From assembly GCF_017874395.1 (NCBI RefSeq), contig NZ_JAGGLJ010000001.1:1-64000 (forward strand): 64,000 bases of DNA. The letters are read 5' to 3'. Below, one piece after another: positions 1-64,000 of this stretch. The first letter of the stretch is position 1. Each line of letters starts with the position of its first letter. A program made the position numbers and the translations under genes. Below the pieces are notes generated by a model. That model ran no database searches and was not told the origin of the DNA. It was given only the letters and a program-made list of their open reading frames with translations. The DNA is from Peptoniphilus stercorisuis. GTDB lineage: Bacteria > Bacillota > Clostridia > Tissierellales > Peptoniphilaceae.

Positions 1-1
1 A

Positions 2-142
2 AGATTAAGATTAGTTGGTTTAAAAAATATGAAAGAAACTATTTTGGAGATAAAAAAATACGTTCAGTGGTATAATACTGAACGTATTCAAAAAGTCTTA
101 GGATACTTATCTCCCTTAGAATACAAATTAAAATATCTATAA
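2..142 (+). mobile_element. IS3-family transposase, C-terminal fragment
   Basis: The frame opens at the window edge and ends at TAA 140-142. Its last residues read WYNTERIQKVLGYLSPLEY, the conserved end of the DDE integrase domain of IS3-family transposases (the last catalytic Glu and the NxxRxxxxLGYLSPxEY tail). Just after the stop, around 154-168, the text TGTACTTGACAGGG looks like an IS3 terminal inverted repeat, but the other end is outside the window so this cannot be tested. The rest of the transposase lies upstream. Whether the whole element is intact is unknown. Confidence 0.75.
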
Positions 143-199
143 TATTTTATTTGATGTGTACTTGACAGGGCATAGTATCTTTAAAGCCTCCTTTTATTT

Positions 200-1210
200 T
201 TACATATCAAGATTAAAGTCTTCTAGTACTTTCCAAATCTCAACATTATTTTTTTTGTTGTAAATATGGCCATTTACGGCTTCTACTATTGCTTCGTAGT
301 ACCATTTGTCTTTTTCTAGGTCATTGAATTCTTTTATTCCATCTAAAATATTTTCACGAAGAACTTTTCTATTTAGAACATTATTTACAAGTGTTATAAA
401 TTCAGCTCTTGTAATATATTCGTCAGGTTTAAAAGTACCATCTTCATAACCTTTGATCCAGCCTTTATTGTAGCTTGATCCGATATATTTTTCTGCCCAG
501 TGGCCCTTTGTATTTTTGAAGTTATAGTTTACTTTTTCTAAATTATCAAATCTAGATGCAATTGCTGCTGCTTCAGCTCTTGTTATAAAATTACTTCCTT
601 TAAAGCTATTATCTTTATATCCTTTTAATATATTTCCCTTTGTAAGTGTTGATATATGCTTATTTGACCATCTGTCTTTAGAAATATCATTGAAGTTATT
701 TTTTAGTGAATAAATTTCTTTTTTATAATCTTCATCTAAAAGTCTATAAAATACTGCTGCAACCTCTTCTCTTGATATATTAGAATTAGGTCTTACACTT
801 TGATCAGGATAGCCTTGTATATATTCAAAGTGATCATCAATATTCAATTTTTCAGAAAATTTATCCTCTTTAGGAGTGATTTTTCCAAAAAATGGAATTC
901 CTGATTTTGGAATTTTTTTGTAATCAAATACGATTACTATTTTATCTTTTTGATATTCTTTTTTGCCATCTTTATTTTCTTTTATATAGTCTGATCTTTT
1001 TACTAATTGCTCTGTAATATCAGGGCCATAGTATCCAGAAATATCAATTGATTTTTCTAGTACTTCATCTTTATCAGAAAGAGAAGCGTGTTTTGTATTT
1101 GCAATTTCAGCTTTTGTACTTTCATCAATATATTTGACTTCATAAGGAAGATCAAGTCTATAGTTAAATATTTTTAACTTTTTAAAGCTTTCTTTTTCTA
1201 CTTGATTATC
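200..1210 (-). pseudogene. Detached SLH-domain C-terminus of the giant surface protein
   Basis: This is 336 open codons in exactly the same frame as the 1211-5905 gene and separated from it only by one TAA. It starts DNQVEKESFKKLKIF, continues with another extracellular repeat (VKYIDESTKAEIANT, similar to the VKYIDMDTKEIL repeat upstream), and ends in three S-layer homology (SLH) domains at about 785-840, 560-650 and 370-450. Typical cores are GYPDQSVRPNSNISREE, GYKDNSFKGSNFITRAE and GYEDGTFKPDEYITRAE. SLH triplets bind pyruvylated secondary wall polymer and anchor proteins to the wall. No ATG/GTG/TTG with a ribosome binding site follows the stop, so independent expression is unlikely. A TTG at 845-847 could start only the SLH part. 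Confidence 0.8.
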
Positions 1211-4200
1211 TTAATTTACTATTAGAGCAAGAAGGCTTTTTTTAGTTAGATTTTTGTCTTCATCAATATATTCAATAGTCTTATATCCTTCTTTTGGATT
1301 GTCAGGATTTTTGAAGAAGTTTTTTCTATATACTTTCTTTTTCTTAGTTCCTACTTTTATATAGTTTTCAATAGGTTTTGCTTTCTTTTCTTTTTGATCT
1401 TCTGTCTTAAGTCCTGTTCTTAGATTATCTTTAATTAATTCTAAGGTATCTATATCTCTATATGCTACTTCAAAAGGAAGAACTCTTTTGTATTTTATTT
1501 TATACACTGCATATTCCTGATTATTTTCAGTAATAGGCTCATTATTTTCATCATTATTTTCAATAGAATATTTTTCAAGTAATCCCTTATGATCTATTGT
1601 CTTATTATCAGATATAGCTATATGATGTTCAATTTCTTTTGGCTTTTCAATAGCATAAATAGTATTTTCGCCATTTTTATTTTCAGGAATATTAACTATT
1701 TTTTTCTCTGAAATATCTAGGATTTCCTTAGTGTCCATATCAATATATTTAACTACATATCCAAGTTTTGTATATACAAATATTATCTCTTTAGTTTCTT
1801 TAATATTTTCTTCATTTATTTTATAAGGTTTATCAGTTGTTCTATATCCTTCTATTAATTCTGGATTTTCAAAGTATTCTTCAAATCCATTAAGTTCAAG
1901 TTTTTTAACTTCTTTAGAAGGGATAAGATCTAGATAACTACCATCTTCAAGTTTTTCTACATAGCGCACTTTATAGTTTTTTAAATATTCATTGTCTTTT
2001 AGTTTTCTATAATAAAAGTCGATTTTATTATATTTTCCATTTTCTATAATAGTATTTTTTTCGTAATCATAATTAAGAGTTAGTTCTTTTTTGCCAGCTT
2101 TATTTTTTGCTAGTAAGAAGTATCCAATATCTTCAAAGTTTTTTGCTATTGCTGAAACTTTTTCTTCTGGAAAAGCTATTGTTATATCAGATGGAGAAAT
2201 ATTCATATTGTTTTTGTCATCATAGTCTAAATAATTTATATAACAATTTTCAGGAAGTTGGTCTATTTCTGTAGAATTATATTTTTTTTGATAATAAAAA
2301 TTTAATACATTTGTTTTGTTATTTGAAATTACCATAGTTTTATATGCTTCATCATCTTCTTTAAGATGAGTGTATCCAAAGTTTTCAAAATCAAAAGCAA
2401 TAGCACCAACAACAGTTCCTCTTAAAAGATTTCCTTGTATTTTAAAGAAACTTTTTGCAGGAGTTACATTTGTTATAGTTCCATCTTCATTTTGTTTTTT
2501 AGAATATAAATAATTTACAGTATAAGATCCATCATCTTTTTCTCCAGGAATATTTGGAGGTAATTTAGTAACTTTTGTATGTCTTATATATTTAATTTGT
2601 ATTTCTTGTTCGTTTTTCACAATTTTACGTGTCATATGATTTTCATCATAAAATGGACCTTCTTCAAATATATATTCATATCTAAATCTATATTTATTTC
2701 CATTTTCATCAAGATGTTCTTTTCCATCAAGATCTACATATTTAATTTCAGGACTAGAATATAGATTACTTGCAGGCACTACAATAGGAGATACCTGACT
2801 GTTTGGGCTTATACTTCCATGAGAACCAAGTTTTGAATATTTAGTAAAGTTTTTAATATCAATATTTTTATCATTAGCTATAAGATTTTCATAAGAACTA
2901 TTATTTATCCAGTAGTAATTTGTTTTGTATCTAAAATCATCTTTTGGTATAAATTCATCTTTAGTTTTATATTTATAAATTATTGTTTTATCGCCATCTA
3001 TTAATAAAGTAGAACCATCTTTAAATGATTTATTAGGTTCTTCAACTACATTAAATTCTTCATCTTCTCTTTCATAAATACCGATATTTTCGCTAATTGG
3101 TCTTGGAGATATTGTTGTTCCAGTTAAATATTGAGTTATTAAATTAGAATAATCTTGATTTTCTAGATTAATATCTTTAAATTCAATTCCATCTCTATAT
3201 TTATGGTTTAAATTTACATCACTTAATATTGATGGAAGAGTTTCTGGATCACCTTTTGTCATTTTATAAAAAACTTCAATATCATATTTTTTATTACCTT
3301 CTTCAGTAAGTGATTTATAATCTTTGAATTTTTCACGACATAAATCAACGTTTAAACTATCAGGTGTTATATATACATTATGTTCTTCGTCGTATTGAGC
3401 TACTTCGCCTGAGGATTTATTTTTAAATTGTGTTAAATCTTTTAATAGTTTATTATTTAGTTTTACAGTTTTAATAGAACCTGAACCAATTGTTTGGATT
3501 ATAGGCATCTCTATAATAGATTTAGTCTCAGAAAGTGGTATGCTAAATTTTACATATTCTCCAGTTTTAGATTTTATATCTTGAAAATATTTACAATTCT
3601 CAGTACAGTTTTTATCTGTGTATGGATATTCAATATTACATTCTTTTCTATGTCTATAAAAAGCAATAGTAATATCAGCTGTCTTTATTTCTGGTAGTTC
3701 TAAATTTCCATCATATTTAAAAAATACTACTTTTCCGTCTTCATCAAGTTTGATTTTTTTATAATAATTTATAACATTTCCATCTTCATCTTTTTCTATT
3801 TCAGTATCTTTATGATTAATACAGTCCTCAGAAAGATATAGGTTATATTTGCTTAAATCTTTTGCTATGATTTTTACAGTTGTATCAGTTTTATCAAATT
3901 TAACCTCTGGCTTCATAAATTCTTTAATTACTTCATTTCCATTTTCATCTTTATCAGATACTAAATATTTAACAATATAATAAGTTAAGTTGTTACAAAT
4001 ATATTGAAAAGAAAAATCATGATCAGATTTTAAAATCTTAGTCTTAGTTTTATCATCAGCAAGTCTAAATCTAGACATTTTGTAATCATCATCTTCAAAA
4101 TCGTGGTTTCTAATAGGGCTTACAGTAATCTCTGAACCTTTGTATCCTTTATAAAATCTAGGTGCATGTTTTTTATTAGTATTTTCGTCGGCTCCAAATT

Positions 4201-5905
4201 GATTAGTAAGCTTATTTAAAACATTATAATTTATATTTAAAGAGTCACTATCTGGAACAGTTCTTGATTTTAATATATATTCAAGAGTAACTGTATTAGA
4301 ATTATTATTTTTAAAATTACCAGTAGAAGCATCAAATATATAATTTATATTTTTATTTTTAAGTGTGTAGTTATCAATGTTTTGTCCATTAAATTTAACT
4401 ATTTGGTCCATTGTAACCCAATACTCATTTTCAACTTTTTGTCCATTAAAGTCACTTATTATAATATAATTAACTCTTTTTGAATCAAAATTAAAAGTTT
4501 TATTAACACTTCTATTTGGAATAATAGAAAAATTTAATTCTTCTTCTGACATTTCTTTTTTATTTCCATCATCTAAGAAAAGATCAAAATCATAAATATG
4601 ATTACCACTACTTAATACATCTTCTGCAAAAGTGTTTTTTAGAGATGCATTAATTTCGTCATTATAATAAATAGAATCTTCTTTATAATTTTCTTCGTTT
4701 ATTTCATTAGATCTATTTAAAACAGTTAATTTCGCAGAATCAATAAAGTTATTTTCTTCTTTATCCTCTTTATCTTTATCTTCTTTATCTTTATCATCTT
4801 GGTCTACATCTTCTGTATCAACTTTGTCTGTATCTTTTTTATCATCATTTTTAGAATTATTGATTTTTTCTTTTAAATCTTTATCTTCAGTAATTTTTTC
4901 AATTTTATATTCATTAGAAAAAACATTTTTATTACTTTTATTTTCAATTTCATTTAATTTTTTAAAATTAATATTAACACTTTTTTCGTTGTGAATATTT
5001 TTAAAAGAAATTCCTGTGTTTGTTATTTCTATTGGTCTTAAATCTAAGTTTAAATCTTTTTGGAAAATATCAAGATCTTTATCAAATTCAAAATCATATT
5101 CTTCTTCTATTTCTTTAATTGATCTATAGTAACTAGGAATAGAAATATTTGTACTTTCATAACTAGATTTAATTGAAATATTTCTACTTGTTGTATTAAT
5201 ACTAATATTAATTTTATCTTTTGGTCTTACTTTTATATTTCTTGATAAGTTTGATAGCTTTTTTTCTGGGTGATATATATCATTTAGACCGATATTGATT
5301 TTTACAGAATAAATATTTTGACAATTTACATTTATATTTAACTCTTTTAAATCCTTATCAGATAAATCTATTTTATTATCCTTAATGGAATTTTTATCAT
5401 ATATTTTCCCGTTTATTTCATAGTTTAATATTTCATAATTTTTATTAGTATAATTATTTTCAAAATTAATAGTTCCAAAAATATTATATAAAATATCAAA
5501 AATTGAATATTCAAATTTATCGAAATTTTTTGATGGACTTAAAGAGGAATCTTGAATTTTTTCTCCATCTAAAAGAGCAACTACATTTATTTTAGTTTTA
5601 GTATCGAGCTCAATATCTTCATCAATATCTTTTTCTTTATTATCACTATCTTTTTCATCATCATCTAAATCTTCTTTATTATCACTATCTTTTTCATCAT
5701 CATCTAAATCTTCTTTATTATCACTATCTTTTTCATCATCATCATTTAGATTATGAGTTTCATTATTATCTTTTTTTACAATAGTATTTACTGCATTATT
5801 TTTAATATTATTCTTTGCAAAAACAGAACCCATAAAAATATTTACATCAAATAATAGGGAAATAACTAAAGTAAAAAGTATGAGTTTTTTAATTAAATTT
5901 TTCAT
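1211..5905 (-). CDS. Giant secreted surface protein, repeat-rich, lacking its SLH anchor
   Basis: The product is 1564 residues with a strong AGGAGAGG ribosome binding site before ATG 5905. Residues 1-30 form a classical signal peptide (Lys-rich start, hydrophobic core, FAK at the cleavage area). Residues about 50-95 are an acidic linker with tandem DDDEKDSDNKEDL units. The bulk is Asn/Lys/Glu-rich. From about residue 1080 on there are MucBP/Mub-like repeats containing VRYVEK, VVKYIDMDTKE and VAYRDIDTLE cores, each roughly 70-100 residues. Such repeats are typical of adhesin-like wall proteins. The frame stops at TAA 1211-1213 (LLALIVN then stop) but the same frame continues into three SLH domains down to 200, so an anchored protein of about 1900 residues seems to have been the original product. 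As read, the protein would be secreted without an anchor unless the stop is suppressed. The specific ligand is unknown. Confidence 0.8.
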   Translation of the reverse strand: MKNLIKKLILFTLVISLLFDVNIFMGSVFAKNNIKNNAVNTIVKKDNNETHNLNDDDEKDSDNKEDLDDDEKDSDNKEDLDDDEKDSDNKEKDIDEDIELDTKTKINVVALLDGEKIQDSSLSPSKNFDKFEYSIFDILYNIFGTINFENNYTNKNYEILNYEINGKIYDKNSIKDNKIDLSDKDLKELNINVNCQNIYSVKINIGLNDIYHPEKKLSNLSRNIKVRPKDKINISINTTSRNISIKSSYESTNISIPSYYRSIKEIEEEYDFEFDKDLDIFQKDLNLDLRPIEITNTGISFKNIHNEKSVNINFKKLNEIENKSNKNVFSNEYKIEKITEDKDLKEKINNSKNDDKKDTDKVDTEDVDQDDKDKEDKDKEDKEENNFIDSAKLTVLNRSNEINEENYKEDSIYYNDEINASLKNTFAEDVLSSGNHIYDFDLFLDDGNKKEMSEEELNFSIIPNRSVNKTFNFDSKRVNYIIISDFNGQKVENEYWVTMDQIVKFNGQNIDNYTLKNKNINYIFDASTGNFKNNNSNTVTLEYILKSRTVPDSDSLNINYNVLNKLTNQFGADENTNKKHAPRFYKGYKGSEITVSPIRNHDFEDDDYKMSRFRLADDKTKTKILKSDHDFSFQYICNNLTYYIVKYLVSDKDENGNEVIKEFMKPEVKFDKTDTTVKIIAKDLSKYNLYLSEDCINHKDTEIEKDEDGNVINYYKKIKLDEDGKVVFFKYDGNLELPEIKTADITIAFYRHRKECNIEYPYTDKNCTENCKYFQDIKSKTGEYVKFSIPLSETKSIIEMPIIQTIGSGSIKTVKLNNKLLKDLTQFKNKSSGEVAQYDEEHNVYITPDSLNVDLCREKFKDYKSLTEEGNKKYDIEVFYKMTKGDPETLPSILSDVNLNHKYRDGIEFKDINLENQDYSNLITQYLTGTTISPRPISENIGIYEREDEEFNVVEEPNKSFKDGSTLLIDGDKTIIYKYKTKDEFIPKDDFRYKTNYYWINNSSYENLIANDKNIDIKNFTKYSKLGSHGSISPNSQVSPIVVPASNLYSSPEIKYVDLDGKEHLDENGNKYRFRYEYIFEEGPFYDENHMTRKIVKNEQEIQIKYIRHTKVTKLPPNIPGEKDDGSYTVNYLYSKKQNEDGTITNVTPAKSFFKIQGNLLRGTVVGAIAFDFENFGYTHLKEDDEAYKTMVISNNKTNVLNFYYQKKYNSTEIDQLPENCYINYLDYDDKNNMNISPSDITIAFPEEKVSAIAKNFEDIGYFLLAKNKAGKKELTLNYDYEKNTIIENGKYNKIDFYYRKLKDNEYLKNYKVRYVEKLEDGSYLDLIPSKEVKKLELNGFEEYFENPELIEGYRTTDKPYKINEENIKETKEIIFVYTKLGYVVKYIDMDTKEILDISEKKIVNIPENKNGENTIYAIEKPKEIEHHIAISDNKTIDHKGLLEKYSIENNDENNEPITENNQEYAVYKIKYKRVLPFEVAYRDIDTLELIKDNLRTGLKTEDQKEKKAKPIENYIKVGTKKKKVYRKNFFKNPDNPKEGYKTIEYIDEDKNLTKKSLLALIVN
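5640..5742 (-). repeat. 39-bp tandem repeat coding an acidic linker
   Basis: Two full and one partial copy of a 39-bp unit encode DDDEKDSDNKEDL after the signal peptide of the surface protein. The copies are nearly identical at the nucleotide level, so copy number could change by slippage without breaking frame, altering spacer length at the mature N-terminus. Confidence 0.85.
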
Positions 5906-6094
5906 AATAGCCCTCTCCTATAAAAACACCTCTTTCATTAAAAGTTAAAATATTCTTCCATTTATATAAAAAACATAGCATAAGTGACTAAAACTGTTTA
6001 AATAAAATGCTATAATTTATATTGTAAAATTACCCTGTGAAAAGATTGATAAATCGGGCGAAACTAAAAATTAGACACTTCTTAAATATTTACA

Positions 6095-6121
6095 TAAAAA
6101 AAAGATAGCCTAGGCTATCTT
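6095..6121 (-). terminator. Rho-independent terminator
   Basis: A perfect 20-nt palindrome (AAGATAGCCT/AGGCTATCTT, 6102-6121) is followed on the minus strand by a T-run. It overlaps the stop codon of the 6115-6873 gene and separates it from the surface protein gene. Confidence 0.85.
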
Positions 6122-6873
6122 CTAATTATTATTTCAAATATTATGAAAAGTCCAAAGTAAAGTATTGGTTGGTGAAGAAGGTACACGACTAAACTATGTC
6201 TTCCTATTGCTGAAATAATATTGTTTTTCCCCATTGGTTTTAGGAGATTTTTTCTTTTTAATATATGTCCCAAGAAATATCCTGATATAAATAGAAAACT
6301 CCATGGAAATAGTGGAAAGTAATCTGCTGATACAAAGTCTTCGTGGGGAAGTCCTATTGGATATAGGTATTTACTTTTATAAATATAATCTGGAATATTT
6401 AATATTTCAATGCTGCTAATTCCAAGGTTTCCATAGGGAAGATTATAAAAAATTAAAAATAATAATATAAATAATACAAATCCAAAGTAGGGGTTTAGTT
6501 TATTTAAAAATTTATTTAGCAAGTCCATTATTATAATTGATGCACCTATTAATGATAGTACACCAAATTTTACTGCTTCTTCGGGTATAAATATATATGT
6601 TATTAGGCTTATTAATAGACTAAGTCCAAAGACTATTAAGCCTTGTTTCCTATGATTTTTATAAAAGTGAAAGCTAATGCCACTTATTAATATAAATGTA
6701 ATACATATGGAAAGTTGCCAAGGTTTTACATTATTTAATCGATAGAAATCAATATTTATATTAAAAACATAAACTAAATCATAAAAGAGATGATATAAAA
6801 TCATACTAATTAAGCTAATTCCACGAATCATATCAATATAATGATTTCTTTTTTCTAGATTTAATTTTTTCAA
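6115..6873 (-). CDS. DUF1624 / HGSNAT-like multi-spanning membrane protein
   Basis: The product is 252 residues, starting at TTG 6873 behind AGGTG. The N-terminus RNHYIDMIRGISLISMILYHLFYD matches the first helix of the DUF1624 (heparan-alpha-glucosaminide N-acetyltransferase catalytic-like) family: an Asp-x-x-Arg-Gly motif followed by a conserved histidine within a helix. About seven or eight hydrophobic segments follow, ending with the helix containing GRHSLVVYLLHQPILY, which is also typical. Family members are proposed to move acyl groups across the membrane; the bacterial substrate is unknown. The gene is monocistronic with its own terminator. Confidence 0.7.
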   Translation of the reverse strand: MKKLNLEKRNHYIDMIRGISLISMILYHLFYDLVYVFNINIDFYRLNNVKPWQLSICITFILISGISFHFYKNHRKQGLIVFGLSLLISLITYIFIPEEAVKFGVLSLIGASIIIMDLLNKFLNKLNPYFGFVLFILLFLIFYNLPYGNLGISSIEILNIPDYIYKSKYLYPIGLPHEDFVSADYFPLFPWSFLFISGYFLGHILKRKNLLKPMGKNNIISAIGRHSLVVYLLHQPILYFGLFIIFEIIIRR

Positions 6874-6914
6874 AAGTTTTTCACCTCGTTAAAGTATATA
6901 CCCAAGGGATTTTA

Positions 6915-7481
6915 TTATATTAGATTTGTTTGAGTTATAATATTTAGTATTATTCCAAGAGATGCTCCAAGACCTATTATTTTAAATAGGCTTATTTTTT
7001 TAGTATGTAGTTTTATTCCAATAATAAATGTAATAGCTGAAATAATATTTAAGCTATTAATTCCATTTGGAATTATGCAAGTTTTAAATAGTTCTAAAGC
7101 TGTTATAAAAATTAATGAAACTATTCCTGCTTTTATTCCTGTTAGAATCCAGTCTAGTGCTATAAAGTTTTTGCCTTTTTTAAATAGTAAATTTGCAAGT
7201 ATCATTAAAAGGATAAATTGTGGTGTTTCTACTCCAATTGTTGCAATAATTGCTCCTATTGTCCCTGATACTTTTTGGCCGACGAAGGTTGCTGAATTTA
7301 CTGAAAGAGGTCCTGGTGTCATTTGAGAAATAGATACTATATCTCTAAATTCCATTATACTAAGCCAGTTATTTTCTTCTACGACAAATCTCTCTATAAG
7401 TGGTATTGTTGCATATCCTCCACCAAAGGCAAGAGATCCTATTTTAAAAAATGTAATATATAAATTAAATAAATTAGTCAA
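6915..7481 (-). CDS. Chromate transporter family half-protein, second gene of pair 1
   Basis: This is a single CHR domain of about 188 residues with FGGGYATIPLIER near residue 20 and the ISQMTPGPLSVNSATFVG motif near residue 55, followed by hydrophobic helices. Split CHR transporters work as heterodimers of two such half-proteins. I chose TTG 7481 because GAGGTG sits just upstream; a start at 7523 would overlap the previous gene by about 50 bases, whereas TTG 7481 overlaps it by only 8. It is co-transcribed with 7474-8043. Real substrates of the Bacillota members are uncertain; chromate efflux is the family name only. Confidence 0.8.
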   Translation of the reverse strand: MTNLFNLYITFFKIGSLAFGGGYATIPLIERFVVEENNWLSIMEFRDIVSISQMTPGPLSVNSATFVGQKVSGTIGAIIATIGVETPQFILLMILANLLFKKGKNFIALDWILTGIKAGIVSLIFITALELFKTCIIPNGINSLNIISAITFIIGIKLHTKKISLFKIIGLGASLGIILNIITQTNLI

Positions 7482-8043
7482 TATTATCACCTCTATTGAG
7501 TATAAAAAACACATTAAATCCAAGAAGTGCTGATAGTAAAATAAGTGGTGCTGTATGTATTGATAAAGTATATCCTAAGAAAAATATTAAAATCATAACT
7601 ACTACTGAAAATATTGGATAGTTTTTGTAAGAGGACTTTGCCATATTAAATACACTTATAAATAGCATTGCGCAAATAACTCCACTAATTCCATCAAGAG
7701 CAGATTTAATGTAAAAGTTTGTCTTAAATTCTTGATAAAATAAAGAAACTAAAGAAAGAATTAATAGACAGGGAAGGGAGGAAGCTATAAGTGATGTAAT
7801 AGCACCTTTTGCTCCACGAAGTCTATATCCTGTTAGAATAGATGTAGATATTGTAATAGCGCCAGGGCCACTTTGAGCAAGGGCTATAATATCTAACATT
7901 TCATCTTCTTTAATTAAATTTAAGTCATTTACAAAGACATTATTTATTACGGGAATAATTGTATATCCACCACCAAAGGTTAAAGCACTTATTTTAAAAA
8001 AAGTTATAAATAATTTAAAAAGTGAGATATTTTTTTCTTTCAT
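7474..8043 (-). CDS. Chromate transporter family half-protein, first gene of pair 1
   Basis: The product is 189 residues with one CHR domain: ALTFGGGYTIIPVI near residue 20 and ALAQSGPGAITISTS near residue 52, where the partner subunit has ISQMTPGP. The C-terminal half contains four or five hydrophobic segments. The start is ATG 8043 with an AGGTGAT site. It overlaps the next gene by 8 bases, implying translational coupling. It is paralogous to 9877-10449 and 11115-11717. Pair 1 is separated from pairs 2 and 3 by two plus-strand genes. Confidence 0.8.
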   Translation of the reverse strand: MKEKNISLFKLFITFFKISALTFGGGYTIIPVINNVFVNDLNLIKEDEMLDIIALAQSGPGAITISTSILTGYRLRGAKGAITSLIASSLPCLLILSLVSLFYQEFKTNFYIKSALDGISGVICAMLFISVFNMAKSSYKNYPIFSVVVMILIFFLGYTLSIHTAPLILLSALLGFNVFFILNRGDNID

Positions 8044-8225
8044 TTGATCACCTACTAGATTGTTATATTTTTAACATTATAAATTACAATTCCTTAAATA
8101 AAATCTTTTTAATAGGTAAACTGGTACTACCTTTAATTAAAATATACCCTTGATATTGAAATTTAACCATTTTGATTAATTTATGTATATTATTCATTTT
8201 GTGTTATTATTAATTAGGTGATTTT

Positions 8226-8528
8226 TTGAGATTTAAAAATTCAAAGATATATTTTTTGCAAAGAATTTTAATGAGTTTTGCTTATTTAATATATTTTTTA
8301 GCTTTGTATTTAAAAAGACGAGTTTTAAGTGTAGATTTTTTTAATAAAATTAGTTTTTATTTTGGTGCTTTATATTTTATTTTTTTAATAGTTTTATTTA
8401 TTTTAACTAATTATAATTTTAAGATAAATAGGCCTATTAAGAAATATTTAAACTATTTTATTATAATATATTTTATTGATGTTTTTTCTGTATTATTATT
8501 TACTTTATTAGTATTTTTAAGTTTATAA
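8226..8528 (+). CDS. Small membrane protein of unknown function
   Basis: The product is 100 residues with four predicted hydrophobic segments separated by short Lys/Arg-rich loops (for example YLKRRVLS). TTG 8226 follows AGGTGA at 8216-8221, an acceptable but close ribosome binding site. I do not recognise a family. It lies just upstream of the broken metallo-beta-lactamase gene and may share its transcript. The plus-strand genes interrupt an otherwise minus-strand block of CHR genes. Confidence 0.5.
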   Translation: MRFKNSKIYFLQRILMSFAYLIYFLALYLKRRVLSVDFFNKISFYFGALYFIFLIVLFILTNYNFKINRPIKKYLNYFIIIYFIDVFSVLLFTLLVFLSL

Positions 8529-8590
8529 TACTAGAGAATTTTAGATTATGAGATTATAATAAGCATGAATTAAATAAAGAAGGTGATAAT

Positions 8591-9300
8591 ATGAAGTTTG
8601 AACAAATTAGTAAAAATATTTACTACCTTCCACAAATCAAAGAAAAAGACTATCCAAATCTTGGATATATTAAGGGGGACAACTATTCTATAATGGTTGA
8701 TGCTGGTGCCTCTTATAAGCATGTTAATTCTTATAATAAAGCTTTAAGGGAATTGGGTTTTATTATGCCAAGTTTTACAATATTGACTATTGGCATTGGG
8801 ATCATACTTTTGGTATGAGTGCTTTAGATGCAAAGACTATTGTGCACAAAAAAACTAATGAAAAGTTAGAGGAAATGTCTAAATGGTCTTGGAATATTGA
8901 AGATATGAATTACAGGCTTAGCAATAATATTGATATACCCTTTGCTCATGATAATATCTTAAAGGAATTTGATGATTTATCTAAGATTAAAATTTTAAAG
9001 GGTGATATTGAATTTGAAGATAATTTAAAGTTTGATTTGGGAAATTTAGTAGTGGAGATTTTTCATACAGAAGCACCTCATTCTAATGACAGTGTATTAA
9101 TTTATGTACCAAAAGATAAAGTTTTATTTTTAGGAGATTCAATAAGTAAAGATTATTATAATAATATGTATTATGATTTAGAAAAATTAAATATTTTAAT
9201 AAAAAATTTAGAATCTATTGATTTTGAAATTGGAATTTTAGGACATAATGATCCTATTAAAAAAGAAGATTTAATCAATATTTTAAAATCTTTCTTATAA
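8591..9300 (+). pseudogene. Metallo-beta-lactamase-fold hydrolase, frameshifted in the metal-binding motif
   Basis: The first segment (ATG 8591, RBS AAGGTGAT) gives MKFEQISKNIYYLP...VDAGASYKH, the typical start of an MBL-fold protein, and runs to PSFTILT. It then leaves frame. In another frame the text resumes as HWDHTFGMSALDAK, so inserting one base after 8788 restores THWHWDHTFG, the HxHxDH zinc motif. The remainder carries the later metal ligands (HTEAPHSNDS, FLGDS, GHNDP). The restored protein would be about 236 residues. The lesion is a single-base deletion in a non-homopolymer context, so it is either a recent inactivation or a sequence error. Without the fix both fragments would be non-catalytic. 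The substrate is not predictable. Confidence 0.85.
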
Positions 9301-9302
9301 TA

Positions 9303-9333
9303 AAAAAAGGGCCTTTTTAAAAGGTCCTTTTAT
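9303..9333. terminator. Bidirectional terminator
   Basis: A hairpin with stem AAAGGGCCT / AGGTCCTTT is flanked by A-run and T-run. It lies between the convergent MBL pseudogene and CHR pair 2 and serves both strands. Confidence 0.8.
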
Positions 9334-9890
9334 ATTACAAAATTAAGTATTATGCCACAAAGGGCGCTTATTCCAATAATTTTTAACATATCTATTTTTT
9401 TAATATATAGTATAAATCCTACTATAAATGTTATTGCAGGAACTATTTTAAAGGCATTTATTCCCTCTGGAAATAGACTAGTTACAAAAAGTTCTATTGC
9501 TGTTATTAAAATAAGAGAGACTACTCCTGCTTTTATTCCATTTAGTATCCAATCAAGTGCTTTGAATTTTTTACCTTTAGAAAATAAGAAGTATCCAAGG
9601 ATCATCATAAGTATAAATTGAGGTGTTATAACTCCAAGTGTTGCTATAACTGCTCCTACAAATCCACCTACTTTTTGTCCAACAAATGTTGCTGCATTTA
9701 CTGCTATTGGTCCTGGTGTCATTTGAGATATTGATATTAGATCTATAAATTCTTCCATTATGAGCCAACCATTTTCGTTAACTACATATCTTTCTATTAG
9801 AGGTATTGTTGCATATCCTCCTCCAAAGGCTAGGGCGCCGATTTTTAAAAAAGTAAAGTATAATTGCACCATTAAACTAATCAAGTTCAC
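9330..9890 (-). CDS. Chromate transporter family half-protein, second gene of pair 2
   Basis: The product is 186 residues from GTG 9890, placed behind a strong AGGAGGG site. It has LAFGGGYATIPLIERYVV near residue 21 and SQMTPGPIAVNAATFVGQKVGG near residue 54, then hydrophobic helices. It overlaps its upstream partner by 14 bases. It is a clear paralogue of the corresponding genes of pairs 1 and 3, closer to pair 3 by eye. Confidence 0.82.
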   Translation of the reverse strand: MNLISLMVQLYFTFLKIGALAFGGGYATIPLIERYVVNENGWLIMEEFIDLISISQMTPGPIAVNAATFVGQKVGGFVGAVIATLGVITPQFILMMILGYFLFSKGKKFKALDWILNGIKAGVVSLILITAIELFVTSLFPEGINAFKIVPAITFIVGFILYIKKIDMLKIIGISALCGIILNFVI

Positions 9891-10449
9891 CCCTCCTGTC
9901 TATTATGAAAAATACACTAAATCCTAAAATGGCACTTAGTAATATTAATGGAGCTGTATGAACTCCAAGTATAAATCCAAGTACAAATATTAAAATCATA
10001 ATTATTGATGAGAATACTGGGAATTTTTTATAGGCAGTTTTTCCCATATTAAAAACTGTTATAAATAAAACTGCACAGATCGCACCACTTATTCCTTCTA
10101 GGGCTGCATTTACATAAAAATTTGATCTAAATTCTTTATAGAATAAAGATACTACTGAAAGTATTAATAAACAGGGAAGTGCAGATGCAATTAAGCAAGT
10201 AATAGCACCAAGTGCTCCACGAAGTTTATATCCAGTAAGTAGTGATGTAGATATTGCCATAGCTCCTGGTCCACCTTGTGCAAGGGCAACAAGATCAAGC
10301 ATTTCATCATCACTAATTAGTTTTAAATCTTCTACAAAAGTATCTTTTATAATTGGAACTATTGTATAACCACCACCAAAGGTAAGGGCGTTAATTTTAA
10401 AAAATGTTGTAAATAGTTTCATTAAAGATATGTCTTTTTTATTTTCCAA
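9877..10449 (-). CDS. Chromate transporter family half-protein, first gene of pair 2
   Basis: The product is about 190 residues from TTG 10449, preceded by AGGTGGTGAT. An upstream TTG at 10479 would add ten residues but lies inside the likely -10 region (GGATATAAT). Motifs are ALTFGGGYTIVPIIKDTFVED and ALAQGGPGAMAISTSLLTGYKLRG. The C-terminus, SAILGFSVFFIIDRRGELD, encodes the next gene's ribosome binding site in its last codons (AGGAGGGG), so the pair is translationally coupled. Confidence 0.82.
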   Translation of the reverse strand: MENKKDISLMKLFTTFFKINALTFGGGYTIVPIIKDTFVEDLKLISDDEMLDLVALAQGGPGAMAISTSLLTGYKLRGALGAITCLIASALPCLLILSVVSLFYKEFRSNFYVNAALEGISGAICAVLFITVFNMGKTAYKKFPVFSSIIMILIFVLGFILGVHTAPLILLSAILGFSVFFIIDRRGELD

Positions 10450-10534
10450 AAAATCACCACCTAATTTTATTATATCCAATAAGGCAATAAGTAAAAAGCA
10501 ATATAGAAAAATTTTATTTTTAATAATAAAAAAA

Positions 10535-10548
10535 GACCTAAAAAGGTC
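10535..10548 (-). terminator. Short terminator after CHR pair 3
   Basis: The stem GACCT/AGGTC with an A-rich loop is followed on the minus strand by a T-run. It lies just after the stop of the 10553-11122 gene and separates pair 3 from the promoter of pair 2. Confidence 0.65.
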
Positions 10549-10552
10549 AATT

Positions 10553-11122
10553 TTATATATTTACAATTATAAGATTAATTGCTATTCCAAGTACTGCTCC
10601 TATTCCTACTATTTGAAATAGTTGAAGTTTTTTAAAATATAGTATAAATCCAACTATAAATGTAATAGCTGCTGCTATTTGCATTTTAGAAATTACAAGT
10701 CCTTGTGGAAATATACTTGCTCCTATAAGTTTTAGAGCTGTAATAAGTATTAATGCTACAATTCCTGCTTTTACACCATTTAACATCCAGTCTAGTACTT
10801 TGAATTTTTTGCCCTTTGTAAAAAGTAAATGTCCAAAAATCATCATAAGTATAAATTGTGGTGTAACTACTCCAAGTGTTGCTACAAAGGCGCCTGGTAA
10901 ATGTCCTACTTTTTGACCGACAAAGGTTGCTGCATTTATTGCAATTGGTCCTGGTGTCATTTGAGATATTGAAACTAAATCTACAAATTCACTCATTTGA
11001 AGCCAGCCATTTTCTTTAACTATAAATCTTTCTATTAGAGGCATTGCAGCATATCCTCCACCAAAGGCTAATACTCCAATTTTAAGACATGTTAAATAAA
11101 GTGTTGTAAAAAATTTAATCAT
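10553..11122 (-). CDS. Chromate transporter family half-protein, second gene of pair 3
   Basis: The product is 189 residues from ATG 11122 with AGGAGGT upstream. VLAFGGGYAAMPLIERFIV and SQMTPGPIAINAATFVGQKV are the two CHR signatures. Hydrophobic segments fill the rest. It overlaps the upstream gene by 8 bases. Pair 3 seems to be the promoter-proximal copy of the block, with the palindrome-containing promoter at 11737-11767. Confidence 0.82.
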   Translation of the reverse strand: MIKFFTTLYLTCLKIGVLAFGGGYAAMPLIERFIVKENGWLQMSEFVDLVSISQMTPGPIAINAATFVGQKVGHLPGAFVATLGVVTPQFILMMIFGHLLFTKGKKFKVLDWMLNGVKAGIVALILITALKLIGASIFPQGLVISKMQIAAAITFIVGFILYFKKLQLFQIVGIGAVLGIAINLIIVNI

Positions 11123-11717
11123 TTAGTTTACCTCCTATATGAAGTAAAAAGAAAATAATTATTCCAAGACTTGCTGATAGTAATATTAGTTTTGCTGTAT
11201 GGACTTTAATAAAAAATCCAAGTATAAATATTAAAACCATAACTAATAATGAAAATCCAGGATATTTGTCAAAGGCAAGTTTGCCCATGTTATATACTGT
11301 TGTCAAAAGAATTGCACATATAACTCCACTTATTCCTTCAAGTGCTGCATTTACATAAAAATTTGTTTTAAATTCTTGATAAAATACAGATACTGTTGAA
11401 AGTATTAGTATACAAGGTAAAGTTGATGCACTAAGTGTAGTAATAGCACCTATTGGTCCTCTTAGCTTGTATCCTGTAAGTATTGAAGTTGAAATTGCCA
11501 TAGCGCCTGGTCCACTTTGAGCAAGGGCCATAATATCTAGCATTTCATCTTCTGTCATAAGATTATAATCTCTTACGAAAGTGTCCTTAATAATGGGCAC
11601 AATAGTATAACCCCCACCAAAGGTAATGGCGTTAATTTTGAAAAATGTCGTAAATAATTTAAGTAGAGAAATATTTTTCTCTTCTTTTTCTTTGATAGTT
11701 CTTTCTGTTTTTTCCAT
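11115..11717 (-). CDS. Chromate transporter family half-protein, first gene of pair 3
   Basis: The product is 200 residues. I chose ATG 11717 because AGGTGAT sits 7 bases upstream; a GTG at 11729 would practically coincide with the expected transcription start. A charged N-terminal tail (EKTERTIKEKEEKN) precedes the CHR domain with AITFGGGYTIVPIIKDTFV and ALAQSGPGAMAISTS. Its promoter has a 19-bp spacer holding a perfect palindrome, which suggests regulation by an activator/repressor of the MerR type (inference). Confidence 0.82.
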   Translation of the reverse strand: MEKTERTIKEKEEKNISLLKLFTTFFKINAITFGGGYTIVPIIKDTFVRDYNLMTEDEMLDIMALAQSGPGAMAISTSILTGYKLRGPIGAITTLSASTLPCILILSTVSVFYQEFKTNFYVNAALEGISGVICAILLTTVYNMGKLAFDKYPGFSLLVMVLIFILGFFIKVHTAKLILLSASLGIIIFFLLHIGGKLND

Positions 11718-11736
11718 TGATTTTATCACCTATACT

Positions 11737-11767
11737 AGTATAACACCTACTAAGTAGGTAAAATCAA
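11737..11767 (-). promoter_or_regulatory. Promoter of CHR pair 3 with palindromic operator in a 19-bp spacer
   Basis: On the minus strand TTGATT (11762-11767) and TATACT (11737-11742) are 19 bp apart. The spacer contains the perfect 7+1+7 palindrome ACCTACTAAGTAGGT at 11745-11759. A second palindrome, TATACTAGTATA, spans 11731-11742. An over-long spacer with an operator inside it is the known layout of MerR-regulated promoters; other dimeric repressors could also bind there. No regulator gene is adjacent. Confidence 0.6.
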
Positions 11768-11848
11768 GGTATAAAGGATAATTAATTATAAAATATAGAA
11801 AAAAAACTGTCTTTGTGCAATAATGAAATTAATTATAGGAGGTAATTT

Positions 11849-12637
11849 ATGAAGAAAATAGGAATAATCGGCGTTGGAAATATGGGTGGTGCAATTGCAA
11901 CTGCACTTTGTAAAAATAAATATGATTTAATACTTTCGAATCATAGCAAAAAAAACTTAGAGAAGTTTGAAAATTTTGAAAATATTAAAACAACTACTTC
12001 CAATATAGAAGTTGCAAAGGAATCTGATTATATAATTCTTGCTGTTAAGCCAAATATATATGAAAAGGTAATTAATGAAATAAATGAATATTTAACTAGT
12101 GATAAAGTTTTTATTTCAATTGCTGCAGGTTTTAGTATTAAATCTCTTGAAGAGATGCTTCCAAATAGAAAAATAGTAATGACTATGCCAAATACACCAG
12201 CTATGGTTGAGGAAGCTATTACTGCAATTTGTCCAAATAGTTTAATTGATGAAAAAGAAATTCAAGATATTGTGGAGATTTTTAGTAGTTTTGGTATAGC
12301 GCAGGTTTTAGATGAAATGTATTTTCCAGCATTTTCTGGATCTTGTGGATGTCTTCCTGCCTATGTATATATGTTTATAGAGGCGGCTTCTGATGCAGCT
12401 GTACTAAATGGTATGAAAAGAGCAGATGCTTATAAATTTATAGCACAAAGTGTACTTGGATCTGCAAAGATGCTTCTTGAGACAAATCTTCATCCAGGAG
12501 AGTTAAAGGATATGGTTACATCTCCAGGTGGTACAACTATTGAGGGAGTAAAAGCACTAGAAGATAATGGTTTTAGATCAGCTATAATATCTGCAATAGA
12601 TGCCTCAGTTAAAAAAAGCAAGAATATGGGTAAGTAA
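11849..12637 (+). CDS. proC: Pyrroline-5-carboxylate reductase
   Basis: The product is 262 residues, normal length. GVGNMGGAIATAL at the N-terminus is the NAD(P)-binding GxGxxG Rossmann motif. The C-terminal dimerisation and substrate region contains SGSCGCLPAYVYMFIEA and the ProC signature around PGELKDMVTSPGGTTIEGVKALE. It reduces 1-pyrroline-5-carboxylate to proline in the cytoplasm. ATG 11849 follows AGGAGGT. No other proline gene is adjacent. Confidence 0.95.
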   Translation: MKKIGIIGVGNMGGAIATALCKNKYDLILSNHSKKNLEKFENFENIKTTTSNIEVAKESDYIILAVKPNIYEKVINEINEYLTSDKVFISIAAGFSIKSLEEMLPNRKIVMTMPNTPAMVEEAITAICPNSLIDEKEIQDIVEIFSSFGIAQVLDEMYFPAFSGSCGCLPAYVYMFIEAASDAAVLNGMKRADAYKFIAQSVLGSAKMLLETNLHPGELKDMVTSPGGTTIEGVKALEDNGFRSAIISAIDASVKKSKNMGK

Positions 12638-12704
12638 TATAGAGAATATTTATTATAAAATTAAGAACTTTAATTTAGTGTATTATAGAAAGAAGGGATA
12701 ATTT

Positions 12705-13292
12705 TTGAAAGATTTACTTATTTTTTTAGCAGATGGATTTGAAGAAATTGAAGCTTTAACAGTATGTGATTATTTAAGACGTGCAGATTTTGAAATAGAT
12801 CTTGTAAGTATTATGACAGATAGAAAACGTGTCAAAGGTGCACATGGTATAGATGTTGTAGCTGATAAACATATTGATGAAATTAATTTAAAAGAATATA
12901 GAGGAATTTATATTCCAGGTGGACTTCCTGGTGCTACAAATCTTGCTGATGATTCTAGAGTTAAAGAAATGGTTAAAATGTATGAAAATTCAGATAGACT
13001 TGTATCTGCAATTTGTGCAGGACCTATTGTATTTGATAAAACTGGAATATTAAAAGAGGGAAAATATACTTGTTATCCTGGATTTGAAAAAAACCTTGAA
13101 ACTAAGGGAAATTTAGATGAGGCAGTAGTTCATGATAATAATATTATCACTGCTATGGGACCATCTTTTGCTCAAGTTTTAGCTTTTGAATTAATTGAAT
13201 ATTTAAATGATGAAAAAGCAGCAGAAGCTGTAAAAAAAGATGTATTATTTGACAAATTAGTTGATTTTATAAAAGAAGGAAAAGTAAAATAA
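12705..13292 (+). CDS. DJ-1/PfpI family protein
   Basis: The product is 195 residues from TTG 12705 with AAGGGA upstream. LFLADGFEEIEALTV holds the conserved Glu of the DJ-1 active site, and SAICAGPIVFDKTGIL has the nucleophilic-elbow cysteine (about residue 105). The fold is a flavodoxin-like glutamine-amidotransferase class. Family roles include glyoxalase III/deglycase activity and stress chaperone function; the exact reaction here is not determinable. A strong terminator follows directly. Confidence 0.88.
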   Translation: MKDLLIFLADGFEEIEALTVCDYLRRADFEIDLVSIMTDRKRVKGAHGIDVVADKHIDEINLKEYRGIYIPGGLPGATNLADDSRVKEMVKMYENSDRLVSAICAGPIVFDKTGILKEGKYTCYPGFEKNLETKGNLDEAVVHDNNIITAMGPSFAQVLAFELIEYLNDEKAAEAVKKDVLFDKLVDFIKEGKVK

Positions 13293-13293
13293 T

Positions 13294-13315
13294 AAAAGAC
13301 GCCTAGGCGTCTTTT
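13294..13315. terminator. Bidirectional terminator
   Basis: A perfect palindrome (AAAAGACGCC/TAGGCGTCTTTT) with T-run follows the DJ-1 gene. On the minus strand it also holds the TAG that would end the open tail after the DUF3048 gene. Confidence 0.85.
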
Positions 13316-13437
13316 TTGTTTTTAATAGAGTCTATTTTATTTTTAATTTTATAGTTTAATTTTTTAGAATTTTCTTCTTCAATTTTTAATTCTTCAATTT
13401 CTTTTTCTTTTTCAATTTGCTCAAGATTTTTAATTTG
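13303..13437 (-). other. In-frame open Lys/Glu-rich tail behind the DUF3048 gene stop
   Basis: After the TAA at 13438-13440 the same frame stays open for 44 codons (QIKNLEQIEKEKEIEELK ... NKKDA) and closes at TAG 13303-13305 inside the terminator hairpin. The composition is heptad-like and charged, suggesting a coiled coil rather than random AT-rich text. No start codon with a ribosome binding site begins it. It could be a lost C-terminal extension of the lipoprotein, a readthrough extension, or chance. Confidence 0.4.
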
Positions 13438-14472
13438 TTAATCTATATCTGGAGTGATTTTAATATTGTCATTTTCATCTAGTACTTCTATAAGAGTAAG
13501 TCCAGGAGATAGTATTATTTCATCACCTGAAGAAGTTGTAAAAATAGTTTTTGAACTTTCTGAGTCTTTTGTCCAGTTTATATCTATAACTTTTCCTTGA
13601 GTAAATAATTTTCCACTACCACTTCCAATATGATCTATTGTAAGAGTTAGATTTGGACCTGTAACTTTTGAGTTTGCAAATTGCAGTATTATATTTTTAG
13701 GTCTTACTTCTGATGAGTCTTTTTCATCAATTAAAGTTTCATTATTTCTAATTGCCTTATAGTATTTAGTTTCTATATTATATTCAAAACTCATATTATA
13801 TTGTTTAAAAAAGTCAAAGGACATATTAGTTGCATTTATTTCACCCATTTGTTTATTTACACTTTCAAGATCTTTAGAATAGTCATAATAAAAACTGTGA
13901 AATTCTTCAATATTTTCTAAATAGCCCTTTTCTTCTGATGATTTTTTTAATAGTTCATAATTTGTATAACCATTATGTGGGGCATATTTTTTTACATCTC
14001 TATTTCTATAATAAGTACTTCCTTCAAGAAATATTCCGTCTAAATCCTTTAGAGATAATTTTTGAATTTGATTATATCCAGCTTCTGATCCTCCCCAATG
14101 GGCATAGATTGAGTTATATTCAGAGGCTGTATTTACAAAATAAGGTCTTGCAGATCTAACTGGTCCTATTACAGAGGCTTGATTTTTTTGAAATAGTGCA
14201 AGATATCTTGTGTACTGACCTTCTGCTTTAAATTCATAGATTATTTCTGCATCATTAAGTCCTGATTGAGGTCTAGCGCCTGGGTGATTATCTAACATAA
14301 TAGAAAAAACTGGTTCATTTTTAATGTCTTTTTCTGTTTCAACTCCACTAAGTGGTGCATAGTATTTTGGTTTTTCTTCTACTTTAGATTCTTTAATGGG
14401 ACTATTTGATCCACAAGATGTTAAGAAAATAGAAAGAGAAATTATTAATGTGATTTTTTTTAATGTTTTCAT
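13438..14472 (-). CDS. DUF3048 (YerB-like) lipoprotein
   Basis: The product is 344 residues. MKTLKKITLIISLSIFLTSCGSNS is a lipoprotein signal with lipobox LTSC, so the mature protein is membrane-anchored outside the cell. The DUF3048 core follows: YYAPLSGVETEKD, FSIMLDNHPGARPQSGL, GPVRSARPYFVN, and AHWGGSEAGYNQI near residue 130. The C-terminal domain (IILQFANSKVTG) matches YerB-type proteins. Length and domain set look complete at the TAA, although the frame remains open behind it. The function is unknown; the RPQSGL and GPVRSAR motifs suggest a ligand-binding or enzymatic role. Confidence 0.85.
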   Translation of the reverse strand: MKTLKKITLIISLSIFLTSCGSNSPIKESKVEEKPKYYAPLSGVETEKDIKNEPVFSIMLDNHPGARPQSGLNDAEIIYEFKAEGQYTRYLALFQKNQASVIGPVRSARPYFVNTASEYNSIYAHWGGSEAGYNQIQKLSLKDLDGIFLEGSTYYRNRDVKKYAPHNGYTNYELLKKSSEEKGYLENIEEFHSFYYDYSKDLESVNKQMGEINATNMSFDFFKQYNMSFEYNIETKYYKAIRNNETLIDEKDSSEVRPKNIILQFANSKVTGPNLTLTIDHIGSGSGKLFTQGKVIDINWTKDSESSKTIFTTSSGDEIILSPGLTLIEVLDENDNIKITPDID

Positions 14473-14741
14473 ATTTCGTCCTTTATATATATTTTAATAA
14501 TGATATTATTAACAATTTTAATTATTGCTTTTGTCTGCTACTTTAGTTTAATGATTAAATGGGTAAAAATCAATATATAGTGTAAAAATATATAGACAAA
14601 ATATTTACTTTGTATTAATATTATAAAAATATGCATAATAGCTATAAATACTTGTTTGAAATAAAGTGTTTTAAAAGAGGATTTTGCTATTAATATAGTT
14701 TATTTCTGTTATGATAAAAGTAGAGCAAATGAGGTGAGACT

Positions 14742-15362
14742 ATGAGTATATCAAGAGAAGAAATGATTGAGCTTGATAGAAATGCCATAGAAAATTATGG
14801 TATAAGATCAATTGTTTTAATGGAGAACGCAGCAATGGGTGTATTTAATGAAGTCAAAGACTATAATTCCTTTACTATTATATGTGGAAGTGGAAATAAT
14901 GGTGGAGATGGACTGGCCCTTGGACGACATTTATTACTTAATAAGAAAGATGTAGATATTTTTATTATTGAAGGAAGACAAAGTAATGAATTTACTGAAA
15001 ATCTTGAAATTTTAAAAAAACTTACAAAAAATATTTATTATATTAATAAAAAAGAAGATTTAGATAATTTAGTAAATAGTTTAGAGATAAATGAAATAAG
15101 CATTGATTGTATTTTTGGAACGGGACTTTCAAGAAATATAAGTGGGATTTATAAAGATGTAATAAATTGTATAAATCAACATTCAAATTATACAATTGCT
15201 ATTGATATACCATCAGGTCTTGATGCCAATTCTGGAGATATTTTAGGAATAATGGTTAAATCAGATGAAACTATTACTATTCATGATATAAAACATGGAT
15301 TATTAAAGAACGATTTTGTGGGAAAAATTAAGGAAGTTTATGTAGGGATACCAAAGATATGA
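14742..15362 (+). CDS. nnrE: NAD(P)HX epimerase (YjeF N-terminal domain)
   Basis: The product is 206 residues, the size of the stand-alone epimerase; the C-terminal ADP-dependent dehydratase domain of fused Nnr proteins is absent. ICGSGNNGGDGLALGRHLL is the NGGDG signature, DCIFGTGLSRNISG and AIDIPSGLDANSGDILG are the other conserved blocks. It epimerises damaged R-NAD(P)HX so that it can be repaired. ATG 14742 follows GAGGTGAG. The stop overlaps the start of the MATE gene. The 270 bases upstream are AT-rich and hold no gene. Confidence 0.85.
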   Translation: MSISREEMIELDRNAIENYGIRSIVLMENAAMGVFNEVKDYNSFTIICGSGNNGGDGLALGRHLLLNKKDVDIFIIEGRQSNEFTENLEILKKLTKNIYYINKKEDLDNLVNSLEINEISIDCIFGTGLSRNISGIYKDVINCINQHSNYTIAIDIPSGLDANSGDILGIMVKSDETITIHDIKHGLLKNDFVGKIKEVYVGIPKI

Positions 15363-16753
15363 AAAGATTAGAGAAAAATTTAAGTTTAACAACAGGTTCA
15401 ATAGCATCAGGTATTATTTATTTTGCAATACCTATTTTATTATCAAATTTTTTACAACAACTTTATAATACTGCAGATCTTATGATAGTAGGTAAATTTG
15501 CAGGAAAAAATCCAATGGCAGCTGTTGGAGCAACAGGACAGATTGCAAACTTATTAATTGGACTTTTTTTAGGTCTTACTACGGGAGCATCTGTTGTAGT
15601 TGCTCAACTATTTGCATCTGAAGATCGTGAGAATTTACAAAAGTCAGTTCACACATCTTATGCAATAGCAATAGTAGGAGGGCTTATTTTATCAGTAATT
15701 GGTATAGTTACATCTCCAAAACTTCTTGAGATGTTAAATACTCCTGCTGAAATTATGGATGATGCAGCAGCTTATATGAGAATATTTTTCTTAGGTGTAA
15801 CTCCTCTTCTTATATATAATATGGGAGCTGGAATATTAAGGTCTGTTGGAGATTCAAGAAGACCTTTTAACTTCTTATGTATAAGTGCTGTAATAAATAT
15901 TGTACTAGATTTAATATTTGTTGCAGGTTTTAAAATGTCTGCAAGAGGTGCTGGTTGGGCTACATTTGGTGCTCAAACTGCAGCGGCTATATTAGTTACT
16001 TATAACTTAATAAAATCAGAAAGAAACTTTAGACTTAAAATAAAAGATATTAAATTTGACAAAATTATGTTAAATACAATATTTAAAATAGGAATACCAA
16101 CAGGAATTCAATCAGCAGTTATTTCCTTATCAAATGTTTTGATTCAAGCAAAGATAAATGCTTTTGGACCAGATGCAATTGCAGGAATGGCAGCTGAAAC
16201 TAAAATAGATGGATTTATATTTATGGCCTTACAGGCAATAGCACTTGCAGCTACTACTTTTGCAGGACAAAACTATGGAGCTAAAAAACACGAAAGAATT
16301 AAACAAGGTGTAAAAGTTTCAATAGGACTTGTAATAGGTCTTGCAGCAGTTCTTTCACTAATAGGAGCAATATTTGCAGAAGAACTTATTGGAATATTTA
16401 ATAAGGATCCAGCTGTAATAAAATATGGAGCAGAATGTTTTTATGTTTTAGCAACATCCTACTGGATATATGGAATAAGTGAAGTCTTTGGAGGATTTAT
16501 AAGAGGTGCAGGTAAAGCTATGCCACCAATGATTATTTCAATATTTTCAATGTGTGGACTTAGAATGGTTTGGATTTATACAGCACTTGAAGTATGGCCA
16601 AGTATGAGAATAATATATTTATCCTATCCAATATCTTGGATTGTGACTTGTATTTTAACTACATTATATTATTTCTTCGGAAAGTGGAGACCAAAAGAAC
16701 AACTAAAAGAACAACTAAAAGAACAACTAAAAGAACAAAAACAAAGTATATAA
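15359..16753 (+). CDS. MATE-family multidrug/cation efflux transporter
   Basis: The product is 464 residues with the expected twelve hydrophobic segments in two repeated halves. NFLQQLYNTADLMIVGKFAG near residue 30 is the classic MATE first-helix motif, and AGQNYGAKKHERIKQG near residue 305 is the second-half equivalent. It exports organic cations using Na+ or H+; substrates cannot be read off. ATG 15359 overlaps the preceding stop (ATGA). The C-terminus ends in four copies of KEQL produced by a 12-bp tandem repeat. Confidence 0.9.
   Translation: MKRLEKNLSLTTGSIASGIIYFAIPILLSNFLQQLYNTADLMIVGKFAGKNPMAAVGATGQIANLLIGLFLGLTTGASVVVAQLFASEDRENLQKSVHTSYAIAIVGGLILSVIGIVTSPKLLEMLNTPAEIMDDAAAYMRIFFLGVTPLLIYNMGAGILRSVGDSRRPFNFLCISAVINIVLDLIFVAGFKMSARGAGWATFGAQTAAAILVTYNLIKSERNFRLKIKDIKFDKIMLNTIFKIGIPTGIQSAVISLSNVLIQAKINAFGPDAIAGMAAETKIDGFIFMALQAIALAATTFAGQNYGAKKHERIKQGVKVSIGLVIGLAAVLSLIGAIFAEELIGIFNKDPAVIKYGAECFYVLATSYWIYGISEVFGGFIRGAGKAMPPMIISIFSMCGLRMVWIYTALEVWPSMRIIYLSYPISWIVTCILTTLYYFFGKWRPKEQLKEQLKEQLKEQKQSI
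16693..16739 (+). repeat. 12-bp tandem repeat at the MATE C-terminus
   Basis: Four perfect or near-perfect 12-bp units (AAAAGAACAACT) encode KEQLKEQLKEQLKEQ. The unit is a multiple of three, so slippage would change only tail length. Confidence 0.85.
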
Positions 16754-16757
16754 AAAT

Positions 16758-16788
16758 TAAACTGTCTTAGAAATAGGGCAGTTTTTTT
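16758..16788 (+). terminator. Rho-independent terminator
   Basis: The stem AAACTGTC / GGGCAGTTT with a following T-run lies directly behind the MATE gene. Confidence 0.75.
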
Positions 16789-16844
16789 ATGTAAAATTTT
16801 AAATTTAAAAAAATATTTGATATTATATTAATGAGGTGAAAAAT

Positions 16845-18383
16845 TTGAAAGAAGATTTTATAAAAAAACCAAAGGATAATAGGTTGATTTTAAGAATGGT
16901 TTTTGATGGTATATTAATTGGAATTATATCAGGATTTTTCTCAGTACTATATAGATACATAATTTCTAAAACTAATATAGTAAGAGAATATATTTATAGT
17001 TTTAAAGATATACCTCATATTATTCTTTTTCTTTTCTTATTTATATTAATGGCATTAATAATGGCCAAATTACTAAAATGGGCACCCTTATCAGGTGGAT
17101 CAGGTATTCCACAAATAAGAGCAGAAGTTTTAGGAAGAGTAAGTATGGATGAAAATAAAACTTTAATATCAAAATATATTGGAGGAACATTAGGTAATAT
17201 TGCAGGACTATCACTAGGTCGAGAAGGTCCATCAATTCAAATAGGTGGAGCTATTGCTAAAAAAATAGCGGAAATTTTAAAAAGAGATGAAATTGAAACA
17301 AAATATATGATTACAGCAGGATCTTCAGCAGGACTTGCAGCAGCTTTTAATGCTCCACTTGCAGGAACATTATTTTCTCTAGAGGAAATTCATAAGAGTT
17401 TTTCACATTTTGTTCTTGTACCTTGTCTTATAGCATCTGTTATAGCAAATTATATTTCCTTTTTATTATTAGGTGAAGAGTCAGCTTTTTCTTTTAGTGT
17501 AAAAGAAACTCTTCCAGTAAAATACATTTATATTGCAATTATTTTAGGAATAATAACAGGGCTTGTTGGAATACTATTTAATATAGGACTTGTTAAGACT
17601 CAAAAATTATATAAAAAGACAAAATTAAATCAAAGTGCAAGACTTATAATAGCAATGGTTGTGGCACTTTTTGTAGGATATAACTTTCACTTTGCAACAG
17701 GTGGAGGGCATGAGCTTATAGAAAGTATTTCTGGGGAGTTTTATCCAATTAAATTTCTATTAGTAGTATTAGTAGTAAAACTAATTTATACATGGATTTC
17801 CTATGGCTCAGGAGCTCAAGGTGGTATATTTTTGCCAGTGCTTGTGCTTGGAGGAGTAAGTGGGGCAATATTTTTTAAATTAGTAAGTCCTGTACTTAAT
17901 ATAGAAGAATATTATATTAATTTTATAATACTAGGAATGGCAGGAGTTTTAACATCAGTTGTAAGAGCACCGATTATGAGCATACTTCTTGTAACAGAAA
18001 TGACAGGATCTTTTTCTCATTTAATATCTCTAACAGCAGTTTCAATAGTTGCATTTTTTATAGCAGAGTCCTTTCATAATCCACCAATTTACGAAACGCT
18101 TTTTGATGGAATAATGAAAAACTTAAAAATCAAAGAAGTAAGTGAAGAAGAAGGATATGGAATATATAAATATATAATTTCTGATATTTCAAAATGTACT
18201 GGAAAAACCCTTGAAGAAATTGAATTTCCTCATCATTTAATAGTAGCTTCAATAGAAAGAGATGGAGTTGAAATAGTGCCAACATCAAAGGATAAACTTC
18301 TAAATGGAGATAAGATAACTGTTATTGCAAAGGAAAAATATCAGTATAATATAGATAAATATTTTAAAAGTGAAAATTTATAA
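16845..18383 (+). CDS. ClC-type chloride transporter with C-terminal TrkA-C domain
   Basis: The product is about 512 residues. TTG 16845 has GAGGTGA 5-10 bases upstream; the GTG at 16836 lies inside that site. Filter motifs are GSGIPQIRAEV (near residue 85), GREGPSIQIGG (near 126) and GAQGGIFLPVLVLGG (near 330). The Glu in GREGP is the external gating glutamate, and the Glu pair in LFSLEEIHKSF matches the internal proton glutamate, so a Cl-/H+ antiporter is likely. The last 75 residues form an RCK/TrkA-C domain (ISKCTGKTLEEIEFP). The final codons and the terminator are repeated at 20924. Confidence 0.9.
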   Translation: MKEDFIKKPKDNRLILRMVFDGILIGIISGFFSVLYRYIISKTNIVREYIYSFKDIPHIILFLFLFILMALIMAKLLKWAPLSGGSGIPQIRAEVLGRVSMDENKTLISKYIGGTLGNIAGLSLGREGPSIQIGGAIAKKIAEILKRDEIETKYMITAGSSAGLAAAFNAPLAGTLFSLEEIHKSFSHFVLVPCLIASVIANYISFLLLGEESAFSFSVKETLPVKYIYIAIILGIITGLVGILFNIGLVKTQKLYKKTKLNQSARLIIAMVVALFVGYNFHFATGGGHELIESISGEFYPIKFLLVVLVVKLIYTWISYGSGAQGGIFLPVLVLGGVSGAIFFKLVSPVLNIEEYYINFIILGMAGVLTSVVRAPIMSILLVTEMTGSFSHLISLTAVSIVAFFIAESFHNPPIYETLFDGIMKNLKIKEVSEEEGYGIYKYIISDISKCTGKTLEEIEFPHHLIVASIERDGVEIVPTSKDKLLNGDKITVIAKEKYQYNIDKYFKSENL

Positions 18384-18430
18384 CAAAAATAGGCCAAAAG
18401 GCCTATTTTTAAAACTTTGTTCTTTTTAGA
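18348..18430 (+). repeat. Left direct repeat flanking the R-M cassette
   Basis: The last 12 codons of the ClC gene plus its terminator (stem 18385-18410, AAAAATAGGCC/GGCCTATTTTT). Bases 18348-18410 are identical to 20924-20986; after a short divergence the text ACTTTGTTCTTTTTA is shared as well. The repeat also carries what look like promoter bases for the downstream gene, so each copy can supply both a terminator and a promoter. Confidence 0.9.
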
Positions 18431-18477
18431 GATATAAATTATAATAGAAATACAAATAGAAATTAAAAGGTGATAAA

Positions 18478-19314
18478 TTGAGTAATGTAGAATTAAAACC
18501 AATAGTTAAGTGGGTTGGTGGAAAAAGACAGAGTTTAAGTGAGTTAGAGAAGTATATACCTGATGATTATAATAATTATATTGAACCATTTATAGGTGGT
18601 GGTGCATTATTTTTTAAGTTGCAACCAAAAAAAGCTATTATTAATGATATAAATGGAGAACTAATAAACTTATACAATATTATTAAAAGTGATGTATCTG
18701 AACTTATTTTAGATTTAAATAAACATAAAAATAATAAAGAATATTTTTATGAAATTAGAGAAATAGACAGAAGTATAGATGATTTTAATAAATTATCAAA
18801 TATAGAAAAAGCATCTAGGATGCTTTATTTGAATAAGACATGTTTTAATGGTATGTATAGAGTTAATAAGAAAAATGAGTTTAATGTTCCTTATGGAAAT
18901 TATAAGAATCCAAAAATAATAGATGAATTAAATTTATATAATTTGAATAAATATTTAAATAAAAATGATATTAAGATATTTAATAAAGATTTTGAAGATA
19001 TACTTATGATGGCTAAAAAAGAAGATTTTGTATATTTAGATCCACCATATTATCCTATATCAGATACATCAAATTTCACAGATTATAGTAAAGATGGTTT
19101 TAATAAAGAGGACCAAATTAGATTGAAAGAAAATTGTGATAAGTTAAATAAAAAAAATATTAATTTTTTACAATCTAATTCTTATTGTGATTTTATTTTA
19201 GATTTATATAGTGATTATAATATTATTGAAATATATTCTAAGAGAGTAATAAATTCACAAGGAGATAAAAGAGGAGAAGTTAAAGAAGTGTTAATTACAA
19301 ACATGGAGGTTTAG
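18478..19314 (+). CDS. DNA adenine methyltransferase, Dam/DpnII (GATC) type
   Basis: The product is 278 residues from TTG 18478 behind AAAAGGTGAT. KPIVKWVGGKRQ is motif X, YIEPFIGGGALFF is motif I (AdoMet binding) and DFVYLDPPYYP near residue 182 is the catalytic DPPY motif, in the order of alpha-class N6-adenine methylases. The size and the neighbouring DpnII-like nuclease point to GATC as target. It protects host DNA from that nuclease. It is the first gene of a compact operon (2-base gap to the next). Confidence 0.9.
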   Translation: MSNVELKPIVKWVGGKRQSLSELEKYIPDDYNNYIEPFIGGGALFFKLQPKKAIINDINGELINLYNIIKSDVSELILDLNKHKNNKEYFYEIREIDRSIDDFNKLSNIEKASRMLYLNKTCFNGMYRVNKKNEFNVPYGNYKNPKIIDELNLYNLNKYLNKNDIKIFNKDFEDILMMAKKEDFVYLDPPYYPISDTSNFTDYSKDGFNKEDQIRLKENCDKLNKKNINFLQSNSYCDFILDLYSDYNIIEIYSKRVINSQGDKRGEVKEVLITNMEV

Positions 19315-19316
19315 TT

Positions 19317-20183
19317 ATGGAGAGAAATTTCAATGATTTAATTAATAACATGAGAGATTCAATTAAAGGGTACGACTATTTTGTTTGTTGGGATAAAGTG
19401 ATTGGAAATACAGGTAAAGTTGAAATACCATTAAATATTTTAAATACTTTAATAGGAAAGCAAAATATTTTGGATGAATTTAGATATATAATTAAAGAAT
19501 ATCCAGAAGTAGTACCTGTTATTCCAATGTGTTTAGCAATTCGAGAAAGTAAAATAGATATTTTTGATAATCAAGAATCAATTATTTATAAATTTTATAA
19601 AAAGAAAGAATATACAAATGAAGAAATTCAGCATATAGTAGATTTTTCAGAAAAAACAGGCTTTTTAAATATATTAAAAAACAAAAATATTAAAAATTTA
19701 TCAGATTATTATTTTGGAATTGAAGTTGGATTAGATACTAATGCAAGAAAAAATAGAACAGGGAATTTAATGGAAAATTTGGTAGAGCAATATTTAAAAA
19801 AGATGTGTAAACAAAATAATATAAGTTATATTAGTCAAGCTACATCAAAAAAAATTGAGTCTGAGTTTAATGAACAAGTACCAACAGATAAATCTAGTCG
19901 TAGGTATGATTTTGCAATAAAAAAAGGAAAAGAGATTATTTTAATAGAAACTAATTTTTATAATGGTGGCGGTTCAAAATTAAAAGCAACTGCTGGAGAA
20001 TTTATTACATTAAATAATTTAATAAATAAAAATGAGAATACAAAATTTGTATGGATAACTGATGGGAAGGGATGGGAAACAGCAAAAAATCCTTTAGAGG
20101 AAGCTTTTAATGAAATAGATAATATATTGAATATAAAAGATTTAGAAAATGGGGTTTTAGAGGATATTGTAATAGGAGGATAG
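19317..20183 (+). CDS. Type II restriction endonuclease, DpnII/MboI family
   Basis: The product is 288 residues, the normal family length. FVCWDKVIGNTGKVEIPL at the N-terminus and GNLMENLVEQYLKK in the middle are DpnII-family blocks. The nuclease centre is RRYDFAIKKGKEIILIETNFYNGGGSKL near residue 200-225, with Asp in YDF and Glu-x-Asn in IETN in place of the canonical ExK, as in this family. It would cut unmethylated GATC. It lies between two methylase genes with 2-base gaps, so expression is coupled. Confidence 0.88.
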   Translation: MERNFNDLINNMRDSIKGYDYFVCWDKVIGNTGKVEIPLNILNTLIGKQNILDEFRYIIKEYPEVVPVIPMCLAIRESKIDIFDNQESIIYKFYKKKEYTNEEIQHIVDFSEKTGFLNILKNKNIKNLSDYYFGIEVGLDTNARKNRTGNLMENLVEQYLKKMCKQNNISYISQATSKKIESEFNEQVPTDKSSRRYDFAIKKGKEIILIETNFYNGGGSKLKATAGEFITLNNLINKNENTKFVWITDGKGWETAKNPLEEAFNEIDNILNIKDLENGVLEDIVIGG

Positions 20184-20185
20184 TA

Positions 20186-20923
20186 TTGAATATAGATAGA
20201 TTTGAATTAGAAGATTTTGAAATTGAAAATACGTCTGTTTGGAGTTTTCCGAAAAGAGGAAAATGGGCAACTCATGATTCTAAATATAGAGGGAATTGGT
20301 CTCCATACATACCGAGAAATATTTTGAAAAGATATTCAAAAGAAGATGATTTAGTATTAGATCAATTTGTAGGTTCAGGAACGAGTTTAATTGAAGCTAA
20401 AATATTAAATCGAAATATAATAGGAGTTGATATAAATCCTAAAGCATTGAAGATATGTGAAGAGAAAATTAAATTTGATTCTAATACTAAATCCAATGTT
20501 ACATTGAGAAAAGGAGATTCTAGAAATCTTGACTTTTTAAAGAGTGATAGTATAGATTTAATAATGATGCATCCTCCTTATTCAAATATAATAAAATATA
20601 GCGAAGACATTGATGGAGATTTATCTCTTATGAAACTTGATGATTTTTATAAATCTATGAAATTGGTAGCAAAGGAAAGCTATAGGGTGTTAAAAGAAGA
20701 AAAATTTTGTGCAGTTCTAATGGGAGATACTAGGAAAAAAGGTCATGTAATTCCAATGGGATTTAATATAATGAATATATTTATTGAAGAAGGGTTTATA
20801 TTAAAAGAGATAGTTATAAAAGAACAGCATAATTGTAGGGCAACGGGATTCTGGAAAACAAACAGTATTAAATATAATTTTTTATTGTTAGCTCATGAAT
20901 ATCTTTTTATTTTTCATAAATAA
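20186..20923 (+). CDS. Second DNA methyltransferase of the DpnII-type cassette
   Basis: The product is 245 residues from TTG 20186, with GGAGG within the end of the nuclease gene. SVWSFPKRGKWATHDSKYRGNWSPYIPRN opens the protein, VLDQFVGSGTSLIEAK is AdoMet motif I, and MMHPPYSNIIKYS is the catalytic PPY motif with His in front instead of Asp/Asn/Ser. This arrangement is seen in a family often annotated as TRM11-like or cytosine-N4 methylases. It differs from the classical DpnA second methylase, so its base and target are uncertain; it may methylate another position of the same site or single-stranded DNA. Confidence 0.75.
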   Translation: MNIDRFELEDFEIENTSVWSFPKRGKWATHDSKYRGNWSPYIPRNILKRYSKEDDLVLDQFVGSGTSLIEAKILNRNIIGVDINPKALKICEEKIKFDSNTKSNVTLRKGDSRNLDFLKSDSIDLIMMHPPYSNIIKYSEDIDGDLSLMKLDDFYKSMKLVAKESYRVLKEEKFCAVLMGDTRKKGHVIPMGFNIMNIFIEEGFILKEIVIKEQHNCRATGFWKTNSIKYNFLLLAHEYLFIFHK

Positions 20924-21013
20924 AATATAGATAAATATTTTAAAAGTGAAAATTTATAACAAAAATAGGCCAAAAGGCCTATTTTTTGTATAAAAAACTT
21001 TGTTCTTTTTATA
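20924..21013 (+). repeat. Right direct repeat flanking the R-M cassette
   Basis: A second copy of the ClC 3' end and terminator, but here non-coding and starting one base after the methylase stop. Bases 20924-20986 equal 18348-18410. The following text (ACTTTGTTCTTTTTATATATATAATC) gives a TATAAT-like -10 for the GNAT-dnaD operon. Confidence 0.9.
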
Positions 21014-21085
21014 TATATAATCTATAATATAGAATAATCATTAAAATTTATGAAGAAATAAAACTATTATATTAGGGTTGTGAAT

Positions 21086-21694
21086 ATGCTAAAGAGTAAA
21101 AATTTTTCTTATAGGAAAATGAAATTAGAAGATGTATATGATTTTAAAAAATGGGGCAGACATAATACTCCATTACTTGATGATTATAATTTTTATGAAG
21201 ATACAGATATTGAATTGAAAGACTGGTTTAATTGGAAGACGCAAAATCCAAATAATATGTATTTTTCCATATTTAAGGAAGATTTTGCAATAGGCTATAT
21301 TAGTTTTAAATATTTTAATAAATTAATAAAGTCTGCAACTTTAGGTATTGTTTTAGATCCTAGTGAGATAAATAAGGGATATGGCAGTGAAATTTTACTA
21401 TATATGATGGATTATTATTTTAATAGTTTAGATCAAAAAAAGATTTCTTTAAAGGTTGCAACTTTTAACAAAAGAGCTATTAGTTTATATAGTAAAGTTG
21501 GATTTAAAAAAGTTTCAACTCATTTGAATTTTTATGAAAATGGATATTTTGATGATACAATAGTTGATTATAGAGAAAATAGTGATTCTTTTATAAATTT
21601 TATGGGGAAAACTCTTTTTTATGTAGATAAGATGGTTTTAGATAGAAATAAGTTCAATGGAGTGATAAAATGTATTTCAAACTTCAAAATTTAA
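21086..21694 (+). CDS. GNAT-family N-acetyltransferase
   Basis: The product is about 202 residues. ATG 21086 is preferred over GTG 21080 because AGGG is placed suitably upstream. The core acetyl-CoA-binding region is LGIVLDPSEINKGYGSEILLYMM (motif A, with Gln/Arg-x-x-Gly replaced by NKGYG), followed by ATFNKRAISLYSKVGFKK (motif B). The acceptor is unknown. It overlaps dnaD by 25 bases, so the operon is tight; the first gene immediately follows the right R-M repeat. Confidence 0.8.
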   Translation: MLKSKNFSYRKMKLEDVYDFKKWGRHNTPLLDDYNFYEDTDIELKDWFNWKTQNPNNMYFSIFKEDFAIGYISFKYFNKLIKSATLGIVLDPSEINKGYGSEILLYMMDYYFNSLDQKKISLKVATFNKRAISLYSKVGFKKVSTHLNFYENGYFDDTIVDYRENSDSFINFMGKTLFYVDKMVLDRNKFNGVIKCISNFKI

Positions 21695-22683
21695 GTATGG
21701 ATTTAGGAGATACTCCTATTGAAAATATATTTATTAATGATTTTATGCCAATGGCTGATGGGAATTTTGTTAAGGTCTATTTAATGGGGTATAAACTTGC
21801 AAAGGAATCGATGGGGCTTAAAAGCTTTGATTCTAATTTAATTGCAGATTTATTAGGTCTTATTGAATCAGATGTACTTAGGGCCTGGGACTATTGGGAG
21901 AAAAATGGAGTTATAAAAAAAGTCTTTGTTGGAGATGAGAAAAATTTTAGTATACAATTTGTAAATTTAAAGGAATTATATATTAAAAATATCTACTCTG
22001 TTCCTGAAAAAGATACAAGAAGAAATCAAAATTCAATACTTGATGATCCAAAGATTGCAAATTTATTGTCTCAAGCTGATAAACTTATGGGCGCAAGGCT
22101 TACTATTGCACAGAAACAAGATATTGCAAATTGGCGAGATATTTACAATATGCCTGTGGAGTTAATAATTGAGGCTTTTAATTATTCGATAAATGTAAAA
22201 GAAATAAATAGTTTAAGTTATATTGAAGCAATTGTTAGAAATTGGTCAGAAAAAAACATTAGAACTATGGAAGATGTTGAAAAAAGTTATATTGAATATG
22301 ATGAGAAGTATTATAGATTTATGAAAATCAAAAATAGAATAGGTATAGGTTTTAAACCTTATACTAAAGTTGATTTTGATATTGTAAATGATTGGTTTGA
22401 AAAATATAATTTTGATATTGATGTTGTTTATGCAGCTTGTGATAAGTGTATAAATATTAGTAACCCAAATCTTGGATATGTAAATAGAATACTTATGAAT
22501 TGGCAAGAGAAGGGCATTAAAAATCTTGAAGATATTAAAACTAAAGATGTAAAACCTAAATCAAGTGTTCAAAAGACGAAATTTCATAATTTTAAACAAC
22601 TTTCTGATGATTATTCTGAGGATGATTTAGAAGATCTTGCAAGAAAGAAACGTGAGGATTTTCTAAAGACGCTAGGAGAGTAA
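21670..22683 (+). CDS. dnaD: DnaD-domain replication initiation protein
   Basis: The product is 337 residues. The N-terminal winged-helix part (residues about 20-110) contains SMGLKSFDSNLIADLLGLIESDVLRAWDYWEKNGVIKK. Two DnaD-like (DnaB_2) domains follow with AQKQDIANWRDIYNMPVELIIEAFNYSI (about 140) and DFDIVNDWFEKYNFDIDVV (about 235), each ending in the YIEAIVRNW / YVNRILMNW signature. It takes part in loading of the replicative helicase with the DnaC-like ATPase next to it (1-base gap). Confidence 0.85.
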   Translation: MYFKLQNLSMDLGDTPIENIFINDFMPMADGNFVKVYLMGYKLAKESMGLKSFDSNLIADLLGLIESDVLRAWDYWEKNGVIKKVFVGDEKNFSIQFVNLKELYIKNIYSVPEKDTRRNQNSILDDPKIANLLSQADKLMGARLTIAQKQDIANWRDIYNMPVELIIEAFNYSINVKEINSLSYIEAIVRNWSEKNIRTMEDVEKSYIEYDEKYYRFMKIKNRIGIGFKPYTKVDFDIVNDWFEKYNFDIDVVYAACDKCINISNPNLGYVNRILMNWQEKGIKNLEDIKTKDVKPKSSVQKTKFHNFKQLSDDYSEDDLEDLARKKREDFLKTLGE

Positions 22684-22684
22684 T

Positions 22685-23659
22685 ATGAAGGATATTTTTA
22701 GAGATATTGAAAGAGAATATGAGGAGTTAAGAAGAGAAAATAATAGGATTTTAGAATTTAGAACTTCTAAGATTTACTCTGAAATTCCACAAATTAAAGA
22801 AATAGATGAATTTATAAAAAATATTGGATTTATTGCTGCAAAGGAGCAAATTTTAAATCCTTCAGAAGATGCTCGTGAAAGAGCAAATGCTGAGATAATA
22901 GCCCTTAGGGGCAAAAAAGAAAGCTTATTAAAGAATGCTGGATATTCTAGAGATTATCTTGATGAGATTTATTCTTGTAATAAATGCAAGGATACAGGAA
23001 AACTTCCAAATGGCAAGAGATGTTCTTGTATGGAAAATAAACTTGCAAGAGAACTTTATAATATTAGTAATCTTTCCTATACATTGAAAAGAGAAAATTT
23101 TAATACCTTTGATCTAGGTGTTTTCTCTAAAGAAAAATATAATGATGAGGATTTATCTCCTAGGGAAAATATGGAGATGATTCTTAAAATTTCAAGAGAT
23201 TTTATCAAGACTTTTAATGATGAAAATGACAGAAATCTATTGTTCTATGGTCCAACAGGACAGGGTAAGACCTTTATGCTAAATTGTATTGCAAAGGAAC
23301 TTTTAGATGAAAATGTAAATGTAGTTTATCAAACTGCTTTTACACTTTGTGAAGTAATGGAGGAGCAAAAGTTTAGAAGAACTGAAATAAGTAATTTAAA
23401 GTACTCTCAACTTTTTAGCTCAGATCTACTTATTGTAGATGACCTTGGAATAGAAATGACTAATTCCTTTACTGCTTCTGGAATTTTTAACATTATTAAC
23501 AAAAGACTACTTGGCGGTAAAAAAACTTTAATATCAACAAATTTATCACCAAAAGAGTTGTCAAGTACTTATACTGATAGAGTCTTTTCAAGAGTGTTTC
23601 AAAAATTTATTCCTATTAAATTTTATGGGAATGATTTAAGATTAAAAACAAATTCTTAA
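22685..23659 (+). CDS. dnaC: DnaC-like helicase-loader ATPase
   Basis: The product is 324 residues. A zinc-type cysteine cluster (YSCNKCKDTGKLPNGKRCSC, about residue 98) precedes the AAA+ domain with Walker A GPTGQGKT (about 190) and Walker B LLIVDDLG (about 258). The sensor/arginine-finger region is LISTNLSPKEL ... YTDRVFSRVF. It is paired with DnaD, so loading of the DnaB helicase at the origin or at restart sites is the likely role. An IstB of an IS21 element is excluded by the absence of a transposase and by the cysteine cluster. Confidence 0.87.
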   Translation: MKDIFRDIEREYEELRRENNRILEFRTSKIYSEIPQIKEIDEFIKNIGFIAAKEQILNPSEDARERANAEIIALRGKKESLLKNAGYSRDYLDEIYSCNKCKDTGKLPNGKRCSCMENKLARELYNISNLSYTLKRENFNTFDLGVFSKEKYNDEDLSPRENMEMILKISRDFIKTFNDENDRNLLFYGPTGQGKTFMLNCIAKELLDENVNVVYQTAFTLCEVMEEQKFRRTEISNLKYSQLFSSDLLIVDDLGIEMTNSFTASGIFNIINKRLLGGKKTLISTNLSPKELSSTYTDRVFSRVFQKFIPIKFYGNDLRLKTNS

Positions 23660-23673
23660 GAGGTGAAAAGAAG

Positions 23674-24873
23674 ATGAAAGTATCACAAAGAGTAAAAGAA
23701 GTTCCCTATTCGGCAATAAGAAAGTTAACACCATATGCCGATGCGGCGAAGAAAAGTGGCAAAAAAATATATCACTTAAATATTGGTGAGCCAGATACTA
23801 GAACTCCTAAGGAGTTTTTCGAGGCCGTTCAAGATTTCAATCAAGATAGAGTGGGATATGCCCCATCAAAGGGACTTTTAGAGCTTAGAGAAGCAACAAG
23901 TAAATATTATAAGGATCGCGCGATCGCCTATGATGCAGAAGATGAAATTATCATAACTGCAGGTGCAAGTGAAGCCTTAGTTTTTGCTTTAATAGCTGTT
24001 ACAGACTTAGGTGATAATGTTCTTACTTGTAATCCATTTTACTCTAATTACTATACAATCTTTAGACAAATTGGCATCAAACCTCAAACCTTTGATACAA
24101 AAGTAGAAGATGGATATAAACTTCCAGATTATGAGACTATATTAAATTCAGTAAATGAAGATACTAAGGCAGTACTTCTTTCAAATCCTTCAAATCCAAC
24201 TGGAGCTGTATATACAGAAGAAGAGATTAGAAGAGTTGCAAGAGTTGCTATAGAAAAAGATTTATTTATTATAGCTGATGAAGTATATAGAGAGTTCGTA
24301 TATGATAATAAAGAATTTATGTCCTTTGCAGAAATCGAGGGAATAGAAGATAGACTTATTTTACTTGATTCTATTTCAAAGAGATTTGGAGCATGTGGAG
24401 CTAGAATTGGTTCTATTGCAAGTAAAAATAAAGATCTTATGACTGAGATAGTTAAACTTGCAACAGGAAGACTTGCAGCACCAACTCTTGAACAAATTGG
24501 TGCAACAAAATTATATGATGTTCAAGATAGTTATTTTAAAGAAATCAATGAAGAATACCAAAGAAGAAGAGACTGTGTATATGAAGAGCTTCAAAAAATA
24601 GATGGAGTTAAAACTTATGCACCTAAGGGAGCATTTTATGTAATGCCTGAACTTCCAGTAGAGGATGCTGAAGATTTTGCAAAGTGGATGCTAACTGATT
24701 TTGATTTAGATGGTGAAACTGTAATGGTTGCTCCAGGATTTGGTTTTTATCATGATTCTAATGTTGGAAAGTCACAAATAAGACTTGCTTTTGTATTAAA
24801 TTGCGAAGATTTGAAAAAAGCTATTAATCTTTTGAAAATAGGATTAGATGAATATAAAAAAATAAATAGTTAA
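23674..24873 (+). CDS. Class I/II pyridoxal-phosphate aminotransferase
   Basis: The product is 399 residues. KIYHLNIGEPDTRTP at the start, LSNPSNPTGAVYTEEE (Asn binding PLP), IADEVYREFVYDN (Asp and Tyr) and DSISKRFGACGARIGS (Schiff-base lysine about residue 239) are all present. It resembles aspartate aminotransferases of the Ib group; the amino donor cannot be fixed from sequence. AGGTGAAAAG precedes ATG 23674, 14 bases after dnaC. Confidence 0.87.
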   Translation: MKVSQRVKEVPYSAIRKLTPYADAAKKSGKKIYHLNIGEPDTRTPKEFFEAVQDFNQDRVGYAPSKGLLELREATSKYYKDRAIAYDAEDEIIITAGASEALVFALIAVTDLGDNVLTCNPFYSNYYTIFRQIGIKPQTFDTKVEDGYKLPDYETILNSVNEDTKAVLLSNPSNPTGAVYTEEEIRRVARVAIEKDLFIIADEVYREFVYDNKEFMSFAEIEGIEDRLILLDSISKRFGACGARIGSIASKNKDLMTEIVKLATGRLAAPTLEQIGATKLYDVQDSYFKEINEEYQRRRDCVYEELQKIDGVKTYAPKGAFYVMPELPVEDAEDFAKWMLTDFDLDGETVMVAPGFGFYHDSNVGKSQIRLAFVLNCEDLKKAINLLKIGLDEYKKINS

Positions 24874-24883
24874 AGGTGATAAG

Positions 24884-25150
24884 TTGAAACAAAAAACTTT
24901 CAACAAAATATTAATCTCTTTATCTATAGTATTTTTAATACTTCAATTTGTTTATTCTCAAATAAAATTAAAAACTGGAGTATATAATAAAAATATTAGA
25001 TATATGGAGTATGTAGTTATGGCATTAATAATGATAACAACTTTAGTATATGCCAAAAAAGAAAATAAAGAGTTTTTTAAAAGACTTTTAATAGTATATT
25101 TAGTCTTAATAATATTATTTATATTATTTTTATTAAGAGGAGTAATTTAA
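24884..25150 (+). CDS. Small membrane protein, unknown function
   Basis: The product is 88 residues from TTG 24884 behind AAAGGTGAT. There are three hydrophobic segments (about 10-25, 40-55 and 65-85) separated by Lys/Glu-rich loops. No recognised family. It closes the operon that runs from the GNAT gene; a terminator follows immediately. Confidence 0.6.
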   Translation: MKQKTFNKILISLSIVFLILQFVYSQIKLKTGVYNKNIRYMEYVVMALIMITTLVYAKKENKEFFKRLLIVYLVLIILFILFLLRGVI

Positions 25151-25176
25151 AGAGGGGAGTAATTCCTCTCTTTTTT
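25151..25176 (+). terminator. Rho-independent terminator
   Basis: The stem AGAGGGGA / TTCCTCTC is followed by a T-run, directly after the 24884 gene. Confidence 0.75.
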
Positions 25177-25287
25177 CTTTTAATATCTAAGATATTATTA
25201 TAATTATATTAAATAAGATCTATTTACTTTTTTTATTTTCTGTAATAATCTATAATAGTTTGATAGAATAGCTAACGAGGTGAAATA

Positions 25288-26595
25288 ATGAAAAAATTTA
25301 TAAGCATTTTATTAGCAGCTTGTACTTTACTTGTACCATCAACTTCTTTTGCACAAGCTATTGATGAAAATGTATTAAAGGAACATGTAGAAATTCGTGA
25401 TCAAAATATATATGTTCCAACAAGAAATGGAGTTCAAAGAGCTACATATGAAGAGGCAATTAAAATAGATAAATTCAACAAAATGGGCTTAGAAGAATTA
25501 ACTGGTTCCTATATTTTAGGAGATTATAAATCAGGTGAAATATTAGAAGGATATAATATTGATGAAGTAAGGGCAATGGCATCTACTTCAAAACTTGTAG
25601 CAGTATTTGTAGTGCTAGATAAGATTAAAGATGGAACTATTAGTAGAGATGATATTGTAAAAATAGATCATGAATGTTCTTCTCTTACTGGTTCAACTTA
25701 CAAACTAAAGGAAAATGAAGAAATAACTGTAGATGATCTTTTAAAGGCTTCTCTTGTAGTTTCTGGAAATGATGCTATTACAGCACTTGGAAAGCATGTA
25801 TCAGGAACAAAAGAGGGCTTTGTAAATATGATGAATAAAAAGTGTAAAGAACTTGGTCTTACAAATGCACATATGGTAAATCCAACAGGTCTTACAGATT
25901 ATTCCATAGAAGATTATAATAAAATGACAACAAGAGAAATGTTTATTTTAACAAGAGAACTAATTAGAACTCATCCAAATATTTTGCAACTTACAAGCAT
26001 ACAGGAGTTAAATAAAACAGATAGAGAATATCATGAATACAATACAAACCCACTTCTTGGAGTAGTTGAGGGAATAGATGGATTAAAAACAGGATATACA
26101 AATGCAGCAGGAAGATGTCTTATAGCAACAGGTCTTAAAAATGGGGCTGAAGATGGATCTACAAAGGATATTAGACTAATTGGAGTTACAACAGGATCAA
26201 AGGGTGATTGGCAAAGATACTCTGCATCAAGAAGACTTATGGAAGATGGATTTAAAAATTATTCCTATATTCCAGTTAATAATCTTGAAGATATTGTGAC
26301 AAAGGTAAATATAGAAGGTTGTAGCGAAGAAGAAACAAATGTATATCCAAAAGAAATTGGAACAGCACTTTGGGACAATAAGACAGAAATAAGCACAAAA
26401 GTAAATATTAGAAAAAATCTTAAAGCACCACTTCCAGCAGGAGAAATAGTAGGAGAAGTAAGCTATTATATGGGAGATAAGGAAGTTTTTAAAACTGATT
26501 TAGTCCTTACAAATAGTGCAAGTGAAAAGGGATTTTTATTTAAAATACAAAATATATGCGAAAATATATTTTATAATATAAGAAATGCAGCATAA
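25288..26595 (+). CDS. D-alanyl-D-alanine carboxypeptidase (PBP5/DacF type)
   Basis: The product is 435 residues. The signal peptide is MKKFISILLAACTLLVPSTSFAQA. Penicillin-binding motifs are complete: STSK (catalytic Ser, about residue 97), SGN (about 155) and KTG in IDGLKTGYTNAAGR (about 265). A C-terminal PBP5-like domain (residues 340 on) follows, but I do not see a strong amphipathic membrane anchor at the end. It trims the terminal D-Ala of peptidoglycan stem peptides outside the membrane. AGGTGAAATA precedes ATG 25288. Confidence 0.9.
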   Translation: MKKFISILLAACTLLVPSTSFAQAIDENVLKEHVEIRDQNIYVPTRNGVQRATYEEAIKIDKFNKMGLEELTGSYILGDYKSGEILEGYNIDEVRAMASTSKLVAVFVVLDKIKDGTISRDDIVKIDHECSSLTGSTYKLKENEEITVDDLLKASLVVSGNDAITALGKHVSGTKEGFVNMMNKKCKELGLTNAHMVNPTGLTDYSIEDYNKMTTREMFILTRELIRTHPNILQLTSIQELNKTDREYHEYNTNPLLGVVEGIDGLKTGYTNAAGRCLIATGLKNGAEDGSTKDIRLIGVTTGSKGDWQRYSASRRLMEDGFKNYSYIPVNNLEDIVTKVNIEGCSEEETNVYPKEIGTALWDNKTEISTKVNIRKNLKAPLPAGEIVGEVSYYMGDKEVFKTDLVLTNSASEKGFLFKIQNICENIFYNIRNAA

Positions 26596-26596
26596 T

Positions 26597-26645
26597 AAAT
26601 ATCCACAGTTGAAGATAAATGTCTTTAATTGTGGATATTTTTTTA
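26597..26645 (+). terminator. Rho-independent terminator
   Basis: The stem AAATATCCACA / TGTGGATATTT with a following T-run ends the carboxypeptidase transcript. Confidence 0.8.
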
Positions 26646-26719
26646 TTGATTTTAAGTTTTTGTGAATAATAATAGCAACTTTTTAAGAAATTTACTATGT
26701 ATATAGTGGAGGTGAGAAA

Positions 26720-26944
26720 ATGATAAAAAAAGAAATCTTAAATAGAAAACTTAAACTTGAATTTGAAAATGGACTTAGTGAAAGTGGAAGAGAACTTAAA
26801 AAGACTAAAACTTATTCAAATTTAAACGAAAAAGCAGAGCTTGAAGATATTTATGACTTTGCAAAGGACTTGTCCTCATTATGTAAGAAAGAGCATTTAG
26901 CAACAAAAACTGTAATAGAAGAATTATTAACAAAGGAGGCATAA
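26720..26944 (+). CDS. DUF1659-like small protein
   Basis: The product is 74 residues from ATG 26720 with GGAGGTGAG upstream. The pattern LKLEFENGLSESGRELKKTKTYSNLNEKA followed by a helix (IYDFAKDLSSLC) matches the DUF1659 family by recall of the pattern; I could not search. It is the first gene of a three-gene set with a DUF2922-like and a YvrJ-like protein, a recurrent arrangement in Clostridia and Bacilli whose function is undescribed. Confidence 0.65.
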   Translation: MIKKEILNRKLKLEFENGLSESGRELKKTKTYSNLNEKAELEDIYDFAKDLSSLCKKEHLATKTVIEELLTKEA

Positions 26945-26945
26945 T

Positions 26946-27164
26946 TTGAAAAATAATAAAATATTAGAAATTGAGTTTGAAGATATTGGAAAGAAAAAGT
27001 TTAAAATTTCATTAGATGATCCAATAGATAATATTGAACTATCTCAAATAAATAATATATCAAGTCTTGTAATAGACTCAGAGTTATTTGTGGGAAAAGT
27101 TGGAAAGTTAGAAAAATTTACAAAGGCATATATTAAAGAAATTAATTATGAAGATATAGTATAG
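26946..27164 (+). CDS. DUF2922-like small protein
   Basis: The product is 72 residues from TTG 26946, whose ribosome binding site (AAAGGAGG) lies in the last codons of the preceding gene. KILEIEFEDIGKKKFKISLDDP and the middle VIDSELFV resemble DUF2922 proteins. It has no signal or membrane segment. It is tightly coupled to its neighbours. Confidence 0.6.
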   Translation: MKNNKILEIEFEDIGKKKFKISLDDPIDNIELSQINNISSLVIDSELFVGKVGKLEKFTKAYIKEINYEDIV

Positions 27165-27171
27165 GTGAATT

Positions 27172-27318
27172 ATGGAAGAGTTATTTAATCAAATAGCAAA
27201 TGTTGGATTTCCCATTGCAATATCTTGCTATTTGCTAATTAGAATTGAGTTTAAAATTTCAGAACTTACAAAAAGCATCAATGATTTAAGTAATAGTATA
27301 AGTACTTATAATCACTGA
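27172..27318 (+). CDS. YvrJ-family small membrane protein
   Basis: The product is 48 residues from ATG 27172 behind ATAGGTGAAT, 7 bases after the DUF2922-like gene. The start MEELFNQIANVGFPIAISCYLLIR is the YvrJ family signature: a single hydrophobic helix with an invariant GFPIA stretch, then a short amphipathic tail. The end of the gene forms part of the terminator hairpin. The gene is too short for many automated annotations. Confidence 0.8.
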   Translation: MEELFNQIANVGFPIAISCYLLIRIEFKISELTKSINDLSNSISTYNH

Positions 27319-27328
27319 TGCTTTTTTT
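27271..27328. terminator. Bidirectional terminator overlapping the YvrJ 3' end
   Basis: AAAAGCATCA-TGATT at 27271-27286 pairs with AATCA-TGATGCTTTT at 27311-27325 and has T-runs on both strands. It serves the DUF1659-YvrJ operon and the convergent nucleosidase-like gene. Confidence 0.75.
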
Positions 27329-27848
27329 ATTTATGTTCTTCTATAAAATTATTAATAAGTTTTATAACCTCATCAATATAGCTATCATCTGAAGGATATC
27401 CAACTACAATATGACCATGTTCTTTTACCTTGCCAATGATCATAAGATTTCTATAAAGATGGTTGTCTCCAGTTCCAGCATATCTCATATCTGTTATAAT
27501 TCCTATAATCATTCTTGGAAAATCAGTATTTATATTGTATTCATCTTCCATTTCAGAAATAACTCCATGAGCCATAATCTCTGCAGAAACTCCATCATCA
27601 ATAGTAAGTCCATCAAGATTTGCTATTAATATATTAGCAGATTTAAGCTCTAAGGTATCAGCCTTTGAAATAGCTATATCTGTAATAATATCATCATTAT
27701 TTTTCTTATCATTAATTGAGCTATTTCTCTGAGGAACATATAGAGAAAGCTCTGTTTCTTTTTCAATTCTAGATGCTACTTTTTCAGTCCATGTAAACAT
27801 TGCATCATTAAAAAAATGTGATGCAAAATAACCAGTAAATTTTTTCAT
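27327..27848 (-). CDS. Nucleoside 2-deoxyribosyltransferase
   Basis: The product is 173 residues. The N-terminus TGYFASHFFNDAMFTWTEKVASRIE, the block ADTLELKSANILIANLDGLTIDDGVSAEIMAHG (catalytic Glu in SAEI, about residue 96) and the end region match the family that swaps bases on 2'-deoxynucleosides in salvage. ATG 27848 follows AGGAG. The downstream order on the minus strand puts it after a DUF1361 protein, 9 bases away. Confidence 0.82.
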   Translation of the reverse strand: MKKFTGYFASHFFNDAMFTWTEKVASRIEKETELSLYVPQRNSSINDKKNNDDIITDIAISKADTLELKSANILIANLDGLTIDDGVSAEIMAHGVISEMEDEYNINTDFPRMIIGIITDMRYAGTGDNHLYRNLMIIGKVKEHGHIVVGYPSDDSYIDEVIKLINNFIEEHK

Positions 27849-27857
27849 AATACTCCT

Positions 27858-28508
27858 TTAATTATTTTTTAAATTTGCAAATATTAAAATTATTACAAAA
27901 TGTATTGCTGCAAAAACTCCAATTAAAATATAGTCATTAGTAGTCAAATTATGCAATAAATGTATAAAAATCTCTTTTATTTTATAAATATCCCAAGAGT
28001 TTAATCTTAAAAATCTTCCTAAATAAAGAGCTATTCCTGTAATAGCAGAGAAAAATAATAAAACTATAAAGCTTGCCACTAAATGATTGTAGCAGTTTAC
28101 TATTTTTAAAATATTTAAAAAAGATTCAAAAGACAATACTAGAGAAAGTGTAATAAGAGACACTTCACAAGAAAGTTTAATCCATACAAGATAGTCCATA
28201 TTGTAAGTTACAACACCATTTACAAATTCATAATATTCTTTAGTTTTAATATGAGTAAAGTCTGTAAACATATATATAGCATTAGGATAAAAAATTATTG
28301 CTATAAGTGTAAGTATAGTACAAAGTAAAATTCTATCTTTATTATTAGCACAAAATGATGTGAGAATATATGGTATAAAGGAAAGTCCTGCATTGAAAAT
28401 TAAATATCTTTTATTAAAACCAAAGTGAATTATTACATATCCTATTGCTATGTAGATAAGTAAATATACTAGTATTTTTCTAAAAGAAGAATATGTTTTT
28501 TTGTCCAA
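27858..28508 (-). CDS. DUF1361 membrane protein
   Basis: About 216 residues from TTG 28508 (GGAGTGAG upstream; a GTG at 28517 overlaps that site). There are five or six hydrophobic segments. FIPYILTSF and FYPNAIYMFTDFTHI, where Asn/Pro and Asp-x-x-His are conserved, identify DUF1361. The function is unknown. It probably forms an operon with the deoxyribosyltransferase. Confidence 0.75.
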   Translation of the reverse strand: MDKKTYSSFRKILVYLLIYIAIGYVIIHFGFNKRYLIFNAGLSFIPYILTSFCANNKDRILLCTILTLIAIIFYPNAIYMFTDFTHIKTKEYYEFVNGVVTYNMDYLVWIKLSCEVSLITLSLVLSFESFLNILKIVNCYNHLVASFIVLLFFSAITGIALYLGRFLRLNSWDIYKIKEIFIHLLHNLTTNDYILIGVFAAIHFVIILIFANLKNN

Positions 28509-28585
28509 AAATCTCACTCCCTTGGATTAATTTTAGTTTAGGAAAGTGTAAAAGTCAATTGAGATAAGATTAAGATTTATATAAG

Positions 28586-28617
28586 AAAAGACTTCTAAAA
28601 AATTAGAAGTCCTTTTT
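28586..28617 (-). terminator. Rho-independent terminator
   Basis: The stem built from AAGGACTTCTAA / TTAGAAGTCTT has a minus-strand T-run, directly after the stop of the ABC exporter subunit at 28619. Confidence 0.75.
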
Positions 28618-28618
28618 A

Positions 28619-30508
28619 TTATTCAAGTCCACTTGTATAGAGTTTATAATATACACCTTTTTGTTCTAGAAGCTCATCATGGGATCCTCTTTCAATGATT
28701 TTACCCTTTGAAAGTACAATAATCGCATCGGCATCACGAACAGTAGAAAGTCTATGTGCTATTACAAAAGTTGTTCTTCCAACCATAACCTCATTCATAG
28801 ATTCTTGAACAAGTTTTTCTGTACGAGAGTCTATAGATGAAGTTGCCTCATCAAGTATTAAAACAGGTGGATTATATATTTCTGTTCTACCAATAGAAAG
28901 TAGTTGAGATTGTCCTTGAGATAAATCAGATACAGTTCCTGAAATTCTTGTATTATATCCATCAGGAAGAAGTTCAATAAAGTGATTTGCTTGAACTTTT
29001 TTAGCTCCTTCAATGATTTTTTCAGAAGAGGCATCAGGATTACCATAACTTAAATTATAATTAATAGTACCTGTAAATAAATTTGTATCTTGAAGAACCA
29101 TACCAAGGGATTTTCTTAAATCTCTTTTTTTGATATTTTTTATATCAATGCCATCATAGGTAATAGTACCACTTTGAATTTCATAAAATCTATTTATAAG
29201 ATTTGTAATAGTAGTCTTACCAGCACCAGTTTCGCCAACAAAGGCAAGTTTTTGTCCAGGCTTTGCAAAAAGAGATATATCGTGAAGTACATCATTTTCG
29301 CCGTCATAGGAGAAGTTTACATTTTTAAATCTAATATCACCTTTAAGCTCTGTATATACTTCTTTTTCATCTTGAATATCTTTCCAAGCCCACATATCAG
29401 TTCTTTCACTACATTCTTTAATATTTCCACTATCGTCTTTACATATTCTAACAAGCTCAATATTTCCATTGTCTTCTTCTTCAACTTCATCAAATAAATC
29501 AAAAATTCTTACAGCTCCAGCAAGAGACATAATAAGTTGATTCATTTGTTGAGATATATTTCTCATAGGTCCACCAAAGGACTTTGAAAGTTGTAGAAAA
29601 GCTGCAATAGTACCAACTGTAATTCCAAACTTACCAGATATAGCAAGAAGTCCTCCAATAATTGCAATAAAAGCATATTGAAGATTTCCAATATTAAATA
29701 CAATAGGTATTAAATATAGAGAATATCTATTAGCAAGCATAGTATTTTCTGCAAGATCAGAATTTATTTTATTAAACTCATCTATTATATTTTTCTCATG
29801 AGAGAAAACTTTAACAACCTTTTGTCCATCAATCATCTCTTCAATATATCCATTTGTCTTACCAATCATTTGTTGTTGTTTTAAGAAATATTTTGAAGAT
29901 TTCTTTGAAACATTTTTCATAACTAAAATTAAAAATATTAAAGTTATAAATACAACAACTGTAAGAATAATAGAAGAATATATCATTGCAAATCCAACTG
30001 CAAAAATAGTCATAATCGATGAAAAAAGACCAGGAAGCACATCTGCAATCATTCTTTCAAGAGCTTGAATATCATTTGTAAAGTGAGACATAATATCTCC
30101 ATGAGAATTTGTATCAAAGTATGAAATTGGAAGTTTTTGTAAATGAGCAAATAAATCATTTCTCATATCTCTTAAAGTTACTTCAGTAATATCTACCATC
30201 ATTCTAGAATAAGTCAGTGTAGATAAAATTCCAATTGCATAAATAATTCCCATTTTTATTAAAAGACTAATAAGTGGAGCATAATCAGGAGTACCTTGAT
30301 TAACTAAAACCACAATATAATCATCAATTAACACCTTTATAAAAAGTGAAGAAGCAACACCAACAAAAGAGGATATTACAACAAGAATAAGAACAAAGAA
30401 AAATTTAAGCTTTGCATCTTTAAAGATATATTTAAAAAGCCTTTTAGTAACTTCTTTATTTTCTGCTGACAAAAGATTACTTTTAGTTTTTTCTTTATTA
30501 CGCATCAA
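28619..30508 (-). CDS. ABC exporter subunit (permease-ATPase), canonical ATPase site
   Basis: The product is 629 residues. Residues about 35-330 are a six-helix ABC exporter membrane domain (DVLPGLFSSIMTIFAVGFAM). The nucleotide-binding domain has Walker A GETGAGKTT, signature LSQGQSQL, Walker B VLILDEATSS with catalytic Glu, and the H-loop IAHR. A roughly 50-residue charged insert (residues about 345-395) links the two domains. It overlaps the partner gene at 30498 by 11 bases and so forms a heterodimeric multidrug-type exporter. Confidence 0.9.
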   Translation of the reverse strand: MMRNKEKTKSNLLSAENKEVTKRLFKYIFKDAKLKFFFVLILVVISSFVGVASSLFIKVLIDDYIVVLVNQGTPDYAPLISLLIKMGIIYAIGILSTLTYSRMMVDITEVTLRDMRNDLFAHLQKLPISYFDTNSHGDIMSHFTNDIQALERMIADVLPGLFSSIMTIFAVGFAMIYSSIILTVVVFITLIFLILVMKNVSKKSSKYFLKQQQMIGKTNGYIEEMIDGQKVVKVFSHEKNIIDEFNKINSDLAENTMLANRYSLYLIPIVFNIGNLQYAFIAIIGGLLAISGKFGITVGTIAAFLQLSKSFGGPMRNISQQMNQLIMSLAGAVRIFDLFDEVEEEDNGNIELVRICKDDSGNIKECSERTDMWAWKDIQDEKEVYTELKGDIRFKNVNFSYDGENDVLHDISLFAKPGQKLAFVGETGAGKTTITNLINRFYEIQSGTITYDGIDIKNIKKRDLRKSLGMVLQDTNLFTGTINYNLSYGNPDASSEKIIEGAKKVQANHFIELLPDGYNTRISGTVSDLSQGQSQLLSIGRTEIYNPPVLILDEATSSIDSRTEKLVQESMNEVMVGRTTFVIAHRLSTVRDADAIIVLSKGKIIERGSHDELLEQKGVYYKLYTSGLE

Positions 30509-32231
30509 AATCTCCCCCTTCCACTTGAGTGCTTACAATTTCATTATAAATTTTATTGGTCTTTACAAGCTCATCATGAGTACCAATACCATTTATTCTG
30601 CCCTTATCCATAACTATAATATAATCGCAATTTCTTAGAGAATTAACCCTTTGAGAAATTATTATTCTAGTCATAGAAGGAAGGTTTTTATCAAGTTCAT
30701 TTATTAAAGTTTGCTCAGTAGTATTATCAAGAGCAGAAGTGGAGTCATCTAGAATTAAAATCTTAGGCTTTTTAAGAAGAGCCCTTGCAATACAAAGTCT
30801 TTGCCTTTGACCACCGGAGAAATTTGTGCCACCTCTTTCAACTTTTGCATCATACTGATCGCTTTCACTTAAAATAAAGTCATGAGCCTGAGCAATTTTA
30901 GAAGCCTTAATAACATCATCAAGACTAGCATCTTCATTACCCCATCTTAAATTTTCAATAATAGTTCCAGTAAAAAGTTGATTTTTTTGTAAAACTACAG
31001 AAACAGAATCACGAAGAGTCTTTAAATCATAATCCCTAACATCAACACCAGAAACTTTTACATTTCCAGACAAAGTATCATAAAGTCTTGGAATAAGATT
31101 TATAAGAGTAGTCTTAGAAGAACCAGTAGAGCCAATAATCCCTACATTATCTCCAGATTTAATATTTAAATTTATATTTTTAAGAGCACATTTATCAGAA
31201 TCATGTACATAAGAAAAATATACATCATTAAATTCAATATCACCATTTGCAACTTCTAAAACAGGATTTTTAGGACTTCTAATACTAGAAGTAGCAGATA
31301 AAACATCAGAAACTCTTTCAGCAGAATTTCTAGATATAGTAACCTGAACAAGAATCATAGAAAGAATCATAAGTGATATTTGAATTTGAAAAGCATAAGT
31401 TATAAGACTCATAAGCTCACCAGTAGTTAGACTTCCAACAACTACAAAATGTGCACCAAACCAAGCAATTAAAATTGTAATTAAATAAATTGAAAATTGC
31501 ATAAGTGGCATACCAAAAGCCATTAGCTTAGATACCTTAACATGTTTTTCGTATAAATCATAAGAAGTATCATTAAACTTTTCAATCTCATGATCTTCCT
31601 TAACAAAAGACTTAACAACACGAATACCGCTTAAATTCTCAGAAACAATAGTATTTAATCGGTCAAAAGTTTTAAATATTTGAGAAAAAATAGGATGAGC
31701 TTTTGATATAATCAAATACATTCCAAGAATTATAATTGGAAAAATAAACAAAAAGTTCATAGCAAGCTCCCTATGAATTCTAAAACTCATAATAAAAGAA
31801 AAAATAAGCATTAGAGGAGATCTAATTGCTATTCTAATACTTGCTTGAAAAGCCATTTGAATATTTTGAACATCTGTAGTCATTCTAGTAATTAAAGAGC
31901 CAGTTGAAAACTTATCTACATCTTCAAAAGAAAAACTTTGAATATTATTAAACATACTTTCTCTTAAATTTTTTGCAAGACCAGATGAAGCCTTAGTCGC
32001 AAAATAACCAGAATAAATTCCAGAAACAAAGGCAATAACTATACTTAAAATAAGTAAAACTCCAATTTTTAATAAATCTTCTTTAGATTTAGCTGAAATT
32101 CCTCTGTCGATTATAAGACTCATTAAATAAGGTAGAGCGATATCCATAAAAACTTCAACTATTACAAAAATTGGAGATAGTATTGCGTATTTTTTATTTT
32201 CCTTCAAATTAGAAAGAATATTTTTTACCAT
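30498..32231 (-). CDS. ABC exporter subunit, degenerate ATPase site
   Basis: The product is 577 residues from ATG 32231 with AAAGGAGG. The membrane domain occupies residues about 15-310. The nucleotide-binding domain has Walker A GSTGSSKTT and signature FSGGQRQRL, but Walker B ends ILDDSTSA (Asp for the catalytic Glu) and the H-loop is ISQR (Gln for His). These substitutions are the known hallmark of the non-hydrolysing site in heterodimeric exporters such as TM287/288, BmrCD and LmrCD. The drug or lipid substrate is unknown. Confidence 0.9.
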   Translation of the reverse strand: MVKNILSNLKENKKYAILSPIFVIVEVFMDIALPYLMSLIIDRGISAKSKEDLLKIGVLLILSIVIAFVSGIYSGYFATKASSGLAKNLRESMFNNIQSFSFEDVDKFSTGSLITRMTTDVQNIQMAFQASIRIAIRSPLMLIFSFIMSFRIHRELAMNFLFIFPIIILGMYLIISKAHPIFSQIFKTFDRLNTIVSENLSGIRVVKSFVKEDHEIEKFNDTSYDLYEKHVKVSKLMAFGMPLMQFSIYLITILIAWFGAHFVVVGSLTTGELMSLITYAFQIQISLMILSMILVQVTISRNSAERVSDVLSATSSIRSPKNPVLEVANGDIEFNDVYFSYVHDSDKCALKNINLNIKSGDNVGIIGSTGSSKTTLINLIPRLYDTLSGNVKVSGVDVRDYDLKTLRDSVSVVLQKNQLFTGTIIENLRWGNEDASLDDVIKASKIAQAHDFILSESDQYDAKVERGGTNFSGGQRQRLCIARALLKKPKILILDDSTSALDNTTEQTLINELDKNLPSMTRIIISQRVNSLRNCDYIIVMDKGRINGIGTHDELVKTNKIYNEIVSTQVEGGDFDA

Positions 32232-32387
32232 AAATTACCTCCTTTTTAACAAATTATTGTAACATTAAATAAAAAAATTACAACAATTTAACTATAAATA
32301 ATTATACCCCTTATTTAAAAACTTAAAAATAGGGTATATGTTAATAAATTAGCAGATTAAGATATATATATAAATGGAGGGAATATT

Positions 32388-32600
32388 ATGGTAGATAAGA
32401 ATATGAACATATCGGAAGCCAAAAAAAGACAACTAAAAGCAAAAATTGAAGAAGAAATGGCAATTAATGACGAAAAAAGACCTGGTAGTGACTTATATGC
32501 AGATATCCATTCAAAAGATCCAGAAACAGGAGTAGAAGTGCCAACAGAAGAATCAGTTGTTGAAGCAAAAGCTTGGGTTGACGAAGAAACAAGAATGTAA
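32388..32600 (+). CDS. Small DUF3787-like protein
   Basis: The product is 70 residues from ATG 32388 with TGGAGGG. It is highly charged, with no signal or membrane segment. The end (VPTEESVVEAKAWVDEETRM) resembles the conserved VENAKEWVDxN tail of DUF3787 proteins of Clostridia; this is from memory of the pattern. It is a stand-alone gene with its own terminator and an AT-rich 155-base upstream region. Confidence 0.55.
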   Translation: MVDKNMNISEAKKRQLKAKIEEEMAINDEKRPGSDLYADIHSKDPETGVEVPTEESVVEAKAWVDEETRM

Positions 32601-32604
32601 ATAA

Positions 32605-32630
32605 AAAAAGAGAGAGAAATCTCTCTTTCT
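32605..32630 (+). terminator. Rho-independent terminator
   Basis: The stem AAAGAGAGA / TCTCTCTTT is closed by a short loop and a T-rich 3' side. Confidence 0.75.
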
Positions 32631-32678
32631 TACATATTATTCATATAATAAATACACAATAAAATCAGCGAGGAAAAC

Positions 32679-33185
32679 ATGGAAATTAATATATTAAATG
32701 AAATAGCAAAAATTCACAATCCTTTTTTAGATAAAATAATGAGCATAATGTCAGCTTTAGGATCAGGTGGAATAGTATTTATAATAATTTCAGTAATATT
32801 TTTACTAAATAAAAAAACAAGAAAACTAGGACTTACAATATCACTATCATTAATGCTTTGTGCAATAATAGGAAATGGAATCTTAAAGCCATACTTTAGC
32901 AGAATAAGACCATATATAGAGCATTCAGTGCCAATAATAGTAAATCCACCATCTGGATATTCATTCCCATCAGGACATACTTACTCAGCCTTCGCAGCAG
33001 CAACAGCAGTTTATCTAAACAATAAAAAATGGGGAGTAGTATTTTTTATATTTGCATTTATAATGGGATTTTCAAGAATGTACCTATACGTACATTATCC
33101 AACAGATGTATTAGCAGGAATAGTACTTGGAATAATAATAGGAATAATTTCAAATAAAATAATAGAAAAAACAGTAAAAGTTTAA
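32679..33185 (+). CDS. PAP2-family membrane phosphatase
   Basis: The product is 168 residues with five or six membrane helices. The three motifs of the acid-phosphatase family are complete: KPYFSRIRP (about residue 69), PSGHTYSAFAA (about 93) and RMYLYVHYPTDVLAG (about 132), giving the Lys, Arg, His, Arg and His of the active site. Candidate substrates are undecaprenyl pyrophosphate or phosphatidate. The start is ATG 32679 with GAGGA upstream. Confidence 0.9.
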   Translation: MEINILNEIAKIHNPFLDKIMSIMSALGSGGIVFIIISVIFLLNKKTRKLGLTISLSLMLCAIIGNGILKPYFSRIRPYIEHSVPIIVNPPSGYSFPSGHTYSAFAAATAVYLNNKKWGVVFFIFAFIMGFSRMYLYVHYPTDVLAGIVLGIIIGIISNKIIEKTVKV

Positions 33186-33201
33186 TTAATTTTTACTGTT
33201 T
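33168..33201. terminator. Bidirectional terminator between PAP2 and tadA
   Basis: AAACAGTAAAA pairs with TTTTACTGTTT; the hairpin overlaps the 3' ends of both convergent genes. Confidence 0.6.
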
Positions 33202-33647
33202 CTTAAATTTTTAAAAAACTTTGAAATAATACTAGAACAACTCTTCTCAAGAACTCCAAAAAATACATTAGACCTATGATTAAAATCCATATCTAAAATA
33301 TTAATATAAGAACCACAAGCTCCAAACCTTTTATTCCTAGCACCAACAAAAACATTATTAATCCTACAATTTAAAATCGCACCGGCGCACATTACGCATG
33401 GTTCAAGAGTTATATATATATTACAATCATCTAAATGATGAGAATTTAGATTTTTAGAAGCCTCCTTAAGAGCCATAATTTCAGCATGTTCAGTACCATC
33501 TTGAAGAAGTTCTTTTCTATTATATCCACATCCAATTATTTTATTATCTAAAACTACAACAGCACCTATTGGAATATCACCATTATCATAGGAAATTTGT
33601 GCAAGTTTTAAAGCCTCATTCATGAAAAACTCATGATTAGAATTCAA
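33186..33647 (-). CDS. tadA: tRNA-specific adenosine deaminase
   Basis: The product is 153 residues from TTG 33647 (AGGTGAT upstream). HAEIMALKEA (zinc His and catalytic Glu, about residue 53) and LEPCVMCAGAIL (two zinc cysteines, about residue 83) form the deaminase centre; GYNRKELLQDGTEHAE is the TadA-type approach. It converts A34 to inosine in tRNA-Arg(ACG). The expected size is 150-160 residues. Confidence 0.92.
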   Translation of the reverse strand: MNSNHEFFMNEALKLAQISYDNGDIPIGAVVVLDNKIIGCGYNRKELLQDGTEHAEIMALKEASKNLNSHHLDDCNIYITLEPCVMCAGAILNCRINNVFVGARNKRFGACGSYINILDMDFNHRSNVFFGVLEKSCSSIISKFFKNLRNSKN

Positions 33648-33703
33648 AAAATCACCTCAAGATAATTTTATAAAAAAACTAAATAAAAAGCAAAGGAGAA
33701 AGA

Positions 33704-34201
33704 ATGAAAAATAAAGAAATAAATATCTTAATAAACGACTATCAAAAAACCTTAATAGAAAAAAACTTAAGCTATACATATAGATACTTAATAGAATTAC
33801 TTGCAAGTATAAAAAGTGAATTTTCAAAAAAATACAAAGATCAATATAAAACAGGATATATTTCACCAGGAAACTTAGATTATAGTTACTTTTCAATATA
33901 TAATGAAAAATTAAGAGAAAAACAATTAAGATTTGGAATAGTTTTAAATCATAAAAAAATGAGATTTGAACTTTGGCTAATGGGACAAAATGAAGAAATA
34001 AAAAATAAATATATAAAATTATTAAAAGATATAAAAGTAGAAAATCAAATAAAAGATATTACAAAATATTCAATAATAGAAATAGCTCTTAATGAAAATC
34101 CAAACTTTGAAAATGAAAAAGAATTAATAGAAAATATAATTAAATTGTCAAAAAACTATATTAAAAATTTAGAAAATATAATAAAAAATATTGAAAAATA
34201 G
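33704..34201 (+). CDS. DUF7000-like hypothetical protein
   Basis: The product is 165 residues from ATG 33704 behind AAAGGAGAAAG. The segments FGIVLNHKKMRFELWLMGQNEEI and GNLDYSYFSIYNEKLREKQLR are similar to a family I remember as DUF7000; I cannot verify this by search. It is soluble, Lys-rich and without signal peptide. It sits at the border to the decayed zone. Confidence 0.5.
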   Translation: MKNKEINILINDYQKTLIEKNLSYTYRYLIELLASIKSEFSKKYKDQYKTGYISPGNLDYSYFSIYNEKLREKQLRFGIVLNHKKMRFELWLMGQNEEIKNKYIKLLKDIKVENQIKDITKYSIIEIALNENPNFENEKELIENIIKLSKNYIKNLENIIKNIEK

Positions 34202-34462
34202 CGCTTTATAAAAAAATAAATAAATTTAAAAAACTTTATAGAAAGTGTTTAGAAAGAATTACACTGGGTAAATAATTAATACCAAGAAAGAGTTATAAGA
34301 AACAACCAACTCACTTGGTGTGAATCTTGACAATTTCATCCAACGTGATTTTTAATAGTCCTAAGTGGGACTTTGATATAGATGTTGACTAAATTGTATT
34401 TGCTAAAGCTAGTTAATATAATATTATTAAAGACGACACTATAGTAAAAAAATTAATTAAAT

Positions 34463-34530
34463 TAAAAAATGTAAAAAATGTAAAAAATGTAAAAATGTAA
34501 AAATGTAAAAAATGTAAAAATGTAAAAAAT
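34463..34530 (+). repeat. Short tandem repeats of AAAAAATGT / AAAAATGT
   Basis: About seven imperfect 8-9 bp units in a row, bracketed by two copies of TTAATTAAATTAAAAA (about 34453 and 34530). Typical slippage product in non-coding AT-rich DNA. Confidence 0.85.
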
Positions 34531-35133
34531 TAATTAAATTAAAAATATAAAAAGTGTAAAGAATGTAAATTATTAGATTATAAAGAATTTAAATTTAGTC
34601 GTTCTGAAAATTTTCTAATTCTTAAGAGTTGGGAATTAGACAAAAAAAGATTTAAAGGATAGATTAAATTTAGAAGAAAAAAATGGAATCGAGTTATATG
34701 ATTTAACGAAAATATTACAACTAGAATGTAAAATATTGACGAATGAAGGTAGATAAAATAGTGATAGAACCAAAAAGGTTTAGTTGGATGACTTTGTTAA
34801 GATATTAAGAGAGTGAACTTTTAAGATTAGTTATTAGTTCATTCTCTTTTTTATTGCTAAAATGGCAAAAAAATACATAAAAAATAAAATAATTTATCAA
34901 TTTAGCAAAGTAATGCTTTATTATAGATAAGATATTAGGTATAATAAGTATAGTTATATTTTTATATATAGATTATTTATTACTTATTTATTAAGTCTTG
35001 GGTATAGTTTATTACCCTTTAATTTTTATATTTTTTTAATAAACTCCTTTGTTTGTTTTTTTAATTCCTTTAATAAGATAAATAACTTTTATGAAAATGT
35101 AACTAAATAAAAAGGTGAGAGATCACCTTTTTA

Positions 35134-35169
35134 TTTTTTTAAAAACTGTAATTTAAAATTTGGATATGT
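35134..35169 (+). repeat. 36-bp direct repeat, left copy
   Basis: A T-run followed by AAAAACTGTAATTTAAAA and TTTGGATATGT; the identical 36 bases recur at 41218-41253 just upstream of cas3. The two copies bracket the IS200 relic and the whole D-serine island. Behind the left copy comes GAGAGATGAAAATG, which looks like an orphan ribosome binding site and start codon. Confidence 0.9.
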
Positions 35170-35294
35170 AAGAGAGATGAAAATGTTAAAGTTTTTTGGA
35201 TACGTTCAGATATTTACAACTGAATGTCTTTTTGTAAATAGAAAATCTCCAATTAGACTATGTGTTCCATAAAGTTTTAGCGTTAAATCATTAA

Positions 35295-35935
35295 AAAAAA
35301 CTCTAGCGATAAAATAATATTGTAGACTGTAAACTACAAGAAAAATCACTAGATGTTTTTTATGTTAAATAATAATATACATAATTTATCAAAAATAAAA
35401 TAAAACTTGTAAATATCATATAGTGTTTGTACTAAAATATAGAATAAAAAATTTTTATGGATATAGAAGATCGGAAATATGAGTAATTTTAATAGAGTCT
35501 TGTAATAGGAAGGGATTAAATAAAATATGAGCAGAAGTATGTTCAGATCATGTTCATATTTTATTAGAAATACCACCCCAAATTATCATATTAAGTTTTA
35601 TAGGATTTCTAAAAGTGAAAATCAGTATAATTATATATTTAATTATGACAAAATTTAATATATAATTATAGGAATAGAAGTTTTTGGCATAGGGGATATT
35701 GTATTGATTTGGTAGAAAGAAATAAAAAAATGATAGAAGAATATATAAATAATAAGTTAAAAAATGATGAATTAACAGGATAATTAACCTTTGATGCATC
35801 AAATCTATTTAAGTAAGAAATAGTAAGTGATAGGCAATTTTTTATACCTTTTAGGTTTAGAAAGTAAAAAAGGTCCTTGTGCCTGTAAATTAAAAACCAC
35901 TAGCTAAGCCAGTGGATCTTTCTTATTATCTTAAA
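35295..35935 (+). mobile_element. tnpA: Decayed IS200/IS605-type element (tnpA pseudogene)
   Basis: A large imperfect palindrome (AAAAAACTCTAGCGAT ... ATCACTAGATGTTTTTT, 35295-35361, with an inner TTGTAG/CTACAA hairpin) precedes a broken Y1 transposase. Readable pieces are SDHVHILLEIPPQIII (the HUH-type histidine pair) at about 35543, then after a frame change NRSFWHRGYCIDLVERNKKMIEEYINNKLKNDELTG, stop, LTFDAS at 35664-35803. The upstream part (35375-35540) has many stops. The right end shows the hairpin CCACTAGCTAAGCCAGTGG at 35897-35915, as at IS200 right ends. The element cannot move by itself. Confidence 0.85.
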
Positions 35936-35939
35936 AATA

Positions 35940-36273
35940 GTTTTTTATACTTTCTATATTACTTGACATTAGTTTCTCTAATTCAGTAGTAGATTTAAAT
36001 TTTTTAGATATTTAATAGAATTATATGAATAGTATAATAAATCTTAATTTGTATTAGTTACTAAATTATTTTCAGATTTTAAAATTCAAATATTTATATA
36101 TAGTGATATAATTCTTTATTTTACAAATCTTTTAGTGTCTATAGAATACAGTGGTTAATAGTAGGTTTTATATAGTTCATATTGTTAATATCTAAATCAA
36201 ATTGTCATATTGTTATTATTAATTTATAGATAGCACTTGTTTCAATAATACTATATTTTTAAATATTAATAAT
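35940..36273. other. Gene-free AT-rich stretch
   Basis: No intact gene. On the minus strand a short piece reads FKSTTELEKLMSSNIESIK then stop (about 35938-36010), which looks like the tail of a lost coding sequence, but it is closed upstream by a stop. Nothing else is recognisable. Confidence 0.5.
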
Positions 36274-36846
36274 TTAAAAAATTGGTGGAGATATTGCAAA
36301 AATTATACCTGTAAAATCTTTAGTATTATTTTTCCATCTGTGGCCTGTATTTTTTTCTATTCTAACACTATCGCCTTTTTCTAAAAGAATAGATTTATCG
36401 TTTAATATAAGTGTTATTTCACCAATAGTACAAACGGCAACTTCTTCAGCATTATGTCTATTTAGACTTGTAGAGTTGATTTCTCCTGGTGCAAGAATCA
36501 TTTCACAAAGTTGAATAGCCCCTTTTAAATCTGGAGTAAGTAAATCATAGCGTAATTCTACATTTTTTTCTTCTGTATCTCCATCTTTTATATTAATTCT
36601 ATCTATTTTTTTTACTACTTCGACAGCACCTATTTCGTTATCTTCAGTCATAAATAAAGAAAATATTGGTACGTTTAGCGCATCTGAAATTGCTCTTAAA
36701 GTATTTAATGATGGGTTAGCTAAACCGCGTTCAATTTGACTTAGAAGTGAAGAAGAGACTCCGATAATTTCACTTAATTGTTTAATAGACATAGAATGTT
36801 CAATTCGTACAGATTTAATTTTTTCACCTAGTAATTTAATATTTAT
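36274..36846 (-). CDS. XRE-family regulator with C-terminal cupin domain; apparent ATA start
   Basis: With the start at ATA 36844-36846 the protein is 190 residues: an N-terminal helix-turn-helix (GEKIKSVRIEHSMSIKQLSEIIGVSSSLLSQIERGLANPS) and a cupin (residues about 110-185, ending KNTGHRWKNNTKDFTG). The first ATG in frame (36792) would remove helix 1 of the DNA-binding domain, and no ATG/GTG/TTG exists between it and the upstream stop. GAGGTG is placed 7 bases before the ATA. Cupin-XRE proteins sense small ligands, often amino-acid-like. It is divergent from dsdA, so control of D-serine catabolism is likely (inference). Confidence 0.75.
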   Translation of the reverse strand: MNIKLLGEKIKSVRIEHSMSIKQLSEIIGVSSSLLSQIERGLANPSLNTLRAISDALNVPIFSLFMTEDNEIGAVEVVKKIDRINIKDGDTEEKNVELRYDLLTPDLKGAIQLCEMILAPGEINSTSLNRHNAEEVAVCTIGEITLILNDKSILLEKGDSVRIEKNTGHRWKNNTKDFTGIIFAISPPIF

Positions 36847-36922
36847 GTGTAATCACCTCTTTAATGAATTTAATTATATCATAATTTTTATATTTGAGTA
36901 TTTATATAATGAATAAATTTAA

Positions 36923-36987
36923 AATAGTTAAATGTAATTTAATAATAGTTAAATACAGTTGACTTTTTGGCAGTGCTATTATAATAT
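36923..36987 (+). promoter_or_regulatory. dsdA promoter with two direct operator-like repeats
   Basis: TTGACT (36959-36964) and TATAAT/TAATAT (36980-36987) form a good promoter. Directly upstream, AATAGTTAAAT occurs twice (36923-36933 and 36944-36954) exactly 21 bp apart, that is two helical turns, a plausible site for the adjacent XRE-cupin regulator. Confidence 0.55.
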
Positions 36988-37032
36988 CTAAGCAAGAAAT
37001 CGTTTATCATTTTTAAATTTAAGGAGGGTTTT

Positions 37033-38352
37033 ATGGATATCAAAAATTTTTTAGAAAAAGAGCCTATACTAGATAATGTAAAGGATTTAAAACCAACAGT
37101 TTGGATTAATCCTGATCTTAAATATGGAGAAACAGCTTGGGAAAACATTGATATTAGTATAGAGGATATTAAAGAAGCAGATAAAAGATTAAGAAGGTTC
37201 GCTCCACTTTTAATGAAATATTTTGAAGACACAAAAGAATATAACGGAGTGATTGAATCTCCTCTTAAGAGAATAGACAAACTTGAAAATAAAATAAAAA
37301 ATGGATCGGAATTTGAAGGTGATTTATATCTTAAAATGGATTCGCACCTTGCAGTAGCGGGTTCGATAAAAGCTCGTGGAGGTATATATGAAGTACTATA
37401 TCTTGCAGAGAAATTAGCATTAGAAAATAATTTAATAACTATAGAAGATGATTATTCAGTGCTTGCAAGTGAAAGCAATAGAGATTTTTTTTCACAATAT
37501 ACAATTCAAGTAGGATCAACTGGAAATTTAGGATTATCGATAGGTATAACCTCTGCTACATTAGGATTTAATGTAATTGTTCACATGTCTAGTGATGCAA
37601 AAGAATGGAAGAAAAATTTATTAAGATCAAAAGGCGCTATTGTAAGAGAATATGATGGTGATTTTACAGCAGCAGTCAGTGAAGGACGAAAAGAATCTGA
37701 TGCAGATCCAAATTCATATTTTGTAGATGATGAAAATTCTAAAACTTTATTTTTAGGTTACGCTGTTGCAGCTCTTAGAATAAAAAAGCAATTTGAAGAA
37801 AAAGACATTACTATAAATGAAGACAATCCATTATTTGTATATATTCCTTGTGGTGTAGGAGGTTCTCCTGGAGGGGTTACTTTTGGTTTAAAGAAGATTT
37901 TTGGTGATTATGCACATGTATTTTTTATAGAACCAACGCATGCTCCATCTATGTTATTAGGAATGGCAACAGGACTTAATGAAAAAATTTCGGTTCAAGA
38001 CTTTGGAATTGATGGGAAAACTGAAGCGGATGGATTAGCAGTAGGACGTCCTTCTGGTTTTGTTGGATCTATTATGAAACCTATCTTAAGTGGTATTTTC
38101 ACAGTAGAGGATAAAAAACTATTTGATTATATGAGATTGTTAAATGAAACAGAAAATATAAAAATAGAACCCTCTTCTTGTGCAGCATTTGAAGGACCTT
38201 TAAAACTAAAAGAATATGAATTATCTAAAAACTATTTAGAAGACAATAGTTTAAATGATAAAATGAAGAATTCTACGCATATTATTTGGGCTACTGGTGG
38301 TAAACTTGTCCCTGAAAATATTATGCAAGAATATTTAAAAACTTACTTATAG
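37033..38352 (+). CDS. dsdA: D-serine ammonia-lyase (D-serine dehydratase)
   Basis: The product is 439 residues, the normal DsdA length. The PLP lysine lies in HLAVAGSIKARGGIYEVL (about residue 117), and the glycine loop for the phosphate is PCGVGGSPGGVTFGLK (about 278). GSTGNLGLSIGI is the conserved substrate loop. It converts D-serine to pyruvate and ammonia. AAGGAGGG precedes ATG 37033. The permease gene follows after 9 bases. Confidence 0.93.
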   Translation: MDIKNFLEKEPILDNVKDLKPTVWINPDLKYGETAWENIDISIEDIKEADKRLRRFAPLLMKYFEDTKEYNGVIESPLKRIDKLENKIKNGSEFEGDLYLKMDSHLAVAGSIKARGGIYEVLYLAEKLALENNLITIEDDYSVLASESNRDFFSQYTIQVGSTGNLGLSIGITSATLGFNVIVHMSSDAKEWKKNLLRSKGAIVREYDGDFTAAVSEGRKESDADPNSYFVDDENSKTLFLGYAVAALRIKKQFEEKDITINEDNPLFVYIPCGVGGSPGGVTFGLKKIFGDYAHVFFIEPTHAPSMLLGMATGLNEKISVQDFGIDGKTEADGLAVGRPSGFVGSIMKPILSGIFTVEDKKLFDYMRLLNETENIKIEPSSCAAFEGPLKLKEYELSKNYLEDNSLNDKMKNSTHIIWATGGKLVPENIMQEYLKTYL

Positions 38353-38361
38353 GAGGAAAAA

Positions 38362-39711
38362 ATGAATAATGAATTTATAACTATATTAGCTCTTTTAATA
38401 GGAATTGCTGTATTGATAATTGGTACTGTAAAGCTTAAGATTCATCCATTTTTTTCACTTTTAGCAGCATCTTTTACTTTTGGAATAATTTCAGGAATGG
38501 GAATGGAAAATGCATTGGAAGCATTTACTGAAGGAATGGGAGGTACTATTGCAGGAATTGGAATAGTAATTGCAATAGGTACTGTTACAGGATCTTTATT
38601 AGAAAAAAGTGGTGCAGTAGAAACTATGGCACAAAGTATATTAAAAGTTACAGGAGAGAAACATGCATCTCTTGGACTTGCAATAACAGGATATTTGGTA
38701 TCGATTCCAGTATTTTGTGATGCTGCAGTTGTATTACTTGCACCAATCGCAAAGAGAATTTCAAAAGATACTAAAATATCTATGACTGCACTTGCAGTAT
38801 CTCTTACAATGGGACTACATGCAACTCATATGTTTGTTCCGCCAACTCCAGGACCTTTAGCTGTAGCTGGAATTTTAGGCGCAGATCTTGGATATGTTAT
38901 AGGATTTGGAGCAATAGTTTCCATTCCAGTAATGTTAGTAGCTCATTTTCTTGGTGATAAAATGGGTAAAAAATATTATTTTGTACCAGATGATATTGAA
39001 GAATTAGATGAAAACCATACTTTGCCATCTCCATTTATGTCATTTATTCCAATTATATTGCCAGTAATATTAATGTTAATAAAGACATTTTCAGATATGA
39101 CAATAGGGAAAGAAGGAGCTAATAATTTAGCTGTAAATATTATAAATTTTGTGGGAACTCCGATGATAGCATTATTGATAGGTATGATAATCGCTTTAAT
39201 AGGATATTTTAAGATTTTTCCTGGGGATAAATCAGTATATTCTTTTGATGGAGAATTCGGGGAATCTTTAAAGACTGCTGGACAGATTGTATTAATAGTA
39301 GGAGCAGGAGGAGCTTTTGGAGGAGTATTAAAAGCATCAGAACTTCAAAATATTTTAGTGGATTTTTTCTCTGGAATCGACATTGGTATATTAGCACCAT
39401 TTATAATAGGGGCAATTTTTAGAACAGCTATAGGATCTGGAACAGTTGCAATGGTAACAGCAGCAAGTATGTTAGCTCCATTATTAGATGTTTTAGGAAT
39501 GGGTTCTCCAATGGGACGAGTTATAGCTATGCTTGCATGTGCATCTGGTGGATCAATGATATTTCATGCTAATGATGACTATTTCTGGGTAGCTTCTTCT
39601 ACTATGGGAATAGATACGGGAACAGCTTATAAAACTTTTACTGTAGCATCAATTGCTCAATCAATAACAGGTATAATAGTTGTATTCATTTTAAAAGCTA
39701 TTTTACTTTAA
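38362..39711 (+). CDS. GntP-family permease, probable D-serine transporter
   Basis: The product is 449 residues with about twelve to fourteen hydrophobic segments. SIPVFCDAAVVLLAPIAKRIS and HMFVPPTPGPLAVAGILGAD are GntP signature regions; the end region has ACASGGSMIFHANDDYFWVAS. Relatives include gluconate permeases and the D-serine transporter DsdX. The position between dsdA and a D-amino-acid PLP enzyme favours D-serine as substrate (inference). A strong AGGAGG site precedes ATG 38362. Confidence 0.85.
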   Translation: MNNEFITILALLIGIAVLIIGTVKLKIHPFFSLLAASFTFGIISGMGMENALEAFTEGMGGTIAGIGIVIAIGTVTGSLLEKSGAVETMAQSILKVTGEKHASLGLAITGYLVSIPVFCDAAVVLLAPIAKRISKDTKISMTALAVSLTMGLHATHMFVPPTPGPLAVAGILGADLGYVIGFGAIVSIPVMLVAHFLGDKMGKKYYFVPDDIEELDENHTLPSPFMSFIPIILPVILMLIKTFSDMTIGKEGANNLAVNIINFVGTPMIALLIGMIIALIGYFKIFPGDKSVYSFDGEFGESLKTAGQIVLIVGAGGAFGGVLKASELQNILVDFFSGIDIGILAPFIIGAIFRTAIGSGTVAMVTAASMLAPLLDVLGMGSPMGRVIAMLACASGGSMIFHANDDYFWVASSTMGIDTGTAYKTFTVASIAQSITGIIVVFILKAILL

Positions 39712-39723
39712 AGGGGGATAAAA

Positions 39724-40818
39724 ATGAAACTAAATGAACTTAAAACTCCGTCTATAATTTTAGATTTAGATATATTAGAAAAAAACTTACAAAAATTCCA
39801 TTCACTGGCAAGTGAGAATAACAAAGAGATTTGGCCTATGATAAAAACTCATAAATCTTCAGAGATATTGCAAATGCAAAAAAAATTTGGATCCAATGGA
39901 GTTCTTTGCGGAACGCTTGATGAATGTGAACTAGCAGCGGATGTTGGATTTAATAATGTAATGTATGCTTATCCTGTAAGTGATATTATTTCAATAAAAC
40001 GAATTATTGAGATTTCAAAAAAGACAAATTTTATACTTAGAATTGATGATGTTAAAGTTGCAAAAATTGTAAATAATATTGCAAAAGAAAAAGATATAAA
40101 AATAAATTATACATTAATAATAGATTGTGGACTTCATAGATTTGGTGTAAGAAAAGAAGATGCTATAGATACGATTAAAAAAATTAATCAATATGAAAAC
40201 TTAATATTTAAAGGAATTTCTACACATCCTGGTCATGTATATAGTGCTACTAAAAATTCTGAAGTGCAAAAATATGTTGAAGATGAAATAAATACTCTCA
40301 AATATGTAAAAAATGAATTAGATAAAGAAAATATTATTTATGAAATAATAAGTTCTGGATCAACACCTACATTTTTGTATGCAGTTGAAAGTGATGTAAT
40401 AAATATTTTTCATCCAGGAAACTATGTTTATTTAGACGCAATTCAAATGTCTTTAGGAATTGCAAAAGAAGAAGATTGCGCTCTTAGAGTATTGGCCTCA
40501 ATAATATCAAATCCAAGAGACGGTGACTATCTTTTAGATGCGGGAGCAAAGAGTATAGGACTTGATAAAGGTGCACATGGTAATGATTCAATAATAGGAC
40601 ATGGAAAAATAATTGGACATTCTGAAGCTGTAATAGAAAGTTTATCTGAAGAAGTTGGAAAAGTAAAAGCAAAAGATTTGAAAGTATCAGAAAGAATTCA
40701 AATAATACCAAATCATTCATGTTCAACAGCAAATTTAACTAGCTTTATATATGGGTATCGAGGAGAAAATATAGAACAAATTATTAACGTAGATATAAGA
40801 GGAAATTCAAAGAAATAA
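39724..40818 (+). CDS. D-threonine aldolase / D-serine dehydratase-like PLP enzyme (alanine-racemase fold)
   Basis: The product is 364 residues. TPSIILDLDILEKNL and WPMIKTHKSSEI contain the PLP lysine (about residue 43) of the DSD1/D-threonine aldolase family; GISTHPGHVY and SGSTPTFLY are phosphate-binding blocks; IIPNHSCSTANL carries the conserved His and Cys that bind a divalent metal in this family. It probably cleaves or deaminates D-3-hydroxy amino acids, complementing DsdA. It is the last gene of the island operon. Confidence 0.85.
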   Translation: MKLNELKTPSIILDLDILEKNLQKFHSLASENNKEIWPMIKTHKSSEILQMQKKFGSNGVLCGTLDECELAADVGFNNVMYAYPVSDIISIKRIIEISKKTNFILRIDDVKVAKIVNNIAKEKDIKINYTLIIDCGLHRFGVRKEDAIDTIKKINQYENLIFKGISTHPGHVYSATKNSEVQKYVEDEINTLKYVKNELDKENIIYEIISSGSTPTFLYAVESDVINIFHPGNYVYLDAIQMSLGIAKEEDCALRVLASIISNPRDGDYLLDAGAKSIGLDKGAHGNDSIIGHGKIIGHSEAVIESLSEEVGKVKAKDLKVSERIQIIPNHSCSTANLTSFIYGYRGENIEQIINVDIRGNSKK

Positions 40819-40850
40819 TTTAAAGATTTATTATTAAACTATTAAAAAAT

Positions 40851-40916
40851 AAAAAACTCTAGTGATAAACTAATATTGTAGAAATTAACTACAAGAAAAG
40901 ATCATTAGAGTTTTTT
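40851..40916 (+). repeat. Second copy of the IS200-type palindromic end
   Basis: AAAAAACTCTAGTGAT and ATCATTAGAGTTTTTT form the outer stem and TTGTAG/CTACAA (40876-40894) an inner hairpin. It matches 35295-35361 in the same orientation over about 70 bases with differences. No transposase follows. Behind dsdA operon it can also act as a transcription terminator. Confidence 0.8.
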
Positions 40917-40918
40917 AT

Positions 40919-41279
40919 ATTAAATGAAACTTTAAAGATGATATTGTTTTTATGACAAAATTTATTAATAAAACCATAAAAAATAAATATATAAAATTTT
41001 ATGATATTATAAAAAATGATAGTTATTAGAGATAGGTAAATAGTAATATAATATATAATTAATTAAATAACGATAAAATAAATAAAAATTATTATTTGAA
41101 TTATAAAATTTGTTAAAGAAATAAATATTAAATAGTAGAACTATATATATTAATGGACCATGATTTTAAGTTTATATTGTTACTGTAATGAAAAGAATTG
41201 ATGAGTCCAGTGAGAATTTTTTTTAAAAACTGTAATTTAAAATTTGGATATGTTAATATACAAGTAAAGAGGTGATTAT
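40919..41279. other. Gene-free region before cas3, with right 36-bp repeat
   Basis: AT-rich and without a gene. Bases 41218-41253 are the right copy of the 36-bp repeat found at 35134. They run directly into TATGTTAATATACAAGTA (41249-41266), which recurs at 51000-51017 before the second effector cassette, then AAAGAGGTGATT, the cas3 ribosome binding site. The region therefore probably holds the cas promoter. Confidence 0.65.
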
Positions 41280-43643
41280 ATGGTAAATCTAATAGCTCAT
41301 ATAAATTCTTTTGGAAAAAAGCAAAGTATACTTGAACATTGTGAAAACGTTTCTCGAATTTGTTCTATTTTTTGTGACAGTATAGGCTTTAAGAATACTG
41401 GAAAGATTTTAGGATATTTACATGATATGGGCAAGTGTAGAGATTCTTTTACTGAATATTTAATTAAATCTTATATGTCAACTCAAGATGAGTCTATTAA
41501 AGTGCCTGCAAAATCAGACCATTCAACGATTGGCGCTAAATTTATTTATAAATATAATATAGAAGAAAACTCAATATCAAAATTATATAAAGAAATAATT
41601 GCTCAAGTCGTAATGTCACATCACACAGGACTTAATAATTTTATAGATATAAATGGCAATGAAGATTTTTTAAATAGATTAAATAGAGATTTTGAATATG
41701 AAGAGGAATGTATCGAAAACTTCTACAAATACATAATAGAAAAGGAAGAATTTGAAAAACTTTTCAATAAAGGTTTAGAAGAAATTAAAGTTTTTATGAA
41801 AAATTGTAATAAGAGATATGATATATCTAATTTAATTAATTTTTTATTTTCAGCTTTAATTGATGCAGATAGGCTTGATGCCTTTAATTTTGATTTGAAT
41901 TTAGAGTATGAAGAACAAGAAAATAAATTTATAGATTATAGTAAAAATTTAGAAAAGTATATTAAAAAGTTTAAAGTAAATAATGAAATAGATAAACTTA
42001 GAAGCGAAATTTCAAATATTTGTTTAGAAAAAAGTTCTTTGCAAAAAGGAATATATGATTTAACAGTACCTGTCGGTGGCGGGAAGACGATTTCTTCAAT
42101 GAGGTTTGCGCTTAATCATGCAATAAAGCATAAAAAAGAAAGAATTATTTATATAATGCCCTATATTTCAATAATAGAGCAAAATGCAGAAGTGATTAAA
42201 AAAGCTACTGGATCAAACTTATTAGAGTTTCATTCAAATGTAATAAGAGATGAAGAGGAAATAGGGGATTTTAAAGAATATATCAATTCTAGAAAGAAAA
42301 AAACCTATGAAGATAGATGGGATAATGATCTTATATTTACATCATTAGTTCAGTTTTTAAATGTTTTTTATTCAAAACCAACGAGAAATAATAGAAGACT
42401 AAATAGTCTTAAAAATTCGGTAATAGTATTTGATGAAGTTCAATCAATTCCATACTATACTAGAACATTGTTTTTTTATGCTATAGGATTTTTAGAAAAA
42501 TATTTAAATACAACAATTCTTTTAATGACTGCAACACAACCTAAATTTAATGAAGATTTAATAAGGCTTGGATATAAAGAGCCTATTAAATTAATAGAAA
42601 ATGAAGAAAAGTATTTTGAGAAATTTAAAAGAGTAAATATTTTAGATAAGACTGAAAATATTTTAACAACAGAAGAAGATGTAAATATATTAATTAATGA
42701 AGAAATAAAAGATGTAAGTTCAATATTATTTATAGTAAATACTAAAAAAACTGTAGATTTTGTAAAAAACTCTATTTCATCAGATGAATATGAAGTAATT
42801 ACATTAAATACAAATTTTTGTCCAGAACACAGAAGTGAAATAATTAAAGAAACAAAGAAGAAATTAAAAGATATTCAAGATAAAAAAAGAGATAAAAAAT
42901 TAATTATGATAAGTACTCAATTAATTGAAGCTGGAGTGGATATAAGTTTTGAAAAAGTAATAAGATCTCTATCTTCATTAACATCAATAGCTCAGTCTTC
43001 TGGAAGATGCAATAGAAATAAAGAAAGAGAAATAGCAGATGTAATAATAGTAAACTTTAGTCCAAGTAGAGAAAGTTTAAAAAATTTAAAGGATATTCAA
43101 AAAGGGAAAAATATTATGAAGGACTTATTAGCTTATGGAAAAGAAATAGAAAACTTTGATTATCTATCAAAAGCATCTCTAGATGAGTATTTTAAATGTG
43201 AAAATGATGAAATAGATAAAAAAGAATATGATTTTATATTTAAAAATACAACTCTTTCTGATTTATTTTCTATAAATAATGATGGCAAAAATAGCAATAA
43301 GCCTGGAGCAGGAAAGTTAGTTCTTAACTCAGCAATAAAAGATGTAAAAGAAAATTTTTATGTAATAGAGGAAAATAATAAATCTATAATAGTTCCCTAC
43401 AAAGAGGGAGAAGATATAATTGAGAATTTAAACTCTCAAAGAGAAATACCAGATATTAAGAAAATTTTACAAAAATCACAAAGATATTCTTTAAATATAT
43501 ATGAAAATACATTTAAAGATTTAGTTGAAAAAGGGGCGATTTATGAACTTAAAATAGAAGGAATATATGCACTAGTAAGTACATATTATGGAGAAAATGG
43601 TTTAGATTTAGAGGGAGAAAATGTAGAGGATTTTATATTTTGA
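41280..43643 (+). CDS. cas3: CRISPR-associated helicase-nuclease Cas3 (type I-C)
   Basis: The product is 787 residues with an N-terminal HD nuclease domain (SILEHCENVS; GYLHDMGKCR about residue 50; VVMSHHTG about 118) and a superfamily 2 helicase: VPVGGGKTISS (Walker A, about 265), FDEVQSIP (DExH box, about 383), MTATQP (about 415), STQLIEAGVDISF and SSGRCNRN (motifs V/VI). It degrades DNA marked by Cascade. It is the only cas3 in the window and so would have to serve both effector sets. Start ATG 41280 with AGAGGTGATT. Confidence 0.95.
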   Translation: MVNLIAHINSFGKKQSILEHCENVSRICSIFCDSIGFKNTGKILGYLHDMGKCRDSFTEYLIKSYMSTQDESIKVPAKSDHSTIGAKFIYKYNIEENSISKLYKEIIAQVVMSHHTGLNNFIDINGNEDFLNRLNRDFEYEEECIENFYKYIIEKEEFEKLFNKGLEEIKVFMKNCNKRYDISNLINFLFSALIDADRLDAFNFDLNLEYEEQENKFIDYSKNLEKYIKKFKVNNEIDKLRSEISNICLEKSSLQKGIYDLTVPVGGGKTISSMRFALNHAIKHKKERIIYIMPYISIIEQNAEVIKKATGSNLLEFHSNVIRDEEEIGDFKEYINSRKKKTYEDRWDNDLIFTSLVQFLNVFYSKPTRNNRRLNSLKNSVIVFDEVQSIPYYTRTLFFYAIGFLEKYLNTTILLMTATQPKFNEDLIRLGYKEPIKLIENEEKYFEKFKRVNILDKTENILTTEEDVNILINEEIKDVSSILFIVNTKKTVDFVKNSISSDEYEVITLNTNFCPEHRSEIIKETKKKLKDIQDKKRDKKLIMISTQLIEAGVDISFEKVIRSLSSLTSIAQSSGRCNRNKEREIADVIIVNFSPSRESLKNLKDIQKGKNIMKDLLAYGKEIENFDYLSKASLDEYFKCENDEIDKKEYDFIFKNTTLSDLFSINNDGKNSNKPGAGKLVLNSAIKDVKENFYVIEENNKSIIVPYKEGEDIIENLNSQREIPDIKKILQKSQRYSLNIYENTFKDLVEKGAIYELKIEGIYALVSTYYGENGLDLEGENVEDFIF

Positions 43644-43651
43644 GGTGAAGT

Positions 43652-44380
43652 ATGAAAAATCAAATTGAATATAAAGTTTGGGCAAAATATGCACTTTTTT
43701 CAGATCCAATAATGAGAGTTGGTGGAGAAAAGTATTCATATCAAATCCCAACCTATGAAGCATTAAAGGGTATTACAGAATCGATTTATTGGAAACCATC
43801 TATTATATGGTATATAGATCGAGTAAGAATAGTAAATAAAATAGAAAGTCAATCTGTGGGAATAAAGACACTAAAATACAATGAAAGAAATAAAGAAAAA
43901 AAATCAGACCTTTCAATGTATTCCTATTTAAGAGATGTAGAGTATCATGTTGTTGCACATTTTGAATTTAATGAAAATAGGCCTGATTTAAAAAAAGATT
44001 GGAATGTAAATAAACATAGTGCAATTGCAAAGAGATCTTTAAATAGTGGAGGAAGAAGAGATATATTTCTTGGAACACGTGAGTGTCAAGGATATGTTGC
44101 TCCTTTTAGCTTTAATGAGGGTAAATCCTACTATGAAAATATAGAAGAGATGTACTTTGGCACAATGGTTCATGGAGTAGACTATCCAGATGAAAGTAAA
44201 GATGGAAATTTTAATATAAGATTTTGTAGACCTATTATGAAAAATGGAATAATAGAATTTGAAAGACCAGAAGATATTGAAATAGTAAGACTACTTAGAA
44301 AATATGATAAAAAAGAATTTAATAAAAATAATTTTAAAAATGTAGAAGCAACATATGATGAGATATTTGGAGGTGAATAA
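43652..44380 (+). CDS. cas5c: Cas5c, crRNA-processing Cascade subunit, copy 1
   Basis: The product is 242 residues. YALFSDPIMRVGGEKYSYQIPTYEAL starts the RAMP fold, and SIYWKPSIIWYI and NVNKHSAIAKR (about residue 117) contain the Tyr and Lys-His residues that correspond to the catalytic set of type I-C Cas5. GGRRDIFLGTRECQGYV is the glycine-rich signature. In type I-C, Cas5 replaces Cas6 and cuts the repeat RNA. ATG 43652 follows GAGGTGAAG; the stop overlaps cas8c. Copy 2 is at 51619. Confidence 0.95.
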   Translation: MKNQIEYKVWAKYALFSDPIMRVGGEKYSYQIPTYEALKGITESIYWKPSIIWYIDRVRIVNKIESQSVGIKTLKYNERNKEKKSDLSMYSYLRDVEYHVVAHFEFNENRPDLKKDWNVNKHSAIAKRSLNSGGRRDIFLGTRECQGYVAPFSFNEGKSYYENIEEMYFGTMVHGVDYPDESKDGNFNIRFCRPIMKNGIIEFERPEDIEIVRLLRKYDKKEFNKNNFKNVEATYDEIFGGE

Positions 44381-46320
44381 TGAGTCTTTTAGAAAATTTA
44401 TATAATTATTATGATTATATGATTGAAAATGAAAAAGATTTAGATATTGAATTAGAGCCTTTTGGATTTACGACAAAAAAAGCCTATGTGGATATAAATT
44501 TAAATAGGGATAAAGGATTTATAAGTGCTAATTTAGTAGATGAAGATGAATATAAAACGATAATACCCGCAACAAGTGACTCTCAAAGTAGAACAAGAGG
44601 AATTATTGCGCATCCATTATTTGACACTATTCAATATATTTCAAAAAACTTAGAAGAATATTCAACTTTTAAAAATAAAAAACCTATTTTGGAAAATGAA
44701 GATCATTACAAATCTTACATTGAAGAATTAAGTTCTTTTATAAAATCAGTTGAAAAAGATAGTGATAAATCCTATGACAAAGAAAAAGTACTATCATATC
44801 TAAATACAATAAAAAACTATATAGAAAGTGGAAGTATAATAGATGACCTTGTAAAAGAGAAAATTTTATACTTAGATGAAAATCAAAAACTTACAAATAA
44901 AGATGAAAATAATGAAAAAATTGAACTAGAAAAAATAAGTAGTGGCAATTTTGAAAAGGCATTAGTTAAATTTAGAATAAGTGATAAAAAAAATAAAAGA
45001 GGTTATGAAATAGAAAAAGATAAAGACTTGCAAATAGCTTATTATAATCATCTAAAAAATCAGAAATATGAAAAAGATATTGACTATATAACAGGTGAAA
45101 TATCACCAATCTCAACAAAACATCAAAAATATATTTTAAATGCAGGTTCAGGTGCAAAATTAATATCGTCAAATGATACTGCTAACTTCTCATTTAAAGG
45201 AAGATTTATAGACGATCAAGAAGCCCTTTCCATAGGATATTATACTAGTGAAAAAGCTCATATGGCACTAAGGTATTTAATAAAAAATCAAGCAAGTAGA
45301 CAAAAAGAAAGAGTTTTTTTAATATTTGGAAATGAAAATCAAAGTATTCCAAAAATAGGAGGTAATCTTTTTGATGATAGTGATTTAGAAATAAAAGATA
45401 TAACAAGAAGAAATTATGCAGAAAAAATAAACTCTATGTTAAATGGTTATAGAAAAAAAGAATTTAAAAGAGAAGACAATATAAATATTTTAATATTAGA
45501 CTCACCAGTACCAGGAAGAGTTTCAGTTCTTTACTATAAAGAAATAAATATAAATGATTATTTAGATAAACTTGAAAAATGGTATATAGATACATTTTGG
45601 GAATTTAAATACAAAGGTCAATATTATAACGAAACTCCTAGAATAAAAGAAATAATAGAATCTGCCTATGGAAAAATGGTAAATGATAGTCTTTATAAAA
45701 ATACTTATGAAAGGCTATTTATATCTATAGTAGATGGAAGAAAAATACCAATAGATATCGTAAAAAAATTATATCAAAGAGCATCAAACCCAATGAGTTT
45801 TGAGAAAGATAATAAAAAAAAGAAAGATAATAAAAAAAAGAAAGAGTATGAATATGAAAAAGTACTGTCAGTAGCATGTAGTGTAATAAGAAATTTTTAT
45901 ATAAATAGAAAAGAAAAGGAGTATAACTATATGACACTTGAATATGAAAACAAAGATAGGTCCTATCTATATGGAAGACTTCTTGCAGTGGCAGATGAAG
46001 TGGAAAATTATGCAATATATATTAAAGATGCAGGAAAAAGAACTACAAATGCAAAGAGATATATGAGTTCGTTTTCTAGAAGTCCTTATAAAATTTGGGG
46101 AATAATTCACAATGCAATACTTCCGTACCTAGATACAGTAGGCGTAAAAACTAACTATTATAACGAATTATTAGAAGAAATTAGTTCGAAATTTAATGAA
46201 GATGATTTTTCAAATAATAAAGCCTTAGAAGAGAATTATTTACTTAGTTATTATTCACAAAAATACGAAATAAGACAAAGAATAAAAGAACTTTCAAAGA
46301 AAAATAAGGAGGAAAAATAA
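44380..46320 (+). CDS. cas8c: Cas8c (Csd1), large Cascade subunit, copy 1
   Basis: The product is 646 residues, starting MSLLENLYNYYDYM. Conserved Csd1 blocks include TSDSQSRTRGIIAHPLFDTIQYI (about residue 67), YITGEISPISTKHQKYILNAGSGAKLISSNDTANFSFKGRF (about 235) and the YLYGRLLAVADEVE region near the end. The large subunit recognises the PAM and opens the duplex. A small Lys-rich tandem (KKDNKKKKD, about residue 485) is specific to this copy. Overlaps cas5c and cas7c by 1 base each. Confidence 0.93.
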   Translation: MSLLENLYNYYDYMIENEKDLDIELEPFGFTTKKAYVDINLNRDKGFISANLVDEDEYKTIIPATSDSQSRTRGIIAHPLFDTIQYISKNLEEYSTFKNKKPILENEDHYKSYIEELSSFIKSVEKDSDKSYDKEKVLSYLNTIKNYIESGSIIDDLVKEKILYLDENQKLTNKDENNEKIELEKISSGNFEKALVKFRISDKKNKRGYEIEKDKDLQIAYYNHLKNQKYEKDIDYITGEISPISTKHQKYILNAGSGAKLISSNDTANFSFKGRFIDDQEALSIGYYTSEKAHMALRYLIKNQASRQKERVFLIFGNENQSIPKIGGNLFDDSDLEIKDITRRNYAEKINSMLNGYRKKEFKREDNINILILDSPVPGRVSVLYYKEININDYLDKLEKWYIDTFWEFKYKGQYYNETPRIKEIIESAYGKMVNDSLYKNTYERLFISIVDGRKIPIDIVKKLYQRASNPMSFEKDNKKKKDNKKKKEYEYEKVLSVACSVIRNFYINRKEKEYNYMTLEYENKDRSYLYGRLLAVADEVENYAIYIKDAGKRTTNAKRYMSSFSRSPYKIWGIIHNAILPYLDTVGVKTNYYNELLEEISSKFNEDDFSNNKALEENYLLSYYSQKYEIRQRIKELSKKNKEEK

Positions 46321-47189
46321 TGATATTAGAAAATAAAATTGATTTTATAATGTACTTTACAGTAATAAAGGCAAATCCAAATGGAGATCCACTAAATGGA
46401 AATAGACCAAGAATAGATTATAACGGATATGGAGAAGTATCAGATGTATGTATTAAAAGAAAAATAAGAGATAGACTAATTGAATCTGGAGAAGATGTAT
46501 TTGTTCAAAATGATGATAAAAGAGTAGATGAACATAGAAGTCTTAAAGATAGATATGATGCTTTAAAAAAAGAGAAGGGATTAGAAAAAGCTGATGAAGA
46601 TGTTCTTGCAAAAGCAGTATGTGAAAATTGGATAGATGTGAGAAGTTTTGGTCAAGTATTTGCCTTTTCTGGAGACAAGCTTTCAATAGGAATTCGTGGA
46701 CCTGTAAGTATTCAAACAGCAGAAAGTAAAGAAGAAGTAGAAATATCTTCAATGCAAATTACAAAATCTGTAAATAGTACAACAAACAAAAAGAATCCAT
46801 CAGCTAAAACACCAGATACAATGGGAATGAAACATAGAGTTGAATTTGGAACATATAAAGTAGTTGGAACAATAAGTCCACAACTAGCAGAAAAAACTGG
46901 ATTTACAGAAAAAGATGCGGAAACTGTAAAAAAAGCATTAATTAATATATTTGAAAATGATTATTCATCAGCAAGACCAGCAGGAAGTATGGAAGTAAAT
47001 AAATTATATTGGTTTAAACATAACTCTAAACTTGGTAAGTATTCACCAGCTGAAATTCATAGTAGTGTAGACTTAAAAATTATAGATCCTGAAAAAAATA
47101 GCTTTGACAGATATGAAATAGTAGAAAATATACCTAAAGAATTTAAAAAAGAAGAAGAAGGAAAAATAGTAAACTTAATAGGTAAATAA
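46320..47189 (+). CDS. cas7c: Cas7c (Csd2), Cascade backbone subunit, copy 1
   Basis: The product is 289 residues. DFIMYFTVIKANPNGDPLNGNRPRIDYNGYGEVSDVCIKRKIRD is the Csd2 start; DVRSFGQVFAF and GIRGPVSIQTAESKE and SSARPAGSMEVNKLYWFKH are further signatures. Several copies polymerise along the crRNA. It overlaps cas8c at ATGA and is followed one base later by cas4. Confidence 0.95.
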   Translation: MILENKIDFIMYFTVIKANPNGDPLNGNRPRIDYNGYGEVSDVCIKRKIRDRLIESGEDVFVQNDDKRVDEHRSLKDRYDALKKEKGLEKADEDVLAKAVCENWIDVRSFGQVFAFSGDKLSIGIRGPVSIQTAESKEEVEISSMQITKSVNSTTNKKNPSAKTPDTMGMKHRVEFGTYKVVGTISPQLAEKTGFTEKDAETVKKALINIFENDYSSARPAGSMEVNKLYWFKHNSKLGKYSPAEIHSSVDLKIIDPEKNSFDRYEIVENIPKEFKKEEEGKIVNLIGK

Positions 47190-47190
47190 A

Positions 47191-47838
47191 ATGGAAGAAG
47201 ACTATCTTCATATATCAAGCATTCAACATTTTGTATTTTGTAAAAGACAATGGGCTATACTTTATTTAGAAGATCAATGGCAAGAAAATTTTTTAACAGC
47301 AGAAGGAAGAGTAATTCATGAAAGAGCACATGATAATAACCTTAAAGAAAGTAGAAAAGATTATTTTGTAATAAGAAGTATGCCAATCAAATCACATACT
47401 TACAAACTAACAGGAGAATGTGACATTGTAGAATTTATAAAAGATGAAAATGGAATAAACATAAAAGAAAAAAAAGATAAATATATTATATATCCAGTGG
47501 AATATAAAAGAGGAAATATTAAAAAAGATGAAAGTGATAAAATGCAACTTTTAGCACAATGTATATCTCTTGAAGAAATGTTTGTAACAAAAATAAGAAA
47601 AGGAGCTATTTATTATAATAAAACTCGAAAAAGAGAAGAAATTAATTTCACAGAAGAAGATATAAATAACTTTAAAAACATTGTAGAAGAAATGCATAGA
47701 ATATATAAACAAAAGAAAAATCCAAAAGTAAGAATTTCAAAAAAGTGTAAAAGTTGTTCAGTAAATGAAATATGTATGCCAAATTTAAGCAATAAAGAAG
47801 ATGTAGTTAATTATATAAATAGAAGGTTAGATTTATGA
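47191..47838 (+). CDS. cas4: Cas4 adaptation exonuclease
   Basis: The product is 215 residues. SIQHFVFCKRQWAILYLEDQW carries the first Fe-S cysteine, GECDIVEF and YPVEYKRGN are RecB-like nuclease motifs II and III, and CKSCSVNEIC near the end supplies three further cysteines. It trims prespacers at the PAM side with Cas1-Cas2 in type I-C systems. The end overlaps cas1 by 4 bases. Confidence 0.95.
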   Translation: MEEDYLHISSIQHFVFCKRQWAILYLEDQWQENFLTAEGRVIHERAHDNNLKESRKDYFVIRSMPIKSHTYKLTGECDIVEFIKDENGINIKEKKDKYIIYPVEYKRGNIKKDESDKMQLLAQCISLEEMFVTKIRKGAIYYNKTRKREEINFTEEDINNFKNIVEEMHRIYKQKKNPKVRISKKCKSCSVNEICMPNLSNKEDVVNYINRRLDL

Positions 47839-48863
47839 GAAAAATATTAAATACCTTGTATATTACAACACCATCAGTATATCTTGCCTTAGATGGAGAA
47901 AATATTTTAATAAAAGATAATGGAGAAACTTTAGGGCGATTACCACTTCATAATCTAGAAGCAATAGTAACTTGTGGATATATAGGAGCAAGCCCAAAAC
48001 TTATGTACAAATGTGCAGAAAAAAATATATCTTTAACATTTTTAAATAGTAACGGAAGATTTCTTGCAAGAGTAGTAGGAGAAACAAAGGGAAATGTTCA
48101 TCTTAGAAAAGAACAGTATAAAATATCAGAAGATATAGAATCTTTAAAATATGCAAAATCTTTTATATCTGGAAAAATCCATAACCAACGAATAGTATTA
48201 AATAGAGCAGTAAGAGACTATTCGTTGAGAATTGAAACCGAGGAAATAGCAGATGTAGCACAAATGTTAAAATATTACTCTAAAAAAGTATGGAGCTCAG
48301 AAAATAAAGCGGAACTTCGAGGATATGAAGGGCTAACATCTCAAATGTATTTTTCAGTACTGGATAAATTAATATTAAATCAAAAAGATGACTTTTATTT
48401 TAAAGAGAGGAGTAAAAGACCACCACTAGATCCATTTAATAGTTTACTTTCCTTTTTGTATACAATATTATCCTATGAAATAGCATCATCACTAGAAACT
48501 GTAGGACTAGATCCCTATGTTGGATTTATGCATACAGACAGAGCAGGAAGAATATCCTTAGCACTTGATCTAGTAGAAGAACTAAGAGCTCCAGTAGTTG
48601 ATAGAATGGCAATAACATTAGTAAATCAAAAACAAATAACAATAGAAGATTTTCGAATACTTGAAAATAATGTAGTGTTAATAACAGATGAAGGAAAAAA
48701 GAAAATATTTTCAAATATAAGAAGTAAAAAATTAGAAGAGATAACACATCCTTACTTAAAAGAAAAAGTTCAGTGGGGAATGATTCCCTATATTCAATCA
48801 ATGTTATTAGCAAGAAGTATCAGAGGAGACTTAGAATTATATCCTCCTTTTTTATGGAAGTGA
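47835..48863 (+). CDS. cas1: Cas1 integrase (type I-C)
   Basis: The product is 342 residues. The N-terminal beta domain includes YLALDGENILIK and LPLHNLEAIVTCGYIGAS. The catalytic part has AELRGYEGLTSQMYFS (Glu, about residue 165), GFMHTDRAGRISLALDLVEELRAP (His and Asp, about 235-250). It integrates new spacers at the leader end of the array with Cas2. One adaptation module is present for the whole locus. Confidence 0.95.
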   Translation: MRKILNTLYITTPSVYLALDGENILIKDNGETLGRLPLHNLEAIVTCGYIGASPKLMYKCAEKNISLTFLNSNGRFLARVVGETKGNVHLRKEQYKISEDIESLKYAKSFISGKIHNQRIVLNRAVRDYSLRIETEEIADVAQMLKYYSKKVWSSENKAELRGYEGLTSQMYFSVLDKLILNQKDDFYFKERSKRPPLDPFNSLLSFLYTILSYEIASSLETVGLDPYVGFMHTDRAGRISLALDLVEELRAPVVDRMAITLVNQKQITIEDFRILENNVVLITDEGKKKIFSNIRSKKLEEITHPYLKEKVQWGMIPYIQSMLLARSIRGDLELYPPFLWK

Positions 48864-48867
48864 AAAA

Positions 48868-49158
48868 ATGTATATTTTAATAACTTATGATGTAAGTACA
48901 AAAGATAAAAATGGAGCTAAAAGATTAAGACAAGTTGCAAAATACTGTCAAAATTATGGTCAGAGAATACAAAACTCAGTATTTAAATGTAAAATTGAAA
49001 ACTATATGCTTCCATCAATTGAAAATGACCTTAAAAACTTAATGGACTTAAAAAAAGATAATATTAAGATATTTAAACTTGGAAAAAATATAGATAGTAA
49101 AATAATATCCTTAGGTAAAAATACTGAATATGATATAGAAGATATACTAATCTTTTAG
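48868..49158 (+). CDS. cas2: Cas2
   Basis: The product is 96 residues: YILITYDVSTKDKNGAKRLRQVAKYCQNYGQRIQNSVFKC is the complete Cas2 ferredoxin-like start with the conserved Asp. It bridges two Cas1 dimers. ATG 48868 follows GAAGTGAAAA 4 bases after cas1. It ends 138 bases before the first repeat. Confidence 0.95.
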   Translation: MYILITYDVSTKDKNGAKRLRQVAKYCQNYGQRIQNSVFKCKIENYMLPSIENDLKNLMDLKKDNIKIFKLGKNIDSKIISLGKNTEYDIEDILIF

Positions 49159-49296
49159 TGCGAAAGTATATTAAACATAAAACACCTATAAGCTTCGCGC
49201 AAAAAACGAAGAATATAGCATATAAATAGCTGGTTTTAATATTACTAAAAAGTATAAAAATAGAATTATACAGCCTAAACGGCTTAAAAACTAGTT
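49159..49296 (+). promoter_or_regulatory. CRISPR leader
   Basis: The 138 bases between cas2 and the first repeat are AT-rich and contain no gene. The position next to cas2, together with repeat decay only at the far end of the array, makes this the leader, from which the array is transcribed in plus direction. A hairpin-like GCTTCGCGC ... GAAG is near 49190-49215. Confidence 0.75.
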
Positions 49297-50899
49297 ATCG
49301 CACCCTCACAAGGGTGCGTGGATTGAAACACCCTTGATACATCTAAATCATCACGACCATATAAAATCGCACCCTCACAAGGGTGCGTGGATTGAAACGA
49401 ATAATTGCCTGTGTCATGAATTACTATATACTATCGCACCCTCACAAGGGTGCGTGGATTGAAACACAAGAAAATGAGCCTTTAAATATGAAAAATGGAG
49501 AATCGCACCCTCACAAGGGTGCGTGGATTGAAACGGAATATATGGAAAGAAAATAAATGAAGATGGTACAATCGCACCCTCACAAGGGTGCGTGGATTGA
49601 AACTTGGCAGGAATTGAAACTTGCTCGAAAACTGCTTATCGCACCCTCACAAGGGTGCGTGGATTGAAACAAGAACTCTCTTGCAGTTGTAACACTACAA
49701 TTTGATATCGCACCCTCACAAGGGTGCGTGGATTGAAACGACCACTTAGCCATATCCAAGAACCGACTAACTCAAATCGCACCCTCACAAGGGTGCGTGG
49801 ATTGAAACATTACCTCCTGGATTTTCTTTCTATATTCTTCAAATCGCACCCTCACAAGGGTGCGTGGATTGAAACACAAGTAAGATCTAAGACTAAAGCA
49901 GAAACTGAAAGATCGCACCCTCACAAGGGTGCGTGGATTGAAACGTTTTACCTTGCACATCTCCCAACTCTCTTATTATATCGCACCCTCACAAGGGTGC
50001 GTGGATTGAAACATTAAAAAAATAGTTGACAAAAATTAAAAAAAAAGAATCGCACCCTCACAAGGGTGCGTGGATTGAAACAGTTCTTCTATTTCTGATG
50101 CTGTGAATTCTGTTCATCGCACCCTCACAAGGGTGCGTGGATTGAAACAAATAATTTTCTACCATTTCAACAGTAAATACAAATCGCACCCTCACAAGGG
50201 TGCGTGGATTGAAACGTAGAAGGTCGCTCTATGGATTGGTATAGTATGCATCGCACCCTCACAAGGGTGCGTGGATTGAAACCTATTTCATTTTTTGGTA
50301 TAACTAGATTTTCTGGTATCGCACCCTCACAAGGGTGCGTGGATTGAAACACGACTTTATAATTGTTTTTCTTTCTTATTACTTCTATCGCACCCTCACA
50401 AGGGTGCGTGGATTGAAATAAACTCATGAGTAACGAAGTTAAGATGGCAACACATCGCACCCTCACAAGGGTGCGTGGATTGAAACGTTGCACTCCCAAC
50501 GTTCAGCAAGTTGTTTAGTAGTTATCGCACCCTCACAAGGGTGCGTGGATTGAAACATTTAAAGATATAAGGGAGTTAGAATTTGCCCCAATCGCACCCT
50601 CACAAGGGTGCGTGGATTGAAACAATCTAAAGGCCGTACTACAAGCATTAGGATTTGATAATCGCACCCTCACAAGGGTGCGTGGATTGAAACTAAACAC
50701 TACACATATGATAGTAATTGTTACTATTATCGCACCCTCACAAGGGTGCGTGGATTGAAACAATAGGTTTACTAGGAATTTTCTCTTGTACCCATACATC
50801 GCACCCTCACAAGGGTGCGTGGATTGAAACAAGAGTTATGCCATAATCAAAACCTGTTGCGTTGTTATCGCACCCTCACAAGGGTGCGTGGATTGAAAT
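49297..50899 (+). CRISPR. Type I-C CRISPR array, 24 repeats and 23 spacers
   Basis: The 33-nt repeat begins ATCGCACCCTC, ends GGGTGCGTGGATTGAAAC and folds with a CGCACCC/GGGTGCG stem. Repeat starts: 49297, 49366, 49433, 49502, 49571, 49638, 49707, 49776, 49843, 49912, 49980, 50049, 50116, 50183, 50250, 50318, 50387, 50454, 50524, 50591, 50661, 50729, 50798 and 50867. Spacers are 34-37 nt. Repeats 17 and 24 end in T instead of C. A degenerate 25th repeat (AGATGTATGGATAGAAAT) is visible at about 50916-50948. I noticed no spacer obviously matching elsewhere in the window, but did not compare exhaustively. Confidence 0.98.
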
Positions 50900-50948
50900 T
50901 ATCTACTGTTAAGTTGATACTAGGGTTAAGAGATGTATGGATAGAAAT

Positions 50949-51618
50949 GTGTGAGTTTAAGTATAAATTAACAAATGGTACTATATTTTTAATTTATATT
51001 ATGTTAATATACAAGTATAAACAAACTATGTTTAATGTTCATAAAATTTTTAGAGAGGTTATTTCATATATAATGAAAACGTTTGTTTAAAATATTTTTT
51101 AGATTTTATATATTATATTTTAATTATATTATTTTAGTGTTTTTTAAGTGTATTATTTTATAAGATAAAATATTGTGTATTTTTAATGATGTTTTTCGTT
51201 TATGTATGATTTATTTTCATTATATTTGGAAAATAGTTTATTATTCATCTTTAAGAAGAACAAATATATTAAGATATGGAAGTATGTGTAATACTATGCT
51301 TTAATGTCATGATTTGAACATTATTAGTTTATATATTTTTTTATAAAATTTATAATTTAGGTGTTTATAAATTTATCATTATGCGTTACAATATGTACAT
51401 TACTAAAATGAACAATATACAGTTTTAGTTTTAAGTTGGTTAAATGCTTGATTAAACTTAGTGTAGATTTGTGGAAGAAATAAGTTTTATATAAACTAGT
51501 TTATGTTTAGTGATTTGTTATAATTATTTTTTTATTTATAATAGTTTATATTTTAACAAAGTATGTAAAGTAATTGATTTTTTATTATATTAATTTATTT
51601 TTGGAATTGAGGTGAGAA
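50949..51618. other. Gene-free gap between array and second effector cassette
   Basis: 670 bases, extremely AT-rich, no supported gene. At 51000-51017 it repeats TATGTTAATATACAAGTA, the 18 bases found upstream of cas3 at 41249. Some 57 bases behind it TGAAAACGTTT recurs (51074), which in cas3 lies in the codons for HCENVS. This may be the remnant of the promoter and start of a second, deleted cas3. The rest is unrecognisable. The ribosome binding site of cas5c-2 (GAGGTGAG) lies at the end. Confidence 0.5.
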
Positions 51619-52344
51619 ATGAGAAACTCAATAGAATATAAGGTTTGGGGTAGATATGCGCTTTTTTTTAATCCTATTATGAGGGTTGGTGGTGAGAAGT
51701 GTTCTTATCAAGTACCTACTTATCAGGCTTTAAAGGGAATTACTGAGTCAATTTATTGGAAGCCATCTATTACTTGGTATATTGATAAGGTTAGGATTGT
51801 AAATAGGATTAGTACTCAATCAATTGGGGTTAAGACGAAGAAGTATAGGGATAGTTTTAAGGAGAATGATCTTTCTAATTATTGTTATTTAAGAAATGTT
51901 GAGTATCATGTTTCTGCTCATTTTGAGTTTAATAAAAATAGGCCTGATTTGCAAGATGATTGGAATGAAAATAAGCATCATAATATTGCAAAAAGAGTTC
52001 TTTCAAGGGGCGGTAGAAGGGATATATTTCTTGGTACTCGTGAGTGTCAAGGTTATGTTGAGCCTTTTGATTTTGATGAGGGTGTTTCTTTTTATGAAAA
52101 TCTTTCGTCTATTCCTTTAGGTACTATGGTTCATGGTATTAATTATCCTGATGAGAATATGGATTCTTCTTTTGAAATAAGACTATGGCAGCCAGAGATG
52201 GAAAAAGGTGTTATTTATTTTAAGAGGCCAGAGGATATTAAGACTGTAAGAAAGATAAGAAAGTTTAGAATGAAAAAATTCTCTCAAGATAATATTCAAG
52301 ATGTAGATGATTTATATGAAGAAATTTTCTATGAGGGGGAATGA
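51619..52344 (+). CDS. cas5c: Cas5c, copy 2
   Basis: The product is 241 residues and clearly homologous to copy 1 along its whole length (YALFFNPIMRVGGEKCSYQVPTYQAL; SIYWKPSITWYIDKVRIV; GGRRDIFLGTRECQGYV). The Tyr and Lys-His processing residues are retained (YWKP; ENKHHNIAKR), so it should be able to cut repeat RNA. Codon use differs visibly: copy 2 prefers GAG, AAG, AGG and GGT where copy 1 uses GAA, AAA, AGA and GGA. It begins a three-gene set 720 bases beyond the array. Confidence 0.93.
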   Translation: MRNSIEYKVWGRYALFFNPIMRVGGEKCSYQVPTYQALKGITESIYWKPSITWYIDKVRIVNRISTQSIGVKTKKYRDSFKENDLSNYCYLRNVEYHVSAHFEFNKNRPDLQDDWNENKHHNIAKRVLSRGGRRDIFLGTRECQGYVEPFDFDEGVSFYENLSSIPLGTMVHGINYPDENMDSSFEIRLWQPEMEKGVIYFKRPEDIKTVRKIRKFRMKKFSQDNIQDVDDLYEEIFYEGE

Positions 52345-52346
52345 TT

Positions 52347-54209
52347 GTGGCTCTTTTAGAAAGTTTGTATGATTATTATGAGCTTATGAATTCTTCTAGT
52401 AAGGGTTCTTTGAAGCTTACTAATTATGGTTTTTCAAATAAGAATGCTTATATTGAGATTGTTATTAATTTAGATGGTGATTTTTTATTTGCAAAAGTTG
52501 TAGATAAAAAGGATCTAAGGACTATGATACCTGTGTCAATAGAGTCTCAAAGTAGGACTAGTGGAATATTTGCTCACCCACTTTTTGATAATTTGCAGTA
52601 TTTATCTTCTGATATTGTAAATTATATTAATAAAAAAAATTGTAATAAGAAGTTATATAATGATCTTTCTAGGGGACTTTATTTTAAATCTTATTTGAAA
52701 GAGAATGAAAAGTGGATTAATTTTATTAGATATAATTCTGATGTAATTTATAATTTTGATCCTATGGAGGCTTTGATTTATTTAAGGGCAATTAATGTTT
52801 ATATTAGAAAAAAAAGTATTTTGCAAGATTTAATTAAGGAAGATGTATTGCATTTGGATAGTGAGGGCTTTTTGTCTAATTATTGTAATAGTAAAAAGAG
52901 TGATTTATCTTTAGTTATTTCAAATGTAATAAAATCTCTTGTTAGGTTTAGGGTTTTAAATAATGGTAATATTGTTGAGGTTGAAAAAAATATAAGTATC
53001 CAAAAGTCCTATGGATATTATTTGAATTTAGCTAATCCAGTTAAGGATTATGATTATATTACGGGAAAGTATATGGGAATTACGCTTAAGCATCAAAAGT
53101 GTATTTTAAATTCTTCTTCTCCAGCAAAGCTTATTTCAAGTAATGATGAGAGAAATTTTACTTTTAAGGGAAGGTTTGTTAATCCTGTTGAGGCTTTGTC
53201 TATTGGACATGAGGTAAGTGAGAAGTTACATAATTCTTTAAGATATTTAATTAATAGTAGTGGTTTTTATATATTTAGTAAAGTTTTTTTGATTTATTCT
53301 AATGAAAACTACTCTTTTCCAAATATTTTTAAAGATTGTTATTACATAGAATCTAGTTATGGAGTTTGTATTGAGTCTTTATATATTGATTATATAAATA
53401 GTAAATTTATTGAGTTTAAAGATATAAATTTTAATGATTTTGATAGTAGAATACATCTTCTAGTCTTGGATTCACCTACTGCTGGTAGGATTTCTGTAAA
53501 TTATTATAGTGAAATGCTATATGAAAATTACATTTTAAATATTGAGAAATGGTTAAAGAATACGTCTTGGGAATTTTTGAGAATAAAAAATAAAAACAAA
53601 AATTATATTTATAAGTCTCCTTCTATTAAGGAGATTATAAGGGCTTGTTGTGGTGAAAGAAAACAGGAAAATTTATACAAAAGTACTCTAGAAAGAATTT
53701 TTAGAAGTATTAGTGAGGATGAAAATATTTCAATTGATTTGTTAAATATGTTATATAGAAATGCTACTAATCCAATGCTACTTGATGATTTGTCTTGGAG
53801 GAGATTTTTGTCTACAACTTGTGCTTTTTATAAAAGTTATTATAGTAGAAAGAAAAATAGGGAATATACTTTAAATATTGATTATAAAAATACAAGTAGG
53901 GATTATTTATATGGTAGGCTTTTAGCTATTATAAATTTTTTTGAGGAAGATTTTTATAATTTACAAAAAAAAGAGGTTAAATTTACAATTGTAAAGAGAA
54001 ATATGCAGTTTTTCTCAAAAAGCCCTTGTAGAGTTTGGAATATGGTGTATAATCAATTTTTACCCTATCTAAATAATTATTATAAAGATTTAGTCGCAGA
54101 TGTGATATTGTCTTTTTCTGGTGAGGATTTTTATAATAATGGTCCATTAAATGGTGAGTTTTTACTTGGATTTTATTCTCAAGAGTATGAGATGAGAAAT
54201 AATAAATGA
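52347..54209 (+). CDS. cas8c: Cas8c (Csd1), copy 2
   Basis: About 620 residues. GTG 52347 gives MALLESLYDYYELM, in line with copy 1, and has a better spaced GAGGGGGA site than ATG 52341. Conserved blocks are VSIESQSRTSGIFAHPLFDNLQYL, YITGKYMGITLKHQKCILNSSSPAKLISSNDERNFTFKGRF and YLYGRLLAIINFFEED. It is much more diverged from copy 1 than Cas5c or Cas7c are, which points to a different PAM or anti-CRISPR escape (inference). The frame is intact. Confidence 0.92.
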   Translation: MALLESLYDYYELMNSSSKGSLKLTNYGFSNKNAYIEIVINLDGDFLFAKVVDKKDLRTMIPVSIESQSRTSGIFAHPLFDNLQYLSSDIVNYINKKNCNKKLYNDLSRGLYFKSYLKENEKWINFIRYNSDVIYNFDPMEALIYLRAINVYIRKKSILQDLIKEDVLHLDSEGFLSNYCNSKKSDLSLVISNVIKSLVRFRVLNNGNIVEVEKNISIQKSYGYYLNLANPVKDYDYITGKYMGITLKHQKCILNSSSPAKLISSNDERNFTFKGRFVNPVEALSIGHEVSEKLHNSLRYLINSSGFYIFSKVFLIYSNENYSFPNIFKDCYYIESSYGVCIESLYIDYINSKFIEFKDINFNDFDSRIHLLVLDSPTAGRISVNYYSEMLYENYILNIEKWLKNTSWEFLRIKNKNKNYIYKSPSIKEIIRACCGERKQENLYKSTLERIFRSISEDENISIDLLNMLYRNATNPMLLDDLSWRRFLSTTCAFYKSYYSRKKNREYTLNIDYKNTSRDYLYGRLLAIINFFEEDFYNLQKKEVKFTIVKRNMQFFSKSPCRVWNMVYNQFLPYLNNYYKDLVADVILSFSGEDFYNNGPLNGEFLLGFYSQEYEMRNNK

Positions 54210-54227
54210 AAATATATAGGAGTAGTT

Positions 54228-55106
54228 ATGGCCTTAGATCACAAGTATGATTTTATTATGTATGTAACAGTAAAAAAAGCCAATCCAAATGGGGATCCTT
54301 TAAATGGGAATAGACCAAGAATAGATTATGATGGATTTGGTGAAATTTCTGATGTGTGCTTAAAAAGAAAAATAAGAAATAGAATGATGGATTTAGGCGA
54401 GAGTGTCTTTGTCCAATCAAATGAAAGAAAGATTGATAATTGTAAGAGTTTACAAGAGAGATTTGAAAAAATACCAAGTCTAAAAACTGAAAGCGATCCT
54501 GATAGGATTGTAGAGATTGCAAGTAGTATTTGGACTGATGTTAGAAGTTTTGGACAGGTTTTTGCCTTTGGTAAGAATGCTAATAATAAAAAGGGTATTT
54601 CTGTTGGAATTAGAGGACCTGTAAGTATTCATACTGGAATAAGTGAAGAGGTTGTTGAGATTTCTTCTATGCAAATTACAAAATCTGTAAATAGTGTCTC
54701 TAATAAAAAAAATCCAACTATAAGATCTTCTGATACTATGGGAAATAAACATAGAGTTGAGTTTGGTACTTATAAAATTGTGGGAAGTATTAACCCGCAA
54801 CTTTCGGAGATAACTGGTTTTAATGAGAATGATGTTGAGATTCTTAAAAAGTCTTTACTGACTATTTTTGAAAATGATGCTTCTTCTTCAAGACCTGAGG
54901 GTAGTATGGAGGTTAGTAGACTTTATTGGTTTAAACATAAAAGTAAAATTGGAGATTATCCTGCCTCAAAAGTGCATAAATGTGTTAAACTAGAGATACA
55001 AGATCCAAATTTAAAAGATTTTAATAGGTATAGAATAGTAGAAAATATACCTAATACCTTTGAAAGAAATGAAAAAGGTGACTTAGTAGAATTGAATTAT
55101 AAATAA
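54228..55106 (+). CDS. cas7c: Cas7c (Csd2), copy 2
   Basis: The product is 292 residues. DFIMYVTVKKANPNGDPLNGNRPRIDYDGFGEISDVCLKRKIRN, DVRSFGQVFAFGKNANNKKGISVGIRGPVSIHTG and SSRPEGSMEVSRLYWFKH match copy 1. An 8-residue insert (NANNKKGI) is present after FAFGK. ATG 54228 follows TAGGAGTAG. No cas4, cas1 or cas2 follows; 41 bases after the stop a group of degenerate repeats begins. Confidence 0.95.
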   Translation: MALDHKYDFIMYVTVKKANPNGDPLNGNRPRIDYDGFGEISDVCLKRKIRNRMMDLGESVFVQSNERKIDNCKSLQERFEKIPSLKTESDPDRIVEIASSIWTDVRSFGQVFAFGKNANNKKGISVGIRGPVSIHTGISEEVVEISSMQITKSVNSVSNKKNPTIRSSDTMGNKHRVEFGTYKIVGSINPQLSEITGFNENDVEILKKSLLTIFENDASSSRPEGSMEVSRLYWFKHKSKIGDYPASKVHKCVKLEIQDPNLKDFNRYRIVENIPNTFERNEKGDLVELNYK

Positions 55107-55147
55107 TACTTATATTTTTACTATATTAGGATCTTGCTTAGGATATA

Positions 55148-55372
55148 GTCGCACCTTTTTAGGTGCGTGGATAAAAATATCACATATTATATGTGAAAAT
55201 AAAGCAATTGTCGCATCATTAGATGTGTGGATTAAAACAACTTTTCCCCAAGCCGTAAGGCCGCATCCTGCTTAATTAGATAAGCCCGTATATGATACAC
55301 TTTTCCCCCTATAGCGATGTTAAACAACGATATATTAAGTGTAGTTTTAAGTGGGGTGCGTGGATTTAAATG
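55148..55372 (+). CRISPR. Degenerate mini-array behind the second effector cassette
   Basis: Unit 1 (55148-55178) is a GTCGCACCT / AGGTGCGTGG hairpin repeat ending AAAAAT. Unit 2 (55210-55238) is GTCGCATC / GATGTGTGGATTAAAAC, where a C-G pair of the stem is replaced by T-A, so the hairpin survives. They are 31 nt apart; the intervening text contains CACATATTATATGTG, itself near-palindromic. A third 3' half (GGGGTGCGTGGATTTAAAT) ends at about 55372 after 107 bases of comparatively GC-rich DNA with ACTTTTCCCC twice. All differ from the 33-nt repeat of the main array. Either a dead array or a crRNA-like RNA. Confidence 0.75.
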
Positions 55373-55447
55373 TTATTATTATATTGAAAAATTATTTTTT
55401 AATATGCATTATTAATTTTGGATATTTTCAATTTTAATAATGATAAT

Positions 55448-55477
55448 AAAAAAAGCAGTTATATAACTGCTTTTTTT
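55448..55477. terminator. Bidirectional terminator
   Basis: A perfect 30-base palindrome (AAAAAAAGCAGTTAT/ATAACTGCTTTTTTT) closes the CRISPR region on one side and the 55476-56390 operon on the other. Confidence 0.85.
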
Positions 55478-55670
55478 ATTTGTTTAAATTTTTAATTAGT
55501 AAAATTATATTAAGTATTATTCCTACAAAGAAAAAAATATATGCCATTGGAATTAAAAAGAAAGGTTCTATTAAAAATCCATTTGTATCAATATAAGATC
55601 CTTTGATATTATATGAAATAAAACAAATTGCTGTTAGTATAAATGGTATAAATCTAATTATTTTTTTCAT
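55476..55670 (-). CDS. Small two-helix membrane protein
   Basis: The product is 64 residues with two hydrophobic helices (about 6-20 and 38-60). ATG 55670 lies within the end of the HTH gene (17-base overlap), so it is the third gene of the regulator operon. No family recognised. Confidence 0.65.
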   Translation of the reverse strand: MKKIIRFIPFILTAICFISYNIKGSYIDTNGFLIEPFFLIPMAYIFFFVGIILNIILLIKNLNK

Positions 55671-55881
55671 TACTATTATCCTCTATATATTCTAAAATAT
55701 CTCCTGGGCTGCAATCTAGCGCTTTACATATACTATCAAGTGTTGAAAATCTAATTGCACGAGCTTTTTGGTTTTTTAAATTTGAAAGGTTTGCCATTGT
55801 AATGCCCACTTTTTCAGATAGTTCTGTAAGTGTAATATTTCTTTTTTCCATAATTTTATCTAAGTTTACAATTATAGCCAT
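55654..55881 (-). CDS. YozG-type XRE helix-turn-helix regulator
   Basis: The product is 75 residues, almost entirely one helix-turn-helix domain: IMEKRNITLTELSEKVGITMANLSNLKNQKARAIRFSTLDSICKALDCSPGDILEYI. This single-domain type is regularly paired with DUF2975 membrane proteins. It starts at ATG 55881, 8 bases after its partner. It probably binds the ATCGTTT sites of the operon promoter (inference). Confidence 0.85.
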   Translation of the reverse strand: MAIIVNLDKIMEKRNITLTELSEKVGITMANLSNLKNQKARAIRFSTLDSICKALDCSPGDILEYIEDNSNEKNN

Positions 55882-55889
55882 TTTATCAC

Positions 55890-56390
55890 CTACACTGTAA
55901 GGTCATTTTCTTCTTTTATAGCTATTGCATTTTCGTAGAATTTTGCTGCTATAAAAAATAAAAGAGAAAGTACAATTCCTAAAAAAGGAAGGATTATTGA
56001 TGGGATTATTGTAAATGCATATAAAAATATATTAAATCCATAATATAAAAATATATTTATTAATGGATATAGTACTGATAAGATTAAAAATATTAAGGAT
56101 ATATTTTCTAGTTTTTTTACAATAATACTATTATAGTAATTTTCTTTTTTTAAGAGATTTACAATTTTATTTAAATGAAAAATTATAATTGTATAGGGGA
56201 TAGAAAGTGTATAAAAGGAGATTATTCCTATTATGAAACTTTTTTGTTTTGGTATTGCTATTAGACTACTATCTCCATAGAGTACTTTTAAAAATGTAGT
56301 AAATATTCCTGGAAATAAAAGAAGTCCAAGAATAGTAAATGCTAAACCTATTTTAACTAAATAATAAAGTATGTTATTAGCTTTTTTCAT
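55890..56390 (-). CDS. DUF2975 membrane protein
   Basis: The product is 166 residues with four hydrophobic segments in the DUF2975 pattern; a cytoplasmic loop after the second holds FHLNKIVNLLKKENYYNSIIVKKLENIS. The end is charged (IAIKEENDLTV). The family is always found beside YozG-like regulators and is of unknown function, possibly sensing or being controlled by them. ATG 56390 follows AAGGAGG. Confidence 0.8.
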   Translation of the reverse strand: MKKANNILYYLVKIGLAFTILGLLLFPGIFTTFLKVLYGDSSLIAIPKQKSFIIGIISFYTLSIPYTIIIFHLNKIVNLLKKENYYNSIIVKKLENISLIFLILSVLYPLINIFLYYGFNIFLYAFTIIPSIILPFLGIVLSLLFFIAAKFYENAIAIKEENDLTV

Positions 56391-56401
56391 ATTGCCTCCT
56401 T

Positions 56402-56448
56402 ATCGTTTAACGATAAATAAATTATAGCATAGTTTTATCGTTTGTCAA
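56402..56448 (-). promoter_or_regulatory. Promoter of the DUF2975-HTH operon with ATCGTTT operator sites
   Basis: On the minus strand TTGACA (56443-56448) and TATAAT (56421-56426), 16 bp apart, form a near-consensus promoter. ATCGTTTAACGAT (56402-56414) is a near-perfect palindrome between -10 and the ribosome binding site, and a half site ATCGTTT (56438-56444) overlaps the -35. Two sites covering start and -35 suit a repressor, most simply the YozG-type protein of the operon. Confidence 0.65.
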
Positions 56449-56464
56449 TAAATTTTGCATAAAA

Positions 56465-56488
56465 AAAGAAGTGATTAATCACTTCTTT
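56465..56488 (-). terminator. Rho-independent terminator
   Basis: The perfect palindrome AAAGAAGTGATT/AATCACTTCTTT overlaps the end of the alpha/beta hydrolase gene and is followed on the minus strand by a T-run. Confidence 0.8.
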
Positions 56489-57369
56489 AAATAATCTAAT
56501 AGTATTTTATAGACTTCATCTTTTTCTTTTTCATTTAATATTTCATGACGCATATTTTTTAAAAACTTAAATTTAATATTTTTAAATCCTGCATTTTTAT
56601 AAATTTTATAAACTTTTAAGACACCTTTTTTAAAGTTTCCAACGGGATCTTCTGCTCCTGATATAAATAATATTTCTGTAGATTTATTGCTTTTATTAAG
56701 TCTATTTTTATTATTTATTTTTAGAAGGCAGTTTGCAAGAGTTTTATATCCATTTACTGTAAAGTCAAAGTTACAATAGGGATCATTTTCAAAGGATTTT
56801 ATATTTTCTTCATTAAAACTAATCCAGTCATGTTTATTTCCTTTGACCATTCTTGCAAATTTATTAGTAGTAAGATTAACTAAAAGTTTACTTGTATATT
56901 TTTCACCTTTTAAAATGGCGATAATACTAGATAGTGTTTTTAATGTGAAGGCTGAGATATTATTTATATATCCAGTTCCCATTAAAACTATTTTTTCTGT
57001 ATTATATTTTGAAATATAGTATCTCAATATAAAAGATCCCATACTATGACCGATATAGACTATTGGTAGGTCGTATTTTTCTTTTAATATTAGAGATAGT
57101 TTATTTACATCATCTACTGCATATTCAATTGTATCTCCTGTGCCAAAATATCCAAGATAATCTGTAGATTTGCCATGACCTAAGTGGTCATTTCCAGCAA
57201 ATATTATATTGTGAGCATTTAAAAATTCTGCAAATTCTTCGTATCTTTCTATATGTTCGCACATGCCATGAAGCATTTGAACAATTAAAGTAGGTTTTTC
57301 GCAGTCATATATTAAGGCACGAATGTCATTTTTTTTATTTGAGGATTTAAAATATATTTCATTTTTCAT
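56479..57369 (-). CDS. Alpha/beta hydrolase (monoacylglycerol-lipase/lysophospholipase-like)
   Basis: The product is 296 residues without signal peptide. HGMCEHIERYEEFAEFL is the oxyanion-side motif, GNDHLGHGKSTDYLGYFG the second conserved block, YIGHSMGSFILRYY the nucleophile elbow (GHSMG, about residue 110). The acid is probably Asp in ISGAEDPVGNFKKG and the base His in KNMRHEILNE. It likely cleaves acyl esters of glycerolipids in the cytoplasm. It is the last gene of a minus-strand group with surE and walJ. Confidence 0.85.
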   Translation of the reverse strand: MKNEIYFKSSNKKNDIRALIYDCEKPTLIVQMLHGMCEHIERYEEFAEFLNAHNIIFAGNDHLGHGKSTDYLGYFGTGDTIEYAVDDVNKLSLILKEKYDLPIVYIGHSMGSFILRYYISKYNTEKIVLMGTGYINNISAFTLKTLSSIIAILKGEKYTSKLLVNLTTNKFARMVKGNKHDWISFNEENIKSFENDPYCNFDFTVNGYKTLANCLLKINNKNRLNKSNKSTEILFISGAEDPVGNFKKGVLKVYKIYKNAGFKNIKFKFLKNMRHEILNEKEKDEVYKILLDYLKK

Positions 57370-57388
57370 AGTTTTTATTTTTTCTCAT

Positions 57389-57694
57389 TTATATTAGGTA
57401 AATTAAGTTAAAGTAATATCCGAAACTTGCAAACATTATAAAATAAATAGCTAATGATACAATTCTTTCAAAGTTAATTTTGTATTTATTAATATAAAGT
57501 TCTACTAAGCTAACTATACTTGAAAATATTAAAACAAGCAAGCTTGCTTCTAAAAGTCCCATTATTACAAAAAATACTATTTTTCCATTTGTAACAATAT
57601 CACATAAAAATGTGAAACTTACAGCAATAACTAAACATATAGCAAAAATAATTTCTGCTAATTTTTCTCTCTTCTTCCAAAGCTTAACGTTCAT
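57389..57694 (-). CDS. Small membrane protein, unknown
   Basis: The product is 101 residues with three hydrophobic helices (about 13-30, 37-60 and 76-98) and a basic N-terminus (MNVKLWKKREK). ATG 57694 lies directly before the end of surE (1-base gap), so the two are coupled. I do not recognise the family. Confidence 0.7.
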   Translation of the reverse strand: MNVKLWKKREKLAEIIFAICLVIAVSFTFLCDIVTNGKIVFFVIMGLLEASLLVLIFSSIVSLVELYINKYKINFERIVSLAIYFIMFASFGYYFNLIYLI

Positions 57695-57695
57695 T

Positions 57696-58442
57696 TTATT
57701 TCATATACTCCCTTAATGATTTTAGTAATGAGTCGCTTGTCAAATCATAAAGTAGTGGTGTAACTGTAGCATAACCATTTTCTAAATAGTGTCTATCAGT
57801 ATTTTCTTTATTTTCACTTTTATTTCTACCATGAAGCTCTAGTGAATATCCATTTTCTATTTTAAATGTAGTGTATTTGTCCATTACAGAGCCACCAATT
57901 TTGCAAGTTTTAATACCTTTTAAGTCTTCATATTCAAGTTTTGGTGCATTTACATTTAAGACTATTGCATCATTAATTTGACTATGAACTTTTTCAAAAA
58001 TTTCAATTGCAACTTTTGATGCAGTTTTATAATTAGTATTTTCTCTATTATATTGTGCTGAAACAGCAATTGATGGTATTCTAAATACATTTGCTTCTAT
58101 AGCTGCTGAAACTGTACCTGAGTACAATATGTCCATACCAGCATTATATCCAAGATTGCATCCTGAAAAGCAATAGTCAAACTTATTGCCATATATTTCA
58201 AGTGCTGCTCTTACACAATCAGCTGGTGTTCCTGATACGCTATATGCATCTAAATTTATTTCTTCAATGTGAACTTTTTTTACGATTAATTTTTTCATTA
58301 ATGTAATAGCATGGCTCTTTCCAGAATTTTGTTTTTCTGGTGCTACAATTGTTACATTATAGCCTTTTTCTAATAATTGTCTTCCAAGTTCAGCTATTCC
58401 TGGTGCAAAAACTCCATCATCATTTGTTAATAATATATTCAT
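57696..58442 (-). CDS. surE: 5'/3'-nucleotidase SurE
   Basis: The product is 248 residues. LLTNDDGVFAPGI at the N-terminus (metal-binding Asp pair), APEKQNSGKSHAIT (Ser and Asn ligands), YSVSGTPADCV and GCNLGYNAGMDILYSGTVSAAIEA are all SurE motifs. It removes phosphate from nucleoside monophosphates in a metal-dependent way. It lies 13 bases behind walJ. Confidence 0.93.
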   Translation of the reverse strand: MNILLTNDDGVFAPGIAELGRQLLEKGYNVTIVAPEKQNSGKSHAITLMKKLIVKKVHIEEINLDAYSVSGTPADCVRAALEIYGNKFDYCFSGCNLGYNAGMDILYSGTVSAAIEANVFRIPSIAVSAQYNRENTNYKTASKVAIEIFEKVHSQINDAIVLNVNAPKLEYEDLKGIKTCKIGGSVMDKYTTFKIENGYSLELHGRNKSENKENTDRHYLENGYATVTPLLYDLTSDSLLKSLREYMK

Positions 58443-58455
58443 TTAAGCCCCCTTA

Positions 58456-59241
58456 TTATAGTTCATACATAGTAGATGCACATTCTCTTTTGGCAACTTC
58501 TAAAATATAATCAGTTCCTTCGTTTATGTTTTTATTTAAAAGAGAATTTCTTACAGTTCTTGATGCAACACTAGGTAGATTATTGTCCTCTGATAAATGT
58601 GAAAGCATAACAATTTCTTTATTTCTTTTTAAAAGTTTTTGTAGCATATTTGATGTATTTTCATTTGATAGATGTCCATGATTAGATAAAATTCTTTGCT
58701 TTAAGGACCAAGGATAACTTCCACTTAAAAGCATTTCTTTATCGTGATTTGCCTCAATAAAATAAAGGTCTGAATCAGATATTTTTTCCATTATATTTTG
58801 GTCAACAAAGCCTGTATCTGTTACAAGTGATATTTTTTTATTTCCAGTGATAGTAAAACAACTACCTTTTGAACAGTCGTGAAAAGAATTAATAGGTTCT
58901 ATATATAGATCTTTATATTGAAATGGTTTTTCGTTTTCAAAAAAGAAAACATTGTTTGGATCTATTTCCTTTGTAGTAGGAATCATTGAATTAAAAGTAT
59001 CTTCATTTGTAAAAACTTTTAATTTATGTCTTCTAGCAAGTACACCAACACCCTTAACATGGTCAATATGCTCATGTGTTACAAATATTGCATCAATAGA
59101 TTTTATATCTACATTAATACTGTCTAAAAGATTTTCTACTTTTTTTCCAGAAAGGCCGGCATCTATTAAAATTTTTGTATCTTTGTACTCAATGTATTCA
59201 CAATTTCCACTAGATCCGCTAGCAAGCGAACAAAATTTCAT
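58456..59241 (-). CDS. walJ: WalJ/YycJ metallo-beta-lactamase-fold exonuclease
   Basis: The product is 261 residues. FCSLASGSSGNCEYIEY is the YycJ start, THEHIDHVKGV (about residue 57) the HxHxDH metal motif, and LVTDTG and SHLSEDNN later ligands. WalJ belongs to the WalRK regulon and is usually in the same operon as walR-walK-yycH-yycI; here the lrgAB genes separate it from yycI. ATG 59241 follows GGAGGTAATGAC. Confidence 0.88.
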   Translation of the reverse strand: MKFCSLASGSSGNCEYIEYKDTKILIDAGLSGKKVENLLDSINVDIKSIDAIFVTHEHIDHVKGVGVLARRHKLKVFTNEDTFNSMIPTTKEIDPNNVFFFENEKPFQYKDLYIEPINSFHDCSKGSCFTITGNKKISLVTDTGFVDQNIMEKISDSDLYFIEANHDKEMLLSGSYPWSLKQRILSNHGHLSNENTSNMLQKLLKRNKEIVMLSHLSEDNNLPSVASRTVRNSLLNKNINEGTDYILEVAKRECASTMYEL

Positions 59242-59425
59242 GTCATTACCTCCAGAAGATTATTCTAACACATAGTATTATTTTTGTTAACAAAAAATAC
59301 TTAAATTTGAAAAATTGTTTATTTTAAGGGATTTGCTTAGGATGTATTGAAAAACATTCAATTAACAAGTATAATTTTATATTAATAGAAGTTATTTATT
59401 TAATATGAAAGAAAGAAGGGGAAGT

Positions 59426-59785
59426 ATGAGTGTTTTAGCTCAAATAGGTGTTTTAATGGTATCCCTTTTAGTCGGTACGCTTTTACGACTGGTAATACCA
59501 TTTCCAATACCTGCAACTGTTTACGGAATGATAGTATTATTTATATTATTAAAAATCAATGTAGTAAAGGTTGAAAAGATAGAACCTGTATCTAGTAGAT
59601 TACTTGCAAACCTTGCCTTTTTATTTGTTCCAGCTGGTGTTGGAATGATAACAGAGTTTAAAACTCTAGAGGGAAGTTTAGTAAAGGTTTTATTAATTAT
59701 AATAATAAGTAATATTATTACTTTTATTGTAACTGGGCATGTAGTTCAGTTTATTCAAAGGAGGTTGAAGAAGGAAAATGACTAA
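59426..59785 (+). CDS. CidA/LrgA-family protein, pair 1
   Basis: The product is about 119 residues. ATG 59426 has AAGGGGAAG upstream; an earlier ATG 59405 in the same frame has none. There are four hydrophobic helices with LLRLVIPFPIPATVYGMIVLFILL and LFVPAGVGMI, the LrgA/CidA (holin-like) signatures. It partners the following lrgB gene, overlapping it by 8 bases. Newer work links LrgAB to pyruvate or metabolite transport as well as to autolysis. Confidence 0.88.
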   Translation: MSVLAQIGVLMVSLLVGTLLRLVIPFPIPATVYGMIVLFILLKINVVKVEKIEPVSSRLLANLAFLFVPAGVGMITEFKTLEGSLVKVLLIIIISNIITFIVTGHVVQFIQRRLKKEND

Positions 59786-60458
59786 TAATCCTTTTTTTGG
59801 AATTTTACTTGCGATTATTACTTATGAATTCGGAGCATATCTTGCTAGAAAGACTAAATCTCCAATTGCAAATCCGCTTTTGATTTCTATAATGCTTTCA
59901 ATTGCATTTCTTCAAATCTTTAAGATCCCATATGAAGATTTTAAGATGGGTGGAGAGTATATTAAGTTTTTATTAGGACCTGCTACAGTTTGTATGGTAG
60001 TACCACTTTATAAAAAACTAGACATTTTAAAGAAAAATATAGTAGCTGTATTAGGTGGTATTTTTGCAGGTGGACTAACTTCACTAATTACTGTTTTAGT
60101 TATGTCAAAGGCATTTAATTTAAATACTGAATTAATTTATTCAATATTACCTAAATCAATTACTACTGCTATTGGTGTTGATGTTGCTGCTGAGTTTGGA
60201 GGACTTCCAGCTATTGCTGCTTTTGCAATTGTTTTAACTGGAGTTTTTGGAGCTGTTGCAGGACCTTCAATATTAAAGGCTGTAAAGGTAAAAGATCCTG
60301 TCGCTGTTGGTATTGCTATGGGAACTGCATCTCATGCTGTTGGAACTTCAAAGGCTATGGAGCTTGGAGAAGAAGAAGGAGCAATGAGTGGTTTATGTAT
60401 TGGAATTTGTGGAATAATAACAGTTCTTTTAATGCCAATATTTGTAAGCCTAGTTTAA
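59778..60458 (+). CDS. LrgB/CidB-family membrane protein, pair 1
   Basis: The product is 226 residues with several hydrophobic helices. KSPIANPLLISI, FLLGPATVCMVVPLYK, PKSITTAIGVDVAAEFGG, GTASHAVGTSKAMELGEEEGAMSGL are LrgB signatures. Ribosome binding site and start (AGGAAAATG) lie in the end of the lrgA gene. A terminator follows at 60470. Confidence 0.9.
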   Translation: MTNNPFFGILLAIITYEFGAYLARKTKSPIANPLLISIMLSIAFLQIFKIPYEDFKMGGEYIKFLLGPATVCMVVPLYKKLDILKKNIVAVLGGIFAGGLTSLITVLVMSKAFNLNTELIYSILPKSITTAIGVDVAAEFGGLPAIAAFAIVLTGVFGAVAGPSILKAVKVKDPVAVGIAMGTASHAVGTSKAMELGEEEGAMSGLCIGICGIITVLLMPIFVSLV

Positions 60459-60469
60459 TTAAAAGATAG

Positions 60470-60508
60470 AATGTATTTATTATTAATTTAATAAATACAT
60501 TTTTTTTG
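60470..60508 (+). terminator. Rho-independent terminator
   Basis: AATGTATTTATTA pairs perfectly with TAATAAATACATT and a T-run follows. It separates the two lrgAB pairs, so pair 2 has its own promoter in 60509-60600. Confidence 0.8.
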
Positions 60509-60605
60509 TGATTTTTTATGATTTATGAAAATATTTTCTTGAAATGTTGAAAAATACACATTATACTATTATTGAGTTAATTTATAATTTAGCGAAGGGA
60601 GAAAT

Positions 60606-60986
60606 ATGCACACATTATATCAATTTGGGGTATATATAGGTGTTTTATTTGCAGGTCTTGTCCTAAGAGAGATAATTCCCGCAACTATTCCAGCGCCTGT
60701 ATATGGGATGATTTTATTATTTTTATTATTAAGTTTTAAAATTGTAAAAGCAGATAGCATAAAACCTGTAACTACAAGACTTCTTGACATAATGCCTTTT
60801 TTATTCGTACCAACTGGAGTTGCTATGATAAATGAAATGGACAATGTTAAGGGAAAGGTTTTGTTAATACTATTAATGCTTTTTATCACAACTTTTATAG
60901 TTTTATTTGTAACAGGCCATGTTGTACAAATTGTACAAAGAGCTTTAGAGAAAAGAGAAGTTCTAGAGGAGGTATTAGATGAGTAG
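60606..60986 (+). CDS. CidA/LrgA-family protein, pair 2
   Basis: The product is 126 residues from ATG 60606 with GAAGGGAG. VLREIIPATIPAPVYGMILLFLLL and LFVPTGVAMINEM identify the family. It is paralogous to 59426-59785; the C-terminus is longer and charged. It overlaps the next gene by 8 bases. Confidence 0.88.
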   Translation: MHTLYQFGVYIGVLFAGLVLREIIPATIPAPVYGMILLFLLLSFKIVKADSIKPVTTRLLDIMPFLFVPTGVAMINEMDNVKGKVLLILLMLFITTFIVLFVTGHVVQIVQRALEKREVLEEVLDE

Positions 60987-61659
60987 TAATCCACTTTTTG
61001 GAATTTTGCTTTCAATTATTACTTATGCAATAGGTACTTTGATTTCTAAAAAAGTTAAAAGTCCACTTGCAAATCCGCTTTTAATTGCGGTTATATTATC
61101 TATGATTTTTTTATATTATACTGGAATAACATATGAAGACTTTTATGTTGGAGGAGAATACATAAACTTTTTATTAGGTCCTGCAACTGTTGCTTTAATC
61201 GTTCCATTATTTGAACAAATTCATATTTTAAAGAAAAACTTTATTGCTATTTTAGCTGGAATTTTAGCAGGTAGTGTATCTGCTTTACTTTCTGTAATGT
61301 TTTTTTCAAAATTATTTGGATTTAATTTTCCACTTACAATTTCACTTTTATCTAAATCAATTACTACATCAATTGCAGTTGAACTTACAAATGAATTTGG
61401 TGGAATGGCAGCTATTACTGCTGTTGCCATTATGCTTACAGGGATTCAAGGTGCAATTTGTGGACCTAATTTCCTTAAAAAAACTGGTGTAGATGATCCT
61501 ATTGCAACTGGTATTGCCATTGGAACAGCAACTCACTCCATAGGTACATCAAGAGCTAGAAAAATAGGAGAAATAGAAGGTGCAATGAGTGGGCTTTCTA
61601 TAGTTGTAGCAGGAATAATAACAGTGGTTTTAATGCCAATGATAATAAAATATGTATAA
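60979..61659 (+). CDS. LrgB/CidB-family membrane protein, pair 2
   Basis: The product is 226 residues, identical in length to the pair 1 LrgB. KSPLANPLLIAV, FLLGPATVALIVPLFEQ, SKSITTSIAVELTNEFGGMAA and GTATHSIGTSRARKIGEIEGAMSGLS match. The two LrgB copies are similar along their whole length, so the pairs come from a duplication of an lrgAB unit. Confidence 0.9.
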   Translation: MSSNPLFGILLSIITYAIGTLISKKVKSPLANPLLIAVILSMIFLYYTGITYEDFYVGGEYINFLLGPATVALIVPLFEQIHILKKNFIAILAGILAGSVSALLSVMFFSKLFGFNFPLTISLLSKSITTSIAVELTNEFGGMAAITAVAIMLTGIQGAICGPNFLKKTGVDDPIATGIAIGTATHSIGTSRARKIGEIEGAMSGLSIVVAGIITVVLMPMIIKYV

Positions 61660-61688
61660 AAAAAGACATAGAAATATGTCTTTTTTTT
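61660..61688. terminator. Bidirectional terminator
   Basis: The stem AAAAAGACATA / TATGTCTTTTT with A and T runs on both sides separates lrgB pair 2 from the convergent yycI gene. Confidence 0.8.
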
Positions 61689-62535
61689 AATAGTTGTCTA
61701 TTTCAATATTTTCTCCATCAGTAAATTGAATTCTCCAAGCAGGAATTGCACGTCCTCTTTCTGCCTTTGTAATATCTTCTACATAACCTTGTTCTTCTGG
61801 ATCAAAATAATAGCATTCATCTATATTTTTAACTGTTTTATTGTAGTAGTCGTTGTCATCTAGAAGTGTAAGTAGAGCCTTTGCAGCAGGCATTAGATGG
61901 ACTTCTGACTGTGATATATCAGTTACATTAAGCCATAGTCTATCCATTGATATGACGCCTCTATTATCTATTACAAAATTTGTATAAGATCTTTCTAAAA
62001 CAATTCCATCATGAATTTTTGAGAAGTTTATAATATATTGATTGTCTGATTTTTCAGTATGAGTTATTTCCATATCTCTTGTATCAAAGCCATGTTCTAA
62101 TAGAAAATCAGTTGCTATATCTTGAGCTTCTGATATTTTTGTAAGATTATATTCTTCTGTCATACTAGAATCTTCATATCTCATTCTTCTATTGTTCATT
62201 ATTGTAATTAATTTTGTTGCATAATTTACTTTTGAAAAATCCGTACTTGGATTTTCAACATTTCCAAGACTTTCAAAAAATTTACTATTTAATTCATCTG
62301 GATTATAATTTTCAAACTCAACTCTTAAAGTTGGAAGTTTATTTTCAGATCTTGGAATGTAAGAATTAACTTTAATTCCCTTTTCTGCTAAGAGTTCAAT
62401 AGTTTCATTTGCAAAGTTTTTAGATCTAGAACTATCCTTTGTAAGATTATGATTGTAAAAGTTAAATCCAAATAGTGTAATATTTGTAATCAATAGAGCA
62501 ACTATTAATATACTTTTTGCCTTTGCCCAATCCAT
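61687..62535 (-). CDS. yycI: YycI-family regulator of the WalRK system
   Basis: The product is 282 residues. MDWAKAKSILIVALLITNITLFGFNFY is an N-terminal membrane anchor typical of YycI (MDWxxxKxIFIxxFLxLN). The rest is extracellular, with the YycI C-terminal region RGVISMDRLWLNVTDIS ... YYFDPEEQGYVEDITKAERGRAIPAWRIQF. It works with YycH to modulate the WalK sensor at the membrane. The start lies one base after the yycH stop. Confidence 0.85.
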   Translation of the reverse strand: MDWAKAKSILIVALLITNITLFGFNFYNHNLTKDSSRSKNFANETIELLAEKGIKVNSYIPRSENKLPTLRVEFENYNPDELNSKFFESLGNVENPSTDFSKVNYATKLITIMNNRRMRYEDSSMTEEYNLTKISEAQDIATDFLLEHGFDTRDMEITHTEKSDNQYIINFSKIHDGIVLERSYTNFVIDNRGVISMDRLWLNVTDISQSEVHLMPAAKALLTLLDDNDYYNKTVKNIDECYYFDPEEQGYVEDITKAERGRAIPAWRIQFTDGENIEIDNY

Positions 62536-62536
62536 A

Positions 62537-63904
62537 CTATCTCTCCATTATAAATTTGCCATCATCAAGTGAGAAGAACAAATCTCTATTTTTATAAGTA
62601 ATACATACGCTAATCTCAAGTTTTGAAATATTATCATTTAAATCACTATCAATATATACAAGGTCAATATCATCAATATTTTGTATTATATCAATAAGTT
62701 CAATTTCATCAATGCCATTGTAATTTTCAACAAATTTATTGAAATTATTTTTGATGATTTCTTCTATGGTAGTTTCTGCAATTTCTCTATAAGTTTCTTC
62801 AGGTTCTTTTATAGATGATCTATAAACTTGTCTATAACTTTTTACATGATCAGAATATACTTCGATTTCTATATAATCAAATAATTTATTGCTTATTAAA
62901 TATACAGGAATAGAGTCCTCTGTAAAGTTAAAGGTAAATTTATATCCTAAGTTGTCTTTTTCTTTTATAGGTTCTATTTTATTTAATCTAATATATGATG
63001 ATATTCCCATTTTAGAAGATATAAAAGACATTGCTGTTTTTAAAGATAGGAATAAGTTATTTTCTTTTATTTGAAAATTTTCTGGATTTTCATAATTAAT
63101 TATTCCTGAAGAAAGAAGTTTTAAAAATCTATCTTCATATATATAGGTAGTTCCATCAGCTTGAGTTATCTCTCTTATATAGTCGATATTTTGATTTAAT
63201 ACTCTTGATGCAAGATTGTTTTTATATTGTTTTTCCATATCTGAAATTTCATCTTTATAAGATATTTCTCTATATGTCATTTTATTATTTATTGGAATAT
63301 AGATATTTTTTGCAATATTATATTTTTCATAAAAATTTTCATATTTTCTAGTGCTAAATTTAGCAAGCTCTTCTATTTTAGATGTTGGATCTTTTCCAAG
63401 GTTTATCTTTAATTTATAAATCCCCTTAGAGTTTGAAATTACAATATCATCATTTGAAATATAAATTTCTCTTATTACAATATTTGTCTTTGGCTCTGAG
63501 TGAGTTGATTTTCCAATTAAGTTTAAAAATAAATTTGCAGTCATTTCTTTAGTAAATGAAAATACAATTGATTTTTCCTTTTGAAGGTCCATATATTCCT
63601 GTGGACTTATAAGACTTAAATTACTATCTGAAATCTGCATAAATATTGAAGATATTACATCTACATATTCATTCCAAATTTCTGGAAAATCATATAATAC
63701 TGTATGATTATTTGCTCCAAAATTAACTATTAACTTTTTAGGTTTTAAAAGATTTTTAAATATATCTTCTGTATTATATTGTTCTTGAACTATTGTTTTT
63801 TGCTTTAGTTCTGGAAGTTTAATCCAAAGCAAACTTGCTTGAACTATCATAAGGGCAATAAGTAGAATTAAGCTTAAATTCAAATAAATTTCTTTTCTCT
63901 TCAT
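62537..63904 (-). CDS. yycH: YycH-family regulator of the WalRK system
   Basis: The product is 455 residues with an N-terminal membrane helix (YLNLSLILLIALMIVQASLLW) and a large extracellular part, the YycH layout. ATG 63904 uses an AGGTGAT that overlaps the stop of walK. Sequence conservation in this family is low, so the call rests on order (walK-yycH-yycI), size and topology. Confidence 0.85.
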   Translation of the reverse strand: MKRKEIYLNLSLILLIALMIVQASLLWIKLPELKQKTIVQEQYNTEDIFKNLLKPKKLIVNFGANNHTVLYDFPEIWNEYVDVISSIFMQISDSNLSLISPQEYMDLQKEKSIVFSFTKEMTANLFLNLIGKSTHSEPKTNIVIREIYISNDDIVISNSKGIYKLKINLGKDPTSKIEELAKFSTRKYENFYEKYNIAKNIYIPINNKMTYREISYKDEISDMEKQYKNNLASRVLNQNIDYIREITQADGTTYIYEDRFLKLLSSGIINYENPENFQIKENNLFLSLKTAMSFISSKMGISSYIRLNKIEPIKEKDNLGYKFTFNFTEDSIPVYLISNKLFDYIEIEVYSDHVKSYRQVYRSSIKEPEETYREIAETTIEEIIKNNFNKFVENYNGIDEIELIDIIQNIDDIDLVYIDSDLNDNISKLEISVCITYKNRDLFFSLDDGKFIMER

Positions 63905-63912
63905 ATTATCAC

Positions 63913-64000
63913 CTAGGCTGCCTTAAAGGTTAGAGTAACCTTTGTACCTTTTCCAAAATCTGATTCTATTTTTATATCTCCGCCCATTTCTTTTGTAGTT
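63913..64000 (-). CDS. walK: Sensor histidine kinase WalK, C-terminal end (partial)
   Basis: The frame enters from the window edge and ends at TAG 63913-63915. TTKEMGGDIKIESDFGKGTKVTLTF is the end of a HATPase_c domain: G-x-I-x-x-x-S-x-x-G-x-G-T is the G2 box. The position before yycH identifies it as WalK. The rest is outside the window. Confidence 0.85.
   Translation of the reverse strand, partial: TTKEMGGDIKIESDFGKGTKVTLTFKAA

Follow-up and report, generated by a model that had tools for sequence, protein, structure and literature searches.

A DpnII-type cassette lies between clc and the GNAT operon

We analyzed a 64,000-nucleotide stretch (the window) of a 180-kb contig of Peptoniphilus stercorisuis. 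Between an intact clc gene and the operon GNAT-dnaB2-dnaC lie three genes, M1, R and M2, which, judged from their predicted products, are a complete DpnII-type restriction-modification (R-M) system (Table 1). None of the three reading frames is interrupted. Their identities were established by comparisons with Pfam, NCBIfam, PADLOC and PDB. M1 matches the DpnM structure 2dpm over its full length (2.7e-78), and M2 has 73% DNA identity to a gene of a Fusobacterium vincentii cassette. Like dpnM, dpnA and dpnB of Streptococcus pneumoniae (DpnII/MboI-type), the cassette combines a Dam-type methylase, a DpnII endonuclease and a second methylase. Unlike that system, its order is M1-R-M2, and M2 matches the DpnA structures only in part. 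M1-R-M2 was the most frequent arrangement in our survey of three-gene DpnII cassettes.

From what is known of the family, we presume that the cassette would cut incoming DNA that is unmethylated at GATC. The window itself contains 129 GATC sites versus 152 expected, which is no strong avoidance.

The inserted segment consists of a 30-base leader and the three R-M genes, and nothing else. We found no insertion sequence (IS), integrase or phage gene among the open reading frames and Pfam matches of the insert and its neighbours, and no tRNA gene within the 64-kb window.

Table 1. Features of the clc-GNAT region (window coordinates)
Feature	Position	Strand	Remarks
clc, voltage-gated chloride channel family with TrkA-C domain	16836..18383	+	515 aa, intact; Pfam PF00654, E 2.7e-90; its last 36 bases open the left repeat
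Left copy of duplicated block	18345..18447	+	clc 3' end, terminator, promoter-like site
Terminator hairpin, left copy	18385..18410	+	AAAAATAGGCC-AAAA-GGCCTATTTTT; -14.3 kcal/mol, z -3.9
Promoter-like site, left copy	18417..18445	+	TTGTTC-17-TATAAT, now upstream of the R-M genes; predicted function
Inserted segment	18448..20923	+	30-base leader with ribosome-binding site, three R-M genes; left edge uncertain by ~15 bases, right end is the stop codon of the third gene
M1, Dam/DpnM-type adenine methyltransferase	18478..19314	+	278 aa, TTG start, DPPY motif; PF02086 2.5e-72; TIGR00571 5.6e-94
R, DpnII-family restriction endonuclease	19317..20183	+	288 aa; PF04556, E 1.7e-100, full length; alignment with 14 relatives
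M2, second amino-methyltransferase	20186..20923	+	245 aa, TTG start, FVGSGT and HPPY motifs; PADLOC MTase_II 2.5e-115
Right copy of duplicated block	20921..21030	+	non-coding clc fragment, terminator with 7-base insertion lengthening the palindrome, promoter-like site
Promoter-like site, right copy	21000..21028	+	TTGTTC-17-TATAAT, upstream of the GNAT-dnaB2-dnaC operon; predicted function
GNAT acetyltransferase	21080..21694	+	PF13302; first gene of the original downstream operon GNAT-dnaB2-dnaC

The cassette is flanked by two copies of a host block

We found that the cassette is bracketed by a direct repeat. Positions 18348-18410 and 20924-20986 are identical at 63 of 63 bases, at the coordinates given in an earlier, sequence-only reading of this DNA. 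In a chance control of 200 order-2 Markov sequences for the same 4.5 kb, the longest exact repeat was 19 bases (mean 14). The second shared block claimed in that reading is also real: 18411-18446 and 20994-21029 are 89% identical, and their alignment score of 54 was matched by none of 5000 shuffles and by one of 5000 random pairs drawn from the contig. BLAST merged both blocks into a single alignment (18345-18452 and 20921-21036; 88% identity including gaps). The whole duplication comprises approximately 100 bases, with 95 of 100 aligned positions identical and a 7-base insertion in the right copy. The previously proposed span of 18348-21013 thus had the right coordinates, but the full duplication runs about 20 bases further, to ~21030.

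The two copies bracket the three R-M genes as proposed. M1, R and M2 lie between them, and the exact right repeat opens at the first base after the stop codon of M2 (20921-20923). The left copy is the true end of clc and contains the clc stop codon (18381-18383). The right copy, which ends ~50 bases upstream of the GNAT start, is a non-coding duplicate beside the original downstream operon, and that operon is kept in relatives.

It is scarcely credible that the two copies arose separately as terminator-promoter elements of similar function, or that they are an artefact of assembly. At 27% GC, terminators and promoters may resemble one another, but complete identity over 63 bases, 36 of them clc coding sequence, excludes convergence. 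An artefact is unlikely because both copies are internal to the 180-kb contig and a typical sequencing read would be longer than the repeat.

Both copies contain a terminator hairpin and a promoter-like site. The predicted stability of the hairpin is -17 kcal/mol in the right copy versus -14.3 in the left, and both are better than all shuffles. The 7-base insertion extends the palindrome of the right terminator (TTTATAACAAAAATAGGCC / GGCCTATTTTTTGTATAAA) and would be the expected product of a template switch at a quasi-palindrome. The TTGTTC-17-TATAAT sites, although their -35 hexamer is weak, probably act as promoters.

The other long direct repeats listed on the contig are tandem arrays, a CRISPR array, paralogous genes and one 36-base pair. 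The last is an exact repeat, TTTTTTTAAAAACTGTAATTTAAAATTTGGATATGT, at 35134-35169 and 41218-41253, 6 kb apart; its first copy adjoins a hairpin in a non-coding stretch, and the second is just upstream of a cas3-like gene at 41280. A type I-C-like CRISPR locus occupies 43652-55106 of the window. Its cas5-cas8-cas7 genes occur in two sets on either side of a repeat array at ~49296-50898: the first at 43652-47189, together with cas4 and cas1 to 48863, and the second at 51619-55106. Parts of the second set are ~75% identical to the first. Low-complexity sequence at 5633-5743 contains a perfect tandem repeat of 39 bases (2.8 copies).

The flanking repeat is unique among DpnII loci surveyed

We scored direct repeats between the two flanks at each of 100 DpnII loci, including the window. 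The window scored 164. The next best score was 44, near the level of control pairs, and comparable flanks were found at none of the 99 other loci. We therefore reject the idea that DpnII cassettes carry such flanks in general. Because they are unique among the 100 loci, the flanks belong to this insertion event and not to the cassette family. Either the DpnII cassette does not usually insert with such flanks, or their traces fade.

The runners-up, L063 and L055, had short or promoter-like similarities near the control level. At L055 (Fusobacterium vincentii NZ_CP084075.1, L055:2390-5756), the DpnII cassette contains an extra gene between R and M2, and its flanks share a weak 58-base similarity that is promoter- and ribosome-binding-site-like and near the control level.

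The site is empty in other species of the genus

We compared the locus with four congeners (G001-G004), each represented by one genome per species. GNAT is conserved in all five genomes of the genus. In the nearest relative, G004 (clc protein 76% identical), the gene order is MATE-clc-GNAT-dnaB2-dnaC, without R-M genes, and the clc-GNAT gap contains a single terminator and a single copy of the promoter-like site that occurs in the left and right copies here. The G004 genome is 76% complete, but the clc-GNAT site is fully assembled. In G001-G003, MATE is followed directly by GNAT-dnaB2-dnaC, with neither clc nor R-M genes at the site. A search for DpnII endonucleases gave no match in G001, G002 or G004 and only a marginal one in G003, located elsewhere.

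The empty site that the sequence-only reading had proposed to look for in relatives is thus present in G004, where clc is followed by the GNAT operon with a single block. Two repeat copies without R-M genes, which that reading had named as the refuting case because the repeat would then predate the insertion, were seen in none of the four congeners.

The interval from MATE to GNAT (14742-24873) resembles a nested gain site: it is empty in G001-G003, contains only clc in G004, and contains clc and the R-M genes here. At the 3' end of the MATE gene is a perfect 12-base tandem repeat (3.8 copies, 16693-16738) that encodes C-terminal LKEQ units and may vary in length among strains.

The duplication is younger than the split from the nearest relative

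We found that the two copies resemble each other more than the left copy resembles the G004 site. Left and right differ at 5 of 100 sites, whereas left and G004 differ at 17 of 93 (18%; Fisher p = 0.006); clc in G004 is 23% diverged, so its site only approximates the ancestral target. Because the copies differ by 5% and not 18%, the duplication is younger than the split from the G004 species. Barring gene conversion, this indicates a gain in this lineage rather than a loss in G004.

These numbers bear on the notion that the R-M genes and both repeats were ancestral in this branch of the genus and were lost in G004 by recombination between the repeats. Such recombination would leave a single copy, as is seen in G004. 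However, the copies should then differ about as much as the left copy and G004 do, unless gene conversion has masked their age. In addition, the endonuclease does not group with those of family members (below), and G001-G003 also have no R-M genes at the site. We consider an ancestral cassette very unlikely.

Polarized against G004, three of the five substitutions (columns 98, 99 and edge column 107) arose in the right copy, as did nearly all of the 7-base insertion. Of the two remaining substitutions, one is derived in the left copy and one has no assignable side. None of the five lies in the first 63 bases; they cluster in the final third of the block (p = 0.006), and four are within the promoter spacer; both hexamers are unchanged. 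This clustering is not predicted by a single clean duplication followed by even divergence, and may partly reflect gene conversion, constraint or a mosaic origin.

The clustering could also mark a crossover between slightly different alleles, as would be expected if a small circle with the R-M genes plus a copy of the ~100-base block, such as one excised from the same locus in another strain, had entered the empty site by a single crossover (Campbell-type integration). Integration of this kind yields exactly the end structure that we observed. Against it, the block must already have adjoined the M2 stop codon in the circle, which shifts the origin of the duplication elsewhere. Furthermore, no plasmid or phage backbone is left in the insert, and a search of viral contigs for the repeat gave no match. 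On balance, integration of such a circle seems unlikely.

Our results are most consistent with insertion of an acquired DpnII-type R-M operon between clc and GNAT-dnaB2-dnaC after the split from G004, with duplication of ~100 target bases; from the sequence comparisons, we think that this is probably what happened. The earlier proposal, insertion with a long target duplication or integration by homology, is supported by the single-copy empty site in G004, and the two routes look alike when there is one genome per species.

The cassette was probably acquired from outside the family

In a tree of 105 endonucleases, R is sister to two Clostridia/Bacillota MAGs and a Bathycorpusculum MAG (support 98/86); it groups with distant Clostridia/Bathyarchaeota and apart from the 11 other copies in its own taxonomic family. 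Its best identity is 45% within the family versus 52-54% outside it. The simplest reading of these relationships is that the cassette was horizontally acquired from an unsampled source.

None of the viral contigs, phages or plasmids indicated a vehicle. In viral contigs, the identity of DpnII endonucleases to R did not exceed 41% and no copy of the repeat was found, so no phage vehicle is indicated; phages gave one match, at 39%. DNA similarity to plasmids was limited to single genes.

A model for the insertion and its consequences

We suggest that a horizontally acquired R-M operon landed between clc and GNAT-dnaB2-dnaC in this lineage. The insertion itself would have created the ~100-base duplication, as has been proposed for Helicobacter R-M insertions; one possible route is joining by repair where the target was broken or cut in a staggered way. 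From the anatomy of the locus, the duplicated promoter would drive M1-R-M2 and the duplicated terminator would end the M1-R-M2 transcript. Because both elements were duplicated, clc would keep its terminator, GNAT would keep its promoter, and the insert would be transcriptionally self-contained. The repeats should also allow rare precise deletion or tandem amplification, and it is reasonable to infer that the cassette could be lost precisely by recombination between them.

According to reviews, the insertion of some R-M systems is accompanied by target duplications that are long and variable, with sizes of around 100 bp (PMC3874152); the first description came from a comparison of two Helicobacter strains (PMC1643837; see also Nobusato et al. 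2000, Gene 259:99, and Furuta et al. 2010, as PMC3874152 and PMC1643837 describe them). The repeat-flanked form may undergo amplification when its repeats cross over unequally (PMC3031569). The locus described here is like these insertions in that one genome has the R-M system and a relative lacks it, the direct ~100-base target copies are single in the empty site, and there is no mobile-element gene. Unlike the published duplications, the block here runs from the end of a gene through a terminator into a promoter-like site. The published cases compare two strains of one species, whereas our evidence comes from two species that are 23% apart in clc. The arrangement also resembles IS-flanked R-M composite units (PMC3031569), in which the R-M genes lie between direct repeats that would permit deletion or amplification; unlike those, the repeats here are host DNA and not IS. 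In the defining features that we examined at the sequence level, the window is a clear, fairly young further case of the known insertion class.

Although R-M systems are seldom carried by known mobile elements, they turn over fast, and the way in which complete systems reach a genome is an open question (PMC4176335). The locus in P. stercorisuis provides a clean case far from Helicobacter, with an empty-site relative and with copies that, at 5% divergence, are young enough for the junctions to be read. It raises the question of whether duplicated target blocks at R-M insertions regularly hold a terminator and a promoter. That insertion favours targets whose duplicated ~100 bases hold a terminator and then a promoter is a speculative and rather improbable extension of our results. 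If it were true, a bare R-M operon would gain ready-made, insulated expression and leave its neighbours unharmed, and long target duplication would be more than a scar of repair, namely an expression strategy favoured by selection.
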